Of a stretch of 56,545 bases of DNA, positions 1 through 56,545 are shown piece by piece. Under the pieces are notes generated by a model. It was not told where the DNA came from and did no database searches. It was given only the letters and a program-made list of their open reading frames with translations. Numbering within the stretch: position 1 is the stretch's first letter; every line of letters starts with the position of its first letter. The translations under genes and the position numbers were made by a program. The DNA is from Bacteroidales bacterium (lineage in GTDB: Bacteria; Bacteroidota; Bacteroidia; Bacteroidales; UBA12170): positions 1-56,545 of the forward strand of contig JAGGWH010000057.1 in NCBI GenBank assembly GCA_021157585.1, given 5' to 3'.

Positions 1-817
1 AAATATTTGGATTAGAAGGTGCTACCGCGATGGCTAAACGACCTAGTTTCCCTTTTGGAAAACCATTGTGGATCTTGTTCCAGGTTTTCCCTGCATCTGT
101 CGATTTATAAAGTGCACTAGACTCTCCTCCCGATTCGAAAGACCAAGCGGTACGTCTAAATTCCCACATAGAAGCATAAAGCACATTTGGATTTGTTGGA
201 TCCATAGCCATATCGGCACAACCTGTTTTTTCATCTACATAAAGTACTTTTTTCCAAGAAACACCACCATCAGTAGTTTTATATACGCCACGGTCTTTGC
301 TATCCGACCAAAGCGCGCCTAAAACAGCAACATATATTTCCTTAGAATTTTCAGGATTAACAATAATATTAGCTATACGCTCTGAGTTCTCAAAGCCTAA
401 TTTTGTCCAATTTGAGCCGCCATCATTAGATTTGTAAAGTCCATTGCCAACCGAAACACTATTACGCGGCCAAGTTTCGCCAGTTCCAACATAAATAACA
501 TTATCAGGATCATTTGGATCGAGTGCAATAGCACCTATGGATTGACAATAGTCATCAAAAATGGGATTAAAAGTAGTGCCGGCATCATTAGATTTCCAAA
601 CACCACCTCCGGATGTACCAGTATAAATAATACGTGGATTTGTTGGATGAACTTCCATATCATTAATACGGCCACTCATTAGTGCCGGACCAATATGTCG
701 TGCACTTAGATCGCCAAACAGACCTTTTGCACTAATAGTTCCAGTCGTTTGTGCATTCGAGTTAAAAGGCAACAAACCGATACTCAAAATAATTGCAAAA
801 AATAATTTCTTTATCAT
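1..817 (-). CDS. Asp-box (BNR/sortilin-like) beta-propeller exported protein, 3' part missing
   Basis: The reading frame starts at ATG 817 and runs open off the left edge, so only about 272 N-terminal residues are visible. Residues 1-22 form a signal peptide (hydrophobic core, cut after NAQ). At least four Asp-box motifs of the type S-x-D-x-G-x-[TS]-[WF] follow (KSNDAGTTF, KSNDGGSNW, KTTDGGVSW, KSTDAGKTW), each preceded by a GV(W/Y)K or LYK strand. This is the VPS10/sortilin-like 6- to 10-bladed propeller common in Bacteroidota exported proteins of about 1000 residues, often labelled glycosyl hydrolase without proof. Location is periplasmic or cell surface; no catalytic residue can be assigned. 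Whether a C-terminal T9SS signal exists cannot be seen. It is read away from the neighbouring minus-strand gene across a 143-base gap. Confidence 0.85.
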   Translation of the reverse strand, partial: MIKKLFFAIILSIGLLPFNSNAQTTGTISAKGLFGDLSARHIGPALMSGRINDMEVHPTNPRIIYTGTSGGGVWKSNDAGTTFNPIFDDYCQSIGAIALDPNDPDNVIYVGTGETWPRNSVSVGNGLYKSNDGGSNWTKLGFENSERIANIIVNPENSKEIYVAVLGALWSDSKDRGVYKTTDGGVSWKKVLYVDEKTGCADMAMDPTNPNVLYASMWEFRRTAWSFESGGESSALYKSTDAGKTWNKIHNGFPKGKLGRLAIAVAPSNPNI

Positions 818-900
818 GGTTTTTATGATTTTGTTAATTAAAAAAAGACGTGAAAAGCCTCTCTAAATAATCATATTGAGCGCAGCCAAAATATCTAATT

Positions 901-935
901 TCAAAGCGTAAAGATTCCTCAGCTTCGCTCGGTAC
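901..935 (-). repeat. Possible dispersed intergenic repeat (CCGAGCGAAGC type)
   Basis: In the gap 818-960 the minus strand reads GTCGTACCGAGCGAAGCTGA followed by GGAATCTTTACG. This resembles the short GTCATTCCGAGCGAAGCGAG / GGAATC words scattered between genes in many Bacteroidota genomes. Only one copy is visible in this window, so its repeat status rests on memory of other genomes, not on this sequence. Confidence 0.4.
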
Positions 936-960
936 GACTCTATTATCGAATTTTTACAGC

Positions 961-1743
961 CTATTTTATTTCCTCTACAGCAGTTTCAATAGCTTCTTCT
1001 TCAGGAAATTCAAAGTCTGCATCATCAATTTCAGGATTTAACTCTATACTATCAAAAGCAATAGTTGAACCTGGCTGACCTTTTAAGCCCTGAGTCATTG
1101 AAAATGGCAAATAAATATCACCCACTTCTTGATAATCACTCAACTTAGATTCAGACATTTGACCTTTCATTGGACCGGCTTTAATTTCAGTCTGAACAAC
1201 AATAGGAACAAAGTTTTCAGTATCGAAGAAATAATAAGAAATATTTTCTTCTTCTTTTCCATCTATAATTACTGGAGTTTTAGTAAGCTTAAGCTTGAAT
1301 GTTTCCGTACCATCAACTTCTTCTTTTCCTAATAATTCTACTGAGTATCCTTTTTCTTTATAGTTTAAGAATGGATCAGGAAAATCTTTCACCTGACGTT
1401 TCATATTATCAGTAGTTTCTTGATCCATTTTTTCAGCTTTCTGAGTCATAAAATTCATGCCCCAAAGTATTTCTCCATTAAAAACACCTTGTTTCATAAC
1501 TTTACCCTGAAAGTTAATGATAGTCATTTGTTTACCACTTTTCAACCGAATAATTTCTATGGGAATCTCCATTCCTTGCTGATTCATTTTAGCAGTCATT
1601 TTCATTCCATCAATACTATTCCAAGCATCAATACCTCCGGTATTTTCAAAATAGTTAGCAATAATTTCATCAGCAGTTTGTGCATTTAATTGAGTGGAGA
1701 AACTAACAATCAAAGCAAGAAATAATAATTTTAATGTCTTCAT
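961..1743 (-). CDS. Exported LolA-like (outer-membrane lipoprotein-sorting-like) protein
   Basis: 260 residues with a signal peptide (residues 1-21, cut after LNA). The body begins with TADEIIANYFENTGGIDAWN, the start typical of Bacteroidota periplasmic proteins with a LolA/LppX-like half-barrel. It continues as alternating beta strands (gMKMTAKMNQQGMEIPIEI, VEEDGTETFKLKLT-like, YYFFDTENFVPIVV), matching the family feature of a lipid-binding curved sheet. The C-terminus is acidic (EFPEEEAIETAVEEIK). There is no lipobox, so it should be soluble in the periplasm. Its partner is unknown. The gene stands alone: the next minus-strand gene starts 144 bases downstream, and upstream is a 327-base region with several inverted repeats. 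Family assignment is by fold-like pattern only. Confidence 0.7.
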   Translation of the reverse strand: MKTLKLLFLALIVSFSTQLNAQTADEIIANYFENTGGIDAWNSIDGMKMTAKMNQQGMEIPIEIIRLKSGKQMTIINFQGKVMKQGVFNGEILWGMNFMTQKAEKMDQETTDNMKRQVKDFPDPFLNYKEKGYSVELLGKEEVDGTETFKLKLTKTPVIIDGKEEENISYYFFDTENFVPIVVQTEIKAGPMKGQMSESKLSDYQEVGDIYLPFSMTQGLKGQPGSTIAFDSIELNPEIDDADFEFPEEEAIETAVEEIK

Positions 1744-2070
1744 AAGTAAATAATTTTTTTGTGATATTTTTTATTCGCAAGTATTTTACTTGCCCAATAT
1801 AGTAATTACGATTTGAGAATTACTACTATACGACACACAAATGTGATAAATGTTACAGAATATTACACCTTTTTTAGATTTATTTAACAATAAAAATCTA
1901 CTCGATTAGACATCTAGGTATTCTGATATGAAAATAATAAAAAATGCTAATATTTATATAGATAGCTGTTTAAATGTAAACAATTTTACTAAATTGCGTT
2001 AATTTTCCTGAAAAACGCAATGATATAGATTGATAAACAATCTGTTTTTTATAAACTAAACCCACTTAAA
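1744..2070. other. Divergent intergenic region with three inverted repeats and a leader hairpin
   Basis: This 327-base gap lies between two divergent exported-protein genes. It holds GCAAGTA-TTT-TACTTGC (1777-1793), TAGTAATT-N10-AATTACTA (1800-1807/1818-1825), ATTGCGTT-N13-AACGCAAT (1993-2000/2014-2021), and AGATTG-N5-CAATCT followed by GTTTTTT (2027-2050) just before the ATG at 2071. All arms are perfect. I find no clear TAnnTTTG box and no ORF of coding character. The last hairpin plus T-run could act as an attenuator in the leader of the 2071 gene. Confidence 0.5.
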
Positions 2071-4314
2071 ATGAGAAAAAATTATCTGCTTTTTATCTTG
2101 ATTTTTATCACCTCTTTTGGTTTCTCTCAAAGCATTACTTGGAATGGTTATGAGATATCTTATATTGCTGAAACTAGTTTTGACACTGGCTTAGACGGTA
2201 AAGATGTAAACTCCAAATTACAAATTACAAATATCAGTAACACATCACCCCTGCCCCTTTATTTTCAGTTGTATATTGAGGGTCTATCATCTGAAGATCC
2301 TATTAGAGATACCCATGGTGATGGTGGCTTTGCTGTATTTCCTAATGGAGGCGGACTTCTTATAGAACAAGGTCAGACGGCATATACTCAAAGCTGGTTG
2401 AGTGGAATTTACGAAGGCCGATTTGGAAATATTCCACCTATAGTTGGTGAAACAAAACCTTATAATTTCCATTTTCTTTTTAGCGAATCTAGCGATGCAT
2501 TAAATGCTGCGGGCTTTCCAAAAAATGAAACTACAGTTGCTGATTTACCCGTAGTTTTAGAGTTTACTAATCACGAGAATTCTGTAGATGTAAGCAATGG
2601 CGATCTAAGCATCACTGTTGAAGTTACAACCGATGATACTTTTCCTTTTAGGGTTGAAGTAGTTACGGAATTAAGAGGCTTTATAGGCACTGACCTATTC
2701 AATACCATTCGTGTACAAAATGGCAATGGAGGAACAACACCTTATATTTTCAAAGCGAATGTTGCAAACAGAGACGATTGGGTAGTTAGAATCGACAAAC
2801 CAGATAAGAAAATAGAAATAATAAACGTTGATCCTAACGATCCTAATATTAGCATTACACTAACTCCGTCTATGCAAGGGATTTCTCCTTACGATTTCAC
2901 TTTACTTAAATCAATAAATACGGCTACAGGTTTTTGGCGCGGTGCAGTATCGGAAAGTGAAGGCACATTCTTAGCTGTTCCTGGTCAAGAAAATTGGAGT
3001 TCATCAGGACCTTCTAAAGCAGATTCGAAAATTTACAAATATAGTTTTGATGGAACATTAATTTGGGATTTCGACTTTGAATGGGAAGCTTGGGGTGGAG
3101 ATATGAGCGAAGACGGTAAAATAGTTATTGTAGCTAGCAACCGTCCTGAAAGCTCAGGAACTTACAACCCTTCCGGCGATGAATATATGCTTGTTATCGA
3201 TGGCGAGACAGGAAATGTAATGGCTAATATTCCAGGTCTGGAAACCAAAAGTTTAAAAATATCGCGAGATGCTAAATACGTAGCTATTGGATCACAACAC
3301 GGAACTTTCCATATTTACGATATTGTGAACCACTTAATGCATATGAATGTTGGCGGCTCTAATATTCACGGACAAGTACGAGAAATGTTATGGAGTAGCG
3401 ACAATACTTCTCTTTACGTGAGTACAGGCGATGGTTATCTAAGAAAATACAGTCTAAACCTATCAGAAACAGTAAGTTCAATAAATACTTGGACAGCATA
3501 TGCTGGTGGCTGGGCTTTTATAAACGGATTAAATCTAAGCGAAGACTTCAACTATATTACTGTTGGTTCAAAAGACAAAGGACAAACCGTTATAAGCACT
3601 ACAGATGGAACTGTTCTTTGGGCTAAGCATACGGGGAATTTCGATTCGAAGATTTCTAAAGACGGTAGAAGGTTAGTTACTTTTGGAGGCAAAATATTTG
3701 ATCTGCTTACAGGAGAATTAACAGGATTTTTAAACCGTACTGCCACAGCTCATTTCTTTAATACAAGCGACTTTATACTAGCTGCAGATAGAGTAACGAT
3801 AAACGGAGATAATATCCAAAATGGTATTACTGTGCATTCGCTGGAAGGAATTCAGTTAAACAATACGCTTGGAAAAGACCGATTTTATGATACAAATGAT
3901 TTAAGTTATACTGGAGGCGAGCAAGTGCAATGGTCTTACCTTTCTGATGATGATAGCCGACTTATTGTTTTAAGTCGAGATATGAATACCCTAAACGAAG
4001 TAGGCATTTCTATTTATTCTATTGCGAATAATGGAGAAGGACCTTTATCTGTTGAGGATAAACCTACGTTTTCTGATATGATTATGCTCTACCCTAACCC
4101 AGCAAATGAAAGACTCAACTTTTTACTTAGCAATAGTTTTATCGATGATATCACTTCTATCCAAATATTAGATATTAGTGGTCGGATAGTAAAAAATATT
4201 GAATCTATTCTTCCGCATTTAAGTGTTGATATTAACGATTTAGATACTGGAATTTACCTTGTTAGAGTTCAAACTCTAAACGGAAAATATTCTACTAAAC
4301 TTGTGAAGAGATAA
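2071..4314 (+). CDS. T9SS-secreted WD40/quinoprotein-like beta-propeller protein
   Basis: 747 residues. Residues 1-20 are a signal peptide ending at GFSQ. Residues 21 to about 280 are beta-rich modules without a recognised family. From about 285 to 660 the sequence is propeller-like, with repeated strands that end in an aspartate turn (KIYKYSFDGTLIWDFDF, YMLVIDGETGNVMANI, YVAIGSQHGTFHIYDI, LYVSTGDGYLRKYSL). The last ~75 residues are a T9SS type A sorting domain: YPNPANERLNF, then QILDISGRIV, GIYLVRV and a terminal KLVKR. It should therefore cross the outer membrane by T9SS and be attached to the surface or released. No enzymatic residues are visible. It is a single-gene unit followed by a strong hairpin terminator. 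Confidence 0.85.
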   Translation: MRKNYLLFILIFITSFGFSQSITWNGYEISYIAETSFDTGLDGKDVNSKLQITNISNTSPLPLYFQLYIEGLSSEDPIRDTHGDGGFAVFPNGGGLLIEQGQTAYTQSWLSGIYEGRFGNIPPIVGETKPYNFHFLFSESSDALNAAGFPKNETTVADLPVVLEFTNHENSVDVSNGDLSITVEVTTDDTFPFRVEVVTELRGFIGTDLFNTIRVQNGNGGTTPYIFKANVANRDDWVVRIDKPDKKIEIINVDPNDPNISITLTPSMQGISPYDFTLLKSINTATGFWRGAVSESEGTFLAVPGQENWSSSGPSKADSKIYKYSFDGTLIWDFDFEWEAWGGDMSEDGKIVIVASNRPESSGTYNPSGDEYMLVIDGETGNVMANIPGLETKSLKISRDAKYVAIGSQHGTFHIYDIVNHLMHMNVGGSNIHGQVREMLWSSDNTSLYVSTGDGYLRKYSLNLSETVSSINTWTAYAGGWAFINGLNLSEDFNYITVGSKDKGQTVISTTDGTVLWAKHTGNFDSKISKDGRRLVTFGGKIFDLLTGELTGFLNRTATAHFFNTSDFILAADRVTINGDNIQNGITVHSLEGIQLNNTLGKDRFYDTNDLSYTGGEQVQWSYLSDDDSRLIVLSRDMNTLNEVGISIYSIANNGEGPLSVEDKPTFSDMIMLYPNPANERLNFLLSNSFIDDITSIQILDISGRIVKNIESILPHLSVDINDLDTGIYLVRVQTLNGKYSTKLVKR

Positions 4315-4345
4315 AATCCTTTAAAAACAATACTGTTGTTTTTTA

Positions 4346-4391
4346 AAACAAGCGAAATCTATCAAAAAAATATGATGAGTTTCGCTTGTTT
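4346..4391 (+). terminator. Intrinsic terminator after the 2071-4314 gene
   Basis: AAACAAGCGAAA (4346-4357) pairs perfectly with TTTCGCTTGTTT (4380-4391) around a 22-base loop; T-rich sequence follows. It may also act on transcripts arriving on the minus strand from the amidohydrolase that ends at 4440. Confidence 0.75.
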
Positions 4392-4439
4392 AATTTTACA
4401 CTATACTCCTTAAGGTATATTTAATAAACATAAAATTTA

Positions 4440-6083
4440 TTACTTATTCTTATAAACTATCTTACCTCCAATTACCGTATAATTAATAAGTGTATTAGGA
4501 ATAGCCGAATCTTCACATTCCATAATATCCTGATTTAAAACCACAAAGTCGGCAAATTTCCCCTTTTCAATACTACCTTTAAGCTGCTCTTCAAATGCTA
4601 CCTTGGCAGCCCAAATAGTCATTCCTTTTAGAGTTTCTTCACGACTTAAAGCATTTTCTATCTGAAAACCATCGGCAGGATAGCCACTTATATCTTTTCT
4701 TACAACAGCTGCGTAAAAAGTTAAAAGAGGATCTATTTTCTCAATTGGGAAATCAGTTCCAAGAGGAATCCAATTATTTTGATTTAACAATTGTTTGTAA
4801 GCATATCCACCCTTTATCCTTTCCGAACCTACTCTCTCATCTGCCCAATACATATCTGATGTGGCATGAGTTGGTTGAACGGAAGGGATTATCGAGTACT
4901 TTCCAAAAAGATCAAAATCTTTCGGTGCGATTATCTGAGAATGTTCAATTCTCCAACGTTTATCGTTTTTAGACTGTAAAGCTTCGCCATAAATGCGCAA
5001 TATAACTCTAACTCCTGAGTCTCCAATAGCGTGGGTTGCAAGCTGATAATTACTTTCTAAAGCTATTTTACTTATTTTGCGATAATAATCCTCTTTCTCT
5101 ATCATTAAACCATAATTTCGGGGATCATCGGAATAAGGCTCTAACATACAAGCACCACGCGATCCAAGTGCTCCGTCGGCATATATTTTAATAGAACGTA
5201 CCGTAAGCTTATCAGTAACATATGGACCTTTTGGTAAGAAATAATCAAAATTTTCTTGACTTGGATCTAACATTGCATTAACACGAATACTTAAATCGTT
5301 TGATTTTTGCAGACTATCAATTAGCTGTACAGCCTGTAGACTAAGCCCCGCATCTGTTACTCCGGTTAAACCCACAGCAAAACAATTTTCCTCTGCTGTT
5401 TTCAATGCTTTTATTTTTGCTGATAGACTAGGTTCCGGAATTAAAGAACGTACTAAATTCATAGCATTATCGATTAAAATCCCACTTGGTTCTCCATTTT
5501 TTAATACTACTTCTCCCCCATCAACAAATGTTTCTGAAGTTATTTTTGCCATTTCAAGTGCCTTGCTGTTAACCCAAGCGGCATGTCCGTCAATACGAAC
5601 TAAATATACCGGAATTTCAGGAAATAGCTTATCCAATCCTTCTTTAGATGGGAATTTAAGTGTCGTCCAATCGTTTTGATCCCAGCCACGACCTAAAACC
5701 CAAGTGTTTTGTCGCTCTTTTTGAAAACTATCCAACAAGTTTAAGATTTCTTCTTCCGATTGAGTTTCAAATAGCTGCGCTTCGGTTTGAATTCCTTGTC
5801 CATAACCGGAGAAATGAGAATGAGCGTCAATAAATCCCGGATAAACATATTGTCCATCAAGATTAATAATTTCTTCTGCTTGATATTGAGAACATATTTC
5901 ATCAGTCGTTCCAACAGCTACAAATTTTCCGTTTTTAACAGCAAATGCTTCAGCAATGTTAAAGTCTTGGTTTACAGTATAAACTTTAGCATTTTTTACA
6001 ATTAAGTCTACTTCTTCCTTAGTGCTGCAAGCGGTTGTCATAGTTATTACGATAATTAATAAATAAAGATGTGTCTTTTTCAT
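4440..6083 (-). CDS. Lipoprotein amidohydrolase, YtcJ-like (Amidohydro_3)
   Basis: 547 residues. A lipobox (TTAC, Cys19) makes it a membrane-anchored lipoprotein. The metal-dependent hydrolase signature is intact: HSH at His88/His90 in YPGFIDAHSHF, a late DGALGSRG loop, THAIGD, IEHSQII and GTDFPIE near the end. The family forms a TIM barrel with a composite beta domain from both termini (IVKNAKVYTVN and VIGGKIVYKN are visible). YtcJ relatives hydrolyse N-acyl or cyclic amide bonds; the substrate here is unknown. Start ATG 6083 follows a typical TAATTATG context. It overlaps the 3' end of the upstream ABC ATPase gene by 65 bases, so it is presumably the last gene of that operon. A lipoprotein amidohydrolase beside a metallophore-type ABC transporter may be incidental. 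Confidence 0.88.
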   Translation of the reverse strand: MKKTHLYLLIIVITMTTACSTKEEVDLIVKNAKVYTVNQDFNIAEAFAVKNGKFVAVGTTDEICSQYQAEEIINLDGQYVYPGFIDAHSHFSGYGQGIQTEAQLFETQSEEEILNLLDSFQKERQNTWVLGRGWDQNDWTTLKFPSKEGLDKLFPEIPVYLVRIDGHAAWVNSKALEMAKITSETFVDGGEVVLKNGEPSGILIDNAMNLVRSLIPEPSLSAKIKALKTAEENCFAVGLTGVTDAGLSLQAVQLIDSLQKSNDLSIRVNAMLDPSQENFDYFLPKGPYVTDKLTVRSIKIYADGALGSRGACMLEPYSDDPRNYGLMIEKEDYYRKISKIALESNYQLATHAIGDSGVRVILRIYGEALQSKNDKRWRIEHSQIIAPKDFDLFGKYSIIPSVQPTHATSDMYWADERVGSERIKGGYAYKQLLNQNNWIPLGTDFPIEKIDPLLTFYAAVVRKDISGYPADGFQIENALSREETLKGMTIWAAKVAFEEQLKGSIEKGKFADFVVLNQDIMECEDSAIPNTLINYTVIGGKIVYKNK

Positions 6084-7107
6084 AATTATTAAATTTAGTG
6101 TTTTCTATAACGGTTAATATTTTGTCGATGGAAGCAAAAGCAGCAAATATTTCATTTTCTTTTTCTATAATAAATTCTCTTCTTTTACTGTCATAATAGG
6201 CTTTTAACGGCATAGATTGCTTTGTATTAGCACTAATACCTTTTCGGATTAAAGCTCTTTTTAGCCATTCAATTTCTATGGAGTTACCTTCAATATTTAA
6301 AACATCTACTGATTTTATATTCTGGATAAAATGCGCTGTCTTTAAATCAAAAGATAGTATATCGTTTGAAAAAGCCTTAGAAATAGCACCCTTTAAAACT
6401 AAATCTTCGGGGATTCCAGTTTGGACTTTATTCTTTTCGGGAAGAAGCCATATTAAATCGGCCATTTTCAATGCCAATTCTAAATCGTGAGTAGACAAAA
6501 TAATACCAACATTTTTCTGATGAGCAATTTTACGAAGCTCCGCCAATATAGCCATCTTTGAAGGGAAATCAAGAAAAGCCGTTGGTTCATCTAATAAAAT
6601 TAATGGAGTATCCTGAGCAAGAGCTTTAGCAATTAATACTTTTTGTTTTTCGCCATCACTCAACTCAATAAAATTACGATTAGCCAAACTCTGTAATGAT
6701 AGTAGATTTATTGCTTCATCAACCTTCTCCCTATCCTTATTATTTATTTTTCCCCAAAAATTAGTATAAGGAAATCGTCCCATAGCTATCAACTCCTTAA
6801 CGGTCATATTTGGAATATAAACACTCTCTGTTAAAACAATACTTAAGTTTTTTGATAGTTGTTGACTATCATAATTTTTAATAGAAGTCCCATCTAGTAG
6901 AATGTCTCCGCTCAAGCTGTTAAGCTCCGCACTAAAGCTTCGTAAAAGAGTAGATTTACCAACACCATTGGGTCCAATTAAACAGCAAAGCTCCCCTTTC
7001 TTTAGCTGTAAATTAAGGGATGACTGTATTTCTACCTGCTTATTTTTTTGGGTATAACCAATAGATAAATCCTTAGTTTCTAAAATATTTTTATCTGAGC
7101 TTATCAA
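6019..7107 (-). CDS. ABC transporter ATP-binding protein, FecE/BtuD-like, with C-terminal extension
   Basis: 362 residues. Walker A is GPNGVGKST (residues 45-53), followed by the signature LSDGEKQKVLIAKAL, Walker B LILLDEPTAFLD and switch His in STHDLE. It is the cytoplasmic motor for import of Fe-siderophore, heme or cobalamin with the adjacent permease. After the nucleotide-binding domain (about 1-260) come about 100 extra residues (IEIEWLKRALIRKGIS...), longer than E. coli FecE (about 255). The only start that keeps the N-terminal strand is TTG at 7107, overlapping the permease stop as TTGA, which suggests translational coupling. The 3' end runs 65 bases into the amidohydrolase gene. No substrate-binding protein or TonB receptor is in the window. 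Confidence 0.88.
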   Translation of the reverse strand: MISSDKNILETKDLSIGYTQKNKQVEIQSSLNLQLKKGELCCLIGPNGVGKSTLLRSFSAELNSLSGDILLDGTSIKNYDSQQLSKNLSIVLTESVYIPNMTVKELIAMGRFPYTNFWGKINNKDREKVDEAINLLSLQSLANRNFIELSDGEKQKVLIAKALAQDTPLILLDEPTAFLDFPSKMAILAELRKIAHQKNVGIILSTHDLELALKMADLIWLLPEKNKVQTGIPEDLVLKGAISKAFSNDILSFDLKTAHFIQNIKSVDVLNIEGNSIEIEWLKRALIRKGISANTKQSMPLKAYYDSKRREFIIEKENEIFAAFASIDKILTVIENTKFNNYEKDTSLFINYRNNYDNRLQH

Positions 7108-8141
7108 AATCCTATTTGTTTTCGTTTAATAATTAAATAGATTACCAAAGGAGCTCCAAATAGCGAAGTGATTACATTTATTGGTAATACATCTTGGAAA
7201 AAAGGCATTCTTGCCAAAAGATTACAAGCAAGGGATGTTATAGTACCGAGCAATAAAACTGCCGGTATTAATTGCTTATGATCTGAAGATTTAAAAAGTA
7301 ATCGAGCTAAATGAGGTGTAGCTAATCCAATAAAAGCGATGGGACCTGTAAAAGCGGTAATTATCGCTGTTAGATAACCCGAAAGAAGAATTAACTGCCA
7401 CCGAACTCGCTTTAGATTTACACCTAAATTTTGTGCGTAAGACTCTCCCAAAAGCATTGCATTCATTGGTTTTATAAGTAATGATGATAAAAATAAAGCA
7501 GGAAAAACTAAGATAATAAATAGTACTAACTGACTATTCTGAACATTGGCAAAACTACCCAATCCCCAAATAACAAATGCGTGAACTTCTCCTTGCTGAC
7601 CAACAAAATTTAATAGTCCGATTATAGATGAGACAGCATATCCTACCATTATTCCAATAATAAGCAGAGATGCATTATTTTTTACTTTTTTTGCTGCCAA
7701 CAAAACAATAAACAAAACCAAGAAAGCTCCAATAAAAGCGGCTAAATGAACTCCAAGTTCATTCAATATATTTGAGCCTATAAAACCTGTTCCTATTCCG
7801 GAACCCAATGTTAACAAAGCTACACCAAGACTAGCACCAGAACTAATTCCTAAAATAGATGGTCCGGCTAAAGGATTACGAAAAAGTGTTTGCATTTGTA
7901 ATCCGGCTAATCCCAAAGATGAACCTGCTAAAATAGCTGTAACAGCTTGCGGCATTCGTGATTCTAAAATTATGTGTCGCCAAACAATCTCATTTTCGGG
8001 GGTATTTGTATCAAAAAAATGAAGAAATACAGCAGAAGGAACCGATACTGAGCCAATAGCTAAGTTTAAGAATATCAACCCAAGCAAAAATATGCTTAGG
8101 ATAATGTAAATAAAACGTATGCTTTGATTTCTATCACTCAC
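7104..8141 (-). CDS. FecCD/BtuC-family ABC transporter permease
   Basis: About 345 residues with roughly ten hydrophobic segments. The family marks are present: ESRMPQAVTAILAGSSLGLAG near the N-terminus, NPLAGPSILGISSGAS, and GPIAFIGLATPHLARLL. This is the inner-membrane channel for Fe-siderophore, heme or vitamin B12 import. The start is uncertain. A TTG at 8156 lies inside a probable promoter (TTTG-N19-CACTTTTG, -7 box 8153-8146), so GTG at 8141, close to the predicted transcript start, is preferred; both add only hydrophilic residues before the first membrane helix. The stop overlaps the ATPase start by 4 bases. A BtuF/FepB-like binding protein is not encoded nearby. Confidence 0.85.
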   Translation of the reverse strand: MSDRNQSIRFIYIILSIFLLGLIFLNLAIGSVSVPSAVFLHFFDTNTPENEIVWRHIILESRMPQAVTAILAGSSLGLAGLQMQTLFRNPLAGPSILGISSGASLGVALLTLGSGIGTGFIGSNILNELGVHLAAFIGAFLVLFIVLLAAKKVKNNASLLIIGIMVGYAVSSIIGLLNFVGQQGEVHAFVIWGLGSFANVQNSQLVLFIILVFPALFLSSLLIKPMNAMLLGESYAQNLGVNLKRVRWQLILLSGYLTAIITAFTGPIAFIGLATPHLARLLFKSSDHKQLIPAVLLLGTITSLACNLLARMPFFQDVLPINVITSLFGAPLVIYLIIKRKQIGF

Positions 8142-8212
8142 TGTACAAAAGTGCAATTTTTTATCTGTTTTTCAAATGCTAGTTTTTTTTAATTTAGCCA
8201 AAAGACTTTATT

Positions 8213-9058
8213 ATGATATTAATTGCCGATAGCGGTTCTACAAAAACAGATTGGATTTTAATAGATTTAAAATCCGGACGGCGTACTTATTTTGAAGGAA
8301 TAGGACTAAATCCCTATCATTCAAATAGTAATAGCATTAATAAAGAGGTTCTGCAATTATTCAAATCTATAGATACATTAAAAGTTTCTCATATATATTT
8401 TTATGGTGCCGGTTGCTCAACAAAATCAACTAAACAAGTTATTATAGATGGTTTGATGAACCTTTTTTCTAATTCTAAAATTGAAGTGTACCATGATTTA
8501 GAAGGAGCAGCACGATCTTTATGCAAAAATACAGAAGGAATTGCCTGTATTTTAGGAACCGGATCAAACGCAACACATTTCGACGGTAAAAAAATAATAG
8601 ATAGTGCGGTATCCTTAGGTTATCTTTTAGGTGATGAAGGATCAGGCAATGCTATGGGAAAAAAACTCATTCACTCTATTTACCTTAAAACAGCACCTGA
8701 TTTAATTATTCAAGATTTCGAAAAAACATTTAATCTGACACTTGAAAAATTACTTATAGAAATTTATCAGAAGCCCTACCCTAACAGATTCTTAGCTTCG
8801 TTTACAAAATATATAAATCAAAATAAAAATAATCCGTTTATCTTAGAACTGATACATAAAACTTTTGAGGAATTTACTCAGTTGGTTATTCTTCCATTAA
8901 ATCCCGATAAAAAGTTAACTGTTCATTTTACGGGTTCTATTGCTTGGTTCTTTAAAGATGAATTGGAATTTATTATTAATAAATCAGGATTTATTTTAGG
9001 CCGTATTACTCAAAAACCCATTGACGATTTAGCAGAATATCATTTACTCAATATTTAA
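8213..9058 (+). CDS. BadF/BadG-type ATPase, N-acetylglucosamine kinase-like
   Basis: 281 residues of the actin-like (ASKHA) fold. The phosphate-1 loop is DSGSTKTDW (residues 6-14), the connect/phosphate-2 region is ACILGTGSNA, and GYLLGDEGSGNAMGK carries the family's conserved loop. The family phosphorylates N-acetylglucosamine or related amino sugars in eukaryotes and several bacteria; BadF proper activates a reductase, but those cluster with benzoyl-CoA genes absent here. A cytoplasmic sugar kinase acting in cell-wall or chitin sugar salvage is the likelier role. It is divergent from the ABC operon (71-base gap). TAATTTAG at 8190-8197 is a possible -7 element. Confidence 0.78.
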   Translation: MILIADSGSTKTDWILIDLKSGRRTYFEGIGLNPYHSNSNSINKEVLQLFKSIDTLKVSHIYFYGAGCSTKSTKQVIIDGLMNLFSNSKIEVYHDLEGAARSLCKNTEGIACILGTGSNATHFDGKKIIDSAVSLGYLLGDEGSGNAMGKKLIHSIYLKTAPDLIIQDFEKTFNLTLEKLLIEIYQKPYPNRFLASFTKYINQNKNNPFILELIHKTFEEFTQLVILPLNPDKKLTVHFTGSIAWFFKDELEFIINKSGFILGRITQKPIDDLAEYHLLNI

Positions 9059-9151
9059 AACAATATTTTTTATAAAAAAACATTATTAAGAAACAGCTGA
9101 TATGACTCCACTTATGCAAACCACCTCTGAGCAAAATTTAAATTATAACAG

Positions 9152-11116
9152 ATGAAACTATCGGTAATCATAGTTAATTATAATGTGGAGTTTTATCTTG
9201 AGCAATGCCTTTTATCTGTTCAAAAAGCTTTAAAAAATATTGAAAGCGAAATTTGGGTAGTTGACAATAATTCTGTTGATTATTCTATTAGAATGTTAAA
9301 AAGTAAATTTCCCGATGTTCATATAATAGAGAATAAAATAAATGCAGGCTTTTCTGTTGCCAATAATCAAGCCATACAGCAAGCTAATGGCGAATATATC
9401 GTTTTACTTAATCCCGATACTATTGTTGAAGAAGACACCTTTAGCAAAGCTTTAGATTATATGTGTAAAAACCCTAATGTAGGTGGCTTAGGTGTTAAAA
9501 TGTTAGATGGGAAAGGTAATTTTTTAGCAGAGTCTAAACGTGGTTTACCAACCCCGCAAGTAGCTTTTTATAAGATATTTGGCTTATCAAAACTATTTCC
9601 TAAATCAAAAATTTTCGGACGTTATCATTTAGGTTTTCTCGACAAAGAAAAAATACACGAAGTTGATATTCTTGCAGGAGCATTTATGTTAATACCAAAA
9701 AAAGTTTTAGAAGAAATTGGTTTACTCGACGAGCGTTTTTTTATGTACGGTGAGGATATTGACCTATCCTACAGGATAACAAGCGCAGGATATAAAAATA
9801 TTTATTTTCCTAAAACGAGTATTATTCATTTTAAAGGAGAAAGCACAAAAAAAGGTAGTATTAACTACGTATTTGTTTTTTACCGCGCCATGATTTTATT
9901 CGCTCAAAAGCATTTCTCCACTAGCCATGCCAAGCTTTTTAGTTTTCTTATCAATATCGCTATTTATGCTCGCGCATCTATTGCTCTTTTATTTCGCTTC
10001 TTTAGACGTATATATCTTCCTATTTTAGATATTATACTGCTTTTTGGGGGGATCTATTTTATTCAGGATTATTGGGAAAAAACCTACTTAACTGAAAATG
10101 CCTACCCTTGGTATTATATAACTTATGTTCTACCTGTATATATTATCATATGGACAATATCATCTTGGTTTAGTGGAGCTTACGACCGCCCATATAATAC
10201 TTGGAAAAGCATTAAAGGTATGGGCTTTGGAACTATAATAATTTTAGTTTTTTATGCTCTTCTTCCGGAATCTCTTCGTTTTAGCAGAGCAATAATTTTA
10301 TTTAGTACTATTTGGGGAATGTTTTCTTTTGCTTTATTACGTGGAGTTTTAAACTTATTAAAACTCAGCGATTTTACTCAAAATATTTCTAATGAAAAAC
10401 GAGTTGCTATTTTGGGCGAGATAAGCGAAGCAAAACGTGTTGCAGAACTTCTAAGAACATCACCATATCCTCCGGGATTTATTGGTGTAGTAAATTCCAA
10501 AATATCAAACACATTTCACGAGGGAGTAATTGGCAATTTAAAGCAATTAGAAGATTTAATAACCATATACAGAATAAACGAATTAGTATTTTGCTCCGAC
10601 AGTCTTAATGCTTCAGAAATTATAGAGCATATGACACACTTAGATTCAGCTAAGATTGCGTTTAAAATAGCACCTCACAAAAGCTCGGCAGTAATTGGGA
10701 GTAAGAGCATCTCTCAAGCTGAGAATCTGTATATGATTGACATTGACGGCATTCTGAAGCCAAACAATAAAAGAGCCAAAAGATTATTCGATATTATATC
10801 AGCTTTAAGCTTATTAATAATTAGTCCTGTTTGTGTCTGGTTTGTAAATCAAAAAGCTTCCTTTTTTTCAAATATATTAAAAGTACTGTTTGGGTTTAAA
10901 AGTTGGGTCGGTTACGACCTGTCGGCTTACTCTTCGCAAAAAGACCTTCCTCTAATAAAAAAGGGTATTTTGTTTCCAAAAGATGCATTTCCCGACAAGA
11001 AAATTTCTAATGATATTTCGGCAAAACTAAATTTGATGTATGCGCAAGATTATAAACTAAAAAATGATTTCCAAATTTTACGAAAAGCTTGTAAATATTT
11101 AGGACGTAAAATTTAA
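9152..11116 (+). CDS. Fused GT2 glycosyltransferase with membrane segments and degenerate glycosylphosphotransferase-like C-terminus
   Basis: 654 residues in three parts. Residues 1 to about 250 are a GT-A glycosyltransferase of the rhamnosyltransferase (WbbL-like) group: VIIVNYN, VVDNNS, NPDT at 87-90, and the catalytic-type ED in MYGEDIDLSYR. Residues about 265-400 carry several hydrophobic segments. From about 413 a Rossmann-like module (RVAILGEISEAKRVAELL, then PPGFIGVV) matches the CoA-binding-like domain of WcaJ/Cps sugar transferases. The end, from about 535, has KRLFDIISALSLLIISP like the membrane entry of bacterial sugar transferases, but the catalytic core is lacking. It probably builds a surface polysaccharide or lipid-linked glycan at the inner membrane. 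The stop overlaps that of rlmB by 4 bases. Confidence 0.82.
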   Translation: MKLSVIIVNYNVEFYLEQCLLSVQKALKNIESEIWVVDNNSVDYSIRMLKSKFPDVHIIENKINAGFSVANNQAIQQANGEYIVLLNPDTIVEEDTFSKALDYMCKNPNVGGLGVKMLDGKGNFLAESKRGLPTPQVAFYKIFGLSKLFPKSKIFGRYHLGFLDKEKIHEVDILAGAFMLIPKKVLEEIGLLDERFFMYGEDIDLSYRITSAGYKNIYFPKTSIIHFKGESTKKGSINYVFVFYRAMILFAQKHFSTSHAKLFSFLINIAIYARASIALLFRFFRRIYLPILDIILLFGGIYFIQDYWEKTYLTENAYPWYYITYVLPVYIIIWTISSWFSGAYDRPYNTWKSIKGMGFGTIIILVFYALLPESLRFSRAIILFSTIWGMFSFALLRGVLNLLKLSDFTQNISNEKRVAILGEISEAKRVAELLRTSPYPPGFIGVVNSKISNTFHEGVIGNLKQLEDLITIYRINELVFCSDSLNASEIIEHMTHLDSAKIAFKIAPHKSSAVIGSKSISQAENLYMIDIDGILKPNNKRAKRLFDIISALSLLIISPVCVWFVNQKASFFSNILKVLFGFKSWVGYDLSAYSSQKDLPLIKKGILFPKDAFPDKKISNDISAKLNLMYAQDYKLKNDFQILRKACKYLGRKI

Positions 11117-11850
11117 TTATGTCTATGTTTGCTTGCCTCAAACATTAAAATACCACCCGCAACACTAACATTTAAAGATGCAATGCTTCCTGTCATAGGT
11201 ATTCTCACAAACTCATCTAAAAGAGGAAGATAAATATCTGAAATTCCATCTTCTTCAGATCCCAACATCAAAGCTAAGGGCTCATTGTAAGTTTCTTCAT
11301 AATAAGCTTTTTTGGCTTTTTCCGAAACCCCAACTATTTTTAAACCGCTTTCTTTTAAAAATTTCAAGTCGTCTTGAAGAAAACGTGCTCTACAGACAGG
11401 AATTTTATGTAATGCTCCGGCAGATGTTTTAATAGCATCAGCATTTATTGCTGCTGCTCCCCTAGCGGGAATTAAAATAGCATCTACTCCTGCACATTCG
11501 GCTGTACGCGCCAAAGCACCAAAATTACGAACATCAGTTATTCTATCTAAAACCAGTATAAAAGGAGTTTTTCCTTGCTCATAGAGCATAGGGATTAGCT
11601 GTTCAATATCTTGATACTGAATAGAGGAAATAAAAGCAACTACACCTTGATGATTCTTGCGAGTTAAACGATTAATTTTTTCAATCGGAACAAGAGAAAA
11701 AGGAATCCCTCGCTTTTTTACCAATTGATAAAGCTCATTATAAAGATCACCCTTTAAACCTTTCTGAATAAATACCTTATCAATTTCTTTTCCTTCATGA
11801 ATTGCTTCTATAAGGCTTCTAATACCAAAAATCATAAGTTGTTTGTCCAT
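11113..11850 (-). CDS. rlmB: 23S rRNA (guanosine-2'-O-)-methyltransferase RlmB-like, SpoU/TrmH family
   Basis: 245 residues. An N-terminal SpoU substrate-binding domain (IFGIRSLIEAIHEGKEIDKVFIQKG) precedes the SPOUT knot with its three motifs: NFGALARTAECAG, LMLGSEEDGIS and IPMTGSIASLNVSVAGGI. RlmB methylates G2251 of 23S rRNA (E. coli numbering) using SAM. I place the start at ATG 11850: a longer reading from TTG 11868 would begin inside the -7 box of a clear promoter (TTG-N20-TATTTTTG, 11896-11866). The length then fits RlmB (about 245). The 3' end overlaps the convergent glycosyltransferase gene by 4 bases. Confidence 0.9.
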   Translation of the reverse strand: MDKQLMIFGIRSLIEAIHEGKEIDKVFIQKGLKGDLYNELYQLVKKRGIPFSLVPIEKINRLTRKNHQGVVAFISSIQYQDIEQLIPMLYEQGKTPFILVLDRITDVRNFGALARTAECAGVDAILIPARGAAAINADAIKTSAGALHKIPVCRARFLQDDLKFLKESGLKIVGVSEKAKKAYYEETYNEPLALMLGSEEDGISDIYLPLLDEFVRIPMTGSIASLNVSVAGGILMFEASKHRHN

Positions 11851-11865
11851 GCGCTGCTTTTTTGG

Positions 11866-11896
11866 CAAAAATACGCTTTGTATTCAGCTTAAACAA
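11866..11896 (-). promoter_or_regulatory. Promoter of rlmB
   Basis: On the minus strand TTG (11896-11894) is followed after 20 bases by TATTTTTG (11873-11866). This matches the Bacteroidota -33/-7 pattern and places transcription start near 11859, just ahead of ATG 11850. Confidence 0.7.
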
Positions 11897-11943
11897 GTGA
11901 AATAATATTACCGAAATTGAATAGTTTTCATCTTAACTCTTAA

Positions 11944-13191
11944 CTAAATATCTGTTCTCCAATTTTCAACTATTCCCTGCCAGCTGGGCTCATAATGAGC
12001 TTGGCGAAATAGGCGAAAATCGTTATGAGTAAAAGGGTTATCCTCTCTAGTAAATTGAAAACGTAAACCGTTATAAAATGCATCCAAACCGTATTCCCAG
12101 ACTTCTCTATCTTTAAATTTATAAACCTTATCAGGAGCACCATAAATCATAAAAATCATTCCCCTATCTGTTTTCCAACCTTCTTTATAGGAAGTAAAAA
12201 GCTCGTTAGCACGTTGTACACGACTATAATAAGTACGCATCATATCTTCACTCCTATCTTGCTTACGCGATTTAAAATACCAAAACTTTTCCACAGCCTT
12301 TTCCGGCTCCATACTCATCATATCCTCAAATTCCCATCGTGGATTTAAATAACGCAAAGTAAATAAACGCTGTGCATCAGTAGCAACATACGGAAACTCC
12401 TTAAAGAATTTGAATACAGCAAAACCTCTTTTTTCTTCAGCTTTTAAATGAAAAAGATAAATACCTAAATCTTTAAATGTCAATGGAGCTGATTTTCCAT
12501 TAATAATTTCAATTTTGAAAGGATTAACATTTTCTAAGTTTTTTAATTCGTTAGGCTTTACCGGAGCAAAAGGAACTACTGCCGGCGAAAATTTTGGAGC
12601 ATACCAACTGATATATAATTCTTTTATAGAAAGATCGTTGACTTTAATTTGTAGTTTTTCATTCTCTCTCACAAAATTATCCCAATGAATGCTACCGTCT
12701 TCATTTAAAAGCATAAAATTTTGCTCTGAATAAGGCACTCCTTTTTGAATATTACTTCTCGATGTAAAAGCTTTAGTCCCAGATTTATTTTCTATACCGG
12801 AGAACAAAACATACTCACCACTAGCTTGTGTGTGAAGTTTTATTTTAAAAGACTTATAATTTTCACTTTTATCAGGACTATCAGTTAAACTAATACGTCC
12901 TTGCTGAAGAACCTCTTTTTCTTTGTTTGCATCGATTAAACTATAATCAAAAATATAGTTTTTTAGCACCTCTGTCTTTGATTCACCACTTGCAACAGCT
13001 AAAGCATTTAGGTTTACCTGAACAAATAACTCCGAAATACTATCGTTTGCATTAAATACCTTTGATTGAAAAATATTTCCCGGATAATCCTGTTGATAAA
13101 GTTTAGCATAATTAAGTTGCGAATATTTATTGGTAGCACAGGAAGAAAAAATGGCTACCAAGCTTAATATAAAGAAAGTCTTTTTAAACAT
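11944..13191 (-). CDS. GWxTD domain-containing lipoprotein
   Basis: 415 residues. A lipobox with Cys18 (IFSSC) makes it a lipoprotein. The N-terminal half is beta-rich (FVQVNLNALAV..., YVLFSGIENKSG). The C-terminal half carries the name-giving motif GWKTDRGMIFMIYGAPDKVYKF and the following WEYGLDAFYNGLRFQF. GWxTD proteins are widespread in Bacteroidota and related phyla; no biochemical function is established. The final helices contain YYSRVQRANELFTSYKEG just before the motif. It is a single gene, 93 bases upstream of the separately promoted rlmB. Confidence 0.9.
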   Translation of the reverse strand: MFKKTFFILSLVAIFSSCATNKYSQLNYAKLYQQDYPGNIFQSKVFNANDSISELFVQVNLNALAVASGESKTEVLKNYIFDYSLIDANKEKEVLQQGRISLTDSPDKSENYKSFKIKLHTQASGEYVLFSGIENKSGTKAFTSRSNIQKGVPYSEQNFMLLNEDGSIHWDNFVRENEKLQIKVNDLSIKELYISWYAPKFSPAVVPFAPVKPNELKNLENVNPFKIEIINGKSAPLTFKDLGIYLFHLKAEEKRGFAVFKFFKEFPYVATDAQRLFTLRYLNPRWEFEDMMSMEPEKAVEKFWYFKSRKQDRSEDMMRTYYSRVQRANELFTSYKEGWKTDRGMIFMIYGAPDKVYKFKDREVWEYGLDAFYNGLRFQFTREDNPFTHNDFRLFRQAHYEPSWQGIVENWRTDI

Positions 13192-13281
13192 AGCTTGAAA
13201 TTTTTAAAAGAAAATTCAATAATTATGCCAGATTACGATTTTATGTAAAGTAATTGAATTTTTTTTGAACTGCTTTTAATT

Positions 13282-13289
13282 TAGCTTTG
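13282..13289 (+). promoter_or_regulatory. -7 box of the YfcE-like gene
   Basis: TAGCTTTG lies 16 bases before ATG 13306, matching TAnnTTTG. No well-spaced -33 TTG is present; the nearest is 14 bases upstream. Confidence 0.5.
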
Positions 13290-13305
13290 CATTTAAAACC
13301 CAATA

Positions 13306-13806
13306 ATGAAATTTATAGGACTACTTTCTGACACTCATTCCTATTATCATCCTAAGATAGAAAGCTTTTTTAAAGATGTTGATGAAATATGGCATGTTGG
13401 TGATATTGGTGACCCCGAAATTTACACTCGATTGAGCCAATTTAAGCCTATTAGAGCCGTTTATGGAAATATTGATGGTATTGAAATACGCTCAAAATTA
13501 AAAGAGATTGAGATTTTTTATTGTGAAAACGTAAAAATCTTTATGACTCATATTGGAGGCTACCCCGGTAGATATCAAGCAGGAATAAAAAAGAAACTTC
13601 AAAAAGAGCAAGTTCAGCTATTTATCAGCGGTCATTCGCACATCTTAAAAGTTATGAATGATAAATCTTTAAACCTTCTTCATATGAATCCTGGAGCTGC
13701 CGGTATGCAAGGAATACATAAACGCATAACATTTTTACGTTTTAAAATTGAAGGTGATAGAATTGAAGATTTAGAAGTCTTTGATGCCCCACGAAAATTA
13801 AGCTAA
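13306..13806 (+). CDS. YfcE/MJ0936-family metallophosphoesterase
   Basis: 166 residues, the typical size of this calcineurin-like phosphodiesterase family. Metal ligands are visible in order: D9 and H11 (SDTHS), D33 (HVGDIGD), N56 (VYGNIDG), the His of MTHIGG, and GHSH. MNPGAAG closes the fold. Relatives hydrolyse model phosphodiesters and need Mn2+ or Ni2+; a natural substrate is not established. The protein is cytoplasmic. It is a monocistronic gene with a TAGCTTTG -7 box; its stop overlaps that of the DUF4293 gene by four bases (CTAA). Confidence 0.9.
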   Translation: MKFIGLLSDTHSYYHPKIESFFKDVDEIWHVGDIGDPEIYTRLSQFKPIRAVYGNIDGIEIRSKLKEIEIFYCENVKIFMTHIGGYPGRYQAGIKKKLQKEQVQLFISGHSHILKVMNDKSLNLLHMNPGAAGMQGIHKRITFLRFKIEGDRIEDLEVFDAPRKLS

Positions 13807-14285
13807 CGTATTCTATCCATCGATTTTACAAGCTTATCGTCTTTCTTAACACCTCTGAATGCCAATACCAAAAACATTAAAATAAGGGCAGGAATAAAAC
13901 TATTAAAATTATAAATCGCTCGGGTCATTAATTTATCTTCAAGTGTAGGAATATATCCAAAGAAAAATCCTCCTAAAACAAAAAGCGATATAAAAATATT
14001 TACCTTTATCCATAGCAGTTGAGTTTTTCGATTCTTATAAAGAAAAATAGATACCACAGCAAAAATTGTAATTAATACTAATCCTGCTACCAATGGCCAA
14101 GTAAAATAATCATCAAACGGACTTTTCTCCCCGGGAATAAGATTTTCTATATAAAGGCTATGGAAATGCAATGTAACAGTATCGCCATAAAATTTAGCCA
14201 AAGGCATTTTGTTAAATGGTATAAGCATAATGGTACTTACCAAAGCCGCTAATGCTAAATATACCGATTGAATTCTTTGAATCAT
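13803..14285 (-). CDS. DUF4293 family membrane protein
   Basis: 160 residues when started at ATG 14285, which gives the family's usual beginning MIQRIQSVYLALAAL; a frame extension to 14321 adds twelve residues unlike the family. Four hydrophobic segments are visible (about 8-26, 60-82, 90-110 and 120-140 of this start), with an external loop between the first two (LAKFYGDTVTLHFHS...). DUF4293 is confined largely to Bacteroidota and has no known function. It is divergent from rho (189 bases) and ends in the convergent YfcE-like gene. Confidence 0.85.
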   Translation of the reverse strand: MIQRIQSVYLALAALVSTIMLIPFNKMPLAKFYGDTVTLHFHSLYIENLIPGEKSPFDDYFTWPLVAGLVLITIFAVVSIFLYKNRKTQLLWIKVNIFISLFVLGGFFFGYIPTLEDKLMTRAIYNFNSFIPALILMFLVLAFRGVKKDDKLVKSMDRIR

Positions 14286-14370
14286 TTTGTAATATTTTTT
14301 ATAAAGCAAAGATAAGGGCAATTATTTTTATAGAAAATATCTTTTTTTACATTTTGTGTTTTATTTTTTG

Positions 14371-14378
14371 TACTTTCG
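14371..14378 (+). promoter_or_regulatory. -7 box of rho
   Basis: TACTTTCG (variant of TAnnTTTG) sits 96 bases before the rho ATG, giving a leader of about 90 bases. Rho genes are often autoregulated through long leaders in other bacteria; no clear hairpin is seen here. Confidence 0.5.
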
Positions 14379-14474
14379 CATTTCAATTATCCCAACTTAT
14401 TTCGAGAAAAATTCAATTTACCAATTTCTGTAAATTATTTCAAAATACAATTAAAGAACATTTAAACAATTATC

Positions 14475-16325
14475 ATGTACGATATTATCGAACTCAACGG
14501 GAAACTTGTTTCCGAGTTGAAAGAAATAGCAAAACAACTTAACGTCGCTAAATACGAAAAGTTTACTAAACAAGATTTGATATACAAAATCTTAGACCAA
14601 CAAGCACTTAATCCTAGTACCGAGATTCTAGAAAAAGAAAAAAGCGAGGCAAAAAAGAATGTAAGAACAAAACGCCAACGTATTCAGAAAAAACCTGAAG
14701 GTTCTTCTATTCCTTCTAAAGTCCCTACAAAAAAGCCTAGAGATTTAAAAGAAAACAAGAATAACTCCGAATCAAAAGACACTAAACAATCTGAGCCGAA
14801 AGAACATACGAAAAATACTGTTAACAAAGAAGTTAAGCAAAAACAAGAGGCTGAGAAAAAAGAAGTAAAAGAAGACGTTTCAGAAACTAAGGTTAAAACA
14901 AAAGAAAATACGCCTTCAAAAATTAACAAGCCTAATCCACGACCAAGAGCACGTAAAAAGGTTGAACCCATTAATAAAGCATCAGAAGATACAAAGCCTA
15001 AAACGGAAGTAAAAGAAACTGCAAAAGAGACTTCTACTCCCGAAAAAGTAACTGATGAAAGCTATAGCGAAATCCAACAAGCTATTAGTATTTCTACGGA
15101 TAAAAAAGAAACTGTTGAAAAAGCAGAAAATAATATTAAGCCTAAAGCTGAACGCCCTGAACGTAATTCTAAGCCTCAGGTTGAAAAACCAAAGTTTGCC
15201 CACGAATTTGACGGCATCATAAATAGCGAAGGTGTTTTAGAAATTATGCCCGATGGTTATGGTTTTTTAAGGTCTTCGGATTATAATTATCTTAATTCTC
15301 CCGACGACATCTACGTATCACAATCGCAAATCAAACTTTTCGGTCTAAAAACAGGAGATACTATTGAAGGAACTATCCGACCTCCAAAAGAAGGAGAAAA
15401 ATATTTTCCCCTAATAAAAGTACAATATATCAATGGTAAACTGCCGGAAGATGCTCGCGATAGAATTCCTTTTGATTACCTCACTCCGCTTTTTCCATTT
15501 AAGAGATTTAATTTAACCGGACATGAAGAGGAAAATATTTCGACACGTTTAATTGATTTATTTTCTCCAATCGGAAAGGGTCAACGTGGTTTAATTGTAG
15601 CTCAGCCAAAAACCGGTAAAACAGTTCTTTTAAAAGATGTAGCTAATGCAATAGCAGCAAATCATCCGGAGGCATATTTAATGATCTTACTTATTGACGA
15701 ACGCCCCGAAGAAGTTACCGATATGAAACGTAATGTTAATGCAGAGGTAATCGCATCTACTTTTGATGAACCGGCTGACAGGCATGTTAAAATTGCTAAT
15801 ATCGTTTTAGAGAAAGCCAAAAGAATGGTAGAATGTGGACACGATGTGGTTATTTTATTAGATTCTATCACTCGTTTAGCAAGAGCTTATAATACCGTTA
15901 GTCCTTCTTCCGGAAAAGTATTATCCGGTGGTGTTGAAGCTAATGCCTTACAAAAACCTAAGCGTTTCTTTGGTGCTGCACGACAAATTGAAAATGGAGG
16001 ATCTTTAACTATTATTGCAACTGCTCTTACAGAAACAGGATCAAAAATGGACGAAGTAATTTTTGAAGAGTTTAAAGGAACAGGAAATATGGAACTTCAA
16101 TTAGATAGAAAATTATCTAATAAACGAATCTATCCTGCTATTGACATTGTTGCCTCCAGTACTCGCCGCGACGATTTACTTGTTGAAAAAGAATTACTTC
16201 AACGTTTATGGATTTTAAGAAATCATTTAGCCGATATGAACCCTATAGAAGCTATGGAATTTATTAAAGAGAAAATCAAATTTACAAATAGTAATGAAGA
16301 ATTTTTGATTTCTATGAATGGATAA
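14475..16325 (+). CDS. rho: Transcription termination factor Rho with long charged insertion
   Basis: 616 residues against about 419 in E. coli. Residues 1-45 are the Rho N-terminal helical domain ([20 protein letters not shown]). About 48-245 is a Lys/Glu/Pro-rich, repeat-poor disordered stretch. The RNA-binding cold-shock domain starts near 253 ([15 protein letters not shown]). The RecA-like motor has Walker A QPKTGKT (Lys382), Walker [14 protein letters not shown] (Asp463), the Q-loop [20 protein letters not shown], and the Arg-rich [10 protein letters not shown]. It is a hexameric RNA-dependent ATPase that ends transcription. Bacteroides Rho is known to carry a similar disordered insertion that drives condensate formation. 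The gene is monocistronic with a TACTTTCG -7 box and its own intrinsic terminator. Confidence 0.97.
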
Positions 16326-16345
16326 CTTGCTATAAATCAAGATAT

Positions 16346-16378
16346 AACCGCTTTTCAATTAGATTAGCGGTTTTTTTT
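16346..16378 (+). terminator. Intrinsic terminator of rho
   Basis: AACCGCT (16346-16352) pairs with AGCGGTT (16366-16372), followed by an unbroken T-run to 16378. Confidence 0.85.
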
Positions 16379-16489
16379 ATTTAAAATAATTTATAATTCA
16401 TTTCTTCTATAAAGTTGTATTATGAGATAAAGTCATAAATAACTTCAACTTAATCAGTTTTTTTATACTTTTATTAAAAAAATATATCG

Positions 16490-17485
16490 ATGAAAATCAA
16501 ATTGTTTCTTGTTCTTTTAATAAGTGTACTTCTATTCTCCTGTAATTCAATTCCCAAAACGGGACCTTTTGAAACCGAAAAAATTATTGTTGGTTTTGGA
16601 CCCGAAGACATTGTTTTAGATAGTATTAGTTCGTTTAAGAATAATCGGTTATTGGTGAGCTGTAATACTAGAAGAAACAGTGATTCCATAACTACCGGTA
16701 TATATTGGATTGATTTAAAAACAGATTCGGTATTTGAGTTTGAAAGACTATATGAGCCACCTAATTTGGTATTTCATCCGCATGGTTTTGATTTGGTTAT
16801 GATTGATTCCGTTCCTCGTTTATTTATAATTTCTCATGATGACGAAAATAATGTACATCCAATAATTCGTTATAAAGTTTTAGACAAATCTTTAATCTTT
16901 GAAGCTGCCTATCAAAACCCTCTATTTATTTCGCCCAATGATATTTTTGCTTTAAATGATGGTTCTTTTTTCATTACCAACGATGCCGGAAAACGACATA
17001 GTTTAATGGAGCAAGTTTTCAAATTAAAACGCTCATCGGTAGTTTATTTTCCTAAAAATTTAAAGCCTTATTATATCGATAAGGAACTAAGCTATGCAAA
17101 TGGAATTTATTTTGATAAGCCTAATTTATACGTAAGCACAGTTCTTCAGAACTCAATTTTTAAATTTACAATCAAAAATAACCAATCTACTGATAAAAAG
17201 AAACTTACAGAGATTATCGGAGGTGATAATATAACTAAATACAAAGATAAATTTATTGTTGCAGCTCACCTGAATTCGATAGCGTTTTTGCGTCATGCTA
17301 AAAATACAAAAAACCTCTCTCCTTCGGTAATTTATCAATTCGATCCAATAAATGGAGATAAGAAAGTATTATTTTCTGATGATGGAGAATTAATTAGCGC
17401 AGCCTCAACAGCTATCCGATACGGAGACTATCTTTATATTTCACAGGTCTTTGATAATTTTGTTTTGAAAGTGAAAATGAAATAA
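16490..17485 (+). CDS. Paraoxonase/SMP-30-like six-bladed propeller lipoprotein
   Basis: 331 residues. The lipobox LLFSC (Cys18) indicates a lipoprotein. The order of motifs follows paraoxonases and related calcium-dependent arylesterases/lactonases: PHGFDLV (cf. HG in PON1), ISPNDIFAL, FFITNDAG, SYANGIYF, and a late VAAHLNSIAF. In PON1 the Asn/Asp of these loops bind the catalytic Ca2+; the equivalent Asn-Asp pairs (SPNDI, TND, ANG) are kept, so an enzyme is plausible, though the substrate is unknown. It is monocistronic, with TACTTTTA at 16466-16473 as a weak -7 element, and faces mpl. Confidence 0.72.
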   Translation: MKIKLFLVLLISVLLFSCNSIPKTGPFETEKIIVGFGPEDIVLDSISSFKNNRLLVSCNTRRNSDSITTGIYWIDLKTDSVFEFERLYEPPNLVFHPHGFDLVMIDSVPRLFIISHDDENNVHPIIRYKVLDKSLIFEAAYQNPLFISPNDIFALNDGSFFITNDAGKRHSLMEQVFKLKRSSVVYFPKNLKPYYIDKELSYANGIYFDKPNLYVSTVLQNSIFKFTIKNNQSTDKKKLTEIIGGDNITKYKDKFIVAAHLNSIAFLRHAKNTKNLSPSVIYQFDPINGDKKVLFSDDGELISAASTAIRYGDYLYISQVFDNFVLKVKMK

Positions 17486-17550
17486 CAGATAGACTTTTCT
17501 TAAGTACTGCTGATCAATATAATAGCAAGTGGGTGATGTTGCCTCACTCC

Positions 17551-18918
17551 CTACTCTGTACTGTTCAAAATATCTTCAGCTAAAGCTTTATAATTCATAC
17601 CTCCAAAATTTCCCGAACTCATCAAAAGCAAGTTCATTTTAGACCATTCTTGGGTTAATAAAAATTCTTGAAGCTGAGAAGCATCTGTAAATACCATTAA
17701 ATTGTCATTATCAAAAGCTTGCTTTACTTCATCTGCAGAAATTGAAGGTAGCTTTTTATGTTCCAAAGTATGTGGATTAAAATAAACTATAGGGATATCG
17801 GCTTTATCCATAGTGCCGGCATATTGCGAAAGAAAAGCTTTATTTAAACTGCTAAAAGTGTGCAATTCCATACAAGCCAATAATTTACAATCACCAAACT
17901 GTTCTTTTACAGCAGATGTAGTTGCCTTTAATTTAGATGGAGAATGAGCAAAATCTTTATAAATAACCGTATTCTTATTCTTTCCAATAAGCTCTAAGCG
18001 ATTAGATGTGCCGGCAAAAGAAGTTATTGCATTAAAAAAATCAGTAGGATCTACTCCCAAAGCCTGACAAACATAACGTGCACCATTAATATTCTGTAAA
18101 TTATGCTTTCCAAAGACCTGTAATTCATATCGCTTAGCCTCATAAATAATAAATGTTTTGCCTTCTTTTATAATTGAATCACATTCGTGATAAGCAAACG
18201 CATTTATATCTTTCCTCCTATTTTTTGCAAGTTCAACCACATTTTTATCGCTCGAAGAGAATACTAATGTTCCATCTTTTTCTATTAAACTTATAAATAT
18301 TGCAAACTGTTCTTTATAATTCTCAAAAGTTGGAAAAACATTCATATGATCCCAAGCAATTCCACTCAACAATGCAATATTAGGCTTATAGAGATGAAAT
18401 TTGGGCCTACGATCAATAGGCGAACTCAAATACTCATCTCCTTCTAACACCATTATCTTAGATTCATCAGACAACTTAACCATAACTTCAAAACCATCTA
18501 ATTTAGAGCCAACCATATAATCGGGCGAATAGCCCAATTCTTCTAACACATGCAATACCATAGCAGTAATGGTAGTTTTTCCGTGACTGCCACCTATAAC
18601 CACTCTAATTTTATTTTTTGATTGCTCATACAAATATTCAGGATAAGAATAAATAGGTAAGCTTAATTCTTTAGCCCTTAAAAGTTCAGGGTTATCTGCC
18701 CTTGCGTGCATCCCTAGAATTACGGCGTCTGTATTTACAGATAGTTTTTCAGGAAACCATCCAAATGATTTTGGCAATAAACCATATTTATCCAAACGAG
18801 ATTTTGAAGGTTCAAAAATCTCATCATCGGAACCGGTAACTATATTTCCCTTTAAATGCAGAGCTATAGCTAAATTATGCATTGCCGCTCCACCTATGGC
18901 AATAAAATGAATTTGCAT
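17551..18918 (-). CDS. mpl: UDP-MurNAc:L-alanyl-gamma-D-glutamyl-meso-DAP ligase-like Mur ligase (Mpl)
   Basis: 455 residues. The Mur ligase order is complete: Rossmann start MQIHFIAIGGAAMHNLAIAL, ATP loop GGSHGKTT (109-115), LEGDEYLSS, HNLQNINGA and DFAHSPSKL. The opening IAIGGxAMxNLA and ILGMHARADNPEL point to Mpl, the peptidoglycan-recycling ligase that rejoins the tripeptide to UDP-MurNAc, rather than MurC (IHFVGIGGxGMSG). It is cytoplasmic. The start ATG 18918 is supported by the Rossmann strand beginning at residue 2. TAACTTCG (18948-18941) is a likely -7 variant. The gene is monocistronic. Confidence 0.9.
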   Translation of the reverse strand: MQIHFIAIGGAAMHNLAIALHLKGNIVTGSDDEIFEPSKSRLDKYGLLPKSFGWFPEKLSVNTDAVILGMHARADNPELLRAKELSLPIYSYPEYLYEQSKNKIRVVIGGSHGKTTITAMVLHVLEELGYSPDYMVGSKLDGFEVMVKLSDESKIMVLEGDEYLSSPIDRRPKFHLYKPNIALLSGIAWDHMNVFPTFENYKEQFAIFISLIEKDGTLVFSSSDKNVVELAKNRRKDINAFAYHECDSIIKEGKTFIIYEAKRYELQVFGKHNLQNINGARYVCQALGVDPTDFFNAITSFAGTSNRLELIGKNKNTVIYKDFAHSPSKLKATTSAVKEQFGDCKLLACMELHTFSSLNKAFLSQYAGTMDKADIPIVYFNPHTLEHKKLPSISADEVKQAFDNDNLMVFTDASQLQEFLLTQEWSKMNLLLMSSGNFGGMNYKALAEDILNSTE

Positions 18919-19030
18919 CAGACTTTGATTTTGTTTTAAGCGAAGTTATATAGATATAAAACCGTAAATTAGTAAAAAACCTAATTTTGTTAACAGGGAA
19001 TTTTTAATTAAATCAAGCTTTAAAAAATTA

Positions 19031-19066
19031 CAAAAAAAGTCCCATCTCGCAAATGCAAGATGGGAC
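19031..19066 (-). terminator. Intrinsic terminator of rpsA
   Basis: GTCCCATCT (19039-19047) and AGATGGGAC (19058-19066) form a perfect 9-bp stem with a 10-base loop; on the minus strand it is followed by TTTTTTTG. Confidence 0.92.
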
Positions 19067-19093
19067 CCGTAGAATATTAATCGGAAAAAAGAA

Positions 19094-21088
19094 TTACTTC
19101 TTCTTTTCTGATTTTTCCATTGCTGTTTTTAATGCACTTAATTCTCCTGCAATATCTCCAAGAGTTGTGCTCTCGTTGCTTTCGTTAACTTTTTTAACAG
19201 CTGAGCGCTTAGACTTGGTAGAAGATTTTCTGGAAGGAGTATCGGTTTTCTCAGTTTTTTCATCTTTCCAAGTGAAAGTATGAGAAAGAATGATTTTTTT
19301 ATTCTCTTTCGAAAATTCGATAACTTTAAAATCAAGAACATCATCAACTTTTAAGTTGCTGTTATCTTCTTTCTTAGCGTGACGAGATGGAGCGAAGCCT
19401 TCAACACCGTATGGTAATGCAACTACAGCACCTTTATCATTAGCACTAATAACAGTACCTTTTTGAATAGAATTAATTTCGAATACAGTCTCAAATACAT
19501 CCCAAGGGTTTTCTTCTAATTGCTTATGGCCTAAAGAAAGTCTTCTGTTTTCTTCGTCAACATCCATAACAACTACTTCTAAAGTTTCTCCAATCTTAGT
19601 AAATTCTGCAGGATGCTTAATTTTCTTCGACCAGCTTAAATCAGAAATATGAATTAAACCATCAACTCCTTCTTCTAATTCAACAAAGATTCCAAAGTTT
19701 GTGAAGTTACGTACTGTAGCTTTATGCTTAGAGTTAACAGGATATCTTTTCTTAATATCAGTCCAAGGATCAGGAATTAATTGTTTCATTCCTAAGGACA
19801 TTTTACGCTCTTCGCGATCTAAAGTAATAATAACAGCTTCTACTTCATCATTAATTTTAACAAAGTCGTGAGCAGTTCTTAGATGCTGTGACCAACTCAT
19901 TTCAGATACATGAATCAAACCCTCAACACCTGGTTGAATTTCAACAAATGCACCGTAATCGGCAATAACAACAACTTTACCTTTAATCTTATCACCAACT
20001 TTTAATTCTGTATCTAAAGCATCCCAAGGATGAGGAGTTAATTGTTTCAATCCTAATGCAATACGTTTCTTATTCTCATCGAAATCAAGAATAACAACAT
20101 TAATCTTTTCATCTAATTTAACAACTTCTTCAGGATGATTAATTCTACCCCAGCTTAAGTCAGTAATATGAACTAAACCATCAACACCACCTAAATCGAT
20201 GAATACACCGTAAGAAGTAATATTCTTAACGATACCTTCAAGTACTTGACCTTTTTCAAGTTTAGCAATAATTTCAGCTTTTTGTGCTTCTAATTCATCC
20301 TCGATAAGAGCTTTATGAGAAACAACAACATTTTTAAATTCGTGGTTGATTTTCACAACTTTGAATTCCATATTTTTACCTACGTAAATATCGTAATCAC
20401 GAATAGGTTTAACATCGATTTGAGAACCAGGTAAGAAAGACTCTATTCCAAATACATCTGCAATTAAACCACCTTTTGTACGACTCTTAACAAAACCTGT
20501 AATGATTTCGTCATTATCGTAAGCTGCGTTTACTCTATCCCAAGAACGTAGTGTACGTGCTTTTTTGTGAGAAAGAATTAACTGTCCACTAAGGTCTTCC
20601 TGACTTTCAACATATACTTCTATAGTATCACCAACTTTTAAATCTGTTTTATATCTCAATTCAGATAAAGAAATAACACCATCAGATTTAAAGCCAATGT
20701 TAACAATTACTTCACGATTATTTTTACCAACAACAATACCATCAATTACCTCATGCTCATTTACTGATTTTAAAGTCTCAGTATAAGCACTTTCTAATTT
20801 TTCGCGTTCTGCTTTAGTATAAACTTCTTGTTTTTTTCCAAAAGAATCCCAGTCAAATTCTTCTTCAACTTTTTCTTCTTTTGTTTCAGAAACAACTTCC
20901 TCTTTAACTTCTGCTGCAACTTCTTCTTTAGTTTCGACTTTAACTTCTTCTTTAGTTTCAGCCTTAACTTCTTCTTTGGTTTCAGCCTTAACTTCTTCTG
21001 TAGCCTCAGTTGCTTCAGCTTTTGTTACTTCCTGATTTTCAGCAACATTCTCTGCTGTTTCTTCAACTTTTTTTTGTTCTTCACTCAT
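19094..21088 (-). CDS. rpsA: 30S ribosomal protein S1 with acidic repeat N-terminus
   Basis: 664 residues from ATG 21088 (MSEEQKKVEET). Residues 1 to about 95 are a Glu/Lys/Val/Thr low-complexity tail with tandem ETKEEVKA-type units. Then follow S1 (OB-fold) domains; six can be counted from their G-x-V and DGLVHISDLSW-type motifs (GLVHITDLSWGRI, GLIHVSEMSWSQH, GLIHISDLSWSKK). A Lys/Ser-rich C-terminal tail (SRKSSTKSKRSAVKK) ends the protein. It binds mRNA on the 30S subunit, important here since no Shine-Dalgarno sequences are seen. An upstream extension to 21154 lies within the leader and is not used. A strong promoter gives a leader of about 100 bases, and a perfect terminator follows. Confidence 0.95.
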   Translation of the reverse strand: MSEEQKKVEETAENVAENQEVTKAEATEATEEVKAETKEEVKAETKEEVKVETKEEVAAEVKEEVVSETKEEKVEEEFDWDSFGKKQEVYTKAEREKLESAYTETLKSVNEHEVIDGIVVGKNNREVIVNIGFKSDGVISLSELRYKTDLKVGDTIEVYVESQEDLSGQLILSHKKARTLRSWDRVNAAYDNDEIITGFVKSRTKGGLIADVFGIESFLPGSQIDVKPIRDYDIYVGKNMEFKVVKINHEFKNVVVSHKALIEDELEAQKAEIIAKLEKGQVLEGIVKNITSYGVFIDLGGVDGLVHITDLSWGRINHPEEVVKLDEKINVVILDFDENKKRIALGLKQLTPHPWDALDTELKVGDKIKGKVVVIADYGAFVEIQPGVEGLIHVSEMSWSQHLRTAHDFVKINDEVEAVIITLDREERKMSLGMKQLIPDPWTDIKKRYPVNSKHKATVRNFTNFGIFVELEEGVDGLIHISDLSWSKKIKHPAEFTKIGETLEVVVMDVDEENRRLSLGHKQLEENPWDVFETVFEINSIQKGTVISANDKGAVVALPYGVEGFAPSRHAKKEDNSNLKVDDVLDFKVIEFSKENKKIILSHTFTWKDEKTEKTDTPSRKSSTKSKRSAVKKVNESNESTTLGDIAGELSALKTAMEKSEKKK
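20918..21001. repeat. 24-bp tandem repeat inside rpsA
   Basis: Three full 24-base units starting at 20918, 20942 and 20966 (each AACTTCTTCTTT on the plus strand, then GTTTC), plus a half unit from 20990. They encode the ETKEEVKA-type repeats of the S1 N-terminus. Differences between units are single bases. Such in-frame repeats can change copy number without breaking the frame. Confidence 0.9.
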
Positions 21089-21198
21089 ATGTGATTTTAT
21101 GTCTATCGACACACTGTGGTTAATGTCCTTGTCCCAATTACACAAACTCACCAACCGGGTTAATAATCAATTAATTAAACTTTTTTCTAATCGGGCTG

Positions 21199-21229
21199 CA
21201 AAAGTAAATATTTTTTATTGATTTAACAA
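21199..21229 (-). promoter_or_regulatory. Promoter of rpsA
   Basis: Minus strand: TTG (21229-21227), 20 bases, TACTTTTG (21206-21199). This is an excellent match to the Bacteroidota -33/-7 consensus. Predicted start is near 21192, leaving a leader of about 100 bases, long enough for autoregulation by S1. Confidence 0.8.
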
Positions 21230-21422
21230 CCAATAATAAGTGTTTTTTGAAATTCCAAATCAATTGATTTTCAACGCAATTACAAAGTGAAAATTGAGAT
21301 TTATATTAAAAATGATAATGTATTTATTTGATACGACTACACACTAACAATGTCTACTTTAAAAATCCACTTTTCACTAATTTTTTATCCCTCTAATAAT
21401 TTAACTAATAATAAAATTAATG

Positions 21423-21430
21423 TACATTTG
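21423..21430 (+). promoter_or_regulatory. -7 box of the thioesterase gene
   Basis: TACATTTG lies 15 bases before ATG 21446, so transcription should start about nine bases before the codon. This decides the start in favour of 21446 over 21350. Confidence 0.6.
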
Positions 21431-21445
21431 ACCAAAAATTATAAG

Positions 21446-21862
21446 ATGCTTGATTTTACTACAACCCTACGTGTACGCTATTCCGAAGTTGATCCATCGG
21501 GATTTGTATATAACGGACATTATGCTACTTTTTACGAAGTTGGAAGAACAGCTGCCATAAAACAAATGGGATTAAGCTATAAAGAAGTTGAAGAAAGAGG
21601 TGTTGTTATGCCATTGATTTATCAAAATATGCGCTTCTACTCCCCTGCTTTTTACGATGATTTACTAACTATTAAGGTGATTATCAAAGAAATGCCCAAA
21701 GCCAGAATCACATTTTTTTATGAAATATATAACGAAGCCGGGGAAAAAATAAATACCGGAGAAAACGCTTTAGCTTTTATAGATAAAGAAACGTATCGCC
21801 CATTACGTGCTCCCGCTTGGTTTGTTGAACTTTTTCAAAAGGAATTAGACAAAAGAGGCTAA
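21446..21862 (+). CDS. Hot-dog fold acyl-CoA thioesterase, YbgC/4HBT family
   Basis: 138 residues from ATG 21446. The YbgC-type start is clear: LRVRYSEVDPSGFVYNGHYATFYEVGRTAAIKQMG, with the catalytic-type Asp in SEVDPSG and the central helix HYATFYEVGR. The VMPLIYQNMRFYSPAFYDD strand matches the family. These enzymes hydrolyse short acyl-CoA or 4-hydroxybenzoyl-CoA and, in proteobacteria, accompany Tol-Pal; no tol genes are nearby. It is cytoplasmic. The upstream Met at 21350 would add 32 residues unlike the family and lies ahead of the promoter. The stop overlaps the convergent methyltransferase stop by four bases. Confidence 0.88.
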   Translation: MLDFTTTLRVRYSEVDPSGFVYNGHYATFYEVGRTAAIKQMGLSYKEVEERGVVMPLIYQNMRFYSPAFYDDLLTIKVIIKEMPKARITFFYEIYNEAGEKINTGENALAFIDKETYRPLRAPAWFVELFQKELDKRG

Positions 21863-22482
21863 GTCTGCTTTTCTGCAATATAAATCCCCACCCCCGATTT
21901 TGTTGATATTTTTTTTGCATTACCAAAATGCAATTCCAATTCTTTACAAAAGTTTTGCTTAAAGAATTTATAATCACTTCGTTCCATAAACTCCAAAAGG
22001 CGTACAAATAGTGGTGTTTCTCCAATAAAATCATGAATAACAATATGCTTACGCGATACTCTATACATTTCGCGCAACATATTAGCTCTCTTGTCTTCTT
22101 TTACACCATGCAGCACAAAAGATGCAGTAACAATATCGAAGGAATTGTCGGCAAATTGCTCTAAATTCTCGGCATCACCCTGAAGAAATTCCATATTTGG
22201 ATAATTATTTTTTGCTTGATTTAACATTTTACCGGCAAAATCAACACCAACGACCTTAGATGCACCTCTACTTTTAAAATTAGCTGCCCAAGCTCCTGTT
22301 CCTGTACCAAGATCCATCACATCTTTTCCTTCGACAGAAATATAGTTTTCTAAAATATCAATAGAGCTTTCGAAATTGCGCTCCACAGAAGTACCCAACA
22401 TACCATATATTGGAGCTATAAAATTAAAGATAAACCTTGCTCGTTTATCCGGATCACTTGAAAAGTAATGTTGTAATCCCAT
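21859..22482 (-). CDS. Class I SAM-dependent methyltransferase (UbiE/Methyltransf_11-like)
   Basis: 207 residues. Motif I VMDLGTGTGAWAANF, the acidic end of strand 2 (VVGVDFAGKML), motif II-like LQGDAENLEQFADNSFDIVTASFVLHGV, and post-motif strands are all present. The N-terminal FIFNFIAPIYGMLG resembles the ubiquinone/menaquinone methyltransferase group, but the C-terminus is short, so the substrate is open. It lies six bases downstream of the DUF1543 gene and shares its promoter. The last bases overlap the thioesterase stop. Confidence 0.85.
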   Translation of the reverse strand: MGLQHYFSSDPDKRARFIFNFIAPIYGMLGTSVERNFESSIDILENYISVEGKDVMDLGTGTGAWAANFKSRGASKVVGVDFAGKMLNQAKNNYPNMEFLQGDAENLEQFADNSFDIVTASFVLHGVKEDKRANMLREMYRVSRKHIVIHDFIGETPLFVRLLEFMERSDYKFFKQNFCKELELHFGNAKKISTKSGVGIYIAEKQT

Positions 22483-22488
22483 ATAATT

Positions 22489-22746
22489 TTAAATTGAGTA
22501 TTGATTATTTATCTCCGATTTATCATCGGCATTATCACTTCTTTCTATTTTAATCTGATACCCATCTACTATCCTAATATGCTGAGTTCCATCTACATGA
22601 ATACTTTCAGCTTCCGGCCATTTTAATTTGGCTGATTTTCTGGCATCCTTCTCATTCTCAGCAACTACAAAAATCAATTGATGATCTTCCATCAGGTTCT
22701 CTTCTCTAATTTTACCACCTAACAAAACAGCATAAAGTTTTTTCAT
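22489..22746 (-). CDS. DUF1543-like small protein
   Basis: 85 residues from ATG 22746: MKKLYAVLLGGKIREENLME, then HQLIFVVAENEKDARKSAKLKWPEAESIHVDGTQHIRIVDGYQI. The VLLGG start, the two-sided xWPEA and the VDGYxI end match DUF1543. No function is known. The upstream frame (to 22824) would begin before the predicted transcript start at about 22767 and adds a false hydrophobic segment. It is the first gene of a two-gene operon with the methyltransferase. Confidence 0.8.
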   Translation of the reverse strand: MKKLYAVLLGGKIREENLMEDHQLIFVVAENEKDARKSAKLKWPEAESIHVDGTQHIRIVDGYQIKIERSDNADDKSEINNQYSI

Positions 22747-22773
22747 TATAAAATAATTAAAAAATATTAGCGA

Positions 22774-22802
22774 CAAAAATAGACAAATTAATGAATTCAT
22801 TA
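22774..22802 (-). promoter_or_regulatory. -7 box and 14-bp palindrome upstream of the DUF1543 operon
   Basis: Minus strand TATTTTTG (22781-22774) in the context TCTATTTTTGTC, identical to the context of the dnaE -7 box. The perfect palindrome TAATGAATTCATTA (22789-22802) sits just upstream, between the -7 box and a possible -33 TTG, where a repressor would act. Confidence 0.55.
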
Positions 22803-22949
22803 TCAACATCAACAATACAAGCATTATTGAAATTTGAGTTTCACAGAAAAACCTCCTCTTGATATTTCATCACAAAAATTCCATCAATAACAACAAAAAC
22901 AACTTCCTATTAACTTATTAACATCGTCCAAAGAATTATTCTTTTTATC

Positions 22950-22957
22950 TATTTTTG
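22950..22957 (+). promoter_or_regulatory. -7 box of dnaE
   Basis: TATTTTTG in the context TCTATTTTTGTC ends 26 bases before the dnaE ATG at 22984. No clear -33 TTG. Confidence 0.55.
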
Positions 22958-22983
22958 TCTACTCATTTAATCCAAAAAAACCT

Positions 22984-25900
22984 ATGTTTTTAATTTTCGA
23001 TACCGAAACTACAGGACTTCCCAAGAACTATAAAGCAAGTTATAAAGACACCGACAATTGGCCACGTATGGTACAAATATCCTGGCAATTACATGATGTT
23101 AGAGGGAAGCTTATCGAAGTTAAAAATTTCATTATTAAACCCGAAAATTACGAAATACCCTATGCTGTTGTAAAAGTTCATGGTATTACAACAGAGCGTG
23201 CAGAAAAGCAGGGTGTTGCTTTAGATTTTGTTTTAAAAGAGTTTAATAAAGCCCTTGAACAATGCATATATATAGTTGGACATAATGTAGATTTTGACAT
23301 TAATGTTTTAGGTGCAGAATTTGTAAGAAAAAAAATAAATACAGAGCTTCACCGCAGGAAATCTCTTGATACAAAGGATGATTCAACAGAATATTGTGCT
23401 CTACCAGGTGGTCGTGGTGGTGGATTTAAGTGGCCAAAATTAGAAGAATTACACGAAAAACTCTTTGGAGATAAGTTTAGTGGGGCACACAATGCTGCCG
23501 CAGATGTAGAAGCAACAGCACGTTGTTTTCTGGAGCTAATTCGTTTGCAAGTTATTCCAAAAGAAAAAATTGGATTTGAAGATGAAGAGTTAAATACATT
23601 TAAAACACATAATCCAAAACCGATTAAAGCTATTGGCCTCAATACCAAGCCTTATAATCCCCAAGATCTTAAAGATAGTGATACTAAAACAAAACAAGAA
23701 GATAGTATTCCAAGAGAGAATCTGAGGAATTTTCAAAGCATAGAGCAGCCTCTCAATTACACTTTCACTCATTTACATGTACATACTCAGTATTCTATAT
23801 TAGACGGTGCAACAAATATAGATTTACTAGCAAAAAAGGCCAAAGCCGATAATATGGAAGCAGTTGCAATAACTGACCATGGCAATATGTTCGGGGTTAA
23901 ACAGTTTCACAAAACAATGACTAAAATAGGCATCAAACCCATTCTTGGGTGCGAAGCTTATGTTGCTCACAGAGGGAGAGCAAAAAAGGAAGGAAAACAA
24001 GATGCCTCAGGCTGGCATTTAATATTATTAGCTAAAAACGAAATTGGTTATCATAACCTGATGAAAATGGTTTCTCTAGCTTGGTTAGAAGGGCAATATT
24101 ATAAGCCAAGAATTGATAAGGAGTTAATCGAAAAATATCATGAAGGAATAATTGCTACTTCTGCTTGTTTAGGTGGAGAAATTTCTCAAAAGCTTATGAA
24201 TAGCAGCTTTGAAGAAGCTGAAAAAGCAGCTTTGTGGTATAAAAGTATTTTCGGTGATGATTTCTATCTTGAAATTATGCGACATAAGAGTAAGAATACC
24301 GAAATAAATGAGAAAGTTTATAATGACCAAGTATTTGTTAATCATAAAATTGTAGAAATAGGGCAAAAGAATAATATAAAAATTATTGCCACCAATGATG
24401 TTCACTTCCTAAATGAAGAAGATGCAGAAGCTCAAGACAGATTATTATGTATTAGCACGGGAAAATACCTGAGTGATAAAAATAGAATGAAATATACAGG
24501 GCAAGAATGGTTTAAAACTCAAGATGAAATGAAAGCCCTTTTCTCTGATTTCCCGGAAGCCTTAGCTAATACAAAGGAAATTGTTGACAAAGTAGAATAT
24601 TACGATCTCAACAAAAAACCCATTATGCCCGATTTTAAATTACCGGATGATTTTAATGATGAAAATGAATATCTGCGACATATTGTTTATGAAGGAGCTT
24701 ATTTACGTTGGGGAAAAGATTTAAAACCGGAAATAATTGAGCGTCTTGATTTTGAGTTAAGCACCATAAAAAAAATGGGATTCCCGGGTTACTTTTTAAT
24801 TGTTTGGGATTTCCTAAAAGCTGCCAGAGATATGGGAGTAATAGTAGGTCCCGGACGTGGATCAGCAGCCGGATCAGCAGTAGCATATTCACTCAGAATT
24901 ACAGAAATAGACCCTCTAAAATATAACCTTCTTTTCGAACGGTTTTTAAATCCTGATCGTATCTCTATGCCCGATATTGATATTGATTTTGATGATGAAG
25001 GACGATCAAAAATATTAAAATGGGTAGTTGATAAATATGGCGAAAAAAGAGTTGCCCATATTGTTACCATTGGTACTATGGCAGCCAAATCGTCTATACG
25101 AGATGTAGCAAGAGTTCAACAATACCCCCTATCAGAAACCGACAAAATAGCTAAACTTATTCCCGAACGACCGGGAGTAAATCTTAAAGATGCTTTTAAA
25201 GAAGTTAAAGAATTACGTACTATAAAAGAGTCGGAAACAGATGCTGCCAAAGTTCTAAAATATGCCGAAAAACTTGAAGGTTCTGTTCGGAATACAGGCA
25301 CTCACGCTTGCGGTATAATTATTGGAAAAGATGATCTTGAAAACTACATTCCCATAAGTACCGCAAAAGATTCGGAACTAACATATGTAACGCAGTACGA
25401 TGGAAAACATGTAGAAGATATTGGACTGTTGAAAATGGATTTTTTGGGATTAAAAACCTTATCCATTATTAAAAATGCAATCGAAAATATTAAACTGTCT
25501 AAAGGTATTGATGTAGATATCAATAATGTTGACTTAGAGGATACTAAAACCTACGAATTATATTCAAACGGAGAAACAACCGGCTTATTTCAGTTTGAAT
25601 CTGACGGGATGAAAAAGCATTTAAAAGAACTCAAACCCAATAAGTTTGAAGACTTGATAGCTATGAATGCGCTTTACCGTCCCGGACCAATGGAATATAT
25701 CCCACAATTTACAAAGAGGAAAAATGGTATAGAAGAAATAAAGTATGACTTGCCAATGATGCAAGAATATCTTGAAGAAACATACGGTATTACTGTTTAT
25801 CAAGAACAGGTTATGCTTCTTTCCAGAAAATTAGCCGGTTTTACACGTGGTCAGTCCGACTCTTTAAGAAAAGCAATGGGAAAGAAAATAAAGTCGATGA

Positions 25901-27288
25901 TGGATGAATTAAAAGTTCTATTTGTCGATGGTTGTAAGGCAAATCCCAAATTTGTAAAAGAATGTAAAGAGACTAACAAAGATATTGATACGGTAATTGA
26001 AAAAATATGGTCTGACTGGGAAGCATTTGCAAAATATGCTTTTAACAAATCACATGCTACCTGCTACTCTTATGTTTCTTTTCAAACTGCTTATCTTAAA
26101 GCCAATTACCCCGCTGAATTCCTTGCTGCTGTTTTAAGCAACAATATGAATAATATTGATAAGGTTACTTTTTTCATTAACGAATGTAACAGAATGGGGA
26201 TTAAAGTTTTAGGACCAAGCATTAACGAATCGCGCACTAATTTTACAGTTAATAAACAAGGGAATATTCGCTTTGGATTGGCAGCTATTAAAGGTGTTGG
26301 CGAAGCTGCCGTATTAAGCTTGATTGAAGAACGTGAAAAAAATGGAAATCTAAATAATATCTTCGATTTTGTAAAGAGAATAAACCTTAGAGCTGTAAAT
26401 AAAAAGAGCATAGAATCGATGGTATTGGCAGGAGCTTTCGATGATTTTGAAAATATTAATCGTGCTACTTTTTTCCATAGAGAATCGGATAATAATCTAA
26501 ACTTCTTGGAACAAGTAATTAGCTTTGGTCATAAATATCAAGATGAACAAAACTCATCACAAGTTAGTCTGTTTGGCGATTTAGGTTCAGTTGAACTCCC
26601 CGATCCTAATATTCCTATAGTTCAAGAATGGCCTGAGTTAGAAAAACTTGCAAGAGAAAAAGATGTCGTTGGATTTTATTTAACAGGACATCCCTTAGAT
26701 AATTTTCGGGAAGAAATCAATCACTTCACTAATCAAAAAATTGGATCCTTTGCTAATAACTTAAACAAGTTTAAAGAACAATCAATTACATTTGCCGGAG
26801 TTATTACTTCTCCTGCCGATAAAAACAAAATTACAAAAACAGGAAAACCATTTGGCTCTTTTCAAATAACAGACTATTCCGGAAGTACTAACATTACCCT
26901 CTTTGGTGAAGAATTTGAAAAACACAAAGACTTACTAGATAGAATGGGACAATTTTTATTAGTCAAGGCACAAGTTAAAAAGCCAAAGTGGAAAAAAGAC
27001 ACTGATGACTACGAATTAAAAATTATCCAATTAGAACTACTTGCTGATGTTTTTAATAAGTATGTAAGCAAAATAGACTTAGGTATTCCTCTTATATCTA
27101 TTTCAGGCAAAATAGCTCAGGATATAAGTAGCTTTGCAATAAACAACCCAGGAAAAGCCAATGTATATTTTCATATTATTGATAATGAAGAACGGCTAAC
27201 ATTACGACCATCTAAATTAAAGGTTAATCCTAAAGAATTTCTAGTCGGAGTCCGCCAATTTAGTGATATTCAGGTAAAAATTAGTTAA
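22984..27288 (+). CDS. dnaE: DNA polymerase III alpha subunit with N-terminal DnaQ-like exonuclease
   Basis: 1434 residues, longer than E. coli DnaE (1160) because of an N-terminal 3'-5' exonuclease of the DEDDh type: D6 and E8 (FDTETTG), D103 (GHNVDFDI), H169 and D174 (GAHNAAADVEA). From about residue 260 comes the PHP domain (THLHVHTQYSILDGA, ITDHGNMFG). The C-family polymerase core has GPGRGSAAGS and the catalytic Asp pair in MPDIDIDFDDEGR (D664, D666). It ends with the helix-hairpin-helix region, FYLTGHPLDNF and an OB fold. It is the replicative polymerase; fusion would place proofreading in cis. It is monocistronic, with a -7 box before it and a bidirectional terminator after it. Confidence 0.96.
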   Translation: MFLIFDTETTGLPKNYKASYKDTDNWPRMVQISWQLHDVRGKLIEVKNFIIKPENYEIPYAVVKVHGITTERAEKQGVALDFVLKEFNKALEQCIYIVGHNVDFDINVLGAEFVRKKINTELHRRKSLDTKDDSTEYCALPGGRGGGFKWPKLEELHEKLFGDKFSGAHNAAADVEATARCFLELIRLQVIPKEKIGFEDEELNTFKTHNPKPIKAIGLNTKPYNPQDLKDSDTKTKQEDSIPRENLRNFQSIEQPLNYTFTHLHVHTQYSILDGATNIDLLAKKAKADNMEAVAITDHGNMFGVKQFHKTMTKIGIKPILGCEAYVAHRGRAKKEGKQDASGWHLILLAKNEIGYHNLMKMVSLAWLEGQYYKPRIDKELIEKYHEGIIATSACLGGEISQKLMNSSFEEAEKAALWYKSIFGDDFYLEIMRHKSKNTEINEKVYNDQVFVNHKIVEIGQKNNIKIIATNDVHFLNEEDAEAQDRLLCISTGKYLSDKNRMKYTGQEWFKTQDEMKALFSDFPEALANTKEIVDKVEYYDLNKKPIMPDFKLPDDFNDENEYLRHIVYEGAYLRWGKDLKPEIIERLDFELSTIKKMGFPGYFLIVWDFLKAARDMGVIVGPGRGSAAGSAVAYSLRITEIDPLKYNLLFERFLNPDRISMPDIDIDFDDEGRSKILKWVVDKYGEKRVAHIVTIGTMAAKSSIRDVARVQQYPLSETDKIAKLIPERPGVNLKDAFKEVKELRTIKESETDAAKVLKYAEKLEGSVRNTGTHACGIIIGKDDLENYIPISTAKDSELTYVTQYDGKHVEDIGLLKMDFLGLKTLSIIKNAIENIKLSKGIDVDINNVDLEDTKTYELYSNGETTGLFQFESDGMKKHLKELKPNKFEDLIAMNALYRPGPMEYIPQFTKRKNGIEEIKYDLPMMQEYLEETYGITVYQEQVMLLSRKLAGFTRGQSDSLRKAMGKKIKSMMDELKVLFVDGCKANPKFVKECKETNKDIDTVIEKIWSDWEAFAKYAFNKSHATCYSYVSFQTAYLKANYPAEFLAAVLSNNMNNIDKVTFFINECNRMGIKVLGPSINESRTNFTVNKQGNIRFGLAAIKGVGEAAVLSLIEEREKNGNLNNIFDFVKRINLRAVNKKSIESMVLAGAFDDFENINRATFFHRESDNNLNFLEQVISFGHKYQDEQNSSQVSLFGDLGSVELPDPNIPIVQEWPELEKLAREKDVVGFYLTGHPLDNFREEINHFTNQKIGSFANNLNKFKEQSITFAGVITSPADKNKITKTGKPFGSFQITDYSGSTNITLFGEEFEKHKDLLDRMGQFLLVKAQVKKPKWKKDTDDYELKIIQLELLADVFNKYVSKIDLGIPLISISGKIAQDISSFAINNPGKANVYFHIIDNEERLTLRPSKLKVNPKEFLVGVRQFSDIQVKIS

Positions 27289-27333
27289 GAATAATTATTA
27301 CTCGGGTTCAGTATAAAGAAATGTCAATTACAT

Positions 27334-27368
27334 AAAAAGCCATTCGCCGGTAGGCGAATGGCTTTTTT
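27334..27368. terminator. Bidirectional terminator between dnaE and the THX gene
   Basis: GCCATTCGCC (27339-27348) and GGCGAATGGC (27353-27362) make a perfect 10-bp stem with a GGTA loop. A-run (27334-27338) and T-run (27363-27368) on the flanks let it work on both strands. Confidence 0.93.
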
Positions 27369-27386
27369 AACATTTGTTGAAAAGAC

Positions 27387-27680
27387 TTATTCTTTTTCTA
27401 CTGATTTTTTTACTGCCTTAGTTGTTTTTGATGCTGTAGTTTTCTTGGCAGGAGCTTTTTTAGCAACGGTTTTCTTAGTAGAGGTTTTTTTAGTAACTGC
27501 TTTCTTAGTCGTAACTTTTTTAGCAACCACTTCTTTAGCCGAAGCCTCTTCTTTTACAACTTTTGCTTTTTTAGTTTTTTTTGGTATAACTATAGCTTTT
27601 TCAGTTTTCCTAGGTCTTCTTACTCCATAAGAACCCATTATAATTTTTCCTCTTCTAGTTTTTTTATCTCCTTTTCCCAT
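27387..27680 (-). CDS. 30S ribosomal protein THX with histone H1-like Lys/Ala/Thr tail
   Basis: 97 residues. The first ~27 match the THX (bTHX) family: MGKGDKKTRRGKIIMGSYGV, then RRPRK. In Thermus this short cationic peptide sits in the head of the 30S subunit. The remaining ~70 residues are low complexity, with tandem VTKK-, TSTKK-, TVAKK- and APAKK-like units, as in histone H1-like bacterial proteins (HctB/Hc1, AlgP). Typical THX proteins are about 25-70 residues. The tail is probably disordered and binds RNA or DNA. It is encoded 118 bases downstream of the TrmH-family gene and ends at a perfect bidirectional terminator. Start ATG 27680 is fixed by the family's N-terminus. Confidence 0.85.
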   Translation of the reverse strand: MGKGDKKTRRGKIIMGSYGVRRPRKTEKAIVIPKKTKKAKVVKEEASAKEVVAKKVTTKKAVTKKTSTKKTVAKKAPAKKTTASKTTKAVKKSVEKE

Positions 27681-27798
27681 AGCATAGTTCGTTTAATATA
27701 AATACAAAAAGTAAAGGTAATTAGAAATAACGAATAGTCAAGTGTATTCACAATCAGAATCGTTAAAAGTCCATATTTTTCCCTTAAAAAATCTTAAA

Positions 27799-28479
27799 TT
27801 ATTTGCTAAACAATGTTTTTTCTACATTATCAGCTTCTTTAACAACAGCACGAGCCCAATCTAACTTTACATCCAAAATTTCCGATTCGCTTAATTTCCA
27901 ATCAATATCTTCTGTTCGCATTTTATTGCTTAATTCCTGAAGACATAAAGCAGCCGAAACGCTAATATTATAACTTTCGGTAAACCCATACATAGGAATT
28001 TTTACAAATACATCTGCCTGTTCTTGAACAACTTTCGATAAACCCTTTAATTCTGTTCCGAAAAATAAAGCCGTTTTCTTATCCATATCTAAATCCGACA
28101 ACATAATATCATCGGTATGCGGCAAAGTAGCAACAATTCTGTAACCCTCTGCTTTAAGCTTTTGTATAGCTTTTAATGTATTATTTTCAGATTCATTATA
28201 ACGATGTAGTGTTAACCATTTTGATGCACCTAAAGCAACTTCAGGATTTATTATATACTCATTTCTATTTTCAATAATATGAACATCTTGTATACCAAAG
28301 CAATCTGCCGTTCTTAAAACAGCACTTGCATTTTGAGGCTGATAAATATCTTCCAAGACAACCGTCAAATAACGAGTACGGTATTGTATTATCTCATCGA
28401 ATAATTGATTTTTATGATCTGATATAAAACCTAATAGCTTATTTAAAAGCTGTTTTTTTTGTTCTTTTGTTAAATCCAT
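27799..28479 (-). CDS. TrmH-family RNA 2'-O-methyltransferase
   Basis: 226 residues, SPOUT fold. Motif 1 is YQPQNASAVLRTADCFGIQDVHII; motif 2 ALFFGTELKGLS; motif 3 IPMYGFTESYNISVSAALCLQEL. The FTESYNxS variant and the C-terminal helix of about 40 residues (WKLSESEILDVKLDWAR) fit TrmH, which makes Gm18 in tRNA, better than RlmB. SAM is the donor; enzyme is cytoplasmic. It starts 92 bases from the FKBP operon end and is probably followed by THX on one transcript. Confidence 0.88.
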   Translation of the reverse strand: MDLTKEQKKQLLNKLLGFISDHKNQLFDEIIQYRTRYLTVVLEDIYQPQNASAVLRTADCFGIQDVHIIENRNEYIINPEVALGASKWLTLHRYNESENNTLKAIQKLKAEGYRIVATLPHTDDIMLSDLDMDKKTALFFGTELKGLSKVVQEQADVFVKIPMYGFTESYNISVSAALCLQELSNKMRTEDIDWKLSESEILDVKLDWARAVVKEADNVEKTLFSK

Positions 28480-28517
28480 TTCTGCAAATTTAGAAAAAGT
28501 AAAGAAGCTGAATATTT

Positions 28518-28552
28518 AAAAAGGCGCACTTCTAATAAGAAATACGCCTTTT
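28518..28552 (-). terminator. Terminator of the nrnA-FKBP operon
   Basis: AAAAAGGCG (28518-28526) pairs with CGCCTTTT (28545-28552); an inner TTCT/AGAA pair shortens the loop. Minus-strand RNA ends in a U-run. It lies 20 bases past the last FKBP gene. Confidence 0.85.
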
Positions 28553-28571
28553 ACAAAGTTCCAAATATATC

Positions 28572-29918
28572 TTATTCTTTAATGATATCAAGTAATTCAA
28601 CATCAAACTTTAAGGGAGAATAAGGTTTAATCAAAGCTCCCGCTTGACGTTCGCCATAAGCAAGGCTTGAAGGTAAAATAAGCGTAGCTTTTCCTCCAAC
28701 TTTCATCATTGCAATTCCTTCGTCCCATCCTTTAATCACTTTTCCTTGTCCAAGAACAAACTCAAAAGCTTGGCCTCTGTCAACAGAAGAATCAAATTTA
28801 GTTCCATCTAATAAAGTACCAGTATAATGTACTTTTACTTTATCTCCTGCAACGGCCTGTTCACCATCACCTTCAAGAGTAGAAATAAAGTACAATCCAC
28901 TAGCTGTAGGCTCAACGGTAATTTCATTATCGGCAATATATTTTGCCAAAACAGAAGCTTCTTGTAAACGAGCAGCCTCAAGTTTTGCAGCTTCATTTTT
29001 ACGTTTTGCTTCAAGTTCAGCCTCATGTTCTGCTTTTGTTTTAACATCTGTTAAACGAACAAAATAATGTAATGCGGTATATGGTTCAACCATCCCCGGA
29101 CGTCCTTTTTCACCAAGAGCTAAAGAAGAAGGAATAAGAAGTTCAACCTCATCACCTTGTCGCATAGTTCCCAAAGCTTCCATTAAACCTTTGGTATCAA
29201 ACCGTTTACCATATTCGTAAGAAGCCGGACGATTAGACTCAATAGAAGAATATGCAAGCTTTCCGTCTAAAAATCTAATTTCAAAATCGAAAGTTATAAA
29301 CTCACCTTCTTTCACTCTACGACCTTTTCCTTTTTTAATCTTTTTAATCTCCAAGCCACTTTCTAAAGCTTTTCCCGTCCATTTTTGATCAGCTTTAAAC
29401 TTCGAAACTTCTATCTGCTCTGCAATACGACGTGCATTAGCATAAGCGGCTTGCTCAGCTTCCATTTCTTCTTTGGTCTTAATATCCTTAAGATTTATAA
29501 AGAAATAAACTTCATTTTTTTCTTTAAAGATTTCAGGTACTTGAGGAGCACGTGTGGTTTTTAAGAAAAATGAATCGGCACGAATAATAAACTGAGCGCT
29601 ATCTCCTTTACTTAGCAATGAAAGAGCTTCCCACACATCACCATCAAAAACTTTCTCGCGAAAAGGCATTTTCACAATTTTTTCACGACTCTGCACACTT
29701 TTGAAAATAACAGAATCGGCAGTACCATAATTCATATCCATAATATAAAACTTCCCACTGTCGGCTTTAATATCTTTTAATGAATCTACCCTGCTGATTA
29801 TCTTATAATAAATACCACTATCAGTTTTTTTAAAATCAGGATGTGGATTGTTACATCCCACAAAAAAGGTTACAAGAAAGAGCAAAAATCCACTTGTTTT
29901 TAAAATTTTCCAGTTCAT
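28572..29918 (-). CDS. Lipoprotein with three FKBP-type units (peptidyl-prolyl isomerase)
   Basis: 448 residues. Lipobox FFVGC (Cys22). Three FKBP-like units follow: residues about 30-150 (degenerate), 185-295 (partly kept: FDFEIRFLDGKLAYSS, EALGTMRQGDEVELLIPSSLALG) and 340-447 (canonical: VHYTGTLLDGTKFDSS, VIKGWDEGIAMMKVGGKATLILPSSLAYG, PLKFDVELLDI). Charged helical linkers rich in Ala/Glu/Lys separate them (EAEQAAYANARRIAEQ; EAELEAKRKNEAAKLEAARL). Only the last unit keeps the catalytic-site aromatic residues, so the first two may be chaperone or binding modules. Likely periplasm-facing, outer-membrane folding helper. It is the third FKBP gene, 17 bases after the previous one. Confidence 0.9.
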   Translation of the reverse strand: MNWKILKTSGFLLFLVTFFVGCNNPHPDFKKTDSGIYYKIISRVDSLKDIKADSGKFYIMDMNYGTADSVIFKSVQSREKIVKMPFREKVFDGDVWEALSLLSKGDSAQFIIRADSFFLKTTRAPQVPEIFKEKNEVYFFINLKDIKTKEEMEAEQAAYANARRIAEQIEVSKFKADQKWTGKALESGLEIKKIKKGKGRRVKEGEFITFDFEIRFLDGKLAYSSIESNRPASYEYGKRFDTKGLMEALGTMRQGDEVELLIPSSLALGEKGRPGMVEPYTALHYFVRLTDVKTKAEHEAELEAKRKNEAAKLEAARLQEASVLAKYIADNEITVEPTASGLYFISTLEGDGEQAVAGDKVKVHYTGTLLDGTKFDSSVDRGQAFEFVLGQGKVIKGWDEGIAMMKVGGKATLILPSSLAYGERQAGALIKPYSPLKFDVELLDIIKE

Positions 29919-29935
29919 TTTAGTTTATTTTATTA

Positions 29936-30814
29936 TTATTTTACATCAATTAATTCTACTTCAAACACTAATGGGGTATATGGCGGTATCTGGCCACGAC
30001 CTTTACCATACCCTATATCAGAAGGGATAAGCAATAAAGCCTTTCCGCCTTTTCTCATTTTTAAAATACCTTGATCCCAGCCAGTGATTACATAACCTCT
30101 TCCCAATTCAAATTCAATGGGCTTACCTCGACTATAAGAAGAATCAAATACAGTACCGTCTAAAAATTTCCCTGTATAATGAACACTTACACGATGTCCT
30201 GCCATTGCTTGCTTTCCTGTTCCCCTACGAATAGGTACAAAATAAAGACCATTGATGTCGGGGTTAACAGAAATATTATTTTCCAAAATGTAAGTATTTA
30301 TTGCTTCTTCTTCATTTTTCAAGCCTTCTATTCTAGCTAATTCTTTTTCCCTTTCTAACTCCTCTAAGGATTGTACATTATGCATACGTATATCAAAAAT
30401 AATTCGGCTTTTATCATCAATAAAATCCGGTAATCGTGTTAAAAACGCATTCTTCAATAAGAAAGAATCAGCTCTAATAACAAAAGTTGCGCTATCACCC
30501 TTACTCATCATCGACAATGCTTCGTTAATATCACCTGCGAAAACAGGCTTTACTAATTCTATAGGTATTGTTTTACCATTTCCATCAAAAAGCAGGGAAT
30601 CTTCGTTTGTTTTATAACGCATCTCAATGGTAATATAATCACCTACTTTGGCTTTTCTTCCATCGTTTTTCTCATGAAATTTATAGAGTAAACCCGAATC
30701 TGTTTTTTTAAAACCCGGATAATCACCAAAATAGCTACAGGATGATAATATTATGCTACTAAAAGCTAAAATTATCAGCAAAACTCTCCATTTTTTCCAA
30801 GCAATTGTATCCAT
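29936..30814 (-). CDS. Lipoprotein with two FKBP-type units (peptidyl-prolyl isomerase)
   Basis: 292 residues. Lipobox ILSSC (Cys26). The first unit (about 35-150) is degenerate and very close in layout to the first unit of the 448-residue neighbour: DFKKTDSG-type start, GDINEALSMMSKGDSATFVIRADSFLLK. The second (about 190-292) is canonical: VHYTGKFLDGTVFDSSYSRG, VITGWDQGILKMRKGGKALLLIPSDIGYG, PLVFEVELIDV. A charged linker (LEELEREKELARIEGLK) joins them. It begins one base after the stop of the single-unit FKBP gene, so the two are translated together. Confidence 0.9.
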   Translation of the reverse strand: MDTIAWKKWRVLLIILAFSSIILSSCSYFGDYPGFKKTDSGLLYKFHEKNDGRKAKVGDYITIEMRYKTNEDSLLFDGNGKTIPIELVKPVFAGDINEALSMMSKGDSATFVIRADSFLLKNAFLTRLPDFIDDKSRIIFDIRMHNVQSLEELEREKELARIEGLKNEEEAINTYILENNISVNPDINGLYFVPIRRGTGKQAMAGHRVSVHYTGKFLDGTVFDSSYSRGKPIEFELGRGYVITGWDQGILKMRKGGKALLLIPSDIGYGKGRGQIPPYTPLVFEVELIDVK

Positions 30815-30815
30815 T

Positions 30816-31358
30816 CTATTTTAAATCAATTAATTTAACTTCATATATTAAACTTGCCTTTGCGGGAATTAATTGTCCATCACCCTGCAAGCCATATGCA
30901 AGATGCGAAGGTAAGATAAATCGAGCTTTATCGCCTAATTTTAAAAATAAAATCCCTTCTTCCAAACCCGTTTCTACCCCTCCATGTCCAAGCTCAAAAA
31001 TTTTAAGTCCTGTATTTTCAGAAGAATAAATTAGCTGACCAGAAAGTAAATATACTTTATATTCCAAACTAACTATTTTACCTATTTGAGCTTTTTCTCC
31101 ATTCCCTTTCTCAATAATCATCCAACGTAATCCGGTTCCTGTTTCCTCCATTTTCCAAGCTTTACTTTCAATAAGCTTATTAATGCTTTCATCCTCAATA
31201 GCAACCAATTGAGTATTAACCTTCAGCATTTGCTCCTCAATTTCAGCTAAATTAACAGGCTGTTGTTTATTCTTAACAGTATCATCTTTACAAGCGACAA
31301 AAAATAACACAAACAAAGTATAGATAATTACCTTCGATAAATTATAACTGAACTGCAT
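30816..31358 (-). CDS. FKBP-type peptidyl-prolyl isomerase lipoprotein (GldI-like position)
   Basis: 180 residues. Lipobox FFVAC (Cys23). One FKBP unit occupies about 75-180: VSLEYKVYLLSGQLIYSS, GVETGLEEGILFLKLGDKARFILPSHLAYG, KASLIYEVKLIDL. GldI of flavobacterial gliding motility is a lipoprotein PPIase of this size, and a DHH-phosphatase gene beside it is, to my recollection, common in Bacteroidota; sequence identity to GldI cannot be judged here. The start ATG 31358 overlaps the nrnA end by 17 bases. It probably assists folding of exported proteins. Confidence 0.86.
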   Translation of the reverse strand: MQFSYNLSKVIIYTLFVLFFVACKDDTVKNKQQPVNLAEIEEQMLKVNTQLVAIEDESINKLIESKAWKMEETGTGLRWMIIEKGNGEKAQIGKIVSLEYKVYLLSGQLIYSSENTGLKIFELGHGGVETGLEEGILFLKLGDKARFILPSHLAYGLQGDGQLIPAKASLIYEVKLIDLK

Positions 31359-32367
31359 TTATTTCGGATTTGTACTGAGTAATAATTTTATTTAATTTTT
31401 CTATCGTTTCCTGCATAGAAAGAAAGCTATTACCACCTGCCGCATTTTTATGACCTCCACCCTCAAAATATTCATTTGCAATTTTATTAACTGCAAAACT
31501 TGATTTTGAGCGAAAGGAAAGACGGATCTTATCATCTTTTTCGGTTAATAATGCAGCAGCTACTATATTTTCAATTCCTAAAGCATAATTTACCAAGCCT
31601 TCAGTATCACCATTTTGGTGATCAAAACGGTTTAGATCTTCTTTTGTTAAAGAAATATAAGCAAAACGCAATTCATTATTTACAACTAATTTTTCACTTA
31701 TTGCATAACCAGTCAAACGTAAGCGTCCTTCTGTAAAAGCACTATAAATACGTTGGTTAATTGCCTGAATATCTATACCTGTATTATATAAAAAGGCAGC
31801 TATAATGTATGGTTTATCACTATTTATAGAAAAGCTAAATGATCCTGTATCTGTAAGAAGTCCAACGTATAAGCTCTCTGCAAGCTCCTTATTTATCTTT
31901 TCTAATTGCCCCAAATCCTCAATAAAGCGGAAAATCAATTCAGCAGTTGAACTTGCCGAAGTATCTGAAATTTTCGCTTCAAAAATATCCGCCGGATTTG
32001 GATGATGATCTATCATAAATTTAACGGCAGATGCATTCTCCAATAGAGTACTCATACCTTCACCAGTACGATGAAAAGCATTATAATCGACGGCGAAAAT
32101 AAACTCTGCTTCATCTATCTCTTGCTTGGCAATACCCGGATGAGTATCGTAAATTGTAATTTGCTCATAGCCAGAAATCCATTGTAGAAATTTAGGAGCC
32201 ACATTTGGACTAATTATTTTAACTTGATGACCAAATTGAATTAAATAATGATAAAGCGCAAGACAAGAGCCTATTGTATCTCCATCGGGACTGGCATGTG
32301 CAGTTAAAACAATTTTTCGTTTTTCAATAAGCTGCTTATATATATTTTGATATTCGTTGTATTTCAA
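31342..32367 (-). CDS. nrnA: Bifunctional oligoribonuclease/PAP phosphatase NrnA-like (DHH/DHHA1)
   Basis: 341 residues. N-terminal DHH domain: HASPDGDTIGSCLALYHYL, VDYNAFHRTG, and the name-giving MIDHHPNP; TDTGSFSFS follows. C-terminal DHHA1 domain ends with GGGHKNAAGG. NrnA degrades 2-5 nt RNA and pAp with Mn2+ in the cytoplasm. The start is TTG 32367; no in-frame ATG precedes the first conserved strand. A TATTTTTG -7 box (32412-32405) places the transcript start about 30 bases upstream, supporting it. First gene of a four-gene operon with three FKBP lipoproteins; divergent from ndk. Confidence 0.92.
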   Translation of the reverse strand: MKYNEYQNIYKQLIEKRKIVLTAHASPDGDTIGSCLALYHYLIQFGHQVKIISPNVAPKFLQWISGYEQITIYDTHPGIAKQEIDEAEFIFAVDYNAFHRTGEGMSTLLENASAVKFMIDHHPNPADIFEAKISDTSASSTAELIFRFIEDLGQLEKINKELAESLYVGLLTDTGSFSFSINSDKPYIIAAFLYNTGIDIQAINQRIYSAFTEGRLRLTGYAISEKLVVNNELRFAYISLTKEDLNRFDHQNGDTEGLVNYALGIENIVAAALLTEKDDKIRLSFRSKSSFAVNKIANEYFEGGGHKNAAGGNSFLSMQETIEKLNKIITQYKSEINAVQL

Positions 32368-32404
32368 GCTTTTAAGTTATATTTAGATTAGTAAAACATA
32401 AAAG

Positions 32405-32412
32405 CAAAAATA
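32405..32412 (-). promoter_or_regulatory. -7 box of the nrnA-FKBP operon
   Basis: Minus-strand TATTTTTG, 37 bases before the TTG start at 32367. No well-spaced -33 TTG is seen. Confidence 0.55.
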
Positions 32413-32490
32413 AACTTTTTGAAGCAATTTGTTAGAAACATCTCCAGATAATGCTTACTTTTACGGCATAAATTAACAAAAATTAAGACA

Positions 32491-32910
32491 ATGAGTACTG
32501 ATATTACCCTAACTATGATTAAACCCACAGCTTTTAAAAATAATTGCACCGGGAAAATTCTATACAAAATAACCGAAGCCGGATTTAGAGTTGTTGCAAT
32601 GAAGGTTACAAAACTTTCTAAGGAAGACGCTATGAAATTTTATGAAGTTCATGCGGGAAGACCATTTTACGATGAATTAGTTAATTTTATGTCATCGGGA
32701 CCTATTGTTGCTGCTATTCTTGAAAAAGATGATGCCGTTAACGCTTATAGAGAGTTAATTGGAGCTACAAACCCTTCCGATGCCGCTGAAGGAACTATAC
32801 GTAAAGAATGTGGAACAAATATTGGAGAGAATGCTGTACACGGCTCAGATAGTGACGAAAATGCTGCTATTGAGGCTTCTTTCTTCTTTTCTCAAATGGA
32901 AAGATTCTAA
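32491..32910 (+). CDS. ndk: Nucleoside diphosphate kinase
   Basis: 139 residues, normal for Ndk. MIKPTAFKN, the Kpn-loop region, and the active-site NAVHGSDS with phospho-accepting His117 are all present, plus [16 protein letters not shown]. It moves phosphate between NTP and NDP pools in the cytoplasm. It is monocistronic, with a weak -7 element (TACTTTTA, 32456-32463) and a clear terminator. Divergent neighbour nrnA also handles nucleotides. Confidence 0.97.
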
Positions 32911-32932
32911 TCGTATTTTTTGAAAATATACC

Positions 32933-32985
32933 AAACTGTCATTTAAATAGGGTTTAACCTGATTTTAAATGGCAGTTTTATTTTT
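32933..32985 (+). terminator. Terminator of ndk
   Basis: AAACTGTCATTTAAA (32933-32947) pairs with TTTAAATGGCAGTTT (one G-U), with a smaller AGGGTT/AACCT pair inside; TTTTATTTTT follows. It lies just before the convergent XRE gene end at 32978. Confidence 0.85.
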
Positions 32986-33460
32986 GGGGATTATACACCC
33001 TAAAACTGCCATCATTAAACAAAACCATTATTTGCTCAATCTCAGCCTTGGTCGATGCTGAACTTACAATAGTTTCTTTTATATCCTTAGATAAAATATT
33101 AGTAGGATTCTCCAAATCATTAGATTCAAGCTCTTTTCTGACAGAGCTTTCGCTATCCTTATCAAATTCTATATTCCTTTCCTTATCCAAAGTAGAACTT
33201 TCTATTTCAATATTAAGCTGAGAGGGGACATTATGTACATTTTTATCTTCTATGTTAAACATTTCTCCCTTTCCTTTTATAAGCCATTCTAATGAAACAG
33301 CAGGAAAATGTTCACTTACCTTTAATATAAAATCTAAACTGGGTTTATTTCTGCCCGATAAAATATGAGAGATATTAGAACGCTGCACTCCCAATAAATC
33401 TGCGAATTGTGAAGCAGTTAAATTCTTAACTGAAATTAGACTTTTAATCCGTTTTATCAT
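32978..33460 (-). CDS. XRE-family helix-turn-helix regulator
   Basis: 160 residues. HTH_3 at about 10-62: LTASQFADLLGVQRSNISHILSGRNKPSLDFILKVSEHFP, with the recognition helix VQRSNISHIL. A charged, probably disordered middle (about 70-130) leads to the C-terminal tag IEQIMVLFNDGSFRVYNPQK; a short F-DGSF-xY-P-type tail of this kind recurs in Bacteroidota XRE proteins. It should act as a DNA-binding dimer. A perfect 10-bp inverted repeat with centres 20 bases apart overlaps its own -7 box, which suggests autorepression. No toxin or partner gene adjoins it. Confidence 0.88.
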   Translation of the reverse strand: MIKRIKSLISVKNLTASQFADLLGVQRSNISHILSGRNKPSLDFILKVSEHFPAVSLEWLIKGKGEMFNIEDKNVHNVPSQLNIEIESSTLDKERNIEFDKDSESSVRKELESNDLENPTNILSKDIKETIVSSASTKAEIEQIMVLFNDGSFRVYNPQK

Positions 33461-33467
33461 TATTTAG

Positions 33468-33500
33468 TTTTGTAAATTTCGTATATCATTTACAAAAGTA
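33468..33500 (-). promoter_or_regulatory. XRE operator and -7 box
   Basis: TTTTGTAAAT (33468-33477) and ATTTACAAAA (33488-33497) are perfect inverted arms with a 10-base spacer, so arm centres lie 20 bases (two turns) apart. The minus-strand -7 box TACTTTTG (33500-33493) overlaps the upstream arm. This is the layout of an autorepressor site. Confidence 0.7.
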
Positions 33501-33937
33501 AACAAAATATTATTCAAAATCCACTTAAATTTCCCGTTTACATTTGTAACACAGACTATTGTCATTCAAATACTTAAAGCATAAAATAATATAAAATTTG
33601 TAAATAGTTCTATATTAGTGGTTTATGTGGTATTTTTCATAATTTAACCAGTAATCACTCTTCACTTTTAAATATTTAAATAAACACTTTATATAAACCA
33701 CATTAAATACTGAATATCAATAATATATATTATATAATACAAATAGGCGAGGGATTTACCCAAAATGTTAGTATATTAAACAAAATACAGTACTTTTTTG
33801 ATAAAAATACGACTGTATACATTTGTAACTTACATTGAATATTTACAACATTACAACAGACTAAATATTAATCTTTATCTTATACCTAAAAATCCTAAAG
33901 AACGCCTCCTACCCTATTAATTTTATTAGGTCAATAA

Positions 33938-33970
33938 AAAAAGAGCAATCAAAAATGACTGCTCCTTTTT
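33938..33970. terminator. Hairpin with T-runs on both strands
   Basis: GAGCA (33943-33947) pairs with TGCTC (33960-33964), extended by TCA/TGA inside with a mismatch. A-run 33936-33942 and T-run 33966-33970 flank it. It may be a second arcC terminator (the minus-strand T-run is longer) or the end of a plus-strand small RNA. Confidence 0.6.
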
Positions 33971-34022
33971 CTTATGAGAGTTTGCTTTCCTCCTATCCAA
34001 CTTAAAACTGGAGTTTATAAAA

Positions 34023-34053
34023 AAAAGGATGACCAAAAATTGATCATCCTTTT
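34023..34053 (-). terminator. Terminator of arcC
   Basis: AAAAGGATGA (34023-34032) and TCATCCTTTT (34044-34053) form a perfect stem; minus-strand RNA ends in a U-run. It starts 19 bases past the arcC stop. Confidence 0.88.
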
Positions 34054-34071
34054 ACGTTTAAAGAATTTCAT

Positions 34072-35016
34072 CTAGTTTAACACGATACGTGTTCCACAAT
34101 CAGGTTTACCTAAATCAGATGCTTGTGTAATTATACATCTTTTTCCTCCGTTTTCAATGAATTCTATGGCAGCTCTAACTTTAGGTGCCATACTACCCTC
34201 GGTAAAATGTCCTTCTGATAGATATTGTTTTGCTTCTTTTACTGTAACTCTGTCAAGTGCTTTTTGTTTTGGAGTATTAAAATTAACATACACCTTAGGA
34301 ACATCTGTTAAAATATAAAACTCATCTGCACGAATTTGCGAAGCCAACATAGAGCTCGCTAAATCCTTATCTATAACGGCATCAATCCCTTCTAAACGCT
34401 TACCATCTATGTAATGCACAGGAATCCCTCCACCACCAACAGTAACTACTATTTGTCCATCGCGAGCAATTTTTTCTATCGTTTTTCTATTATTGATACG
34501 AACGGGTCTTGGCGATGCAACTACTTTTCTAAAACCTCGTCCGCGTGGATCTTCAGCAAATACATCACCTTTTTCTTTAGCTATCTTTTCTGCTTCCTCC
34601 TTAGAATAATAAGGACCAATTGGTTTTGTAGGATTCTTAAAGGCCTGATCTTCTTTATCTACCAAAACTTGAGTGATAATAGTAATAATATCACGTTCCA
34701 TATCGGCTTTATAAAGCACATTACGTAACTGTTGTTCTATCATATATCCAATAGATCCTTGCGTTTCTGCCACACAAACATCTATAGGCAATTTAGGAAT
34801 ACCAAAAGTCTTCTCACCTGCTTCGTGCTGAAGCAATACATTTCCTACCTGAGGTCCATTACCGTGACCAATTACTATATCGTACCCTAAATTAATAAGA
34901 TCGAGCAAATGTGTACAAGTCTCGTAAACATTAGCTTCTTGTTCATTAATTGTTCCTTTTTGATTGCTTTTAAGAAGTGCATTTCCTCCAAAAGCCACAA
35001 CGGCTAACTTATTCAT
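34072..35016 (-). CDS. arcC: Carbamate kinase
   Basis: 314 residues, the normal family length. AFGGNALL at the N-terminus, GHGNGPQVGN, PCVAETQGSIGYM-like VAETQGSIGYMI, and the late GSMAPKVRAAIEFIENGG are diagnostic. It interconverts carbamoyl phosphate plus ADP with carbamate plus ATP. In arginine fermentation it works with arcA and arcB, which are absent here, so it may serve another carbamoyl-phosphate source (agmatine, citrulline, purine breakdown). A TATATTCG -7 variant (35067-35060) and a perfect terminator make it monocistronic. Confidence 0.95.
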   Translation of the reverse strand: MNKLAVVAFGGNALLKSNQKGTINEQEANVYETCTHLLDLINLGYDIVIGHGNGPQVGNVLLQHEAGEKTFGIPKLPIDVCVAETQGSIGYMIEQQLRNVLYKADMERDIITIITQVLVDKEDQAFKNPTKPIGPYYSKEEAEKIAKEKGDVFAEDPRGRGFRKVVASPRPVRINNRKTIEKIARDGQIVVTVGGGGIPVHYIDGKRLEGIDAVIDKDLASSMLASQIRADEFYILTDVPKVYVNFNTPKQKALDRVTVKEAKQYLSEGHFTEGSMAPKVRAAIEFIENGGKRCIITQASDLGKPDCGTRIVLN

Positions 35017-35193
35017 TTATGTAAATTTAATTCGTTATTATTCATTTTACTATAGCCTGCGAATATAAAAAATTAGCAGGTGCAAAAATCAATTTCACCT
35101 GAATTATAATCTACATTTAGTACTAAATAATCAATATCATCATTTTTCATTCTAATAATTTATAATAACTTAGCAGAAAACACTGCTTACATT

Positions 35194-36726
35194 ATGCTTA
35201 AGTTTTTAAAAAGTAAGATTTTTTGGAGTTTTATAATCACCCCTCTCTTAAGTATATACTTAATCTTTTTTTCAGACTTAGTACCAGAAAATCCACTAAT
35301 TGCCAAAACCTTAGGAATTGCTATTCTCATGGCATCGTGGTGGATAAGTGAAGCCGTTCCCTTAGCTATTACAGCAATAATACCCGTAGCTGCCTTTCCT
35401 CTATTAGGTATTATGAATGGAAAAGACGTCTCATCCACCTATTTCAACCATATTATCTTCCTGTTTATTGGTGGATTTCTAATGGCATTGGCCATGGAAA
35501 AATGGGAATTGCATAAACGTATTGCACTAAAAATTCTGCTATTAATTGGTGGAGGTCCGGCTCGCATTTTATTCGGATTTATGTTTGCAACAGCCTTTCT
35601 ATCAATGTGGATATCGAATACGGCTACTGCAATGATGATGGTTCCTATTGTTCTCTCTGTTCTAATAAAACTTGAAGAAAAACTAGACAAAAAAGATGCG
35701 GCGAATTACTCTCTTGCATTATTGCTTGGGGTTGCATATAGTGCTTCTATTGGGGGAATAGCTACTTTAGTTGGCACTCCTCCCAATCTTTCTTTTGCAA
35801 GAATTTTTGCAATCATTTTCCCTGAAGCCCCTGAAATCAGCTTTTCCGACTGGTTTACCTTTGCATTACCTTTGAGCATGGTTTTATTTATTTTCATTTT
35901 CGGATGGTTATACTTTTTGTTTCATCCGAAAAATAAAGATGTAGAATTCGACGATGAAATTTTTAAACAAGAATATAAAGCTCTTGGAAAAGCCAGTTTT
36001 GAAGAAAAAATTATTTTTATTCTATTTATTATTTTAGCATTCCTTTGGGTTAGTAGATCAGGAATTTCTATTGGAAACTTTAATATAATTGGCTGGGATC
36101 ACTTTTTTCCAAATAAATCATATATAAATGACGGGACTGTAGCTATTTTTGTAGCAATCGCTCTTTTTATAATACCTTCAAAAAATAAAAAAGGAGAAAA
36201 ACTACTCGACCAAAAAATAATCCCAAAACTTCCTTGGCATATCGTTCTTCTTTTTGGTGGAGGCTTTGCTTTAGCCGGAGGATTTATTCATTCAGGATTA
36301 AGTTTATGGATAGGCAAACAATTAATATTCCTCGATCAATATCCTCCACTACTTATTTTGTTTGGAGTAGCATTAATTATGTCAGTATTAACAGAGTTAA
36401 CATCAAATACCGCGACAACAGAAATGTTTTTACCAATATTAGCAGGTATAGCTGTGAGCATAAAAGTAAATCCTCTTTTATTAATGCTACCTGCAACTTT
36501 TGCCGCATCTTTAGCGTTTATGCTACCTGTTGCAACACCGCCAAATGCTATCGTATTTGGAACTAATCGAATAAGCGTAATGCAAATGATAAAAGCAGGA
36601 TTTGTATTAAATATTGTAGCTGTAATACTTCTTAGCCTATTTGTATTCTATTACGGTCAGATAGTTTTCGATATCGATATAAATCAAATTCCAGATTGGG
36701 CATTACAAATAACCAAGCCCAAATAG
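35194..36726 (+). CDS. DASS/SLC13-family sodium:dicarboxylate or sulfate symporter
   Basis: 510 residues with about 11 hydrophobic segments. The two Ser-Asn-Thr sodium-site motifs of the family are intact: WISNTATAMMMVPI and LTSNTATTEMFLPI. GTPPNLSF and the late ATPPNAIVFG loops match the substrate-binding hairpins. It imports C4-dicarboxylates or sulfate with Na+ at the inner membrane; no substrate can be chosen from sequence alone. It is divergent from arcC. TAACTTAG (35166-35173) is a possible -7 element. Its stop lies two bases from that of the convergent subtilase gene. Confidence 0.92.
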   Translation: MLKFLKSKIFWSFIITPLLSIYLIFFSDLVPENPLIAKTLGIAILMASWWISEAVPLAITAIIPVAAFPLLGIMNGKDVSSTYFNHIIFLFIGGFLMALAMEKWELHKRIALKILLLIGGGPARILFGFMFATAFLSMWISNTATAMMMVPIVLSVLIKLEEKLDKKDAANYSLALLLGVAYSASIGGIATLVGTPPNLSFARIFAIIFPEAPEISFSDWFTFALPLSMVLFIFIFGWLYFLFHPKNKDVEFDDEIFKQEYKALGKASFEEKIIFILFIILAFLWVSRSGISIGNFNIIGWDHFFPNKSYINDGTVAIFVAIALFIIPSKNKKGEKLLDQKIIPKLPWHIVLLFGGGFALAGGFIHSGLSLWIGKQLIFLDQYPPLLILFGVALIMSVLTELTSNTATTEMFLPILAGIAVSIKVNPLLLMLPATFAASLAFMLPVATPPNAIVFGTNRISVMQMIKAGFVLNIVAVILLSLFVFYYGQIVFDIDINQIPDWALQITKPK

Positions 36727-36728
36727 AA

Positions 36729-38378
36729 CTAATCTATCTTAGCTATTTTCTCAGTTTGTGTTTGAATACCATTGCTTAGACGCAAAAAATAAATTCCACT
36801 TTTATAATCTCCAAGAGAAAGACGATAAAAACTACTGCTTTTATCAAGCTTGTCACTATAAATAACACGGCCCTGGATATCAAGTAATTCTATAGTTTTA
36901 AAATCATTATTACTTTGATCCCAACGGACTATAGAGATATTTGAAACGGGATTTGGGCTTATTGTAATTGAATTTTTTGATAATAATTGTTCAGATATTC
37001 CCAAAAGAATACGAGCATTATTAAAATCGGGAATTCCGTACCCATATCTATTATCGGGTGTTGAATATTGCGAAGCACTTTTCTCAACAGCTTGAATAAT
37101 ATCCATATTATTAGCGTCGGGAATAGCTTGCCATAAACAAGCCATCATTCCTGCAATTAATGGAGAAGAAAAAGAAGTCCCATTTCCTGTCCTTAATACG
37201 TCGGCATCAACATTTGCTAAAACAGTACCTCCTCCTTGTGCTACAATATTTGGTTTTACTCGTGAATCTGACTCAAATCCGTATGAACTAAAATTTGTAA
37301 TTAATCCATCAGCATCAACAGCACCAATAGTAAAAACACTGTCACCATCGGCTGGAGCAATTAAATATTTCCAAGAATCATCACCTGAATTTCCTGCAGA
37401 ATTTACAACAATAATTCCTTTAGATGCAGCTAAATCAGCAGCTTTGGTTACTTCAATAGTATTTCCATCAAAATCATCATAAGAATGATCATAAACAGCA
37501 TCATCGAATTCATTATATCCCAAAGAAGAATTAATAACATCTGCTCCCACACTATCGGCAAAGGCAGCACCTGCAATCCAATTATATTCTTCAATTAAAA
37601 ATTCGGAGCCAGTTTCTTCTGTAAGCAGTAGCCAATAATCAGCTTCGGGAGCAGTTCCTAAAAAAGTATCGGGTAAATAGCCTCCCATTACAGATAAAAC
37701 CATAGTTCCGTGGGTGTTATATCTATAAACATCCTCAGCAGGATTAACAAAATTATAAGAACCCAAAATCTGATTATTGTCCCATAGTGAACTGAAAATT
37801 GTTCGAACATTAGCGTTTATAAAACCTGCATCCAAAACAGCTATCACCATTCCGTCACCTTTAAAACCACTTTCGTGTAAAGGAATTCCGTTAACCATAT
37901 CAATCTGGTTAAAAGCATCGCCATATACAGGATCATTTTCAGTTTGAATCAACTTTAAAGGAATCGTTTCTTCCTCTGCAAATTTATCAACCAATTTAGA
38001 TTTATATGTAGATGATCGTTTATTAATTCCTTCAGCAGAATATACATACGACAAGGCATTTACTGCATCCAAAACCGTTTGTGATTCCACTTCTATGATA
38101 ATGGCATTAATCCACTTTACCTGAATAATAAGCTTTGCACCAGTCGCTATAACACCCTGAATATAAACAGGATCGATAGGAATATCAGTAATATCCACTT
38201 CTAATCCCTGCTTATTACGGCGATCTATAGCACGCTGCGTTAAAAACTCACCGGGCTGAGATAAACTGTAAGGCGATTGATCTTTGTCGGTAAACCTCAC
38301 TAAATATTTGTTTGGCGAGATTTGGGCAAACACCTGAGCAGTAATCGTAAAAAATAATACTATGATAAGCTTACGCAT
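36729..38378 (-). CDS. Secreted S8 subtilisin-like protease with T9SS sorting domain
   Basis: 549 residues. Signal peptide 1-19 (cut after VFAQ). N-terminal propeptide-like region to about 150. Catalytic triad D183 (VIAVLDAGF), H223 (YNTHGTMVLS) and S402 (GTSFSSPLIAG), with oxyanion N330 (NSAGNSG). The final ~80 residues are a T9SS type A sorting domain: ISPNPVSNISIV, IELLDIQGRVIYS, GIYFLRLSNG and a short basic end. It should be exported by T9SS and act outside the cell, perhaps trimming other secreted proteins. It starts 12 bases after the amylase stop, so the two form one operon. Confidence 0.94.
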   Translation of the reverse strand: MRKLIIVLFFTITAQVFAQISPNKYLVRFTDKDQSPYSLSQPGEFLTQRAIDRRNKQGLEVDITDIPIDPVYIQGVIATGAKLIIQVKWINAIIIEVESQTVLDAVNALSYVYSAEGINKRSSTYKSKLVDKFAEEETIPLKLIQTENDPVYGDAFNQIDMVNGIPLHESGFKGDGMVIAVLDAGFINANVRTIFSSLWDNNQILGSYNFVNPAEDVYRYNTHGTMVLSVMGGYLPDTFLGTAPEADYWLLLTEETGSEFLIEEYNWIAGAAFADSVGADVINSSLGYNEFDDAVYDHSYDDFDGNTIEVTKAADLAASKGIIVVNSAGNSGDDSWKYLIAPADGDSVFTIGAVDADGLITNFSSYGFESDSRVKPNIVAQGGGTVLANVDADVLRTGNGTSFSSPLIAGMMACLWQAIPDANNMDIIQAVEKSASQYSTPDNRYGYGIPDFNNARILLGISEQLLSKNSITISPNPVSNISIVRWDQSNNDFKTIELLDIQGRVIYSDKLDKSSSFYRLSLGDYKSGIYFLRLSNGIQTQTEKIAKID

Positions 38379-38390
38379 AATCTATTGAAT

Positions 38391-41177
38391 TTATTGTTTA
38401 ATCAACTTCTCTTGATATTTCCCTTCCTTTGTAATTATTTCATAAATATATAATCCTGATTTTAAGGATGAAATATCTATGCTCTCCTGCACTTGTTGGT
38501 CTTTCCAATTTCCAGACAAGACCTCTTTACCTTGCAAAGAAAATATCTTCCATTCTATAACTTTAATAGAATTTGAAGGTACAATATATAAAAGATTTTC
38601 TGCCGGATTTGGGAATAATTGAAAATTATCATCAGAAATTATTGGATTATTAATTCCTGTCCCTAAGTCTTCTTCAGTTATTTCAGAATCCGAATAGAGT
38701 CTGTATTCTCCGGCATTTAGAGAAATAGTCATATTTACATCTGTTACTTCCAAGCTTGTACCATTAAAATAATCATACCAAGTTCCTGTATGTTGGAAGC
38801 TTCCAACTATATTTCCTGATACAACATCAAAATTTCCTAGAGCAACTACATTAAGTTCAGTACTGTTAAGCTTTACTCTTTTTAATGCATTATAGACATC
38901 CAAATTATAATTTGTTGTTTCAAAAACATCCAATTTAGTTTTTAAATTAGCTATTGAGCTTACAAATGTTTTTAATGCGAATCTGTCAGCATCAAATTGA
39001 TAGTCCCATTTTGGAGGTTTATTACCTACACGACCATTGTAATCGATAGATATATCAAATCCTAATTCTTCAAATTGCCATATCATTTTTGGTCCCGGTA
39101 TTATAAAGTCAAATAAGAAACCTAATTTCATTCGTTCCAAACCAATGGATTTTACCTTAATATCGTAGCTTCCACCATCGTTATTTCCCCATGTATCGGT
39201 ATAAACCATTTGGCGCTCTTCATCGTGACTTTCCATATAAATAACGGCATTAGGATTATTCCATCCGCGTTTTTGGTACGATGCCCAGTCAATATTAGAC
39301 TTTCCGCTATCTGTATAACCCATATGAGCCTCCTTAAAAGAGCCATTCATATTACCCCAAATCATCATGCCATAATCAGCCAATTCTTTCTCTTCATAAT
39401 TATCAGTAAAATGCTCAAGTATAACGTAAGTTTCAGGATTATTTTCCCAAACTTTATCAGCCATTCGCTTGAGAATTGCTATTCTACTTGCATCATAAGC
39501 CCAGCCACTTCCTGAAGTATTGGTAAATCCTTTTGTAAAATCATATCGAAAGCCATCCACTTTAAATTCATCAATCCAGTAGTTGTTAACACGATCGATA
39601 AATGCTTTTGTATCATAACTTTCATGATTAAAATCATAGCCCCAACTATAATCTGTATTGGGAGACTCTATATTGAACCAAGGATTATTTGCGGCGGGTC
39701 TATCATTTACATTATCCCAATACATATGAACCATAGGATTTGAGCCATAGGAATGGTTAAGCACCAAATCAATAATTACAGCAATACCATTTTGATGACA
39801 AACATCGATAAATGCCTTTAAATCGTCTTTGGTACCATAATATTTATCGGGAGCAAAATAAAATGCAGGGTTATATCCCCAGCTTTCATTACCTTCAAAT
39901 TCATTAATAGGCATTAACTCTATAGCATTGATACCAAGATTTTTAAAATAGCTAATAGTATCTATCAACGACTGATATGAATGCTGAATAGTAATATCAC
40001 GCACTAAAGTTTCATAGATAACTAAATCTGTAATTTTTGGCTTTTGAAAATTATTTATTTGCCAATTATAATCTGTTTGAGCAGTTGTAAATACAGAAGC
40101 AATACCGGAAGTTTTCCCTTCCGGATAAGCAGGCAAACCCGAATAAGTCTCATCTCCTATCCACTTATCGTTCCATGGATCGCTTACTTGATCGCAGTAA
40201 ATATCTGCAAACCTATCTGTTCCATCAATAAGATATTGATAAATGTAAGATCGACCTGCTATAAGATTATCAATCTGAATCCAATAACGTAAACCATCGG
40301 GAGTTTTTTTCATATACAACTCTTCGTTTAGTTCCCAATCAGAAAAATCGCCAATTGCAAAAACATCTGTTTTGAAAGGAGCATATAAACAAAGAATTAC
40401 GGTATTATCATCTATATAATTTATTCCATCTTGAATACCTGTGGGCAATGCCTCCACCACTTGTGTTGGGCGAACAAAGTAATAAAATGAATCCTGTTCC
40501 ATATTCATTGCATTATTTGCATAAGCGATAGCTTTTACCCAAGATTTTCCACTTTGAGAAGCAGTAATTGTAGCGTCTAAAACATCCTCGTTTTTAACAG
40601 AAGTATACCATACATCATTAACATAAAGGGCTACACTATCAGCGCTTGTAGAATTTGCTTTAACAACAATTTCATCATTTAATTCAACCAGTAAAGCATC
40701 AGAGGTTGGAAGTTCAAAACTTACATTTAAGCCTTCTTCATACACAGCCACATAAATATCTCCTCCACTTTCAGTCTTGCCTTCTTTTGAGCCATCGGCA
40801 TTACGAAAAACAAATGCCATCTGAAGAATAGTTTCGCCATCGGGAACACCATAAAATTCACGTATAGAAGGACTTATTGTTAGTTGATAAAGGCCACTAC
40901 CTATCGGTGTCAGCTTTGCTTTAGTAGTATTTTCAGTCCAACCGGCAATTACATATTTCCAATCACTTGGAGAAGTGCTAAGGTTGGTAATTACTCCTGT
41001 ATGAGCATATATATCACCCGTAAAACCATCTAAGCCTTTATTTCCTTCAGCAGTATTATAGGTAATAACAACAGCATCTCCAGCAATTGGAAAATCAGGA
41101 TTGGAAACTATGATTTGGGCATTTGCGCTAATGTTAATTGCTAATACAAGCAATAACAAGCTAGTATAAAACTTCAT
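38391..41177 (-). CDS. Secreted GH13 alpha-amylase with E-set modules and T9SS sorting domain
   Basis: 928 residues. Signal peptide 1-20 (ISANAQ). Residues about 22-150 and 155-235 are beta-sandwich modules; 250-335 looks like CBM48/E-set (LYAPFKTDVFAIGDFSDWE). The GH13 barrel spans about 380-800 with catalytic D546 (VDGFRYD), E588 (VILEHF) and D652 (ESHDEE). The C-terminal ~75 residues form a T9SS type A sorting domain (LFPNPAENLLYI, GLYIYEI, EKLIKQ). It should degrade starch or related alpha-glucan at the cell surface. A TATTTTTG -7 box (41211-41204) lies before it. Followed after 12 bases by the subtilase gene. Confidence 0.94.
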   Translation of the reverse strand: MKFYTSLLLLVLAINISANAQIIVSNPDFPIAGDAVVITYNTAEGNKGLDGFTGDIYAHTGVITNLSTSPSDWKYVIAGWTENTTKAKLTPIGSGLYQLTISPSIREFYGVPDGETILQMAFVFRNADGSKEGKTESGGDIYVAVYEEGLNVSFELPTSDALLVELNDEIVVKANSTSADSVALYVNDVWYTSVKNEDVLDATITASQSGKSWVKAIAYANNAMNMEQDSFYYFVRPTQVVEALPTGIQDGINYIDDNTVILCLYAPFKTDVFAIGDFSDWELNEELYMKKTPDGLRYWIQIDNLIAGRSYIYQYLIDGTDRFADIYCDQVSDPWNDKWIGDETYSGLPAYPEGKTSGIASVFTTAQTDYNWQINNFQKPKITDLVIYETLVRDITIQHSYQSLIDTISYFKNLGINAIELMPINEFEGNESWGYNPAFYFAPDKYYGTKDDLKAFIDVCHQNGIAVIIDLVLNHSYGSNPMVHMYWDNVNDRPAANNPWFNIESPNTDYSWGYDFNHESYDTKAFIDRVNNYWIDEFKVDGFRYDFTKGFTNTSGSGWAYDASRIAILKRMADKVWENNPETYVILEHFTDNYEEKELADYGMMIWGNMNGSFKEAHMGYTDSGKSNIDWASYQKRGWNNPNAVIYMESHDEERQMVYTDTWGNNDGGSYDIKVKSIGLERMKLGFLFDFIIPGPKMIWQFEELGFDISIDYNGRVGNKPPKWDYQFDADRFALKTFVSSIANLKTKLDVFETTNYNLDVYNALKRVKLNSTELNVVALGNFDVVSGNIVGSFQHTGTWYDYFNGTSLEVTDVNMTISLNAGEYRLYSDSEITEEDLGTGINNPIISDDNFQLFPNPAENLLYIVPSNSIKVIEWKIFSLQGKEVLSGNWKDQQVQESIDISSLKSGLYIYEIITKEGKYQEKLIKQ

Positions 41178-41203
41178 TTATTAAATTTTTTAGGTTATGG
41201 GTA

Positions 41204-41211
41204 CAAAAATA
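41204..41211 (-). promoter_or_regulatory. -7 box of the amylase-subtilase operon
   Basis: Minus-strand TATTTTTG in the context TCTATTTTTGTA, ending 26 bases before ATG 41177. The amylase therefore need not depend on the MarR gene upstream. Confidence 0.55.
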
Positions 41212-41273
41212 GAATAAAAAATGATTCTATATTCCCTAAAAATTTAAATGAGAGAACTAAAATATTAATATCC

Positions 41274-41723
41274 TTATTGCTTTACAAATGAATTCTCGTC
41301 AGAAATATCATTTGTAAGTGCATTTATTTTTTCAATAACCTTGAAAAAGACATCAATTTCTTCTTTACCAAAATTATCAAAAATAAAATTATTGTAAGCC
41401 AAAACTATCCTTTTAGAAACTTTTTGATATTCTAATCCTTTTTCTGTTAGAAATAAATTAACCACCCTCCTATCAACAGTATCTTTTTTTCTGTATATCA
41501 AGCCCTTCTCTTCCATAGTATTTAACAAACGGCTTAGGCTTGTTGGTTCAATACCCATTTGCGGAGCAATTTTAGTTACAGGAACGCCACCTTTTTTTAC
41601 ATTGATAAGAACATAACCTATGGCTTGAGAATATCCGTGTTGAATAGTTAATCTGTTATACATCTTGGCAATAGATTGCCAAGTAGTTTTAATTTGATAT
41701 CCGACAGTATCTTGCGCTTTCAT
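41274..41723 (-). CDS. MarR-family transcriptional regulator
   Basis: 149 residues. The winged helix is clear: GYVLINVKKGGVPVTKIAPQMGIEPTSLSRLLNTMEEKGLIYRKKDTVDRRVVNLFLTEKG in the DNA-binding part, with the wing DRRVVNLFLT. Helices at both ends make the dimer interface (IQHGYSQAIGYVL; VSKRIVLAYNNFIF). MarR proteins respond to small phenolic or lipid ligands. Its own promoter has a -7 box TATGTTTG (41757-41750) with a 13-base palindrome immediately upstream. The amylase gene begins 96 bases downstream on the same strand and the histidine kinase is divergent, so either may be a target. Confidence 0.9.
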   Translation of the reverse strand: MKAQDTVGYQIKTTWQSIAKMYNRLTIQHGYSQAIGYVLINVKKGGVPVTKIAPQMGIEPTSLSRLLNTMEEKGLIYRKKDTVDRRVVNLFLTEKGLEYQKVSKRIVLAYNNFIFDNFGKEEIDVFFKVIEKINALTNDISDENSFVKQ

Positions 41724-41749
41724 GGGTATTTTTTATATTTTTTATTATG

Positions 41750-41776
41750 CAAACATAGCAAATTAACAAATTGTTA
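41750..41776 (-). promoter_or_regulatory. MarR-gene -7 box and palindromic operator
   Basis: Minus-strand TATGTTTG (41757-41750) is the -7 box. TAACAAATTGTTA (41764-41776) is a perfect 6+1+6 palindrome directly upstream, positioned between -33 and -7, a usual place for MarR binding. Confidence 0.6.
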
Positions 41777-41846
41777 GCACTATAAAATTTGGGTATATTT
41801 ATTTAAAAATATAACTTAGTGCAAATTTTTCCCAAATCAATAAATT

Positions 41847-43157
41847 ATGCGCTTCAATTACATAAAGTATATATTCACTGATACGCCTGAAAAAGCGTTT
41901 AGCGAAAAACACATATTTAATTTTTTTATTTTTATAACCAGTATTTTATTCTTTCTTGCGACAGTATTTAATTATATGGCCGACTTCGGAACTGTTACTA
42001 CAATTTCTTTCGCTGGAGGGATATCATTAGGAGTTATATACTTTATAAGCAGATTTTATGCTTACAATCAAAAAGTAGTAATTATATTCATTATTTCTTC
42101 GTTTTTATTCTTAAACGGACTTTTCTTTACAAATTTTGGATATAAAGGACCTATTGTATATAATTTCCTCACATTTGGGATGGCTATTATGTTTTTTCTA
42201 AACAAAAAAAATCAAATCATTTTCTTATTATTACTATTGTTGAATTTTGTAGTTCTTGCTGTTATCGAATATGTACATCCTTCTTATTTTGGTTATTACA
42301 ATAGTGATTCTATGAGAATTATAGATCATGTTGTAAACTTAACATTTAGTCTTTTAATACTCGCTTTTCTATTTTATTTAATGATTGGTTATATTAAAAC
42401 TCAAAAATTTAAGGCTGAAGAATCAGATAGACTTAAATCATCTTTCTTGGCAAATATGAGTCACGAAATACGAACACCATTAAATGGAATTGTAGGGTTT
42501 AGTCATTTGCTCAATGAGGCAAATATTACCAAAGAAGAAAAAGAGCATTTTACAAAAATTATTCAATCCAATTCAAGTCATTTGGAAGGATTAATTAATG
42601 ATTTGATAGACATCTCGATTATTGAAGCCAAAGCCTTAAGTCTTTCTTACTCTCCCATAAACCTAAATTCGTTTATGAATCAAAATTTAAAGAAATTTAA
42701 AACTATAATATTTGCAAAACAAAAAAATATAGAAATATACCTTAGTCAGGGGTTCCCTTTTGATGATAGCACTGTATATATTGATAAAGTACGCTTAAAT
42801 CAAATCATCAATAATTTGGTATCAAATGCAATAAGCTATTCAGAAAGTGATAGTATTCATTTTGGATATATGCTGGAAACAAACGGTAAATACATACGAT
42901 TTTTCGTGAAAGACCAAGGAATTGGTATTAATACAGAAGATCAAAAATTAATATTCAAACCTTTTATAAAAGCAAAAAATGCCAAATTCGTTTCCAGAGG
43001 GGGTACCGGAATTGGATTAACAATAGCTAAAGAATTAATTGAGCTTATGGGCGGACAAATATGGTTAGTATCCTCTGAAAATAAGGGAAGCAATTTTTAT
43101 TTTACCATACCTTATTATAAAAGTCCTACAGAAATACCCTCAGATATAACACTTTAA
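41847..43157 (+). CDS. Membrane sensor histidine kinase (HisKA/HATPase)
   Basis: 436 residues. Six hydrophobic segments fill residues about 22-190, with no clear periplasmic sensor domain, so it may sense the membrane or a small ligand. Then HisKA: LKSSFLANMSHEIRTPLNGIVGF with phospho-acceptor His206. The ATP-binding domain shows the N box NQIINNLVSNAISYS, G1 VKDQGIGI and G2 GGTGIGLTIAKELIELMGG. No response regulator gene adjoins it, so it is an orphan. TAACTTAG (41812-41819) is a possible -7 element. It is divergent from the MarR gene and convergent with typA (6-base gap). Confidence 0.9.
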   Translation: MRFNYIKYIFTDTPEKAFSEKHIFNFFIFITSILFFLATVFNYMADFGTVTTISFAGGISLGVIYFISRFYAYNQKVVIIFIISSFLFLNGLFFTNFGYKGPIVYNFLTFGMAIMFFLNKKNQIIFLLLLLLNFVVLAVIEYVHPSYFGYYNSDSMRIIDHVVNLTFSLLILAFLFYLMIGYIKTQKFKAEESDRLKSSFLANMSHEIRTPLNGIVGFSHLLNEANITKEEKEHFTKIIQSNSSHLEGLINDLIDISIIEAKALSLSYSPINLNSFMNQNLKKFKTIIFAKQKNIEIYLSQGFPFDDSTVYIDKVRLNQIINNLVSNAISYSESDSIHFGYMLETNGKYIRFFVKDQGIGINTEDQKLIFKPFIKAKNAKFVSRGGTGIGLTIAKELIELMGGQIWLVSSENKGSNFYFTIPYYKSPTEIPSDITL

Positions 43158-43163
43158 AGAGTC

Positions 43164-44969
43164 TTACTTATTCTTTTTCACTCTTTTTCTTTCGTGTTCT
43201 TTTAATAAAATTTTTCGTATACGTAAGCTTTTAGGTGTTACTTCCAAATATTCGTCAACCCTAATATATTCCATTGCTTCTTCTAAAGAAAAGCGAATTG
43301 GAGGAGTAAGCAAAACTTTATCATCAGCTCCTGACGAACGCATATTAGATAGCTTTTTTGTTTTAGTAACATTAACAACTAAATCATCTTGCCTAATATG
43401 TTCACCTATTACCATACCTTCGTAAACAGCTTCATTTGATAAAATGAAAAACGATCCCCTATCTTGTAATTTATCAATAGAAAATGGGATGGCAGTTCCT
43501 GTTTCCATAGCAATTAGAGCTCCATTTTTTGTGGTTGCAACAGAACCTTTAAGAGGTTGATAATTAAGAAAGCGATGTGCAATTACAGCCTCGCCTTGAG
43601 TGGCTGTTAGCATACTATTACGTAAACCTATAATTCCACGAGAAGGAATCTCAAATTCCATATGAGTACGATCCATTTTGGATTCAATATTCTTAATCTC
43701 TCCTTTTCTTAAAGTAACCATTTCTATCACCTTTCCCGAAAGATTATCAGGAGTGTGAACAGTTAGTAATTCTATAGGCTCATTTTTAACACCATCTATT
43801 TCTTTAATAATCACTTGCGGCTGACCTAATTGAAACTCATAACCTTCTCGGCGCATCGTTTCAACCAAAATAGATAAATGTAAAATTCCTCTTCCAAAAA
43901 CAATGTAAGAATCCGGCGAATCTGTTTCTTCTACACGTAATGCAAGATTCTTTTCAATCTCCTTAAATAAACGTTCGCGCAAATGACGAGAAGTGACATA
44001 TTTTCCTTCCCTACCAAAAAATGGAGAGTTATTGATGGTAAACAACATACTCATTGTTGGTTCATCAATGGCAACAGGGGGAAGTCCTTCGGGGTTTTCA
44101 AAATCGGCTATAGTGTCACCAATATCAAAATTTTCAATTCCTAATAAAGCAACTATCTCTCCTGCCGTAACAATATCTTTCTTTTTTTCTTTTCCAAGAC
44201 CTTCAAAAACATATAATTCTTTGATTTTAGATTTAAATATACTTCCATCTCTTTTCACTAAAGAAACATTGCCGCCCCACTGAAGAGTTCCTCGAGTTAG
44301 TTTTCCTACAGCTATTCTTCCTACATAACTGGAATAATCTAAAGAAGATATTCGCATTTGTGTTGTTCCTTCATAAACTTTAGCAAGAGGTATATTCTCT
44401 ATAATTACATCTAACAAATAAGAAACATCAGTAGTAGGTTTAGTAAAATCTTCGCTCATCCAGCCTTCTTTAGAAGAACCATAAACCACAGGAAAATCTA
44501 ACTGATCTTCTGAAGCACCAAGACTAAACATCAAATCAAAAACTTTCTCAACAGTATCTTCAGGATCACAATTTGGCTTATCTACCTTATTTACAACAAC
44601 TATTGGTTTTAAATTCAACTCAATTGCTTTTTCTAACACAAATCGGGTTTGAGGCATTGGACCTTCAAAAGCATCAACTACCAATAAAACGCCATCAGCC
44701 ATATTTAAAACACGCTCTACCTCACCACCAAAATCCGAGTGTCCGGGAGTATCAATAATATTAATCTTTGTTTCTTTATATCTAACAGAAACATTCTTAG
44801 ACAAAATTGTAATACCTCTTTCACGCTCTAAATCGTTACTATCAAGAATTAAGTCGGCAACTTCCTCATTCTGTCTAAAAAGTTTAACTTGATGTAAAAT
44901 ACGGTCAACCAATGTTGTTTTACCATGATCTACGTGTGCAATAATTGCAATATTTCTTATTTCAAACAT
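43164..44969 (-). CDS. typA: Translational GTPase TypA/BipA
   Basis: 601 residues from ATG 44969 (MFEIRNIAIIAHVDHGKTTLVD). The GTPase motifs are AHVDHGKTT, DTPGHSDFGGEVERVL and NKVDKPNC; EF-G-like domains and the BipA-specific C-terminus (LRKILLKEHERKRVKKNK end) follow. It binds the 70S ribosome and helps 50S assembly, particularly in stress or cold. A start at 44990 would lie within the -7 box (TACTTTTG, 44995-44988), so 44969 is chosen. It is monocistronic and divergent from the sugar operon. Confidence 0.96.
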   Translation of the reverse strand: MFEIRNIAIIAHVDHGKTTLVDRILHQVKLFRQNEEVADLILDSNDLERERGITILSKNVSVRYKETKINIIDTPGHSDFGGEVERVLNMADGVLLVVDAFEGPMPQTRFVLEKAIELNLKPIVVVNKVDKPNCDPEDTVEKVFDLMFSLGASEDQLDFPVVYGSSKEGWMSEDFTKPTTDVSYLLDVIIENIPLAKVYEGTTQMRISSLDYSSYVGRIAVGKLTRGTLQWGGNVSLVKRDGSIFKSKIKELYVFEGLGKEKKKDIVTAGEIVALLGIENFDIGDTIADFENPEGLPPVAIDEPTMSMLFTINNSPFFGREGKYVTSRHLRERLFKEIEKNLALRVEETDSPDSYIVFGRGILHLSILVETMRREGYEFQLGQPQVIIKEIDGVKNEPIELLTVHTPDNLSGKVIEMVTLRKGEIKNIESKMDRTHMEFEIPSRGIIGLRNSMLTATQGEAVIAHRFLNYQPLKGSVATTKNGALIAMETGTAIPFSIDKLQDRGSFFILSNEAVYEGMVIGEHIRQDDLVVNVTKTKKLSNMRSSGADDKVLLTPPIRFSLEEAMEYIRVDEYLEVTPKSLRIRKILLKEHERKRVKKNK

Positions 44970-44987
44970 CTTCAAAATTTTGGACTG

Positions 44988-45019
44988 CAAAAGTAGTATA
45001 AATTTTGTCGCAAATACAA
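44988..45019 (-). promoter_or_regulatory. Promoter of typA
   Basis: Minus strand: TTG (45019-45017), 21 bases, TACTTTTG (44995-44988). Transcript start near 44981 leaves a leader of about 12 bases. Confidence 0.72.
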
Positions 45020-45055
45020 TTATTATTAGTTCATCTAATAAATTAATATTCAGCT

Positions 45056-45073
45056 TATTTTAAGCTTAAAATA
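45056..45073. promoter_or_regulatory. 18-bp perfect palindrome upstream of the sugar operon
   Basis: TATTTTAAGCTTAAAATA is fully self-complementary and lies about 85 bases before the sugar-operon -7 box, in the typA/sugar-operon divergent gap. A nearby second inverted repeat is TTATTAG-N5-CTAATAA (45023-45041). Either could bind a regulator; none is known. Confidence 0.45.
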
Positions 45074-45156
45074 GAGCGATTAAAAAAAGTTTTCAAGTGC
45101 AAACGATTGAAATCATTATACATCAAAAAAAGACTACTTTCTTTACTTAATGTTCG

Positions 45157-45164
45157 TATTTTTG
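45157..45164 (+). promoter_or_regulatory. -7 box of the alpha-glucan/trehalose operon
   Basis: TATTTTTG ends 42 bases before ATG 45207, giving a leader of about 35 bases. No -33 TTG at the usual distance, which can mark activator-dependent promoters. Confidence 0.55.
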
Positions 45165-45206
45165 ACCTCTAATTTGAGGTATTAACCAAGAGGATTATAT
45201 AAAATT

Positions 45207-46931
45207 ATGCCTGATAATCATGCAATAAATCGCTTATATAACAGTTTTAACGAACTTTATTCCGGCAACTCTCTTAATCTTTTAAATAAGTTTATTGAGC
45301 AATTAGATAATTTAAAATCAAAGCTTTCTCATATAGATTCGCCTTCGGATTGGTATAAAGATGTTACCGTCTATTCTCTTTATGTTGATTTATTCAATAA
45401 AGATTTTAGTGGACTTAGTGAAAAATTGGATTACCTGCAAAACCTAGGCGTAAATTGTTTATGGTTATTACCTATTCTGGATTCCCCAATGAAAGATGCT
45501 GGCTTCGATATCAAAAATTACAAGCGTATTCGCAAAAATTTGTTTCGTCTTCCAGATAATGCGTCTACAGAAGAAGAAAAAGTTTTATTTAAACGATTTG
45601 TTGATAAAGCACACGATAAAGGAATGCGTGTAATCTTCGACATTGCTATGAACCATACTTCAGTGGAGCATCCTTGGTTTCAAGAATCTAGAAAAAACAA
45701 AAACAATCCATATCGTAATTATTATATTTGGAATAAAGACACAGATAAATACAAAGATGCTCGCCTTTTATTTAAAGGAATGTGCCCTAGCAATTGGGAA
45801 AAAGATGGCGATTGCTATTTTTTCCATCGCTTTTTTGAGTTCCAACCCGATTTGAATTACCGTAATCCCGAAGTTTTATTGGCAATGTCTCAAAACCTAT
45901 TGTTCTGGTTAGAGCAAGGTGTTGATGGTTTTCGAGCCGATGCTATTCCCTATATCTGGAAAGAAGAAGGGACAAACTGCGAAAATTTACCCAAAACACA
46001 TAGCGTTGTTAAGTTTTTTAGAGCTGCTCTCGATTATGTAAAACCAGGAACACTATTGCTTGCTGAAGCTTGCCAAAAACCTGCCGATGTTGTAGATTAC
46101 ATAAAAACAGGTGATGAATGCCATGCGGCCTACCACTTCCCATTGATGCCTCAAATGTTCAAAGCCATTGCAAAAGAAAGCGCCGAGCCTATATTAAATA
46201 CTTTAAGTCCTCAAGTTACACCAACAATTCCTATTGATTCACAATGGTTTACATTTTTGCGTTGCCACGACGAATTAAGTCTTGAATTAGTTTATGTAAA
46301 TGAAGAAGATCGAGCTTATATCCACAAAAATTATTGTCATCAACCCGAATGGGACTTCCGTGTCGGAGAAGGTATTTCAGCTCGTCTATCCGAACTTTTC
46401 AAATTCGATGTCGATAAAATAAGCCTTGCTTATTCTCTGATGCTTAGTCTGCCCGGAACACCTGTAATTTATTATGGCGATGAATTTGGCAAAGCAAACG
46501 ATGATACTTATTACCGCGAAATGATTCAAATGACAGGGAAAAATGATACTCGCTTTCTTGTTCGTGGAAAAATTGACTGGGAAAAAGTAGAAACTCTTTT
46601 AAACGATGAAAAATCTTTCAATGCTATAATATTTAAACGTTTAAAGAAACTAATAAATACCAGAAAACAATACAAAGCTTTTGGAAGGGGTTCTATTGAA
46701 TGGTTAAATACCAAAGAAGAAACAGATAATCCAATATTAGCTTTTAAAAGAAAATACAAAAAAGAAGAGCTACTGATAATACACAATTTAAGTAAAAAAG
46801 AGCAATACCTTGAAATTCAACTAAATACTTCCGTAGATTTACTTGACCAAACTCTTAAATCAGAAAATGGAAGATTAATTATCCCTGCCGGATCATTTTA
46901 TTGGTTAAGCAAGGATCAATGGATTGATTAA
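45207..46931 (+). CDS. GH13 alpha-glucosyltransferase, trehalose synthase-like
   Basis: 574 residues, no signal peptide, so cytoplasmic. Residues 49-100 (WYKDVTVYSLYVDLF, LDYLQNLGVNCLWLLP) and HPWFQESR follow trehalose synthase (TreS, GH13_16). Catalytic residues are D245 (VDGFRAD), E287 (LLLAEA) and D355 in FLRCHDELSLELV, which is close to TreS FLRNHDELTLEMV. TreS isomerises maltose and trehalose. Downstream of that point the sequence departs from TreS (KNDTRFLVRGKIDWEKVE), and a first ~45-residue helix is extra, so another alpha-1,4 glucosidase or transferase activity is possible. First gene of a five-gene operon; the next starts after 18 bases. Confidence 0.85.
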   Translation: MPDNHAINRLYNSFNELYSGNSLNLLNKFIEQLDNLKSKLSHIDSPSDWYKDVTVYSLYVDLFNKDFSGLSEKLDYLQNLGVNCLWLLPILDSPMKDAGFDIKNYKRIRKNLFRLPDNASTEEEKVLFKRFVDKAHDKGMRVIFDIAMNHTSVEHPWFQESRKNKNNPYRNYYIWNKDTDKYKDARLLFKGMCPSNWEKDGDCYFFHRFFEFQPDLNYRNPEVLLAMSQNLLFWLEQGVDGFRADAIPYIWKEEGTNCENLPKTHSVVKFFRAALDYVKPGTLLLAEACQKPADVVDYIKTGDECHAAYHFPLMPQMFKAIAKESAEPILNTLSPQVTPTIPIDSQWFTFLRCHDELSLELVYVNEEDRAYIHKNYCHQPEWDFRVGEGISARLSELFKFDVDKISLAYSLMLSLPGTPVIYYGDEFGKANDDTYYREMIQMTGKNDTRFLVRGKIDWEKVETLLNDEKSFNAIIFKRLKKLINTRKQYKAFGRGSIEWLNTKEETDNPILAFKRKYKKEELLIIHNLSKKEQYLEIQLNTSVDLLDQTLKSENGRLIIPAGSFYWLSKDQWID

Positions 46932-46949
46932 TTAGAAATAACAGAAACA

Positions 46950-49900
46950 ATGTCAAAGCTTAATTTCAAAGCCGTTATATTTGATTTAGATGGAGTAATA
47001 ACCAAAACAGCTTTAGTTCATGCTGCTGCGTGGAAAAAAATGTTTGATGACTATCTAAAATCACGCGAAGAACGTTTTAACGAAACATTTAAACCTTTCA
47101 CTCATACCAACGATTATTTACCTTATGTCGATGGGAAACCTCGTTATAAAGGCGTTGCCGACTTTCTAAGTTCACGTAATATCGAGCTTCCATATGGCAA
47201 CCCAAGCGATGCTCCTGAGAAAGAAACCATATGTGGCTTAGGAAATAAAAAAAATGATGCTTTTAACGAAGTATTAGATAAAGAAGGTGTTGAAGTTTAT
47301 CAGAGCACTGTTGATTTTATGCATTTTCTTAAAGAAAATGGGATAGGTATTGGTGTTGCTTCATCAAGTAAAAACTGCCGTAAAGTACTGATAAAAGCGG
47401 GTTTGATGGATTTGGTTGAAACCGTTGTGGATGGTACAGATTCCGTTAAACTCAACCTTAAAGGAAAACCTGAAGCCGATATTTTTACAACAGCTGCCGA
47501 TAATTTAGGCATTGCCTATCACGAAAGTATTGTTTTTGAAGATGCCGTATCTGGTGTTCAGGCCGGAAAAGCAGGAAACTTTGGTTTGGTTTTAGGACTT
47601 GCCCGAGAAAAAAATATCCAAGAACTTAAAGCTGCCGGAGCAGATATTGTTGTTGAAGATTTTGATGATTTAAAAGTTGAAGGTCTTATAGAATGGTTTG
47701 AGAACGGCCTTGATCAAGAAGCTTGGTCAATTGCTTATCACGAATACGATATCGGCAAGGAAAAAAGTCGCGAATCTCTTTTAACTGTTGGAAATGGTTA
47801 TTTCGGAACGCGTGGAGCCATGGAAGAAGTTTCGGCTGATGAAAAACATTATCCGGGAACTTATATCGCCGGATTGTATAATCGACTAAAATCTCCCGTT
47901 GGCGACCGAGAAGTAGAAAATGAAGATTTTGTGAATATTCCCAACTGGACAAGCATCCAATTTAAAATTGATGATGGTGACTGGTGGAATTATAAAACAG
48001 CAAAGTTTTCGGAATATACAAAGAAACTTAATCTGAAGACAGGCGTTTTCTCAAAAGAATTAATTGTTGATTTATCTGATGGCAAAAAAATCAAAATAGA
48101 ATCATCACGATTTGCCAGTATGGATAATCCGCATTTAGGAGCGATTAAATACAGTATCACACCGCTAAACTTTAGTGGAAAAATCACCTTTAGAAGTGGC
48201 ATCGACGGAGCGATTGAGAATCGCGGAGTAAATCGCTATAATTCTCTTAATCAGAAACATATAAAGCCTGTTAGTCAACAATCTTCCGATGGATTTGTAC
48301 AAGTAATCTCCAAAACAGTTCAATCAAATATTGAAATTGTTTTAAGCCAAAAGCAAGCCATTTCTATCAATAACGAAGCTGCATCAACTCAAATAGAATC
48401 AATTACCTTTGAAGGGCAAGCTTTTAATGAGTTTAGTGTTCTTGCAAAAGAAAATGATACAGTTACTCACGAAAAAATTACAAGCATATATACCTCAAAA
48501 GATAATGGAGTTATAAATGCAAAAAAATCTTCTGAAACAGAATTAGACAGCACATCTACCTATAATCAACTTTTTGAATCTCATTCCATAGCTTGGGAAA
48601 GCCTTTGGAAAACTTATGATATTCAAATTGATGGAGACCGTTTAAGTCAAAAACTTATTCGTTTGCACACCTATCATATGCTCGCCTCGGCATCTCCACA
48701 CAATACTAATATTGACGCGAGTGTAACTGCTCGCGGTTTACACGGCGAAGCTTATCGCGGACATATTTTTTGGGACGAGCTATTTATACTCCCATTCTAT
48801 AGTTTACGATCGCCAGAAATAGCAAAAAGTTTATTGATGTATCGTTACAGAAGACTGAATGAGGCAAAAAAATACGCAAAAGAATTTGGGTATAAAGGTG
48901 CTATGTTCCCTTGGCAAAGCGGTAGCAATGGTCGAGAAGAAACTCAAACAGTACATTTAAATCCATTAACCGGCAAGTGGGGAGACGACTACAGCTCTTT
49001 ACAACGCCATGTTTCATTGGCAATAGCATACAATATTTGGGAATATTTCAATAGTACAAACGACACTGCATTTATGGAAGAAGCAGGAGCTGAAATGTTT
49101 CTCGAAATCTGTCGCTTCTGGGTTTCCAAATCAAAGAAGAATACGAATACCGGTCGTTACAGTATAGACGAAGTTATGGGACCTGATGAATTTCACGAGC
49201 ATGCCAAAAATAGTTCAAAAGGTGGATTGAAAGATAATGCCTATACCAATATTATGGTTTCGTGGATGCTTGAAAAAAGCAAAACTATTCTATTGAGCAT
49301 TGCCTGTGAAATTGAAGATAGTTTATTAGAGAAACTCGGTATTCAATATCAAGAATTATTGCTTTGGGATGATATTTCCAAGAAATTAAATCTTGTAATT
49401 TCTGAGGATGGAATTATTGCTCAATTTGATGGCTATTTTGAGTTAAAAGAACTCGATTGGGATGCTTATCGCGAAAAGTATAAAAATATATACCGTATGG
49501 ATCGCATTTTAAAATCAGAAGGCAAATCAGCCGATGATTATAAAGTAGCCAAGCAAGCCGATACTTTAATGACTTTTTATAACCTTTCGGAAGGCGAAGT
49601 AAATAAAATCCTGAGCCGTTTAGGCTATTCTCTCCCCAAAGATTATTTAAGTCGGAATTTGCATTATTATTTGAAACGTACTTCACACGGTTCATCACTT
49701 TCTCGTGTTGTTCATGGTCAGCTTGCTCAATTAATTAATGACGAAACGCTTAGCTGGCAACTTTATAAAGAAGCTTTAGGAAGCGATTTTGTGGATATTC
49801 AAGGAGGGACAACAGGCGAAGGCGTTCACACAGGCGTTATGGCAAGTACAGTAATGTTAGCTATTACTACCTATGCCGGAATTAATTTACACGGCGATAT

Positions 49901-50069
49901 CCTCGAAATTAATCCACGTCTTCCAAAGCATTGGAATAAAATTACTTTTAGTATAAAATTCAAAGAAGTTAAATATAAATTTACCATTTCTAATAACTCT
50001 ACTCACATAGAGACTGATAAAGAAGTGACCGTCAAGCTAAATGGTAAAGATAAAATCATAGGAAAATAA
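46950..50069 (+). CDS. Fused beta-phosphoglucomutase (HAD) and GH65 disaccharide phosphorylase
   Basis: 1039 residues with two enzymes. Residues 1 to about 235 are a HAD phosphatase-fold mutase: FDLDGVITKTALVHAAAWK (D12, D14), VASSSKN and VFEDAVSGVQAG, as in beta-phosphoglucomutase. From about 255 the GH65 inverting phosphorylase follows, with the catalytic-acid motif VMGPDEFHEH (E747), DNAYTN, and the phosphate-site-like KRTSHGSSLSRVVHG. GH65 cleaves maltose, trehalose or kojibiose with phosphate to glucose plus beta-glucose 1-phosphate; the mutase makes glucose 6-phosphate. Fusion fits product channelling. Similar HAD-GH65 architecture exists in mycobacterial OtsB1-like proteins. Second gene of the operon. 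Confidence 0.92.
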   Translation: MSKLNFKAVIFDLDGVITKTALVHAAAWKKMFDDYLKSREERFNETFKPFTHTNDYLPYVDGKPRYKGVADFLSSRNIELPYGNPSDAPEKETICGLGNKKNDAFNEVLDKEGVEVYQSTVDFMHFLKENGIGIGVASSSKNCRKVLIKAGLMDLVETVVDGTDSVKLNLKGKPEADIFTTAADNLGIAYHESIVFEDAVSGVQAGKAGNFGLVLGLAREKNIQELKAAGADIVVEDFDDLKVEGLIEWFENGLDQEAWSIAYHEYDIGKEKSRESLLTVGNGYFGTRGAMEEVSADEKHYPGTYIAGLYNRLKSPVGDREVENEDFVNIPNWTSIQFKIDDGDWWNYKTAKFSEYTKKLNLKTGVFSKELIVDLSDGKKIKIESSRFASMDNPHLGAIKYSITPLNFSGKITFRSGIDGAIENRGVNRYNSLNQKHIKPVSQQSSDGFVQVISKTVQSNIEIVLSQKQAISINNEAASTQIESITFEGQAFNEFSVLAKENDTVTHEKITSIYTSKDNGVINAKKSSETELDSTSTYNQLFESHSIAWESLWKTYDIQIDGDRLSQKLIRLHTYHMLASASPHNTNIDASVTARGLHGEAYRGHIFWDELFILPFYSLRSPEIAKSLLMYRYRRLNEAKKYAKEFGYKGAMFPWQSGSNGREETQTVHLNPLTGKWGDDYSSLQRHVSLAIAYNIWEYFNSTNDTAFMEEAGAEMFLEICRFWVSKSKKNTNTGRYSIDEVMGPDEFHEHAKNSSKGGLKDNAYTNIMVSWMLEKSKTILLSIACEIEDSLLEKLGIQYQELLLWDDISKKLNLVISEDGIIAQFDGYFELKELDWDAYREKYKNIYRMDRILKSEGKSADDYKVAKQADTLMTFYNLSEGEVNKILSRLGYSLPKDYLSRNLHYYLKRTSHGSSLSRVVHGQLAQLINDETLSWQLYKEALGSDFVDIQGGTTGEGVHTGVMASTVMLAITTYAGINLHGDILEINPRLPKHWNKITFSIKFKEVKYKFTISNNSTHIETDKEVTVKLNGKDKIIGK

Positions 50070-50118
50070 AACGTTGAAATAAATTATAGTATTTTTATCA
50101 AAGATAAATTTTAAAATT

Positions 50119-50754
50119 ATGTTAGGTGACGTATTAATAATTACAGAAAAGCATTTGAAAGCAGCCGAAGGAATTATAAAGGAAATCTTAGCCAAAAAGA
50201 AAGATAAATTTATTATTGGAATATCAGGCGAAAGTGGAAGTGGGAAATCGGAATTAGCACATACTGTTGCCAAAGGTTTACGAAAACACGGTATTATTGC
50301 CAAACCCTTGCATATCGACAATTACTATAATATTCTTCCTCTTGAGAGAACCCAATGGAGAACAGAGAATGGAATAGAAAAAGTTGTTGGATATAACGAA
50401 TACGACTGGGATACTATTTATCGTAATATTAAAGAGTTTAAGGAAGGAAAAAGTTCAACCGGACCTTGTGTTGATTTAGTTACCGAGCAAGTTGATCAAT
50501 TAACAACAGATTATAGCCAAGTAGATATGCTAATTATTGATGGCCTGTATTCCATTAAAACTGAAGGTGTTGATCTTGCCATTTTTATCGAACTCACCTA
50601 TCACGAAACAAAAAAAGCTCAAGTTGTTCGAGGAAAAGAACCACAAAACGAATACAGAGCTAGAGTTTTAGAACAAGAGCACAAAATGGTTCAAGCTCTA
50701 AAACCAAGAGCTGATCTATTAATAAATATGGACTATCAGCTTGTAAAAGCTTAA
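50119..50754 (+). CDS. Uridine kinase/phosphoribulokinase-like P-loop kinase
   Basis: 211 residues, cytoplasmic. Walker A GISGESGSGKSEL, LHIDNYYNI (cf. the D-x-FY motif of uridine kinases), EYDWDTI and the Walker B strand MLIIDGLYSI are those of the uridine kinase/PRK superfamily. It ends after a basic KAQVVRGKE helix and EHKMVQALK. Canonical uridine kinase (Udk) motifs for uridine are not clear, and the position inside an alpha-glucan operon suggests a sugar or sugar-phosphate substrate. It starts 49 bases after the GH65 gene and ends 10 bases before the next GH13. The function is inferred only from fold and neighbours. Confidence 0.85.
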   Translation: MLGDVLIITEKHLKAAEGIIKEILAKKKDKFIIGISGESGSGKSELAHTVAKGLRKHGIIAKPLHIDNYYNILPLERTQWRTENGIEKVVGYNEYDWDTIYRNIKEFKEGKSSTGPCVDLVTEQVDQLTTDYSQVDMLIIDGLYSIKTEGVDLAIFIELTYHETKKAQVVRGKEPQNEYRARVLEQEHKMVQALKPRADLLINMDYQLVKA

Positions 50755-50764
50755 TTTCTACATT

Positions 50765-52435
50765 TTGTCAAAGTTTGCCATTTATCAAGTTCTAATACGA
50801 AGTTTTGGGAATTCAAATACTCAACCAATAGTTAATGGAACTATTGAAGAGAATGGCTGTGGAAAGTTAAATGATTTTACAAATAATGCCCTCAAAAGCA
50901 TTAAAGAACTTGGCGTTACACATATTTGGTATACCGGAATTATTCGGCATTCAACCACAACTGTTTATCCGGAAATTCCTTCAAACAATCCAAGTATAGT
51001 AAAAGGAAAAGCAGGCTCGCCTTATGCCATAACAGACTATTACGATGTGCATCCTGATTTGGCAGAGAATGTTTCCAATCGAATGCTCGAATTTGAGGAA
51101 TTGCTCGAGCGAACGCATAAACAAGGTCTGAAAGCCATTATCGACTTTGTTCCCAACCATTTAGCGCGAGATTACAAAAGTATTATGCACCCAAATGGAA
51201 CTGAGGATTTTGGTGAAACAGATAATCCTAATATAGGTTTCCATACTCAAAACAACTTTTATTATTTGCCAAATGAATCGCTAAAACTACCTTTTCCCTC
51301 AAACTATAAAGAAAACCCGGCAAAAGTTAGTGGCAACGATGTTTTCAATGCTTTTCCACAAAAGCACGATTGGTATGAAACCATCAAATTAAATTACGGA
51401 ATTGATTACCAGGGAGGAAATACAAAACACTTCCATCCTACTCCAAAAACTTGGACAATGATGTGCGATGTGCTTTTGTACTGGGCTGCAAAAGGCATTG
51501 ATGGTTTTAGATGCGATATGGCGGAAATGGTTCCGGTTGAATTTTGGAAATGGGTAATACCGCAAGTAAAAGAAGTAAATCCAAACGTAATTTTCATCGC
51601 AGAAATCTATAATCCAAGCCTTTACAAAAGCTATACCCAAATTGGAGGCTTTGATTACTTATACGATAAAGTTAGTTTATACGATAGTTTACGTTCGATA
51701 ATTGAAGGCAAAAACTCTGCTGAGATATTAAGTTCCGTTTGGCAAAAGTTAGATGGTCTCGATAATAAAATGCTCCGCTTTTTGGAAAACCACGATGAAC
51801 AACGTATTGCTAGTCGATTTTTTGCAGAAAATCCCACGAAAGCAATTCCTGCATTTTTCCTAACAGCAACAATGCATCAAAACCCTTTTCTGATTTATTT
51901 TGGTCAAGAATTTGGTGAGTCAGCAAAGGGAGAAAGCGGCTTTAGTGGCGATGACGGTAGAACTAGCCTTTTTGATTACTGGCCAGTTCCAAGCATTCAA
52001 AAATGGATATTCGATGCAAAATTTGAAATTAAAAAGCTTTCTATAGAAACACAGAAATTATTTCAGCACTATAAAACCATTACTGAGTTTAGTCTTAGCG
52101 AAGAAGCAATAATTAATGGTAATTTTTACGATTTAATGTGGTATAATAAAGATAATCCCAATTTTAACTCTAAATCGATATTTGCTTTTTTAAGAACGAC
52201 TAAAAACCAAAAACTTATTTGCCTATGTAATTTCTCTGCTGAAAAACAATCAATAAAACTTAAGATTCCGCAACATGCTTTCGAATTTTGTGATATTAAA
52301 GAGGCTAAGCTTTTAAATTTTGTTTTCTCCGATTATTTTACAGATATCACCTTAAATACTAACGGATTAGAAATAATTGAAAAAGGAGTAAATTTAGAAT
52401 TGTCAGCTTATTCGTATAACGCTTATCAATTCTAA
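50765..52435 (+). CDS. GH13-family alpha-glucan-active enzyme
   Basis: 556 residues, no signal peptide. The barrel has VTHIWYTGI, AIIDFVPNH, D251 (IDGFRCDMAE), E280 (IFIAEIY) and D344 (FLENHDEQR), so catalysis is intact. The insertion at 135-225 (MHPNGTEDFGETDNP..., FNAFPQKHDWYETIKLNYG) sets it apart from the other GH13 proteins here, and the subfamily is not recognised. The only start that keeps the N-terminal strand is TTG 50765; TTG TCA AAG parallels the ATG TCA AAG/A starts of two operon neighbours. It may hydrolyse or transfer maltodextrin inside the cell. Fourth gene; 10 bases from the kinase. Confidence 0.87.
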   Translation: MSKFAIYQVLIRSFGNSNTQPIVNGTIEENGCGKLNDFTNNALKSIKELGVTHIWYTGIIRHSTTTVYPEIPSNNPSIVKGKAGSPYAITDYYDVHPDLAENVSNRMLEFEELLERTHKQGLKAIIDFVPNHLARDYKSIMHPNGTEDFGETDNPNIGFHTQNNFYYLPNESLKLPFPSNYKENPAKVSGNDVFNAFPQKHDWYETIKLNYGIDYQGGNTKHFHPTPKTWTMMCDVLLYWAAKGIDGFRCDMAEMVPVEFWKWVIPQVKEVNPNVIFIAEIYNPSLYKSYTQIGGFDYLYDKVSLYDSLRSIIEGKNSAEILSSVWQKLDGLDNKMLRFLENHDEQRIASRFFAENPTKAIPAFFLTATMHQNPFLIYFGQEFGESAKGESGFSGDDGRTSLFDYWPVPSIQKWIFDAKFEIKKLSIETQKLFQHYKTITEFSLSEEAIINGNFYDLMWYNKDNPNFNSKSIFAFLRTTKNQKLICLCNFSAEKQSIKLKIPQHAFEFCDIKEAKLLNFVFSDYFTDITLNTNGLEIIEKGVNLELSAYSYNAYQF

Positions 52436-52487
52436 AAATTTATGCTTAATTTTAAAATCAAAATCTATAAGAGATAAAATAGTTTCA

Positions 52488-54515
52488 ATGTCAAAATCGG
52501 AAATACCAAAATTAACAATTATCGAACAAGACCCTTGGTTAGAGCCTGTTCAAGAAGACATTTATGCTCGTTATCAACGCTTTATTGATAAAGGAAAAAG
52601 CATCATAAAACAATCGGGCAGCTTACAAAAATTTGCTTCTGCTTATACCTATTTTGGTATTCATTTTGATAAAAAAGAAAATGCTTGGATTTATAGAGAA
52701 TGGGCTCCGGCTGCTAAAGGATTGTTTTTAATTGGAGATTTTAATAATTGGGAATATTTTACGCACCCTTTACAAAATATCGGGAATGGAATTTGGGAAA
52801 TAAAATTATCTAACAAAAAGTATAAAGAAACTTTTGTACATCAAAGTAAAATAAAAGTAGTTGTACAAACAGAGGAAAATACTCTTCCACGAATTCCCGC
52901 CTATATTACTCGAGTTATTCAAAATGAAAACACAAAAGATTTTGCCGGACAACTTTGGTTTCCAGAAAAAGAATATCAATGGAAATCTAAATCGTTTTCA
53001 TCAGTAAATAAGAATAACTTATTTATTTATGAATGCCATATAGGGATGGCCCAAGAAAAAGAAGCTGTTGGAAGCTATAAAGAATTTACAGAAAATATTC
53101 TACCTCTAATAAAAGAAAAAGGCTATAATGCTATCCAGATAATGGCCTTGGCAGAGCATCCTTATTACGGCTCTTTTGGTTATCACGTAAGTAATTTCTT
53201 TGCACCTTCATCTCGGTTTGGGACTCCTGAAGATTTAAAAGAACTCATTGATGAAGCCCATCTGCTTGGGATTACTGTAATTATGGATATCGTTCATTCT
53301 CATACAGTTAAAAATACAAACGAAGGGATTAACAACTTTGACGGAAGCGGACATCAATATTTTCATGAGGGAGAAAGGGGGAATCATCCCCTTTGGGATT
53401 CTAAGCTTTTTGATTATGGAAAAACCGAAGTCTTACAATTCCTTTTGTCAAATATCTCCTACTGGATGAATGAATTTAAAGTGGATGGTTTTAGATTTGA
53501 CGGTGTAACTTCAATGTTATATTTTCATCACGGAATAGGTGTCGACTTTGGCGATAGAGATGGTTATTTTACTAAAGGAGTAGAATATGATGCTCTCACC
53601 TATTTACAATTAGCAAACAAACTGATAAAAGAGATAAACCCAAATGCGATTAGTATAGCTGAAGATGTGAGTGGAATGCCTGGTCTATGCAATCCTATTG
53701 AAGATGGAGGTATAGGTTTTGATTATCGCCTTGGAATGGGAATTCCGGATTATTGGATTAAGCTTCTGAAAGAGAAGAAAGACCAAGACTGGAGTATGTG
53801 GGAGCTTTGGGATCAAATGACCAATCGCAATTGGCAAAGCAAAACTATTGCATATGCTGAGTCGCACGACCAAGCACTTGTCGGTGATAAAACCTTAGCT
53901 TTTAGACTTATGGATAAAGAAATGTATTTCTCTATGAGCAAAAATATCGATAATCCAATTATTGATAGAGGAATCGCTTTACTTAAACTAATTAGGATGT
54001 TTACATTAAGTTTGGGTGGTGAAGCCTATCTGAATTTTATGGGCAATGAGTTTGGGCATCCGGAATGGATAGATTTTCCACGCGAAGGGAATAACTGGAG
54101 TTATAAACATGCTCAACGTTTGTGGAGTTTAAGCAAAAGAGATGATTTAAAATACTCATTTCTAAACAATTTTGATAAAGCTATGCTCGAATTTAGCTCT
54201 CAAAACAATATTATGTGTGCACTTCCTCCTCAGCAGCTTTGGGTTGATGAGTGGCATAAAATTATTGTTTTTGAGCGCAACAATCTTATTTTCATATTTA
54301 ATTTCCACATAGATTTATCTCCCATAGATTATGCCATACCTATCACTTATGAAGGAGCTTACGAATTAATATTTAATTCAGATAATTCTGAGTACGGAGG
54401 CTTTTCCAGAATAGAGAGAAACACTACTTTTTATGCTAAAAGAAAAAAAGAAAAAATTTTACTTAGGTATTATTCGCCCAATAGAAGTATGCAGGTTTTA
54501 AAACGACAAAACTAA
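52488..54515 (+). CDS. glgB: 1,4-alpha-glucan branching enzyme, eukaryotic-like (GH13_8)
   Basis: 675 residues. An N-terminal CBM48 domain (IYREWAPAAKGLFLIGDFNNWE) leads to a GH13 barrel with D338 (VDGFRFDGVTSMLY), E392 (ISIAEDVSGMP) and D461 (YAESHDQALVGDKT). The phrases HVSNFFAPSSRFG, YFHEGERG and ESHDQALVGDKTLAF match eukaryotic GBE1 rather than the enterobacterial GlgB subfamily. It makes alpha-1,6 branches in glycogen. It is cytoplasmic and the last gene of the operon. The stop shares CTAA with the convergent kinase. The gene symbol reflects function, not close identity to E. coli GlgB. Confidence 0.94.
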   Translation: MSKSEIPKLTIIEQDPWLEPVQEDIYARYQRFIDKGKSIIKQSGSLQKFASAYTYFGIHFDKKENAWIYREWAPAAKGLFLIGDFNNWEYFTHPLQNIGNGIWEIKLSNKKYKETFVHQSKIKVVVQTEENTLPRIPAYITRVIQNENTKDFAGQLWFPEKEYQWKSKSFSSVNKNNLFIYECHIGMAQEKEAVGSYKEFTENILPLIKEKGYNAIQIMALAEHPYYGSFGYHVSNFFAPSSRFGTPEDLKELIDEAHLLGITVIMDIVHSHTVKNTNEGINNFDGSGHQYFHEGERGNHPLWDSKLFDYGKTEVLQFLLSNISYWMNEFKVDGFRFDGVTSMLYFHHGIGVDFGDRDGYFTKGVEYDALTYLQLANKLIKEINPNAISIAEDVSGMPGLCNPIEDGGIGFDYRLGMGIPDYWIKLLKEKKDQDWSMWELWDQMTNRNWQSKTIAYAESHDQALVGDKTLAFRLMDKEMYFSMSKNIDNPIIDRGIALLKLIRMFTLSLGGEAYLNFMGNEFGHPEWIDFPREGNNWSYKHAQRLWSLSKRDDLKYSFLNNFDKAMLEFSSQNNIMCALPPQQLWVDEWHKIIVFERNNLIFIFNFHIDLSPIDYAIPITYEGAYELIFNSDNSEYGGFSRIERNTTFYAKRKKEKILLRYYSPNRSMQVLKRQN

Positions 54516-56545
54516 AAATAATCAATTGGAATACTAATTATCACTTGTGTTCCTATGGCTTCATTTTTCTCACCTTTTAAATCAATAATATTGTAAGAAA
54601 TTATATCCTTGGAATATTTGTTTAGTGCCAATAATCTATCATTTACTATTTCTGTAGATAGTGATTTAGAAGCAAAAATATTGCCCTTATTCATTTTAGA
54701 AGAAGCCTCACGTCCTATTCCATTATCACGTAATTCAATCATTAAATGATTTTCTTCTTTTACAAATTTAATATTTAGCTCTCCTTTTTTTTCGAGATGC
54801 TGAATACCATGCTCAATAGAATTTTCGATAAACGGTTGAGCCAGCATCGGAGGAATTTTTATTCTTTCTATATCTAAAGCAGGATCTATCTCAAAAGAGA
54901 AAACAAAATTATCAGAGAAACGCATTTTCTGAATTTCCAAATAATAATTTAAAATATCGATTTCGCTTTTAAGTGAAATATAATCGTGACGAGAGCTTTC
55001 CAATATAAGACGGATTAAACGAGCAAAACTATTTAAGTATTGCGAAGCCATAGCTGCATCATTCCTAATAACAAAACTTTGGATAGAAGTTAACGAATTA
55101 AATATAAAATGAGGGTTCATCTGAGAGCGCAACACTCTCTGTTTCAAGTTATCAATTCTTTCCTCTGCAATACGTCGTTCTGTAATATCTTGCACAAACT
55201 CCGAAACATAATCAACGTTGCCGGCAGGATTAATATTTGGATACATAGAAACCAAATTATTATTATTTCCTATCATTTCCAGTTCAATAAGAGGTTTTTT
55301 CTCAAGTACCACTTTATCAAACATTCGAATACGCTTTTTACGTACGGCTTTTGGGATAATATCAAAATAACTGGCTCCTATTAAATCCTTATTTCTTAAA
55401 CCTAATCTACTTTCAGCAGTTTTATTTAAGGCCTTTATCTTTCCATTTCTTTGAATAAAGAGAATAGACTCTGTTACTGAATTTATTAATGTTTGGAGTT
55501 CTTGCTTTTGTTCTTGCTCTCTTCCAATATTTATAACCTCCTGAGTAACATCAATTAAAGTAACTAATACATTATCATCATCTTCCTTAAAAACTAAAGG
55601 GGCACAACTAATGTCCAGCCAATGAAGGCTTTTTTTATTAATTAATTGAACTTTAAATCCATTTACGGCTTTATTTTCCATAAATACATTCAATAGAGCT
55701 TCCTCTACACTTATTTTATTTTCACCTTCAAAAAAATCAGCAAATGGAATACATAAAAATTGAGACTCATCACGACTGTCAAGTAATTCTTTACTTTTTC
55801 TGTTAGCGTATTGAATAGTACCGTTTTTATCAAGGACAAGAATTCCCGTCACGCTATACTCAAATACAGCTTGAAATTTATGTCGTTCCTTATCACTAAT
55901 ACTTAATTTTTCCTCAATATTAATTGTTTTGTTTACTAACTTTAAATATGAAAATTTATTTTTACGATATAAATAAATCAGATATGCTCCGCTAGACAGA
56001 AGTAATACTAATATCAAAATAAAGATAAATAAACGAATTTTAGCTTTTCTATTTTCAAGCTCTCTTTCCAGTAAAACATTTTTTTGTTGAATCTCAAAAC
56101 TCGTATTTAATTTAGCTAAAACGGATTGATGTCGCTTATTAGTCATTCTTTTACTCAGTTCAATCTCTTTCTGAGAAAAGAGATAAGCAGTCTTATAATC
56201 CTTGATAAACTCATAATACCTTTCCCTGCCTTTATAGTATGTCAAAAGCATATTAGGATCTTTAATTCTCAATACTATTGACTCCGCCTTATCAAGGTAT
56301 TGGTTTGCCTTTATTACTTCGTTCTTAGCCAAATAATCTCCTGATAAATTAAGATAAGAATTTGCTATCATCTTACCATTACCCGATTGTTTTCTTAAAT
56401 CAAGAGCTAGGTTATTATACAAAATAGTAGAATCAATATTATTCTCCAAAGAATAAATATGTGCCATCAGAGTATAAACATTGCTGACTCTAATTTTGCC
56501 CTCAGTACATTTTAATAAAAACTCTTTAACAGCTGATTTAGCTAA
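54512..56545 (-). CDS. LytS-type sensor histidine kinase with TPR, PAS domains; 5' part missing
   Basis: The frame is open to the right edge, so the true start is outside; 677 residues are visible. Order: tetratricopeptide-like helices (LAKSAVKEFLLKCTEG..., IANSYLNLSGDYLAKNEVIKANQYLDKAESIV), a single membrane helix (FIFILILVLLLSSGAYLIYL), a coiled-coil, two PAS domains (FSVTGILVLDKNGTIQYANR-like; ILFIQRNGKIKALNKTAESRLG), the His_kinase domain (LRSQMNPHFIFNSLTSIQSF, phospho-acceptor His in NPHFIFN) and HATPase (PFIENSIEHGIQH, LRDNGIGRE). Such kinases usually pair with LytTR regulators; none is visible. It faces the sugar operon with a 4-base overlap. Confidence 0.93.
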   Translation of the reverse strand, partial: LAKSAVKEFLLKCTEGKIRVSNVYTLMAHIYSLENNIDSTILYNNLALDLRKQSGNGKMIANSYLNLSGDYLAKNEVIKANQYLDKAESIVLRIKDPNMLLTYYKGRERYYEFIKDYKTAYLFSQKEIELSKRMTNKRHQSVLAKLNTSFEIQQKNVLLERELENRKAKIRLFIFILILVLLLSSGAYLIYLYRKNKFSYLKLVNKTINIEEKLSISDKERHKFQAVFEYSVTGILVLDKNGTIQYANRKSKELLDSRDESQFLCIPFADFFEGENKISVEEALLNVFMENKAVNGFKVQLINKKSLHWLDISCAPLVFKEDDDNVLVTLIDVTQEVINIGREQEQKQELQTLINSVTESILFIQRNGKIKALNKTAESRLGLRNKDLIGASYFDIIPKAVRKKRIRMFDKVVLEKKPLIELEMIGNNNNLVSMYPNINPAGNVDYVSEFVQDITERRIAEERIDNLKQRVLRSQMNPHFIFNSLTSIQSFVIRNDAAMASQYLNSFARLIRLILESSRHDYISLKSEIDILNYYLEIQKMRFSDNFVFSFEIDPALDIERIKIPPMLAQPFIENSIEHGIQHLEKKGELNIKFVKEENHLMIELRDNGIGREASSKMNKGNIFASKSLSTEIVNDRLLALNKYSKDIISYNIIDLKGEKNEAIGTQVIISIPIDYF

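Follow-up and report, generated by a model that had tools for sequence, protein, structure and literature searches.

A row of one-, two- and three-unit FKBP lipoprotein genes at the nrnA-gldI locus of Bacteroidia

In FkpA and Mip an all-helical dimer domain forms the N-terminal part and a long helix leads into the C-terminal catalytic FKBP unit, while wheat FKBP73 and FKBP51/52, which are eukaryotic, carry several FKBP units per chain, with the active unit first, the later units inactive and a TPR tail. The PPI lipoprotein of the SprA translocon (6h3i chain B) has an FKBP fold with an N-terminal extension. BamJ, BamK and BamM of the Bacteroidota are FKBP-fold or PPI lipoproteins at the surface of the BAM complex (PMC12611786 and PMC12578637), a cyclophilin-FKBP dual-family type of isomerase, CFBP, has been described for Flavobacteria (PMC6316441), and the stability of GldJ and GldK requires GldI (PMC9127263).

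We analyzed a stretch of 56,545 nucleotides from a Bacteroidales genome (the window) that carries three adjacent FKBP lipoprotein genes, numbered here from the nrnA side (Table 1). Gene 1 resembles GldI: it encodes one FKBP unit in about 180 aa, with a lipobox and, in the model, an N-terminal helix, and it directly follows nrnA; it precedes multi-unit FKBP genes, however, whereas proteins combining cyclophilin and FKBP come next in loci L074 and L081. As with CFBP, proteins that match both isomerase A/B and FKBP models occur at this locus in L074, L081 and L091; CFBP joins a cyclophilin to one FKBP, whereas the chains encoded in the window are built of FKBP units alone. The last unit of gene 3 and the long helix before it, an arrangement shared with FkpA/Mip, superpose on LpMIP (Z 20.1, rmsd 2.7 Å, 153 residues) and on E. 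coli FkpA (Z 19.8, 2.3 Å, 152 residues); the N-terminal part differs and is, in the window proteins, a lipid-anchored stretch of one or two FKBP units that are inactive. Chain B of 6h3i aligns with the gene 1 model at Z 19.2 over 128 residues and with unit 3c at Z 19.1, but at 25-30% identity and with many other FKBPs scoring equally. When the three-unit model was searched with Foldseek, FKBP73 and FKBP51/52 matched best; the window proteins differ in being lipoproteins and in having the active-type unit last. BamJ, BamK and BamM come from the same phylum; unlike these surface lipoproteins, the products of genes 2 and 3 carry no surface signal and are composed of two and three FKBP units. A literature search found no paper on the FKBP array or on the TACCTTCGCA element described below.

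Layout and conservation of the locus

Table 1. Positions of the genes, FKBP units and DNA element in the window.
Feature	Position	Strand	Remarks
nrnA-like DHH/DHHA1 phosphoesterase	31342..32367	-	first in putative operon; conserved neighbour
Gene 1, one-unit FKBP lipoprotein, GldI-like, 180 aa	30816..31358	-	TIGR03516 below cut-off
Gene 1 unit	about 30819-31133		N-terminal helix aa 37-66 (AlphaFold2 model)
TACCTTCGCA DNA element	30904..30913	-	gene 1 codons 149-152 (xTA CCT TCG CAY)
Gene 2, two-unit FKBP lipoprotein, 292 aa	29936..30814	-	ORF, Pfam
Unit 2a, non-catalytic 'GDSAxF...ADSF' type	30374..30700 (approximate)	-	trees, residues, hhalign
Unit 2b, eight active-site residues present	29942..30253 (approximate)	-	residues
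Gene 3, three-unit FKBP lipoprotein, 448 aa	28572..29918	-	ORF, Pfam, AlphaFold2
Unit 3a, non-catalytic, same clade as 2a	29481..29822 (approximate)	-	trees, residues
Unit 3b, middle, single origin, active site replaced	29043..29360 (approximate)	-	trees, residues
Unit 3c, catalytic-type, helix aa 295-330 before unit	28584..28901 (approximate)	-	residues, AlphaFold2, superposition
SpoU-family RNA methylase	27799..28479	-	downstream of gene 3, 92 nt gap

The original prediction had placed one-, two- and three-unit FKBP genes side by side as lipoproteins, and the reading frames, Pfam and fold models agree with this. FKBP_C (PF00254) matched the three proteins at 173.6, 120.3 and 64.9 bits (gathering score 21.1) and no other Pfam domain was found in any of them at E-values up to 1; the motifs cited earlier are present in the translations, and each protein has a lipobox (FFVA-C, ILSS-C and FFVG-C; the lipobox Cys and the signal peptide were called by regular expression). 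An operon is likely because the gaps between the FKBP genes are just 1 nt (genes 1 and 2) and 17 nt (genes 2 and 3); nrnA and gene 1 overlap by 17 nt. The SpoU methylase gene is probably a transcription unit of its own, separate from that of the array.

Linkage, defined as FKBP genes following nrnA within 600 nt, was found in 27/29 genomes of the class outside the order, in 17/26 loci within the order and in 9/10 within the genus, and in none of 11 from other classes. Among the nine unlinked loci of the order, one lies at a contig edge (L051), one has its FKBP genes 3.2 kb away (L056), one has an FKBP gene upstream of nrnA (L050) and the remaining six show none. The array is conserved among relatives, with its layout kept across families, and the FKBP row is an old and variable feature of its bacterial class. 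The consecutively numbered isomerase genes PGN_0742-0744 of P. gingivalis may represent the same locus.

Gene 1 occupies the genomic place where true GldI sits in other loci: proteins scoring 188-246 bits against TIGR03516 (GldI) come first after nrnA in three of the four loci scanned in other orders (L074, L081 and L091; not L079). Gene 1 itself scored 89.1 bits, under the curated cut-off of 157.6, and its AlphaFold2 model shows one FKBP (pLDDT 91.5). The single-unit rows, gene 1 and true GldI together, formed one clade in 15% of the bootstrap trees, a grouping that the starred branches do not exclude.

Active sites and history of the units

We scored eight active-site residues (Y26, F36, D37, V55, I56, W59, Y82 and F99). 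In the window, units 2b and 3c have all eight, and gene 1 and units 2a, 3a and 3b fail the full set. The claim that only the last unit of each protein looks catalytic therefore holds for the two- and three-unit proteins and fails for the one-unit protein (Y26 kept, with I36, Y37, E56 and L59), the eight positions of which read Y I Y V E L Y Y; W59 occurs in 0/31 and D37 in 1/31 of the one-unit proteins, and the GldI rows likewise lack both. Unit 3b reads F A Y D T L L Y. Across loci, unit 3c keeps Y26, W59 and Y82 in 19/19 cases each and D37 in 18/19, and unit 2b keeps D37 in 30/34 and W59 in 21/34 (absent in 13/34), both residues being present in 10/10 within the host genus. Going by these residues, units 2b and 3c are predicted to be active prolyl isomerases. 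In the model of the 448-aa protein (pLDDT 88.1) the strands follow an FKBP-like order three times, each set on a long helix, with uncertain placement of the units relative to each other because pTM is 0.54. Compared with the catalytic units by hhalign (99.5%, E 2.9e-23), the degenerate first unit proves to be a genuine homologue of FKBP.

The alikeness of the first units had been taken to indicate gene duplication and domain gain, and the unit phylogeny supports both. In a tree of 109 units all 30 first units (2a and 3a) form a clade (100/98), in line with a common origin, and the middle unit arose once (13/13 at 100/97); in a tree of 186 units an SH-aLRT 100 set holds 19/19 of the 3a and 30/34 of the 2a units, with four 2a rows elsewhere, and the middle units again group together (19/19 at 99). 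Stepwise growth from one to two to three units was not borne out: gene 1 belongs to a separate GldI-like lineage and unit 3b is placed among the catalytic units, with modest support (81/90). Four relatives (L017, L020, L022 and L052) have one- and three-unit genes and lack a two-unit gene. In a test bearing on the date of the duplication between genes 2 and 3, the AU p-value for 3a as one clade was 0.194.

Proposed role of the products and rival explanations

The account that we hold to be fairly likely is that of an nrnA-gldI locus of the Bacteroidia with extra periplasmic FKBP chaperones, which have active last units and kept inactive units and arose by duplication and one gain. In this account the order of the genes, their division into units, the trees, the active-site residues, the lipoboxes and the conservation are observed, and isomerase activity, location, clients and function are inferred. 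Genes 2 and 3 would encode outer-membrane lipoproteins turned to the periplasm, the C-terminal FKBP unit of which would isomerise prolyls, that of gene 3 being carried by a long helix in the manner of FkpA/Mip; the earlier units, having lost the active site, would be retained for binding or spacing and would hold clients of the envelope in the unfolded state (outer-membrane proteins, lipoproteins and T9SS parts). An ancestral inactive-plus-active gene would have been duplicated to yield the two- and three-unit genes, the extra unit of the three-unit form would be a single gain, with the catalytic lineage as its probable source and activity lost later, and gene 1 would be a GldI-like non-catalytic partner. 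GldI is usually treated as a lone gliding protein; here the gldI locus is a variable cluster of lipoproteins of the prolyl-isomerase type that is found across the class. Inactive FKBP units are kept under constraint in this cluster, and the locus would bring together the stability of gliding/T9SS, the BAM dome with its FKBP subunits and the periplasmic chaperones.

That units 2a, 3a and 3b lack active-site residues and that 3a and 3b, with mean identities of 0.590 and 0.583, have diverged more quickly than 3c (0.776) could also mean that the degenerate units are functionless, decaying leftovers and the array mere dosage of an ordinary FKBP. We consider this very improbable, because within the genus unit 2a is conserved as well as 2b (0.681 and 0.679, 45 pairs), dN/dS is 0.05-0.47 wherever computable (a rough value, with dS often above 1), the motif positions of 2a are invariant over 18 sequences, although other loci deviate, and the layout is kept across families; by these comparisons the inactive units are under constraint. 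A dedicated T9SS/gliding assembly module, in which each of the three proteins would, like GldI, stabilise ring lipoproteins of the GldJ/GldK type, is suggested by the GldI-like gene 1 at the gldI locus, the dependence of GldJ and GldK on GldI cited above and the T9SS of the host (SprA, GldJ, GldK and 36 T9SS tail domains). It is unlikely nonetheless: gene 1 is lost here in 5/11 congeners that retain SprA, GldJ, GldK and genes 2 and 3, and two genomes without a SprA match (G018 and G042) yet have nrnA-linked FKBP genes. SprA was found in 64/66 searched genomes, so its co-occurrence has little power, and a T9SS or gliding role of the array is putative.

The remaining rival places the FKBP proteins at the cell surface, as PPIase subunits in the dome or canopy of the Bacteroidota BAM complex, comparable to BamJ, BamK and BamM. 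Besides the shared FKBP or PPI lipoprotein character, the sequence C-KDDTV after the lipobox of gene 1 speaks for it, as does the three-unit protein, which passed the curated cut-off of NCBIfam BamJ (NF053689; 115.9 against 100). The best BamJ stretch covers only aa 305-442, the last unit of gene 3 and its helix, and a protein of another lineage, gene 2 of L091, passes too (105.0 bits). With a surface-export signal defined as at least two acidic residues at +2 to +7 after the Cys, the signal was found in 0/17 three-unit proteins and 0/10 two-unit proteins of the genus versus 14/16 SusD-like controls; window genes 2 and 3 have one acidic residue each near the Cys, and the 7/33 two-unit proteins with two or more are all from outside the genus. 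Membership of BamJ was rejected on localisation signal and coverage, and we regard a place in the BAM dome as quite unlikely. The multi-unit proteins probably face the periplasm as FkpA/Mip-like chaperones, a location read off the few residues after the Cys.

The TACCTTCGCA element inside gene 1

Within gene 1, 89 nt before gene 2, lies a TACCTTCGCA element that is kept codon for codon in 15/15 loci with a downstream three-unit gene of this layout and was found in 0/37 other loci, 9 of which could encode it. It persists in 5/5 congeners in which gene 1 has decayed, the gene having been lost independently at least twice. The 2.93 Mb assembly contains one exact copy of the 10-mer, against two of the reversed control, so that it is not a common promoter word. 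The element probably acts in cis. We give marginally better than an even chance to a cis-regulatory role in which TACCTTCGCA, most simply as the -7 box of a promoter inside gene 1, would drive the downstream multi-unit FKBP genes; the internal promoter is a plausible reading. In the loci of the order, with the array genes excluded, TANNTTTGC was enriched 6.1-fold upstream (23 matches before 201 genes) but TANNTTCGC only 3.3-fold on 5 matches, no more than TANNTTAGC with 6 matches; in the window and genus sets, both smaller, TANNTTCGC reached 31-fold and 7.6-fold, though on 3 upstream matches. Inspection by eye revealed no -33 box at the usual distance from TACCTTCGCA.

A structured RNA around the element was considered and rejected, the window and four loci giving no Rfam match. 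No shared structure is seen in the 17 leaders folded, since their z-scores are mostly near zero (-2 or lower only in L039, -3.2, and L011, -2.2). If the regulatory reading is true, TACCTTCGCA constrains the codons for four gene 1 residues across families and outlives the gene, which would make it a clear case of a DNA site of the regulatory type fixing codons and surviving as a fossil after gene death.

Hairpins with a GAAA loop were observed by eye in three gene 1 remnants.

Organisation and conservation of the array

The assembly that holds the window comprises 2.93 Mb in 183 contigs (the window lies on contig C57), and the nearest named relatives are Bacteroidales MAGs (L007-L009). Re-examination of the ORFs and FKBP units confirmed the coordinates and unit counts of the original prediction: three lipoprotein genes with one unit (gene 1), two units (gene 2: 2a, 2b) and three units (gene 3: 3a, 3b, 3c). 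Gene 1 overlaps nrnA by 17 nt, the gaps within the array measure 1 and 17 nt, and four of the six FKBP_C matches in the genome fall in the array. T9SS sorting tails (TIGR04183) numbered 36 genome-wide.

Coordinates of the array, of other features in the window and of further FKBP genes in compared loci (L-numbers)
Sequence	Feature	Coordinates	Strand
Window	nrnA-like DHH gene	32367-31342	minus
Window	Gene 1, FKBP lipoprotein, 180 aa	31358-30816	minus
Window	Gene 2, FKBP lipoprotein, 292 aa	30814-29936	minus
Window	Gene 3, FKBP lipoprotein, 448 aa	29918-28572	minus
Window	SpoU methylase, after gene 3		minus
Window	97-aa ORF: ribosomal protein THX start (TIGR04560, 52.1 bits), lysine/alanine-rich histone H1-like tail	27387-27680	minus
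Window	1434-aa ORF: DNA polymerase III alpha with N-terminal exonuclease-like domain (reading by eye)	22984-27288	plus
Window	T9SS sorting tail	4087-4311	plus
Window	T9SS sorting tail	36738-36962	minus
Window	T9SS sorting tail	38394-38618	minus
L013	Three-unit FKBP (CCC)	6382-7590	
L015	Three-unit FKBP (CCC)	2938-4155	
L010	Fourth array gene (CC)	4002-4814 (oriented)	
L011	Fourth array gene (CC)	7557-8378 (oriented)	
L012	Fourth array gene (CC)	7575-8381 (oriented)	
L065	Fourth array gene (CC)	4944-5762 (oriented)	

We collected loci covering up to ~8 kb downstream of nrnA and considered an FKBP gene linked when it lay 3' of nrnA, on the same strand and within 600 nt. The array proved to be conserved, with linkage in: 9/10 nrnA loci of the genus (the single miss, L037, is a contig edge); 17/26 of the order (leaving out three genomes without an nrnA match and one with only an nrnA piece at a contig end); 27/29 from the rest of the class (29 fetched out of 31 available); and 0/11 from other classes (11 fetched out of 96 available). 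The succession of one, two and three units was found in nrnA loci L035, L036, L043 and L044, and with an additional fourth gene in L065; among the 27 loci recovered with a two-unit query, and therefore biased towards two-unit genes, it was seen in L014, in L010-L012 (which have a fourth gene as well) and in L009, where gene 1 is cut by the contig edge. Arrays of one and then three units occur in L017, L020, L022 and L052.

According to the NCBIfam models the first gene is GldI in L074 (245.6 bits), L081 (218.9 bits) and L091 (188.3 bits), and none of the three genes is GldI in L079, the fourth locus scanned. Since FKBP genes are linked to nrnA and a true GldI comes first in these three loci, the array represents a local version of the gldI locus. 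Peptidylprolyl isomerase A/B models and FKBP match gene 2 of L074 and L081 and gene 3 of L091, which are of the CFBP type that a section of PMC6316441 discusses for F. johnsoniae. Another row, consisting of a one-unit gene, two two-unit genes and a ~355-aa protein with FKBP at its C-terminus, was seen in nine loci of other Bacteroidota lineages (L016, L021, L023, L024, L026, L028, L029, L031, L033), with no nrnA match within the stretches covered.

Active sites, anchoring and descent of the units

The AlphaFold2 model of the 448-aa protein (pLDDT 88.1, pTM 0.54) repeats the FKBP-like strand order three times, with helices at 149-178 and 295-330 parting the units, and that of the 180-aa protein (pLDDT 91.5) holds a single FKBP and a helix at 37-66. 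The top Foldseek matches of the three-unit model were wheat FKBP73 and FKBP51/52, and unit 3c, taken with its helix, could be superposed on both LpMIP (Z 20.1, rmsd 2.7 Å, 153 residues) and FkpA (Z 19.8, rmsd 2.3 Å, 152 residues). The first units are homologous to the other units (hhalign 99.5%, E 2.9e-23).

The FKBP12-equivalent positions were tallied across 186 units. The resulting counts bear out the claim that only the last unit of each protein looks catalytic for genes 2 and 3 and contradict it for gene 1. Unit 3c has Y26, V55, W59, Y82 and F99 in 19/19 each and D37 in 18/19; unit 2b has Y26 in 33/34, D37 in 30/34, W59 in 21/34 and Y82 in 26/34; and unit 3b is substituted at D37 (Y, 16/19), V55 (D, 16/19), I56 (T, 14/19) and F99 (Y, 19/19). 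Among the 31 first genes (three single-unit genes from other positions being excluded from the original 34 rows), D37 is retained in 1/31 (Y in 26/31), I56 in 4/31 (E in 24/31) and W59 in 0/31 (L in 27/31); the three true GldI rows within this set likewise lack D37 and W59. A loose 'GDS...ADSF' pattern is a marker of first units, occurring in 18/34 of 2a, 18/19 of 3a and 0/134 of the other units (187 units in all). In the three-unit proteins of L013 and L015 each unit has a near-complete active site (CCC), and their layout is unlike that of gene 3 of the window; the fourth gene of some arrays encodes two catalytic-type units (CC).

As a localisation signal we counted at least two acidic residues at +2 to +7 in those proteins whose lipobox was recognised by the regular expression; excerpts of PMC12578637 place such residues on BAM dome lipoproteins. 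The products of genes 2 and 3 probably face the periplasm, because the signal is absent from three-unit proteins (0/17, 19 examined) and occurs in 7/33 two-unit proteins (within the genus 0/10), as compared with 14/16 SusD-like controls taken from the genus and the order (22 examined). Gene 1 gives a mixed signal (5/28, 31 examined), the gene 1 protein of the window being among the positives (C-KDDTV).

The unit phylogeny fits the predicted gene duplication and domain gain. In a careful tree of 109 units, picked from the 186 aligned for tractability, a single branch separates 2a and 3a from all other units (30/30, support 100/98), 3b is a single clade (13/13, 100/97), and 2b and 3c are intermixed, with 3b placed among them at 81/90. 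A quick tree of all 186 units was consistent: a 50-row set (SH-aLRT 100) held 30/34 2a, 19/19 3a and one other, and 3b grouped 19/19 at SH-aLRT 99; four 2a rows fell elsewhere and long-branch warnings were raised. Neither monophyly of 3a (AU p 0.194) nor a group joining the 2a and 3a units of the genus (p 0.448) was rejected. The most economical interpretation is duplication plus a single gain of a domain. Each unit type of the CC fourth gene forms its own clade in the 109-unit tree.

Constraint on the units and loss of gene 1

Mean identities within the genus (45 pairs each) were 0.681 for 2a, 0.679 for 2b, 0.590 for 3a, 0.583 for 3b and 0.776 for 3c, and 0.609 for gene 1 (15 pairs); 2a exceeded 2b in 21/45 pairs, and 3a or 3b exceeded 3c in 0/45. 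The dN/dS ratio, where computable (eight genome pairs), ranged from 0.05 to 0.47, values that are rough as dS was often >1 or saturated. Judged from these comparisons, the inactive units are under constraint, 3a and 3b less so than 3c.

Gene 1 is absent between nrnA and gene 2 in 5/11 genomes of the genus (G001, G005, G006, G007, G010), and profile searching of these five gave no gene-1-like score at any other place; all five keep genes 2 and 3 (gene 3 of G006 is split across two contigs). In G004 gene 1 is split across two contigs. A tree built from nrnA and genes 2 and 3 requires no fewer than two changes in gene 1 presence, and hence two or more losses. Both GldJ and GldK are present in 11/11 genomes, each over cut-off in 10/11 (those below are pieces at contig ends: GldJ in G010, GldK in G009), as is SprA in 11/11.

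We propose that the products of genes 2 and 3 would act as lipid-anchored periplasmic chaperones, in which the inactive FKBP units would catch clients and the terminal unit is predicted to isomerise prolines, serving the assembly of OMPs, lipoproteins and the T9SS. This mechanism draws indirect support from the destabilisation of GldJ and GldK upon GldI loss, as described in part of PMC9127263, and from the repeated presence of FKBP lipoproteins, in literature excerpts, in both BAM and the SprA translocon.

A DNA element within gene 1

In the five gaps left by gene 1 (162-191 nt) the recognisable remnant is the stretch around the FILPSH codons (tblastn; among the matches listed, the best E of each genome ranges from 2e-9 to 0.005); 250 shuffled gaps gave a best E of 0.004, so that the G005 remnant taken alone is not above the control. 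These codons contain TACCTTCGCA, a 10-bp word upstream of gene 2, which is identical in 5/5 remnants (G007 and G010 being near-identical), and a stop codon lies within or beside the stretch in G001 and G005. Among 52 distinct gene 1 sequences (53 rows; L009 and L038 are one contig), TACCTTCGCA occurs in 15/15 upstream of a three-unit gene of the window layout and in 0/37 others, of which the amino acids would permit it in only nine, all from lineages with two two-unit genes; two of the 37, L013 and L015, precede a three-unit gene of another kind.

Common descent of the loci that carry a three-unit gene confounds this co-occurrence; it confounds the codon identity less, because dS already reaches or approaches saturation among members of the genus. 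The element uses CCT and TCG in 15/15; in the window these account for 45% of proline and 9% of serine codons, respectively. In a synonymous-conservation scan, codons 148-151 of gene 1 reached an excess codon identity of 0.52; across nrnA and genes 2 and 3 the highest of 414 windows was 0.25. Protein constraint accounts neither for this synonymous identity nor for survival in non-coding remnants. The -7 box of Bacteroidota is TAnnTTTG. TANNTTTGC is enriched 6.1-fold upstream of genes here, and TANNTTCGC less so, with few matches; the element has a single exact copy in the assembly, and across loci its distance to the FKBP start that follows is 62-131 nt. A portion of PMC12611786 mentions -33 and -7 motifs; no -33 box was found near the element. 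Around it, neither an Rfam family nor, in a folding test, a common fold was found. Our best guess is an internal promoter; a regulator site or an RNA-level site is possible. In L034, L039 and L040, where gene 1 is lost and the folding test gave no shared fold for the gene 2 leaders, short GAAA-loop hairpins with differing stems were seen by eye in these leaders.
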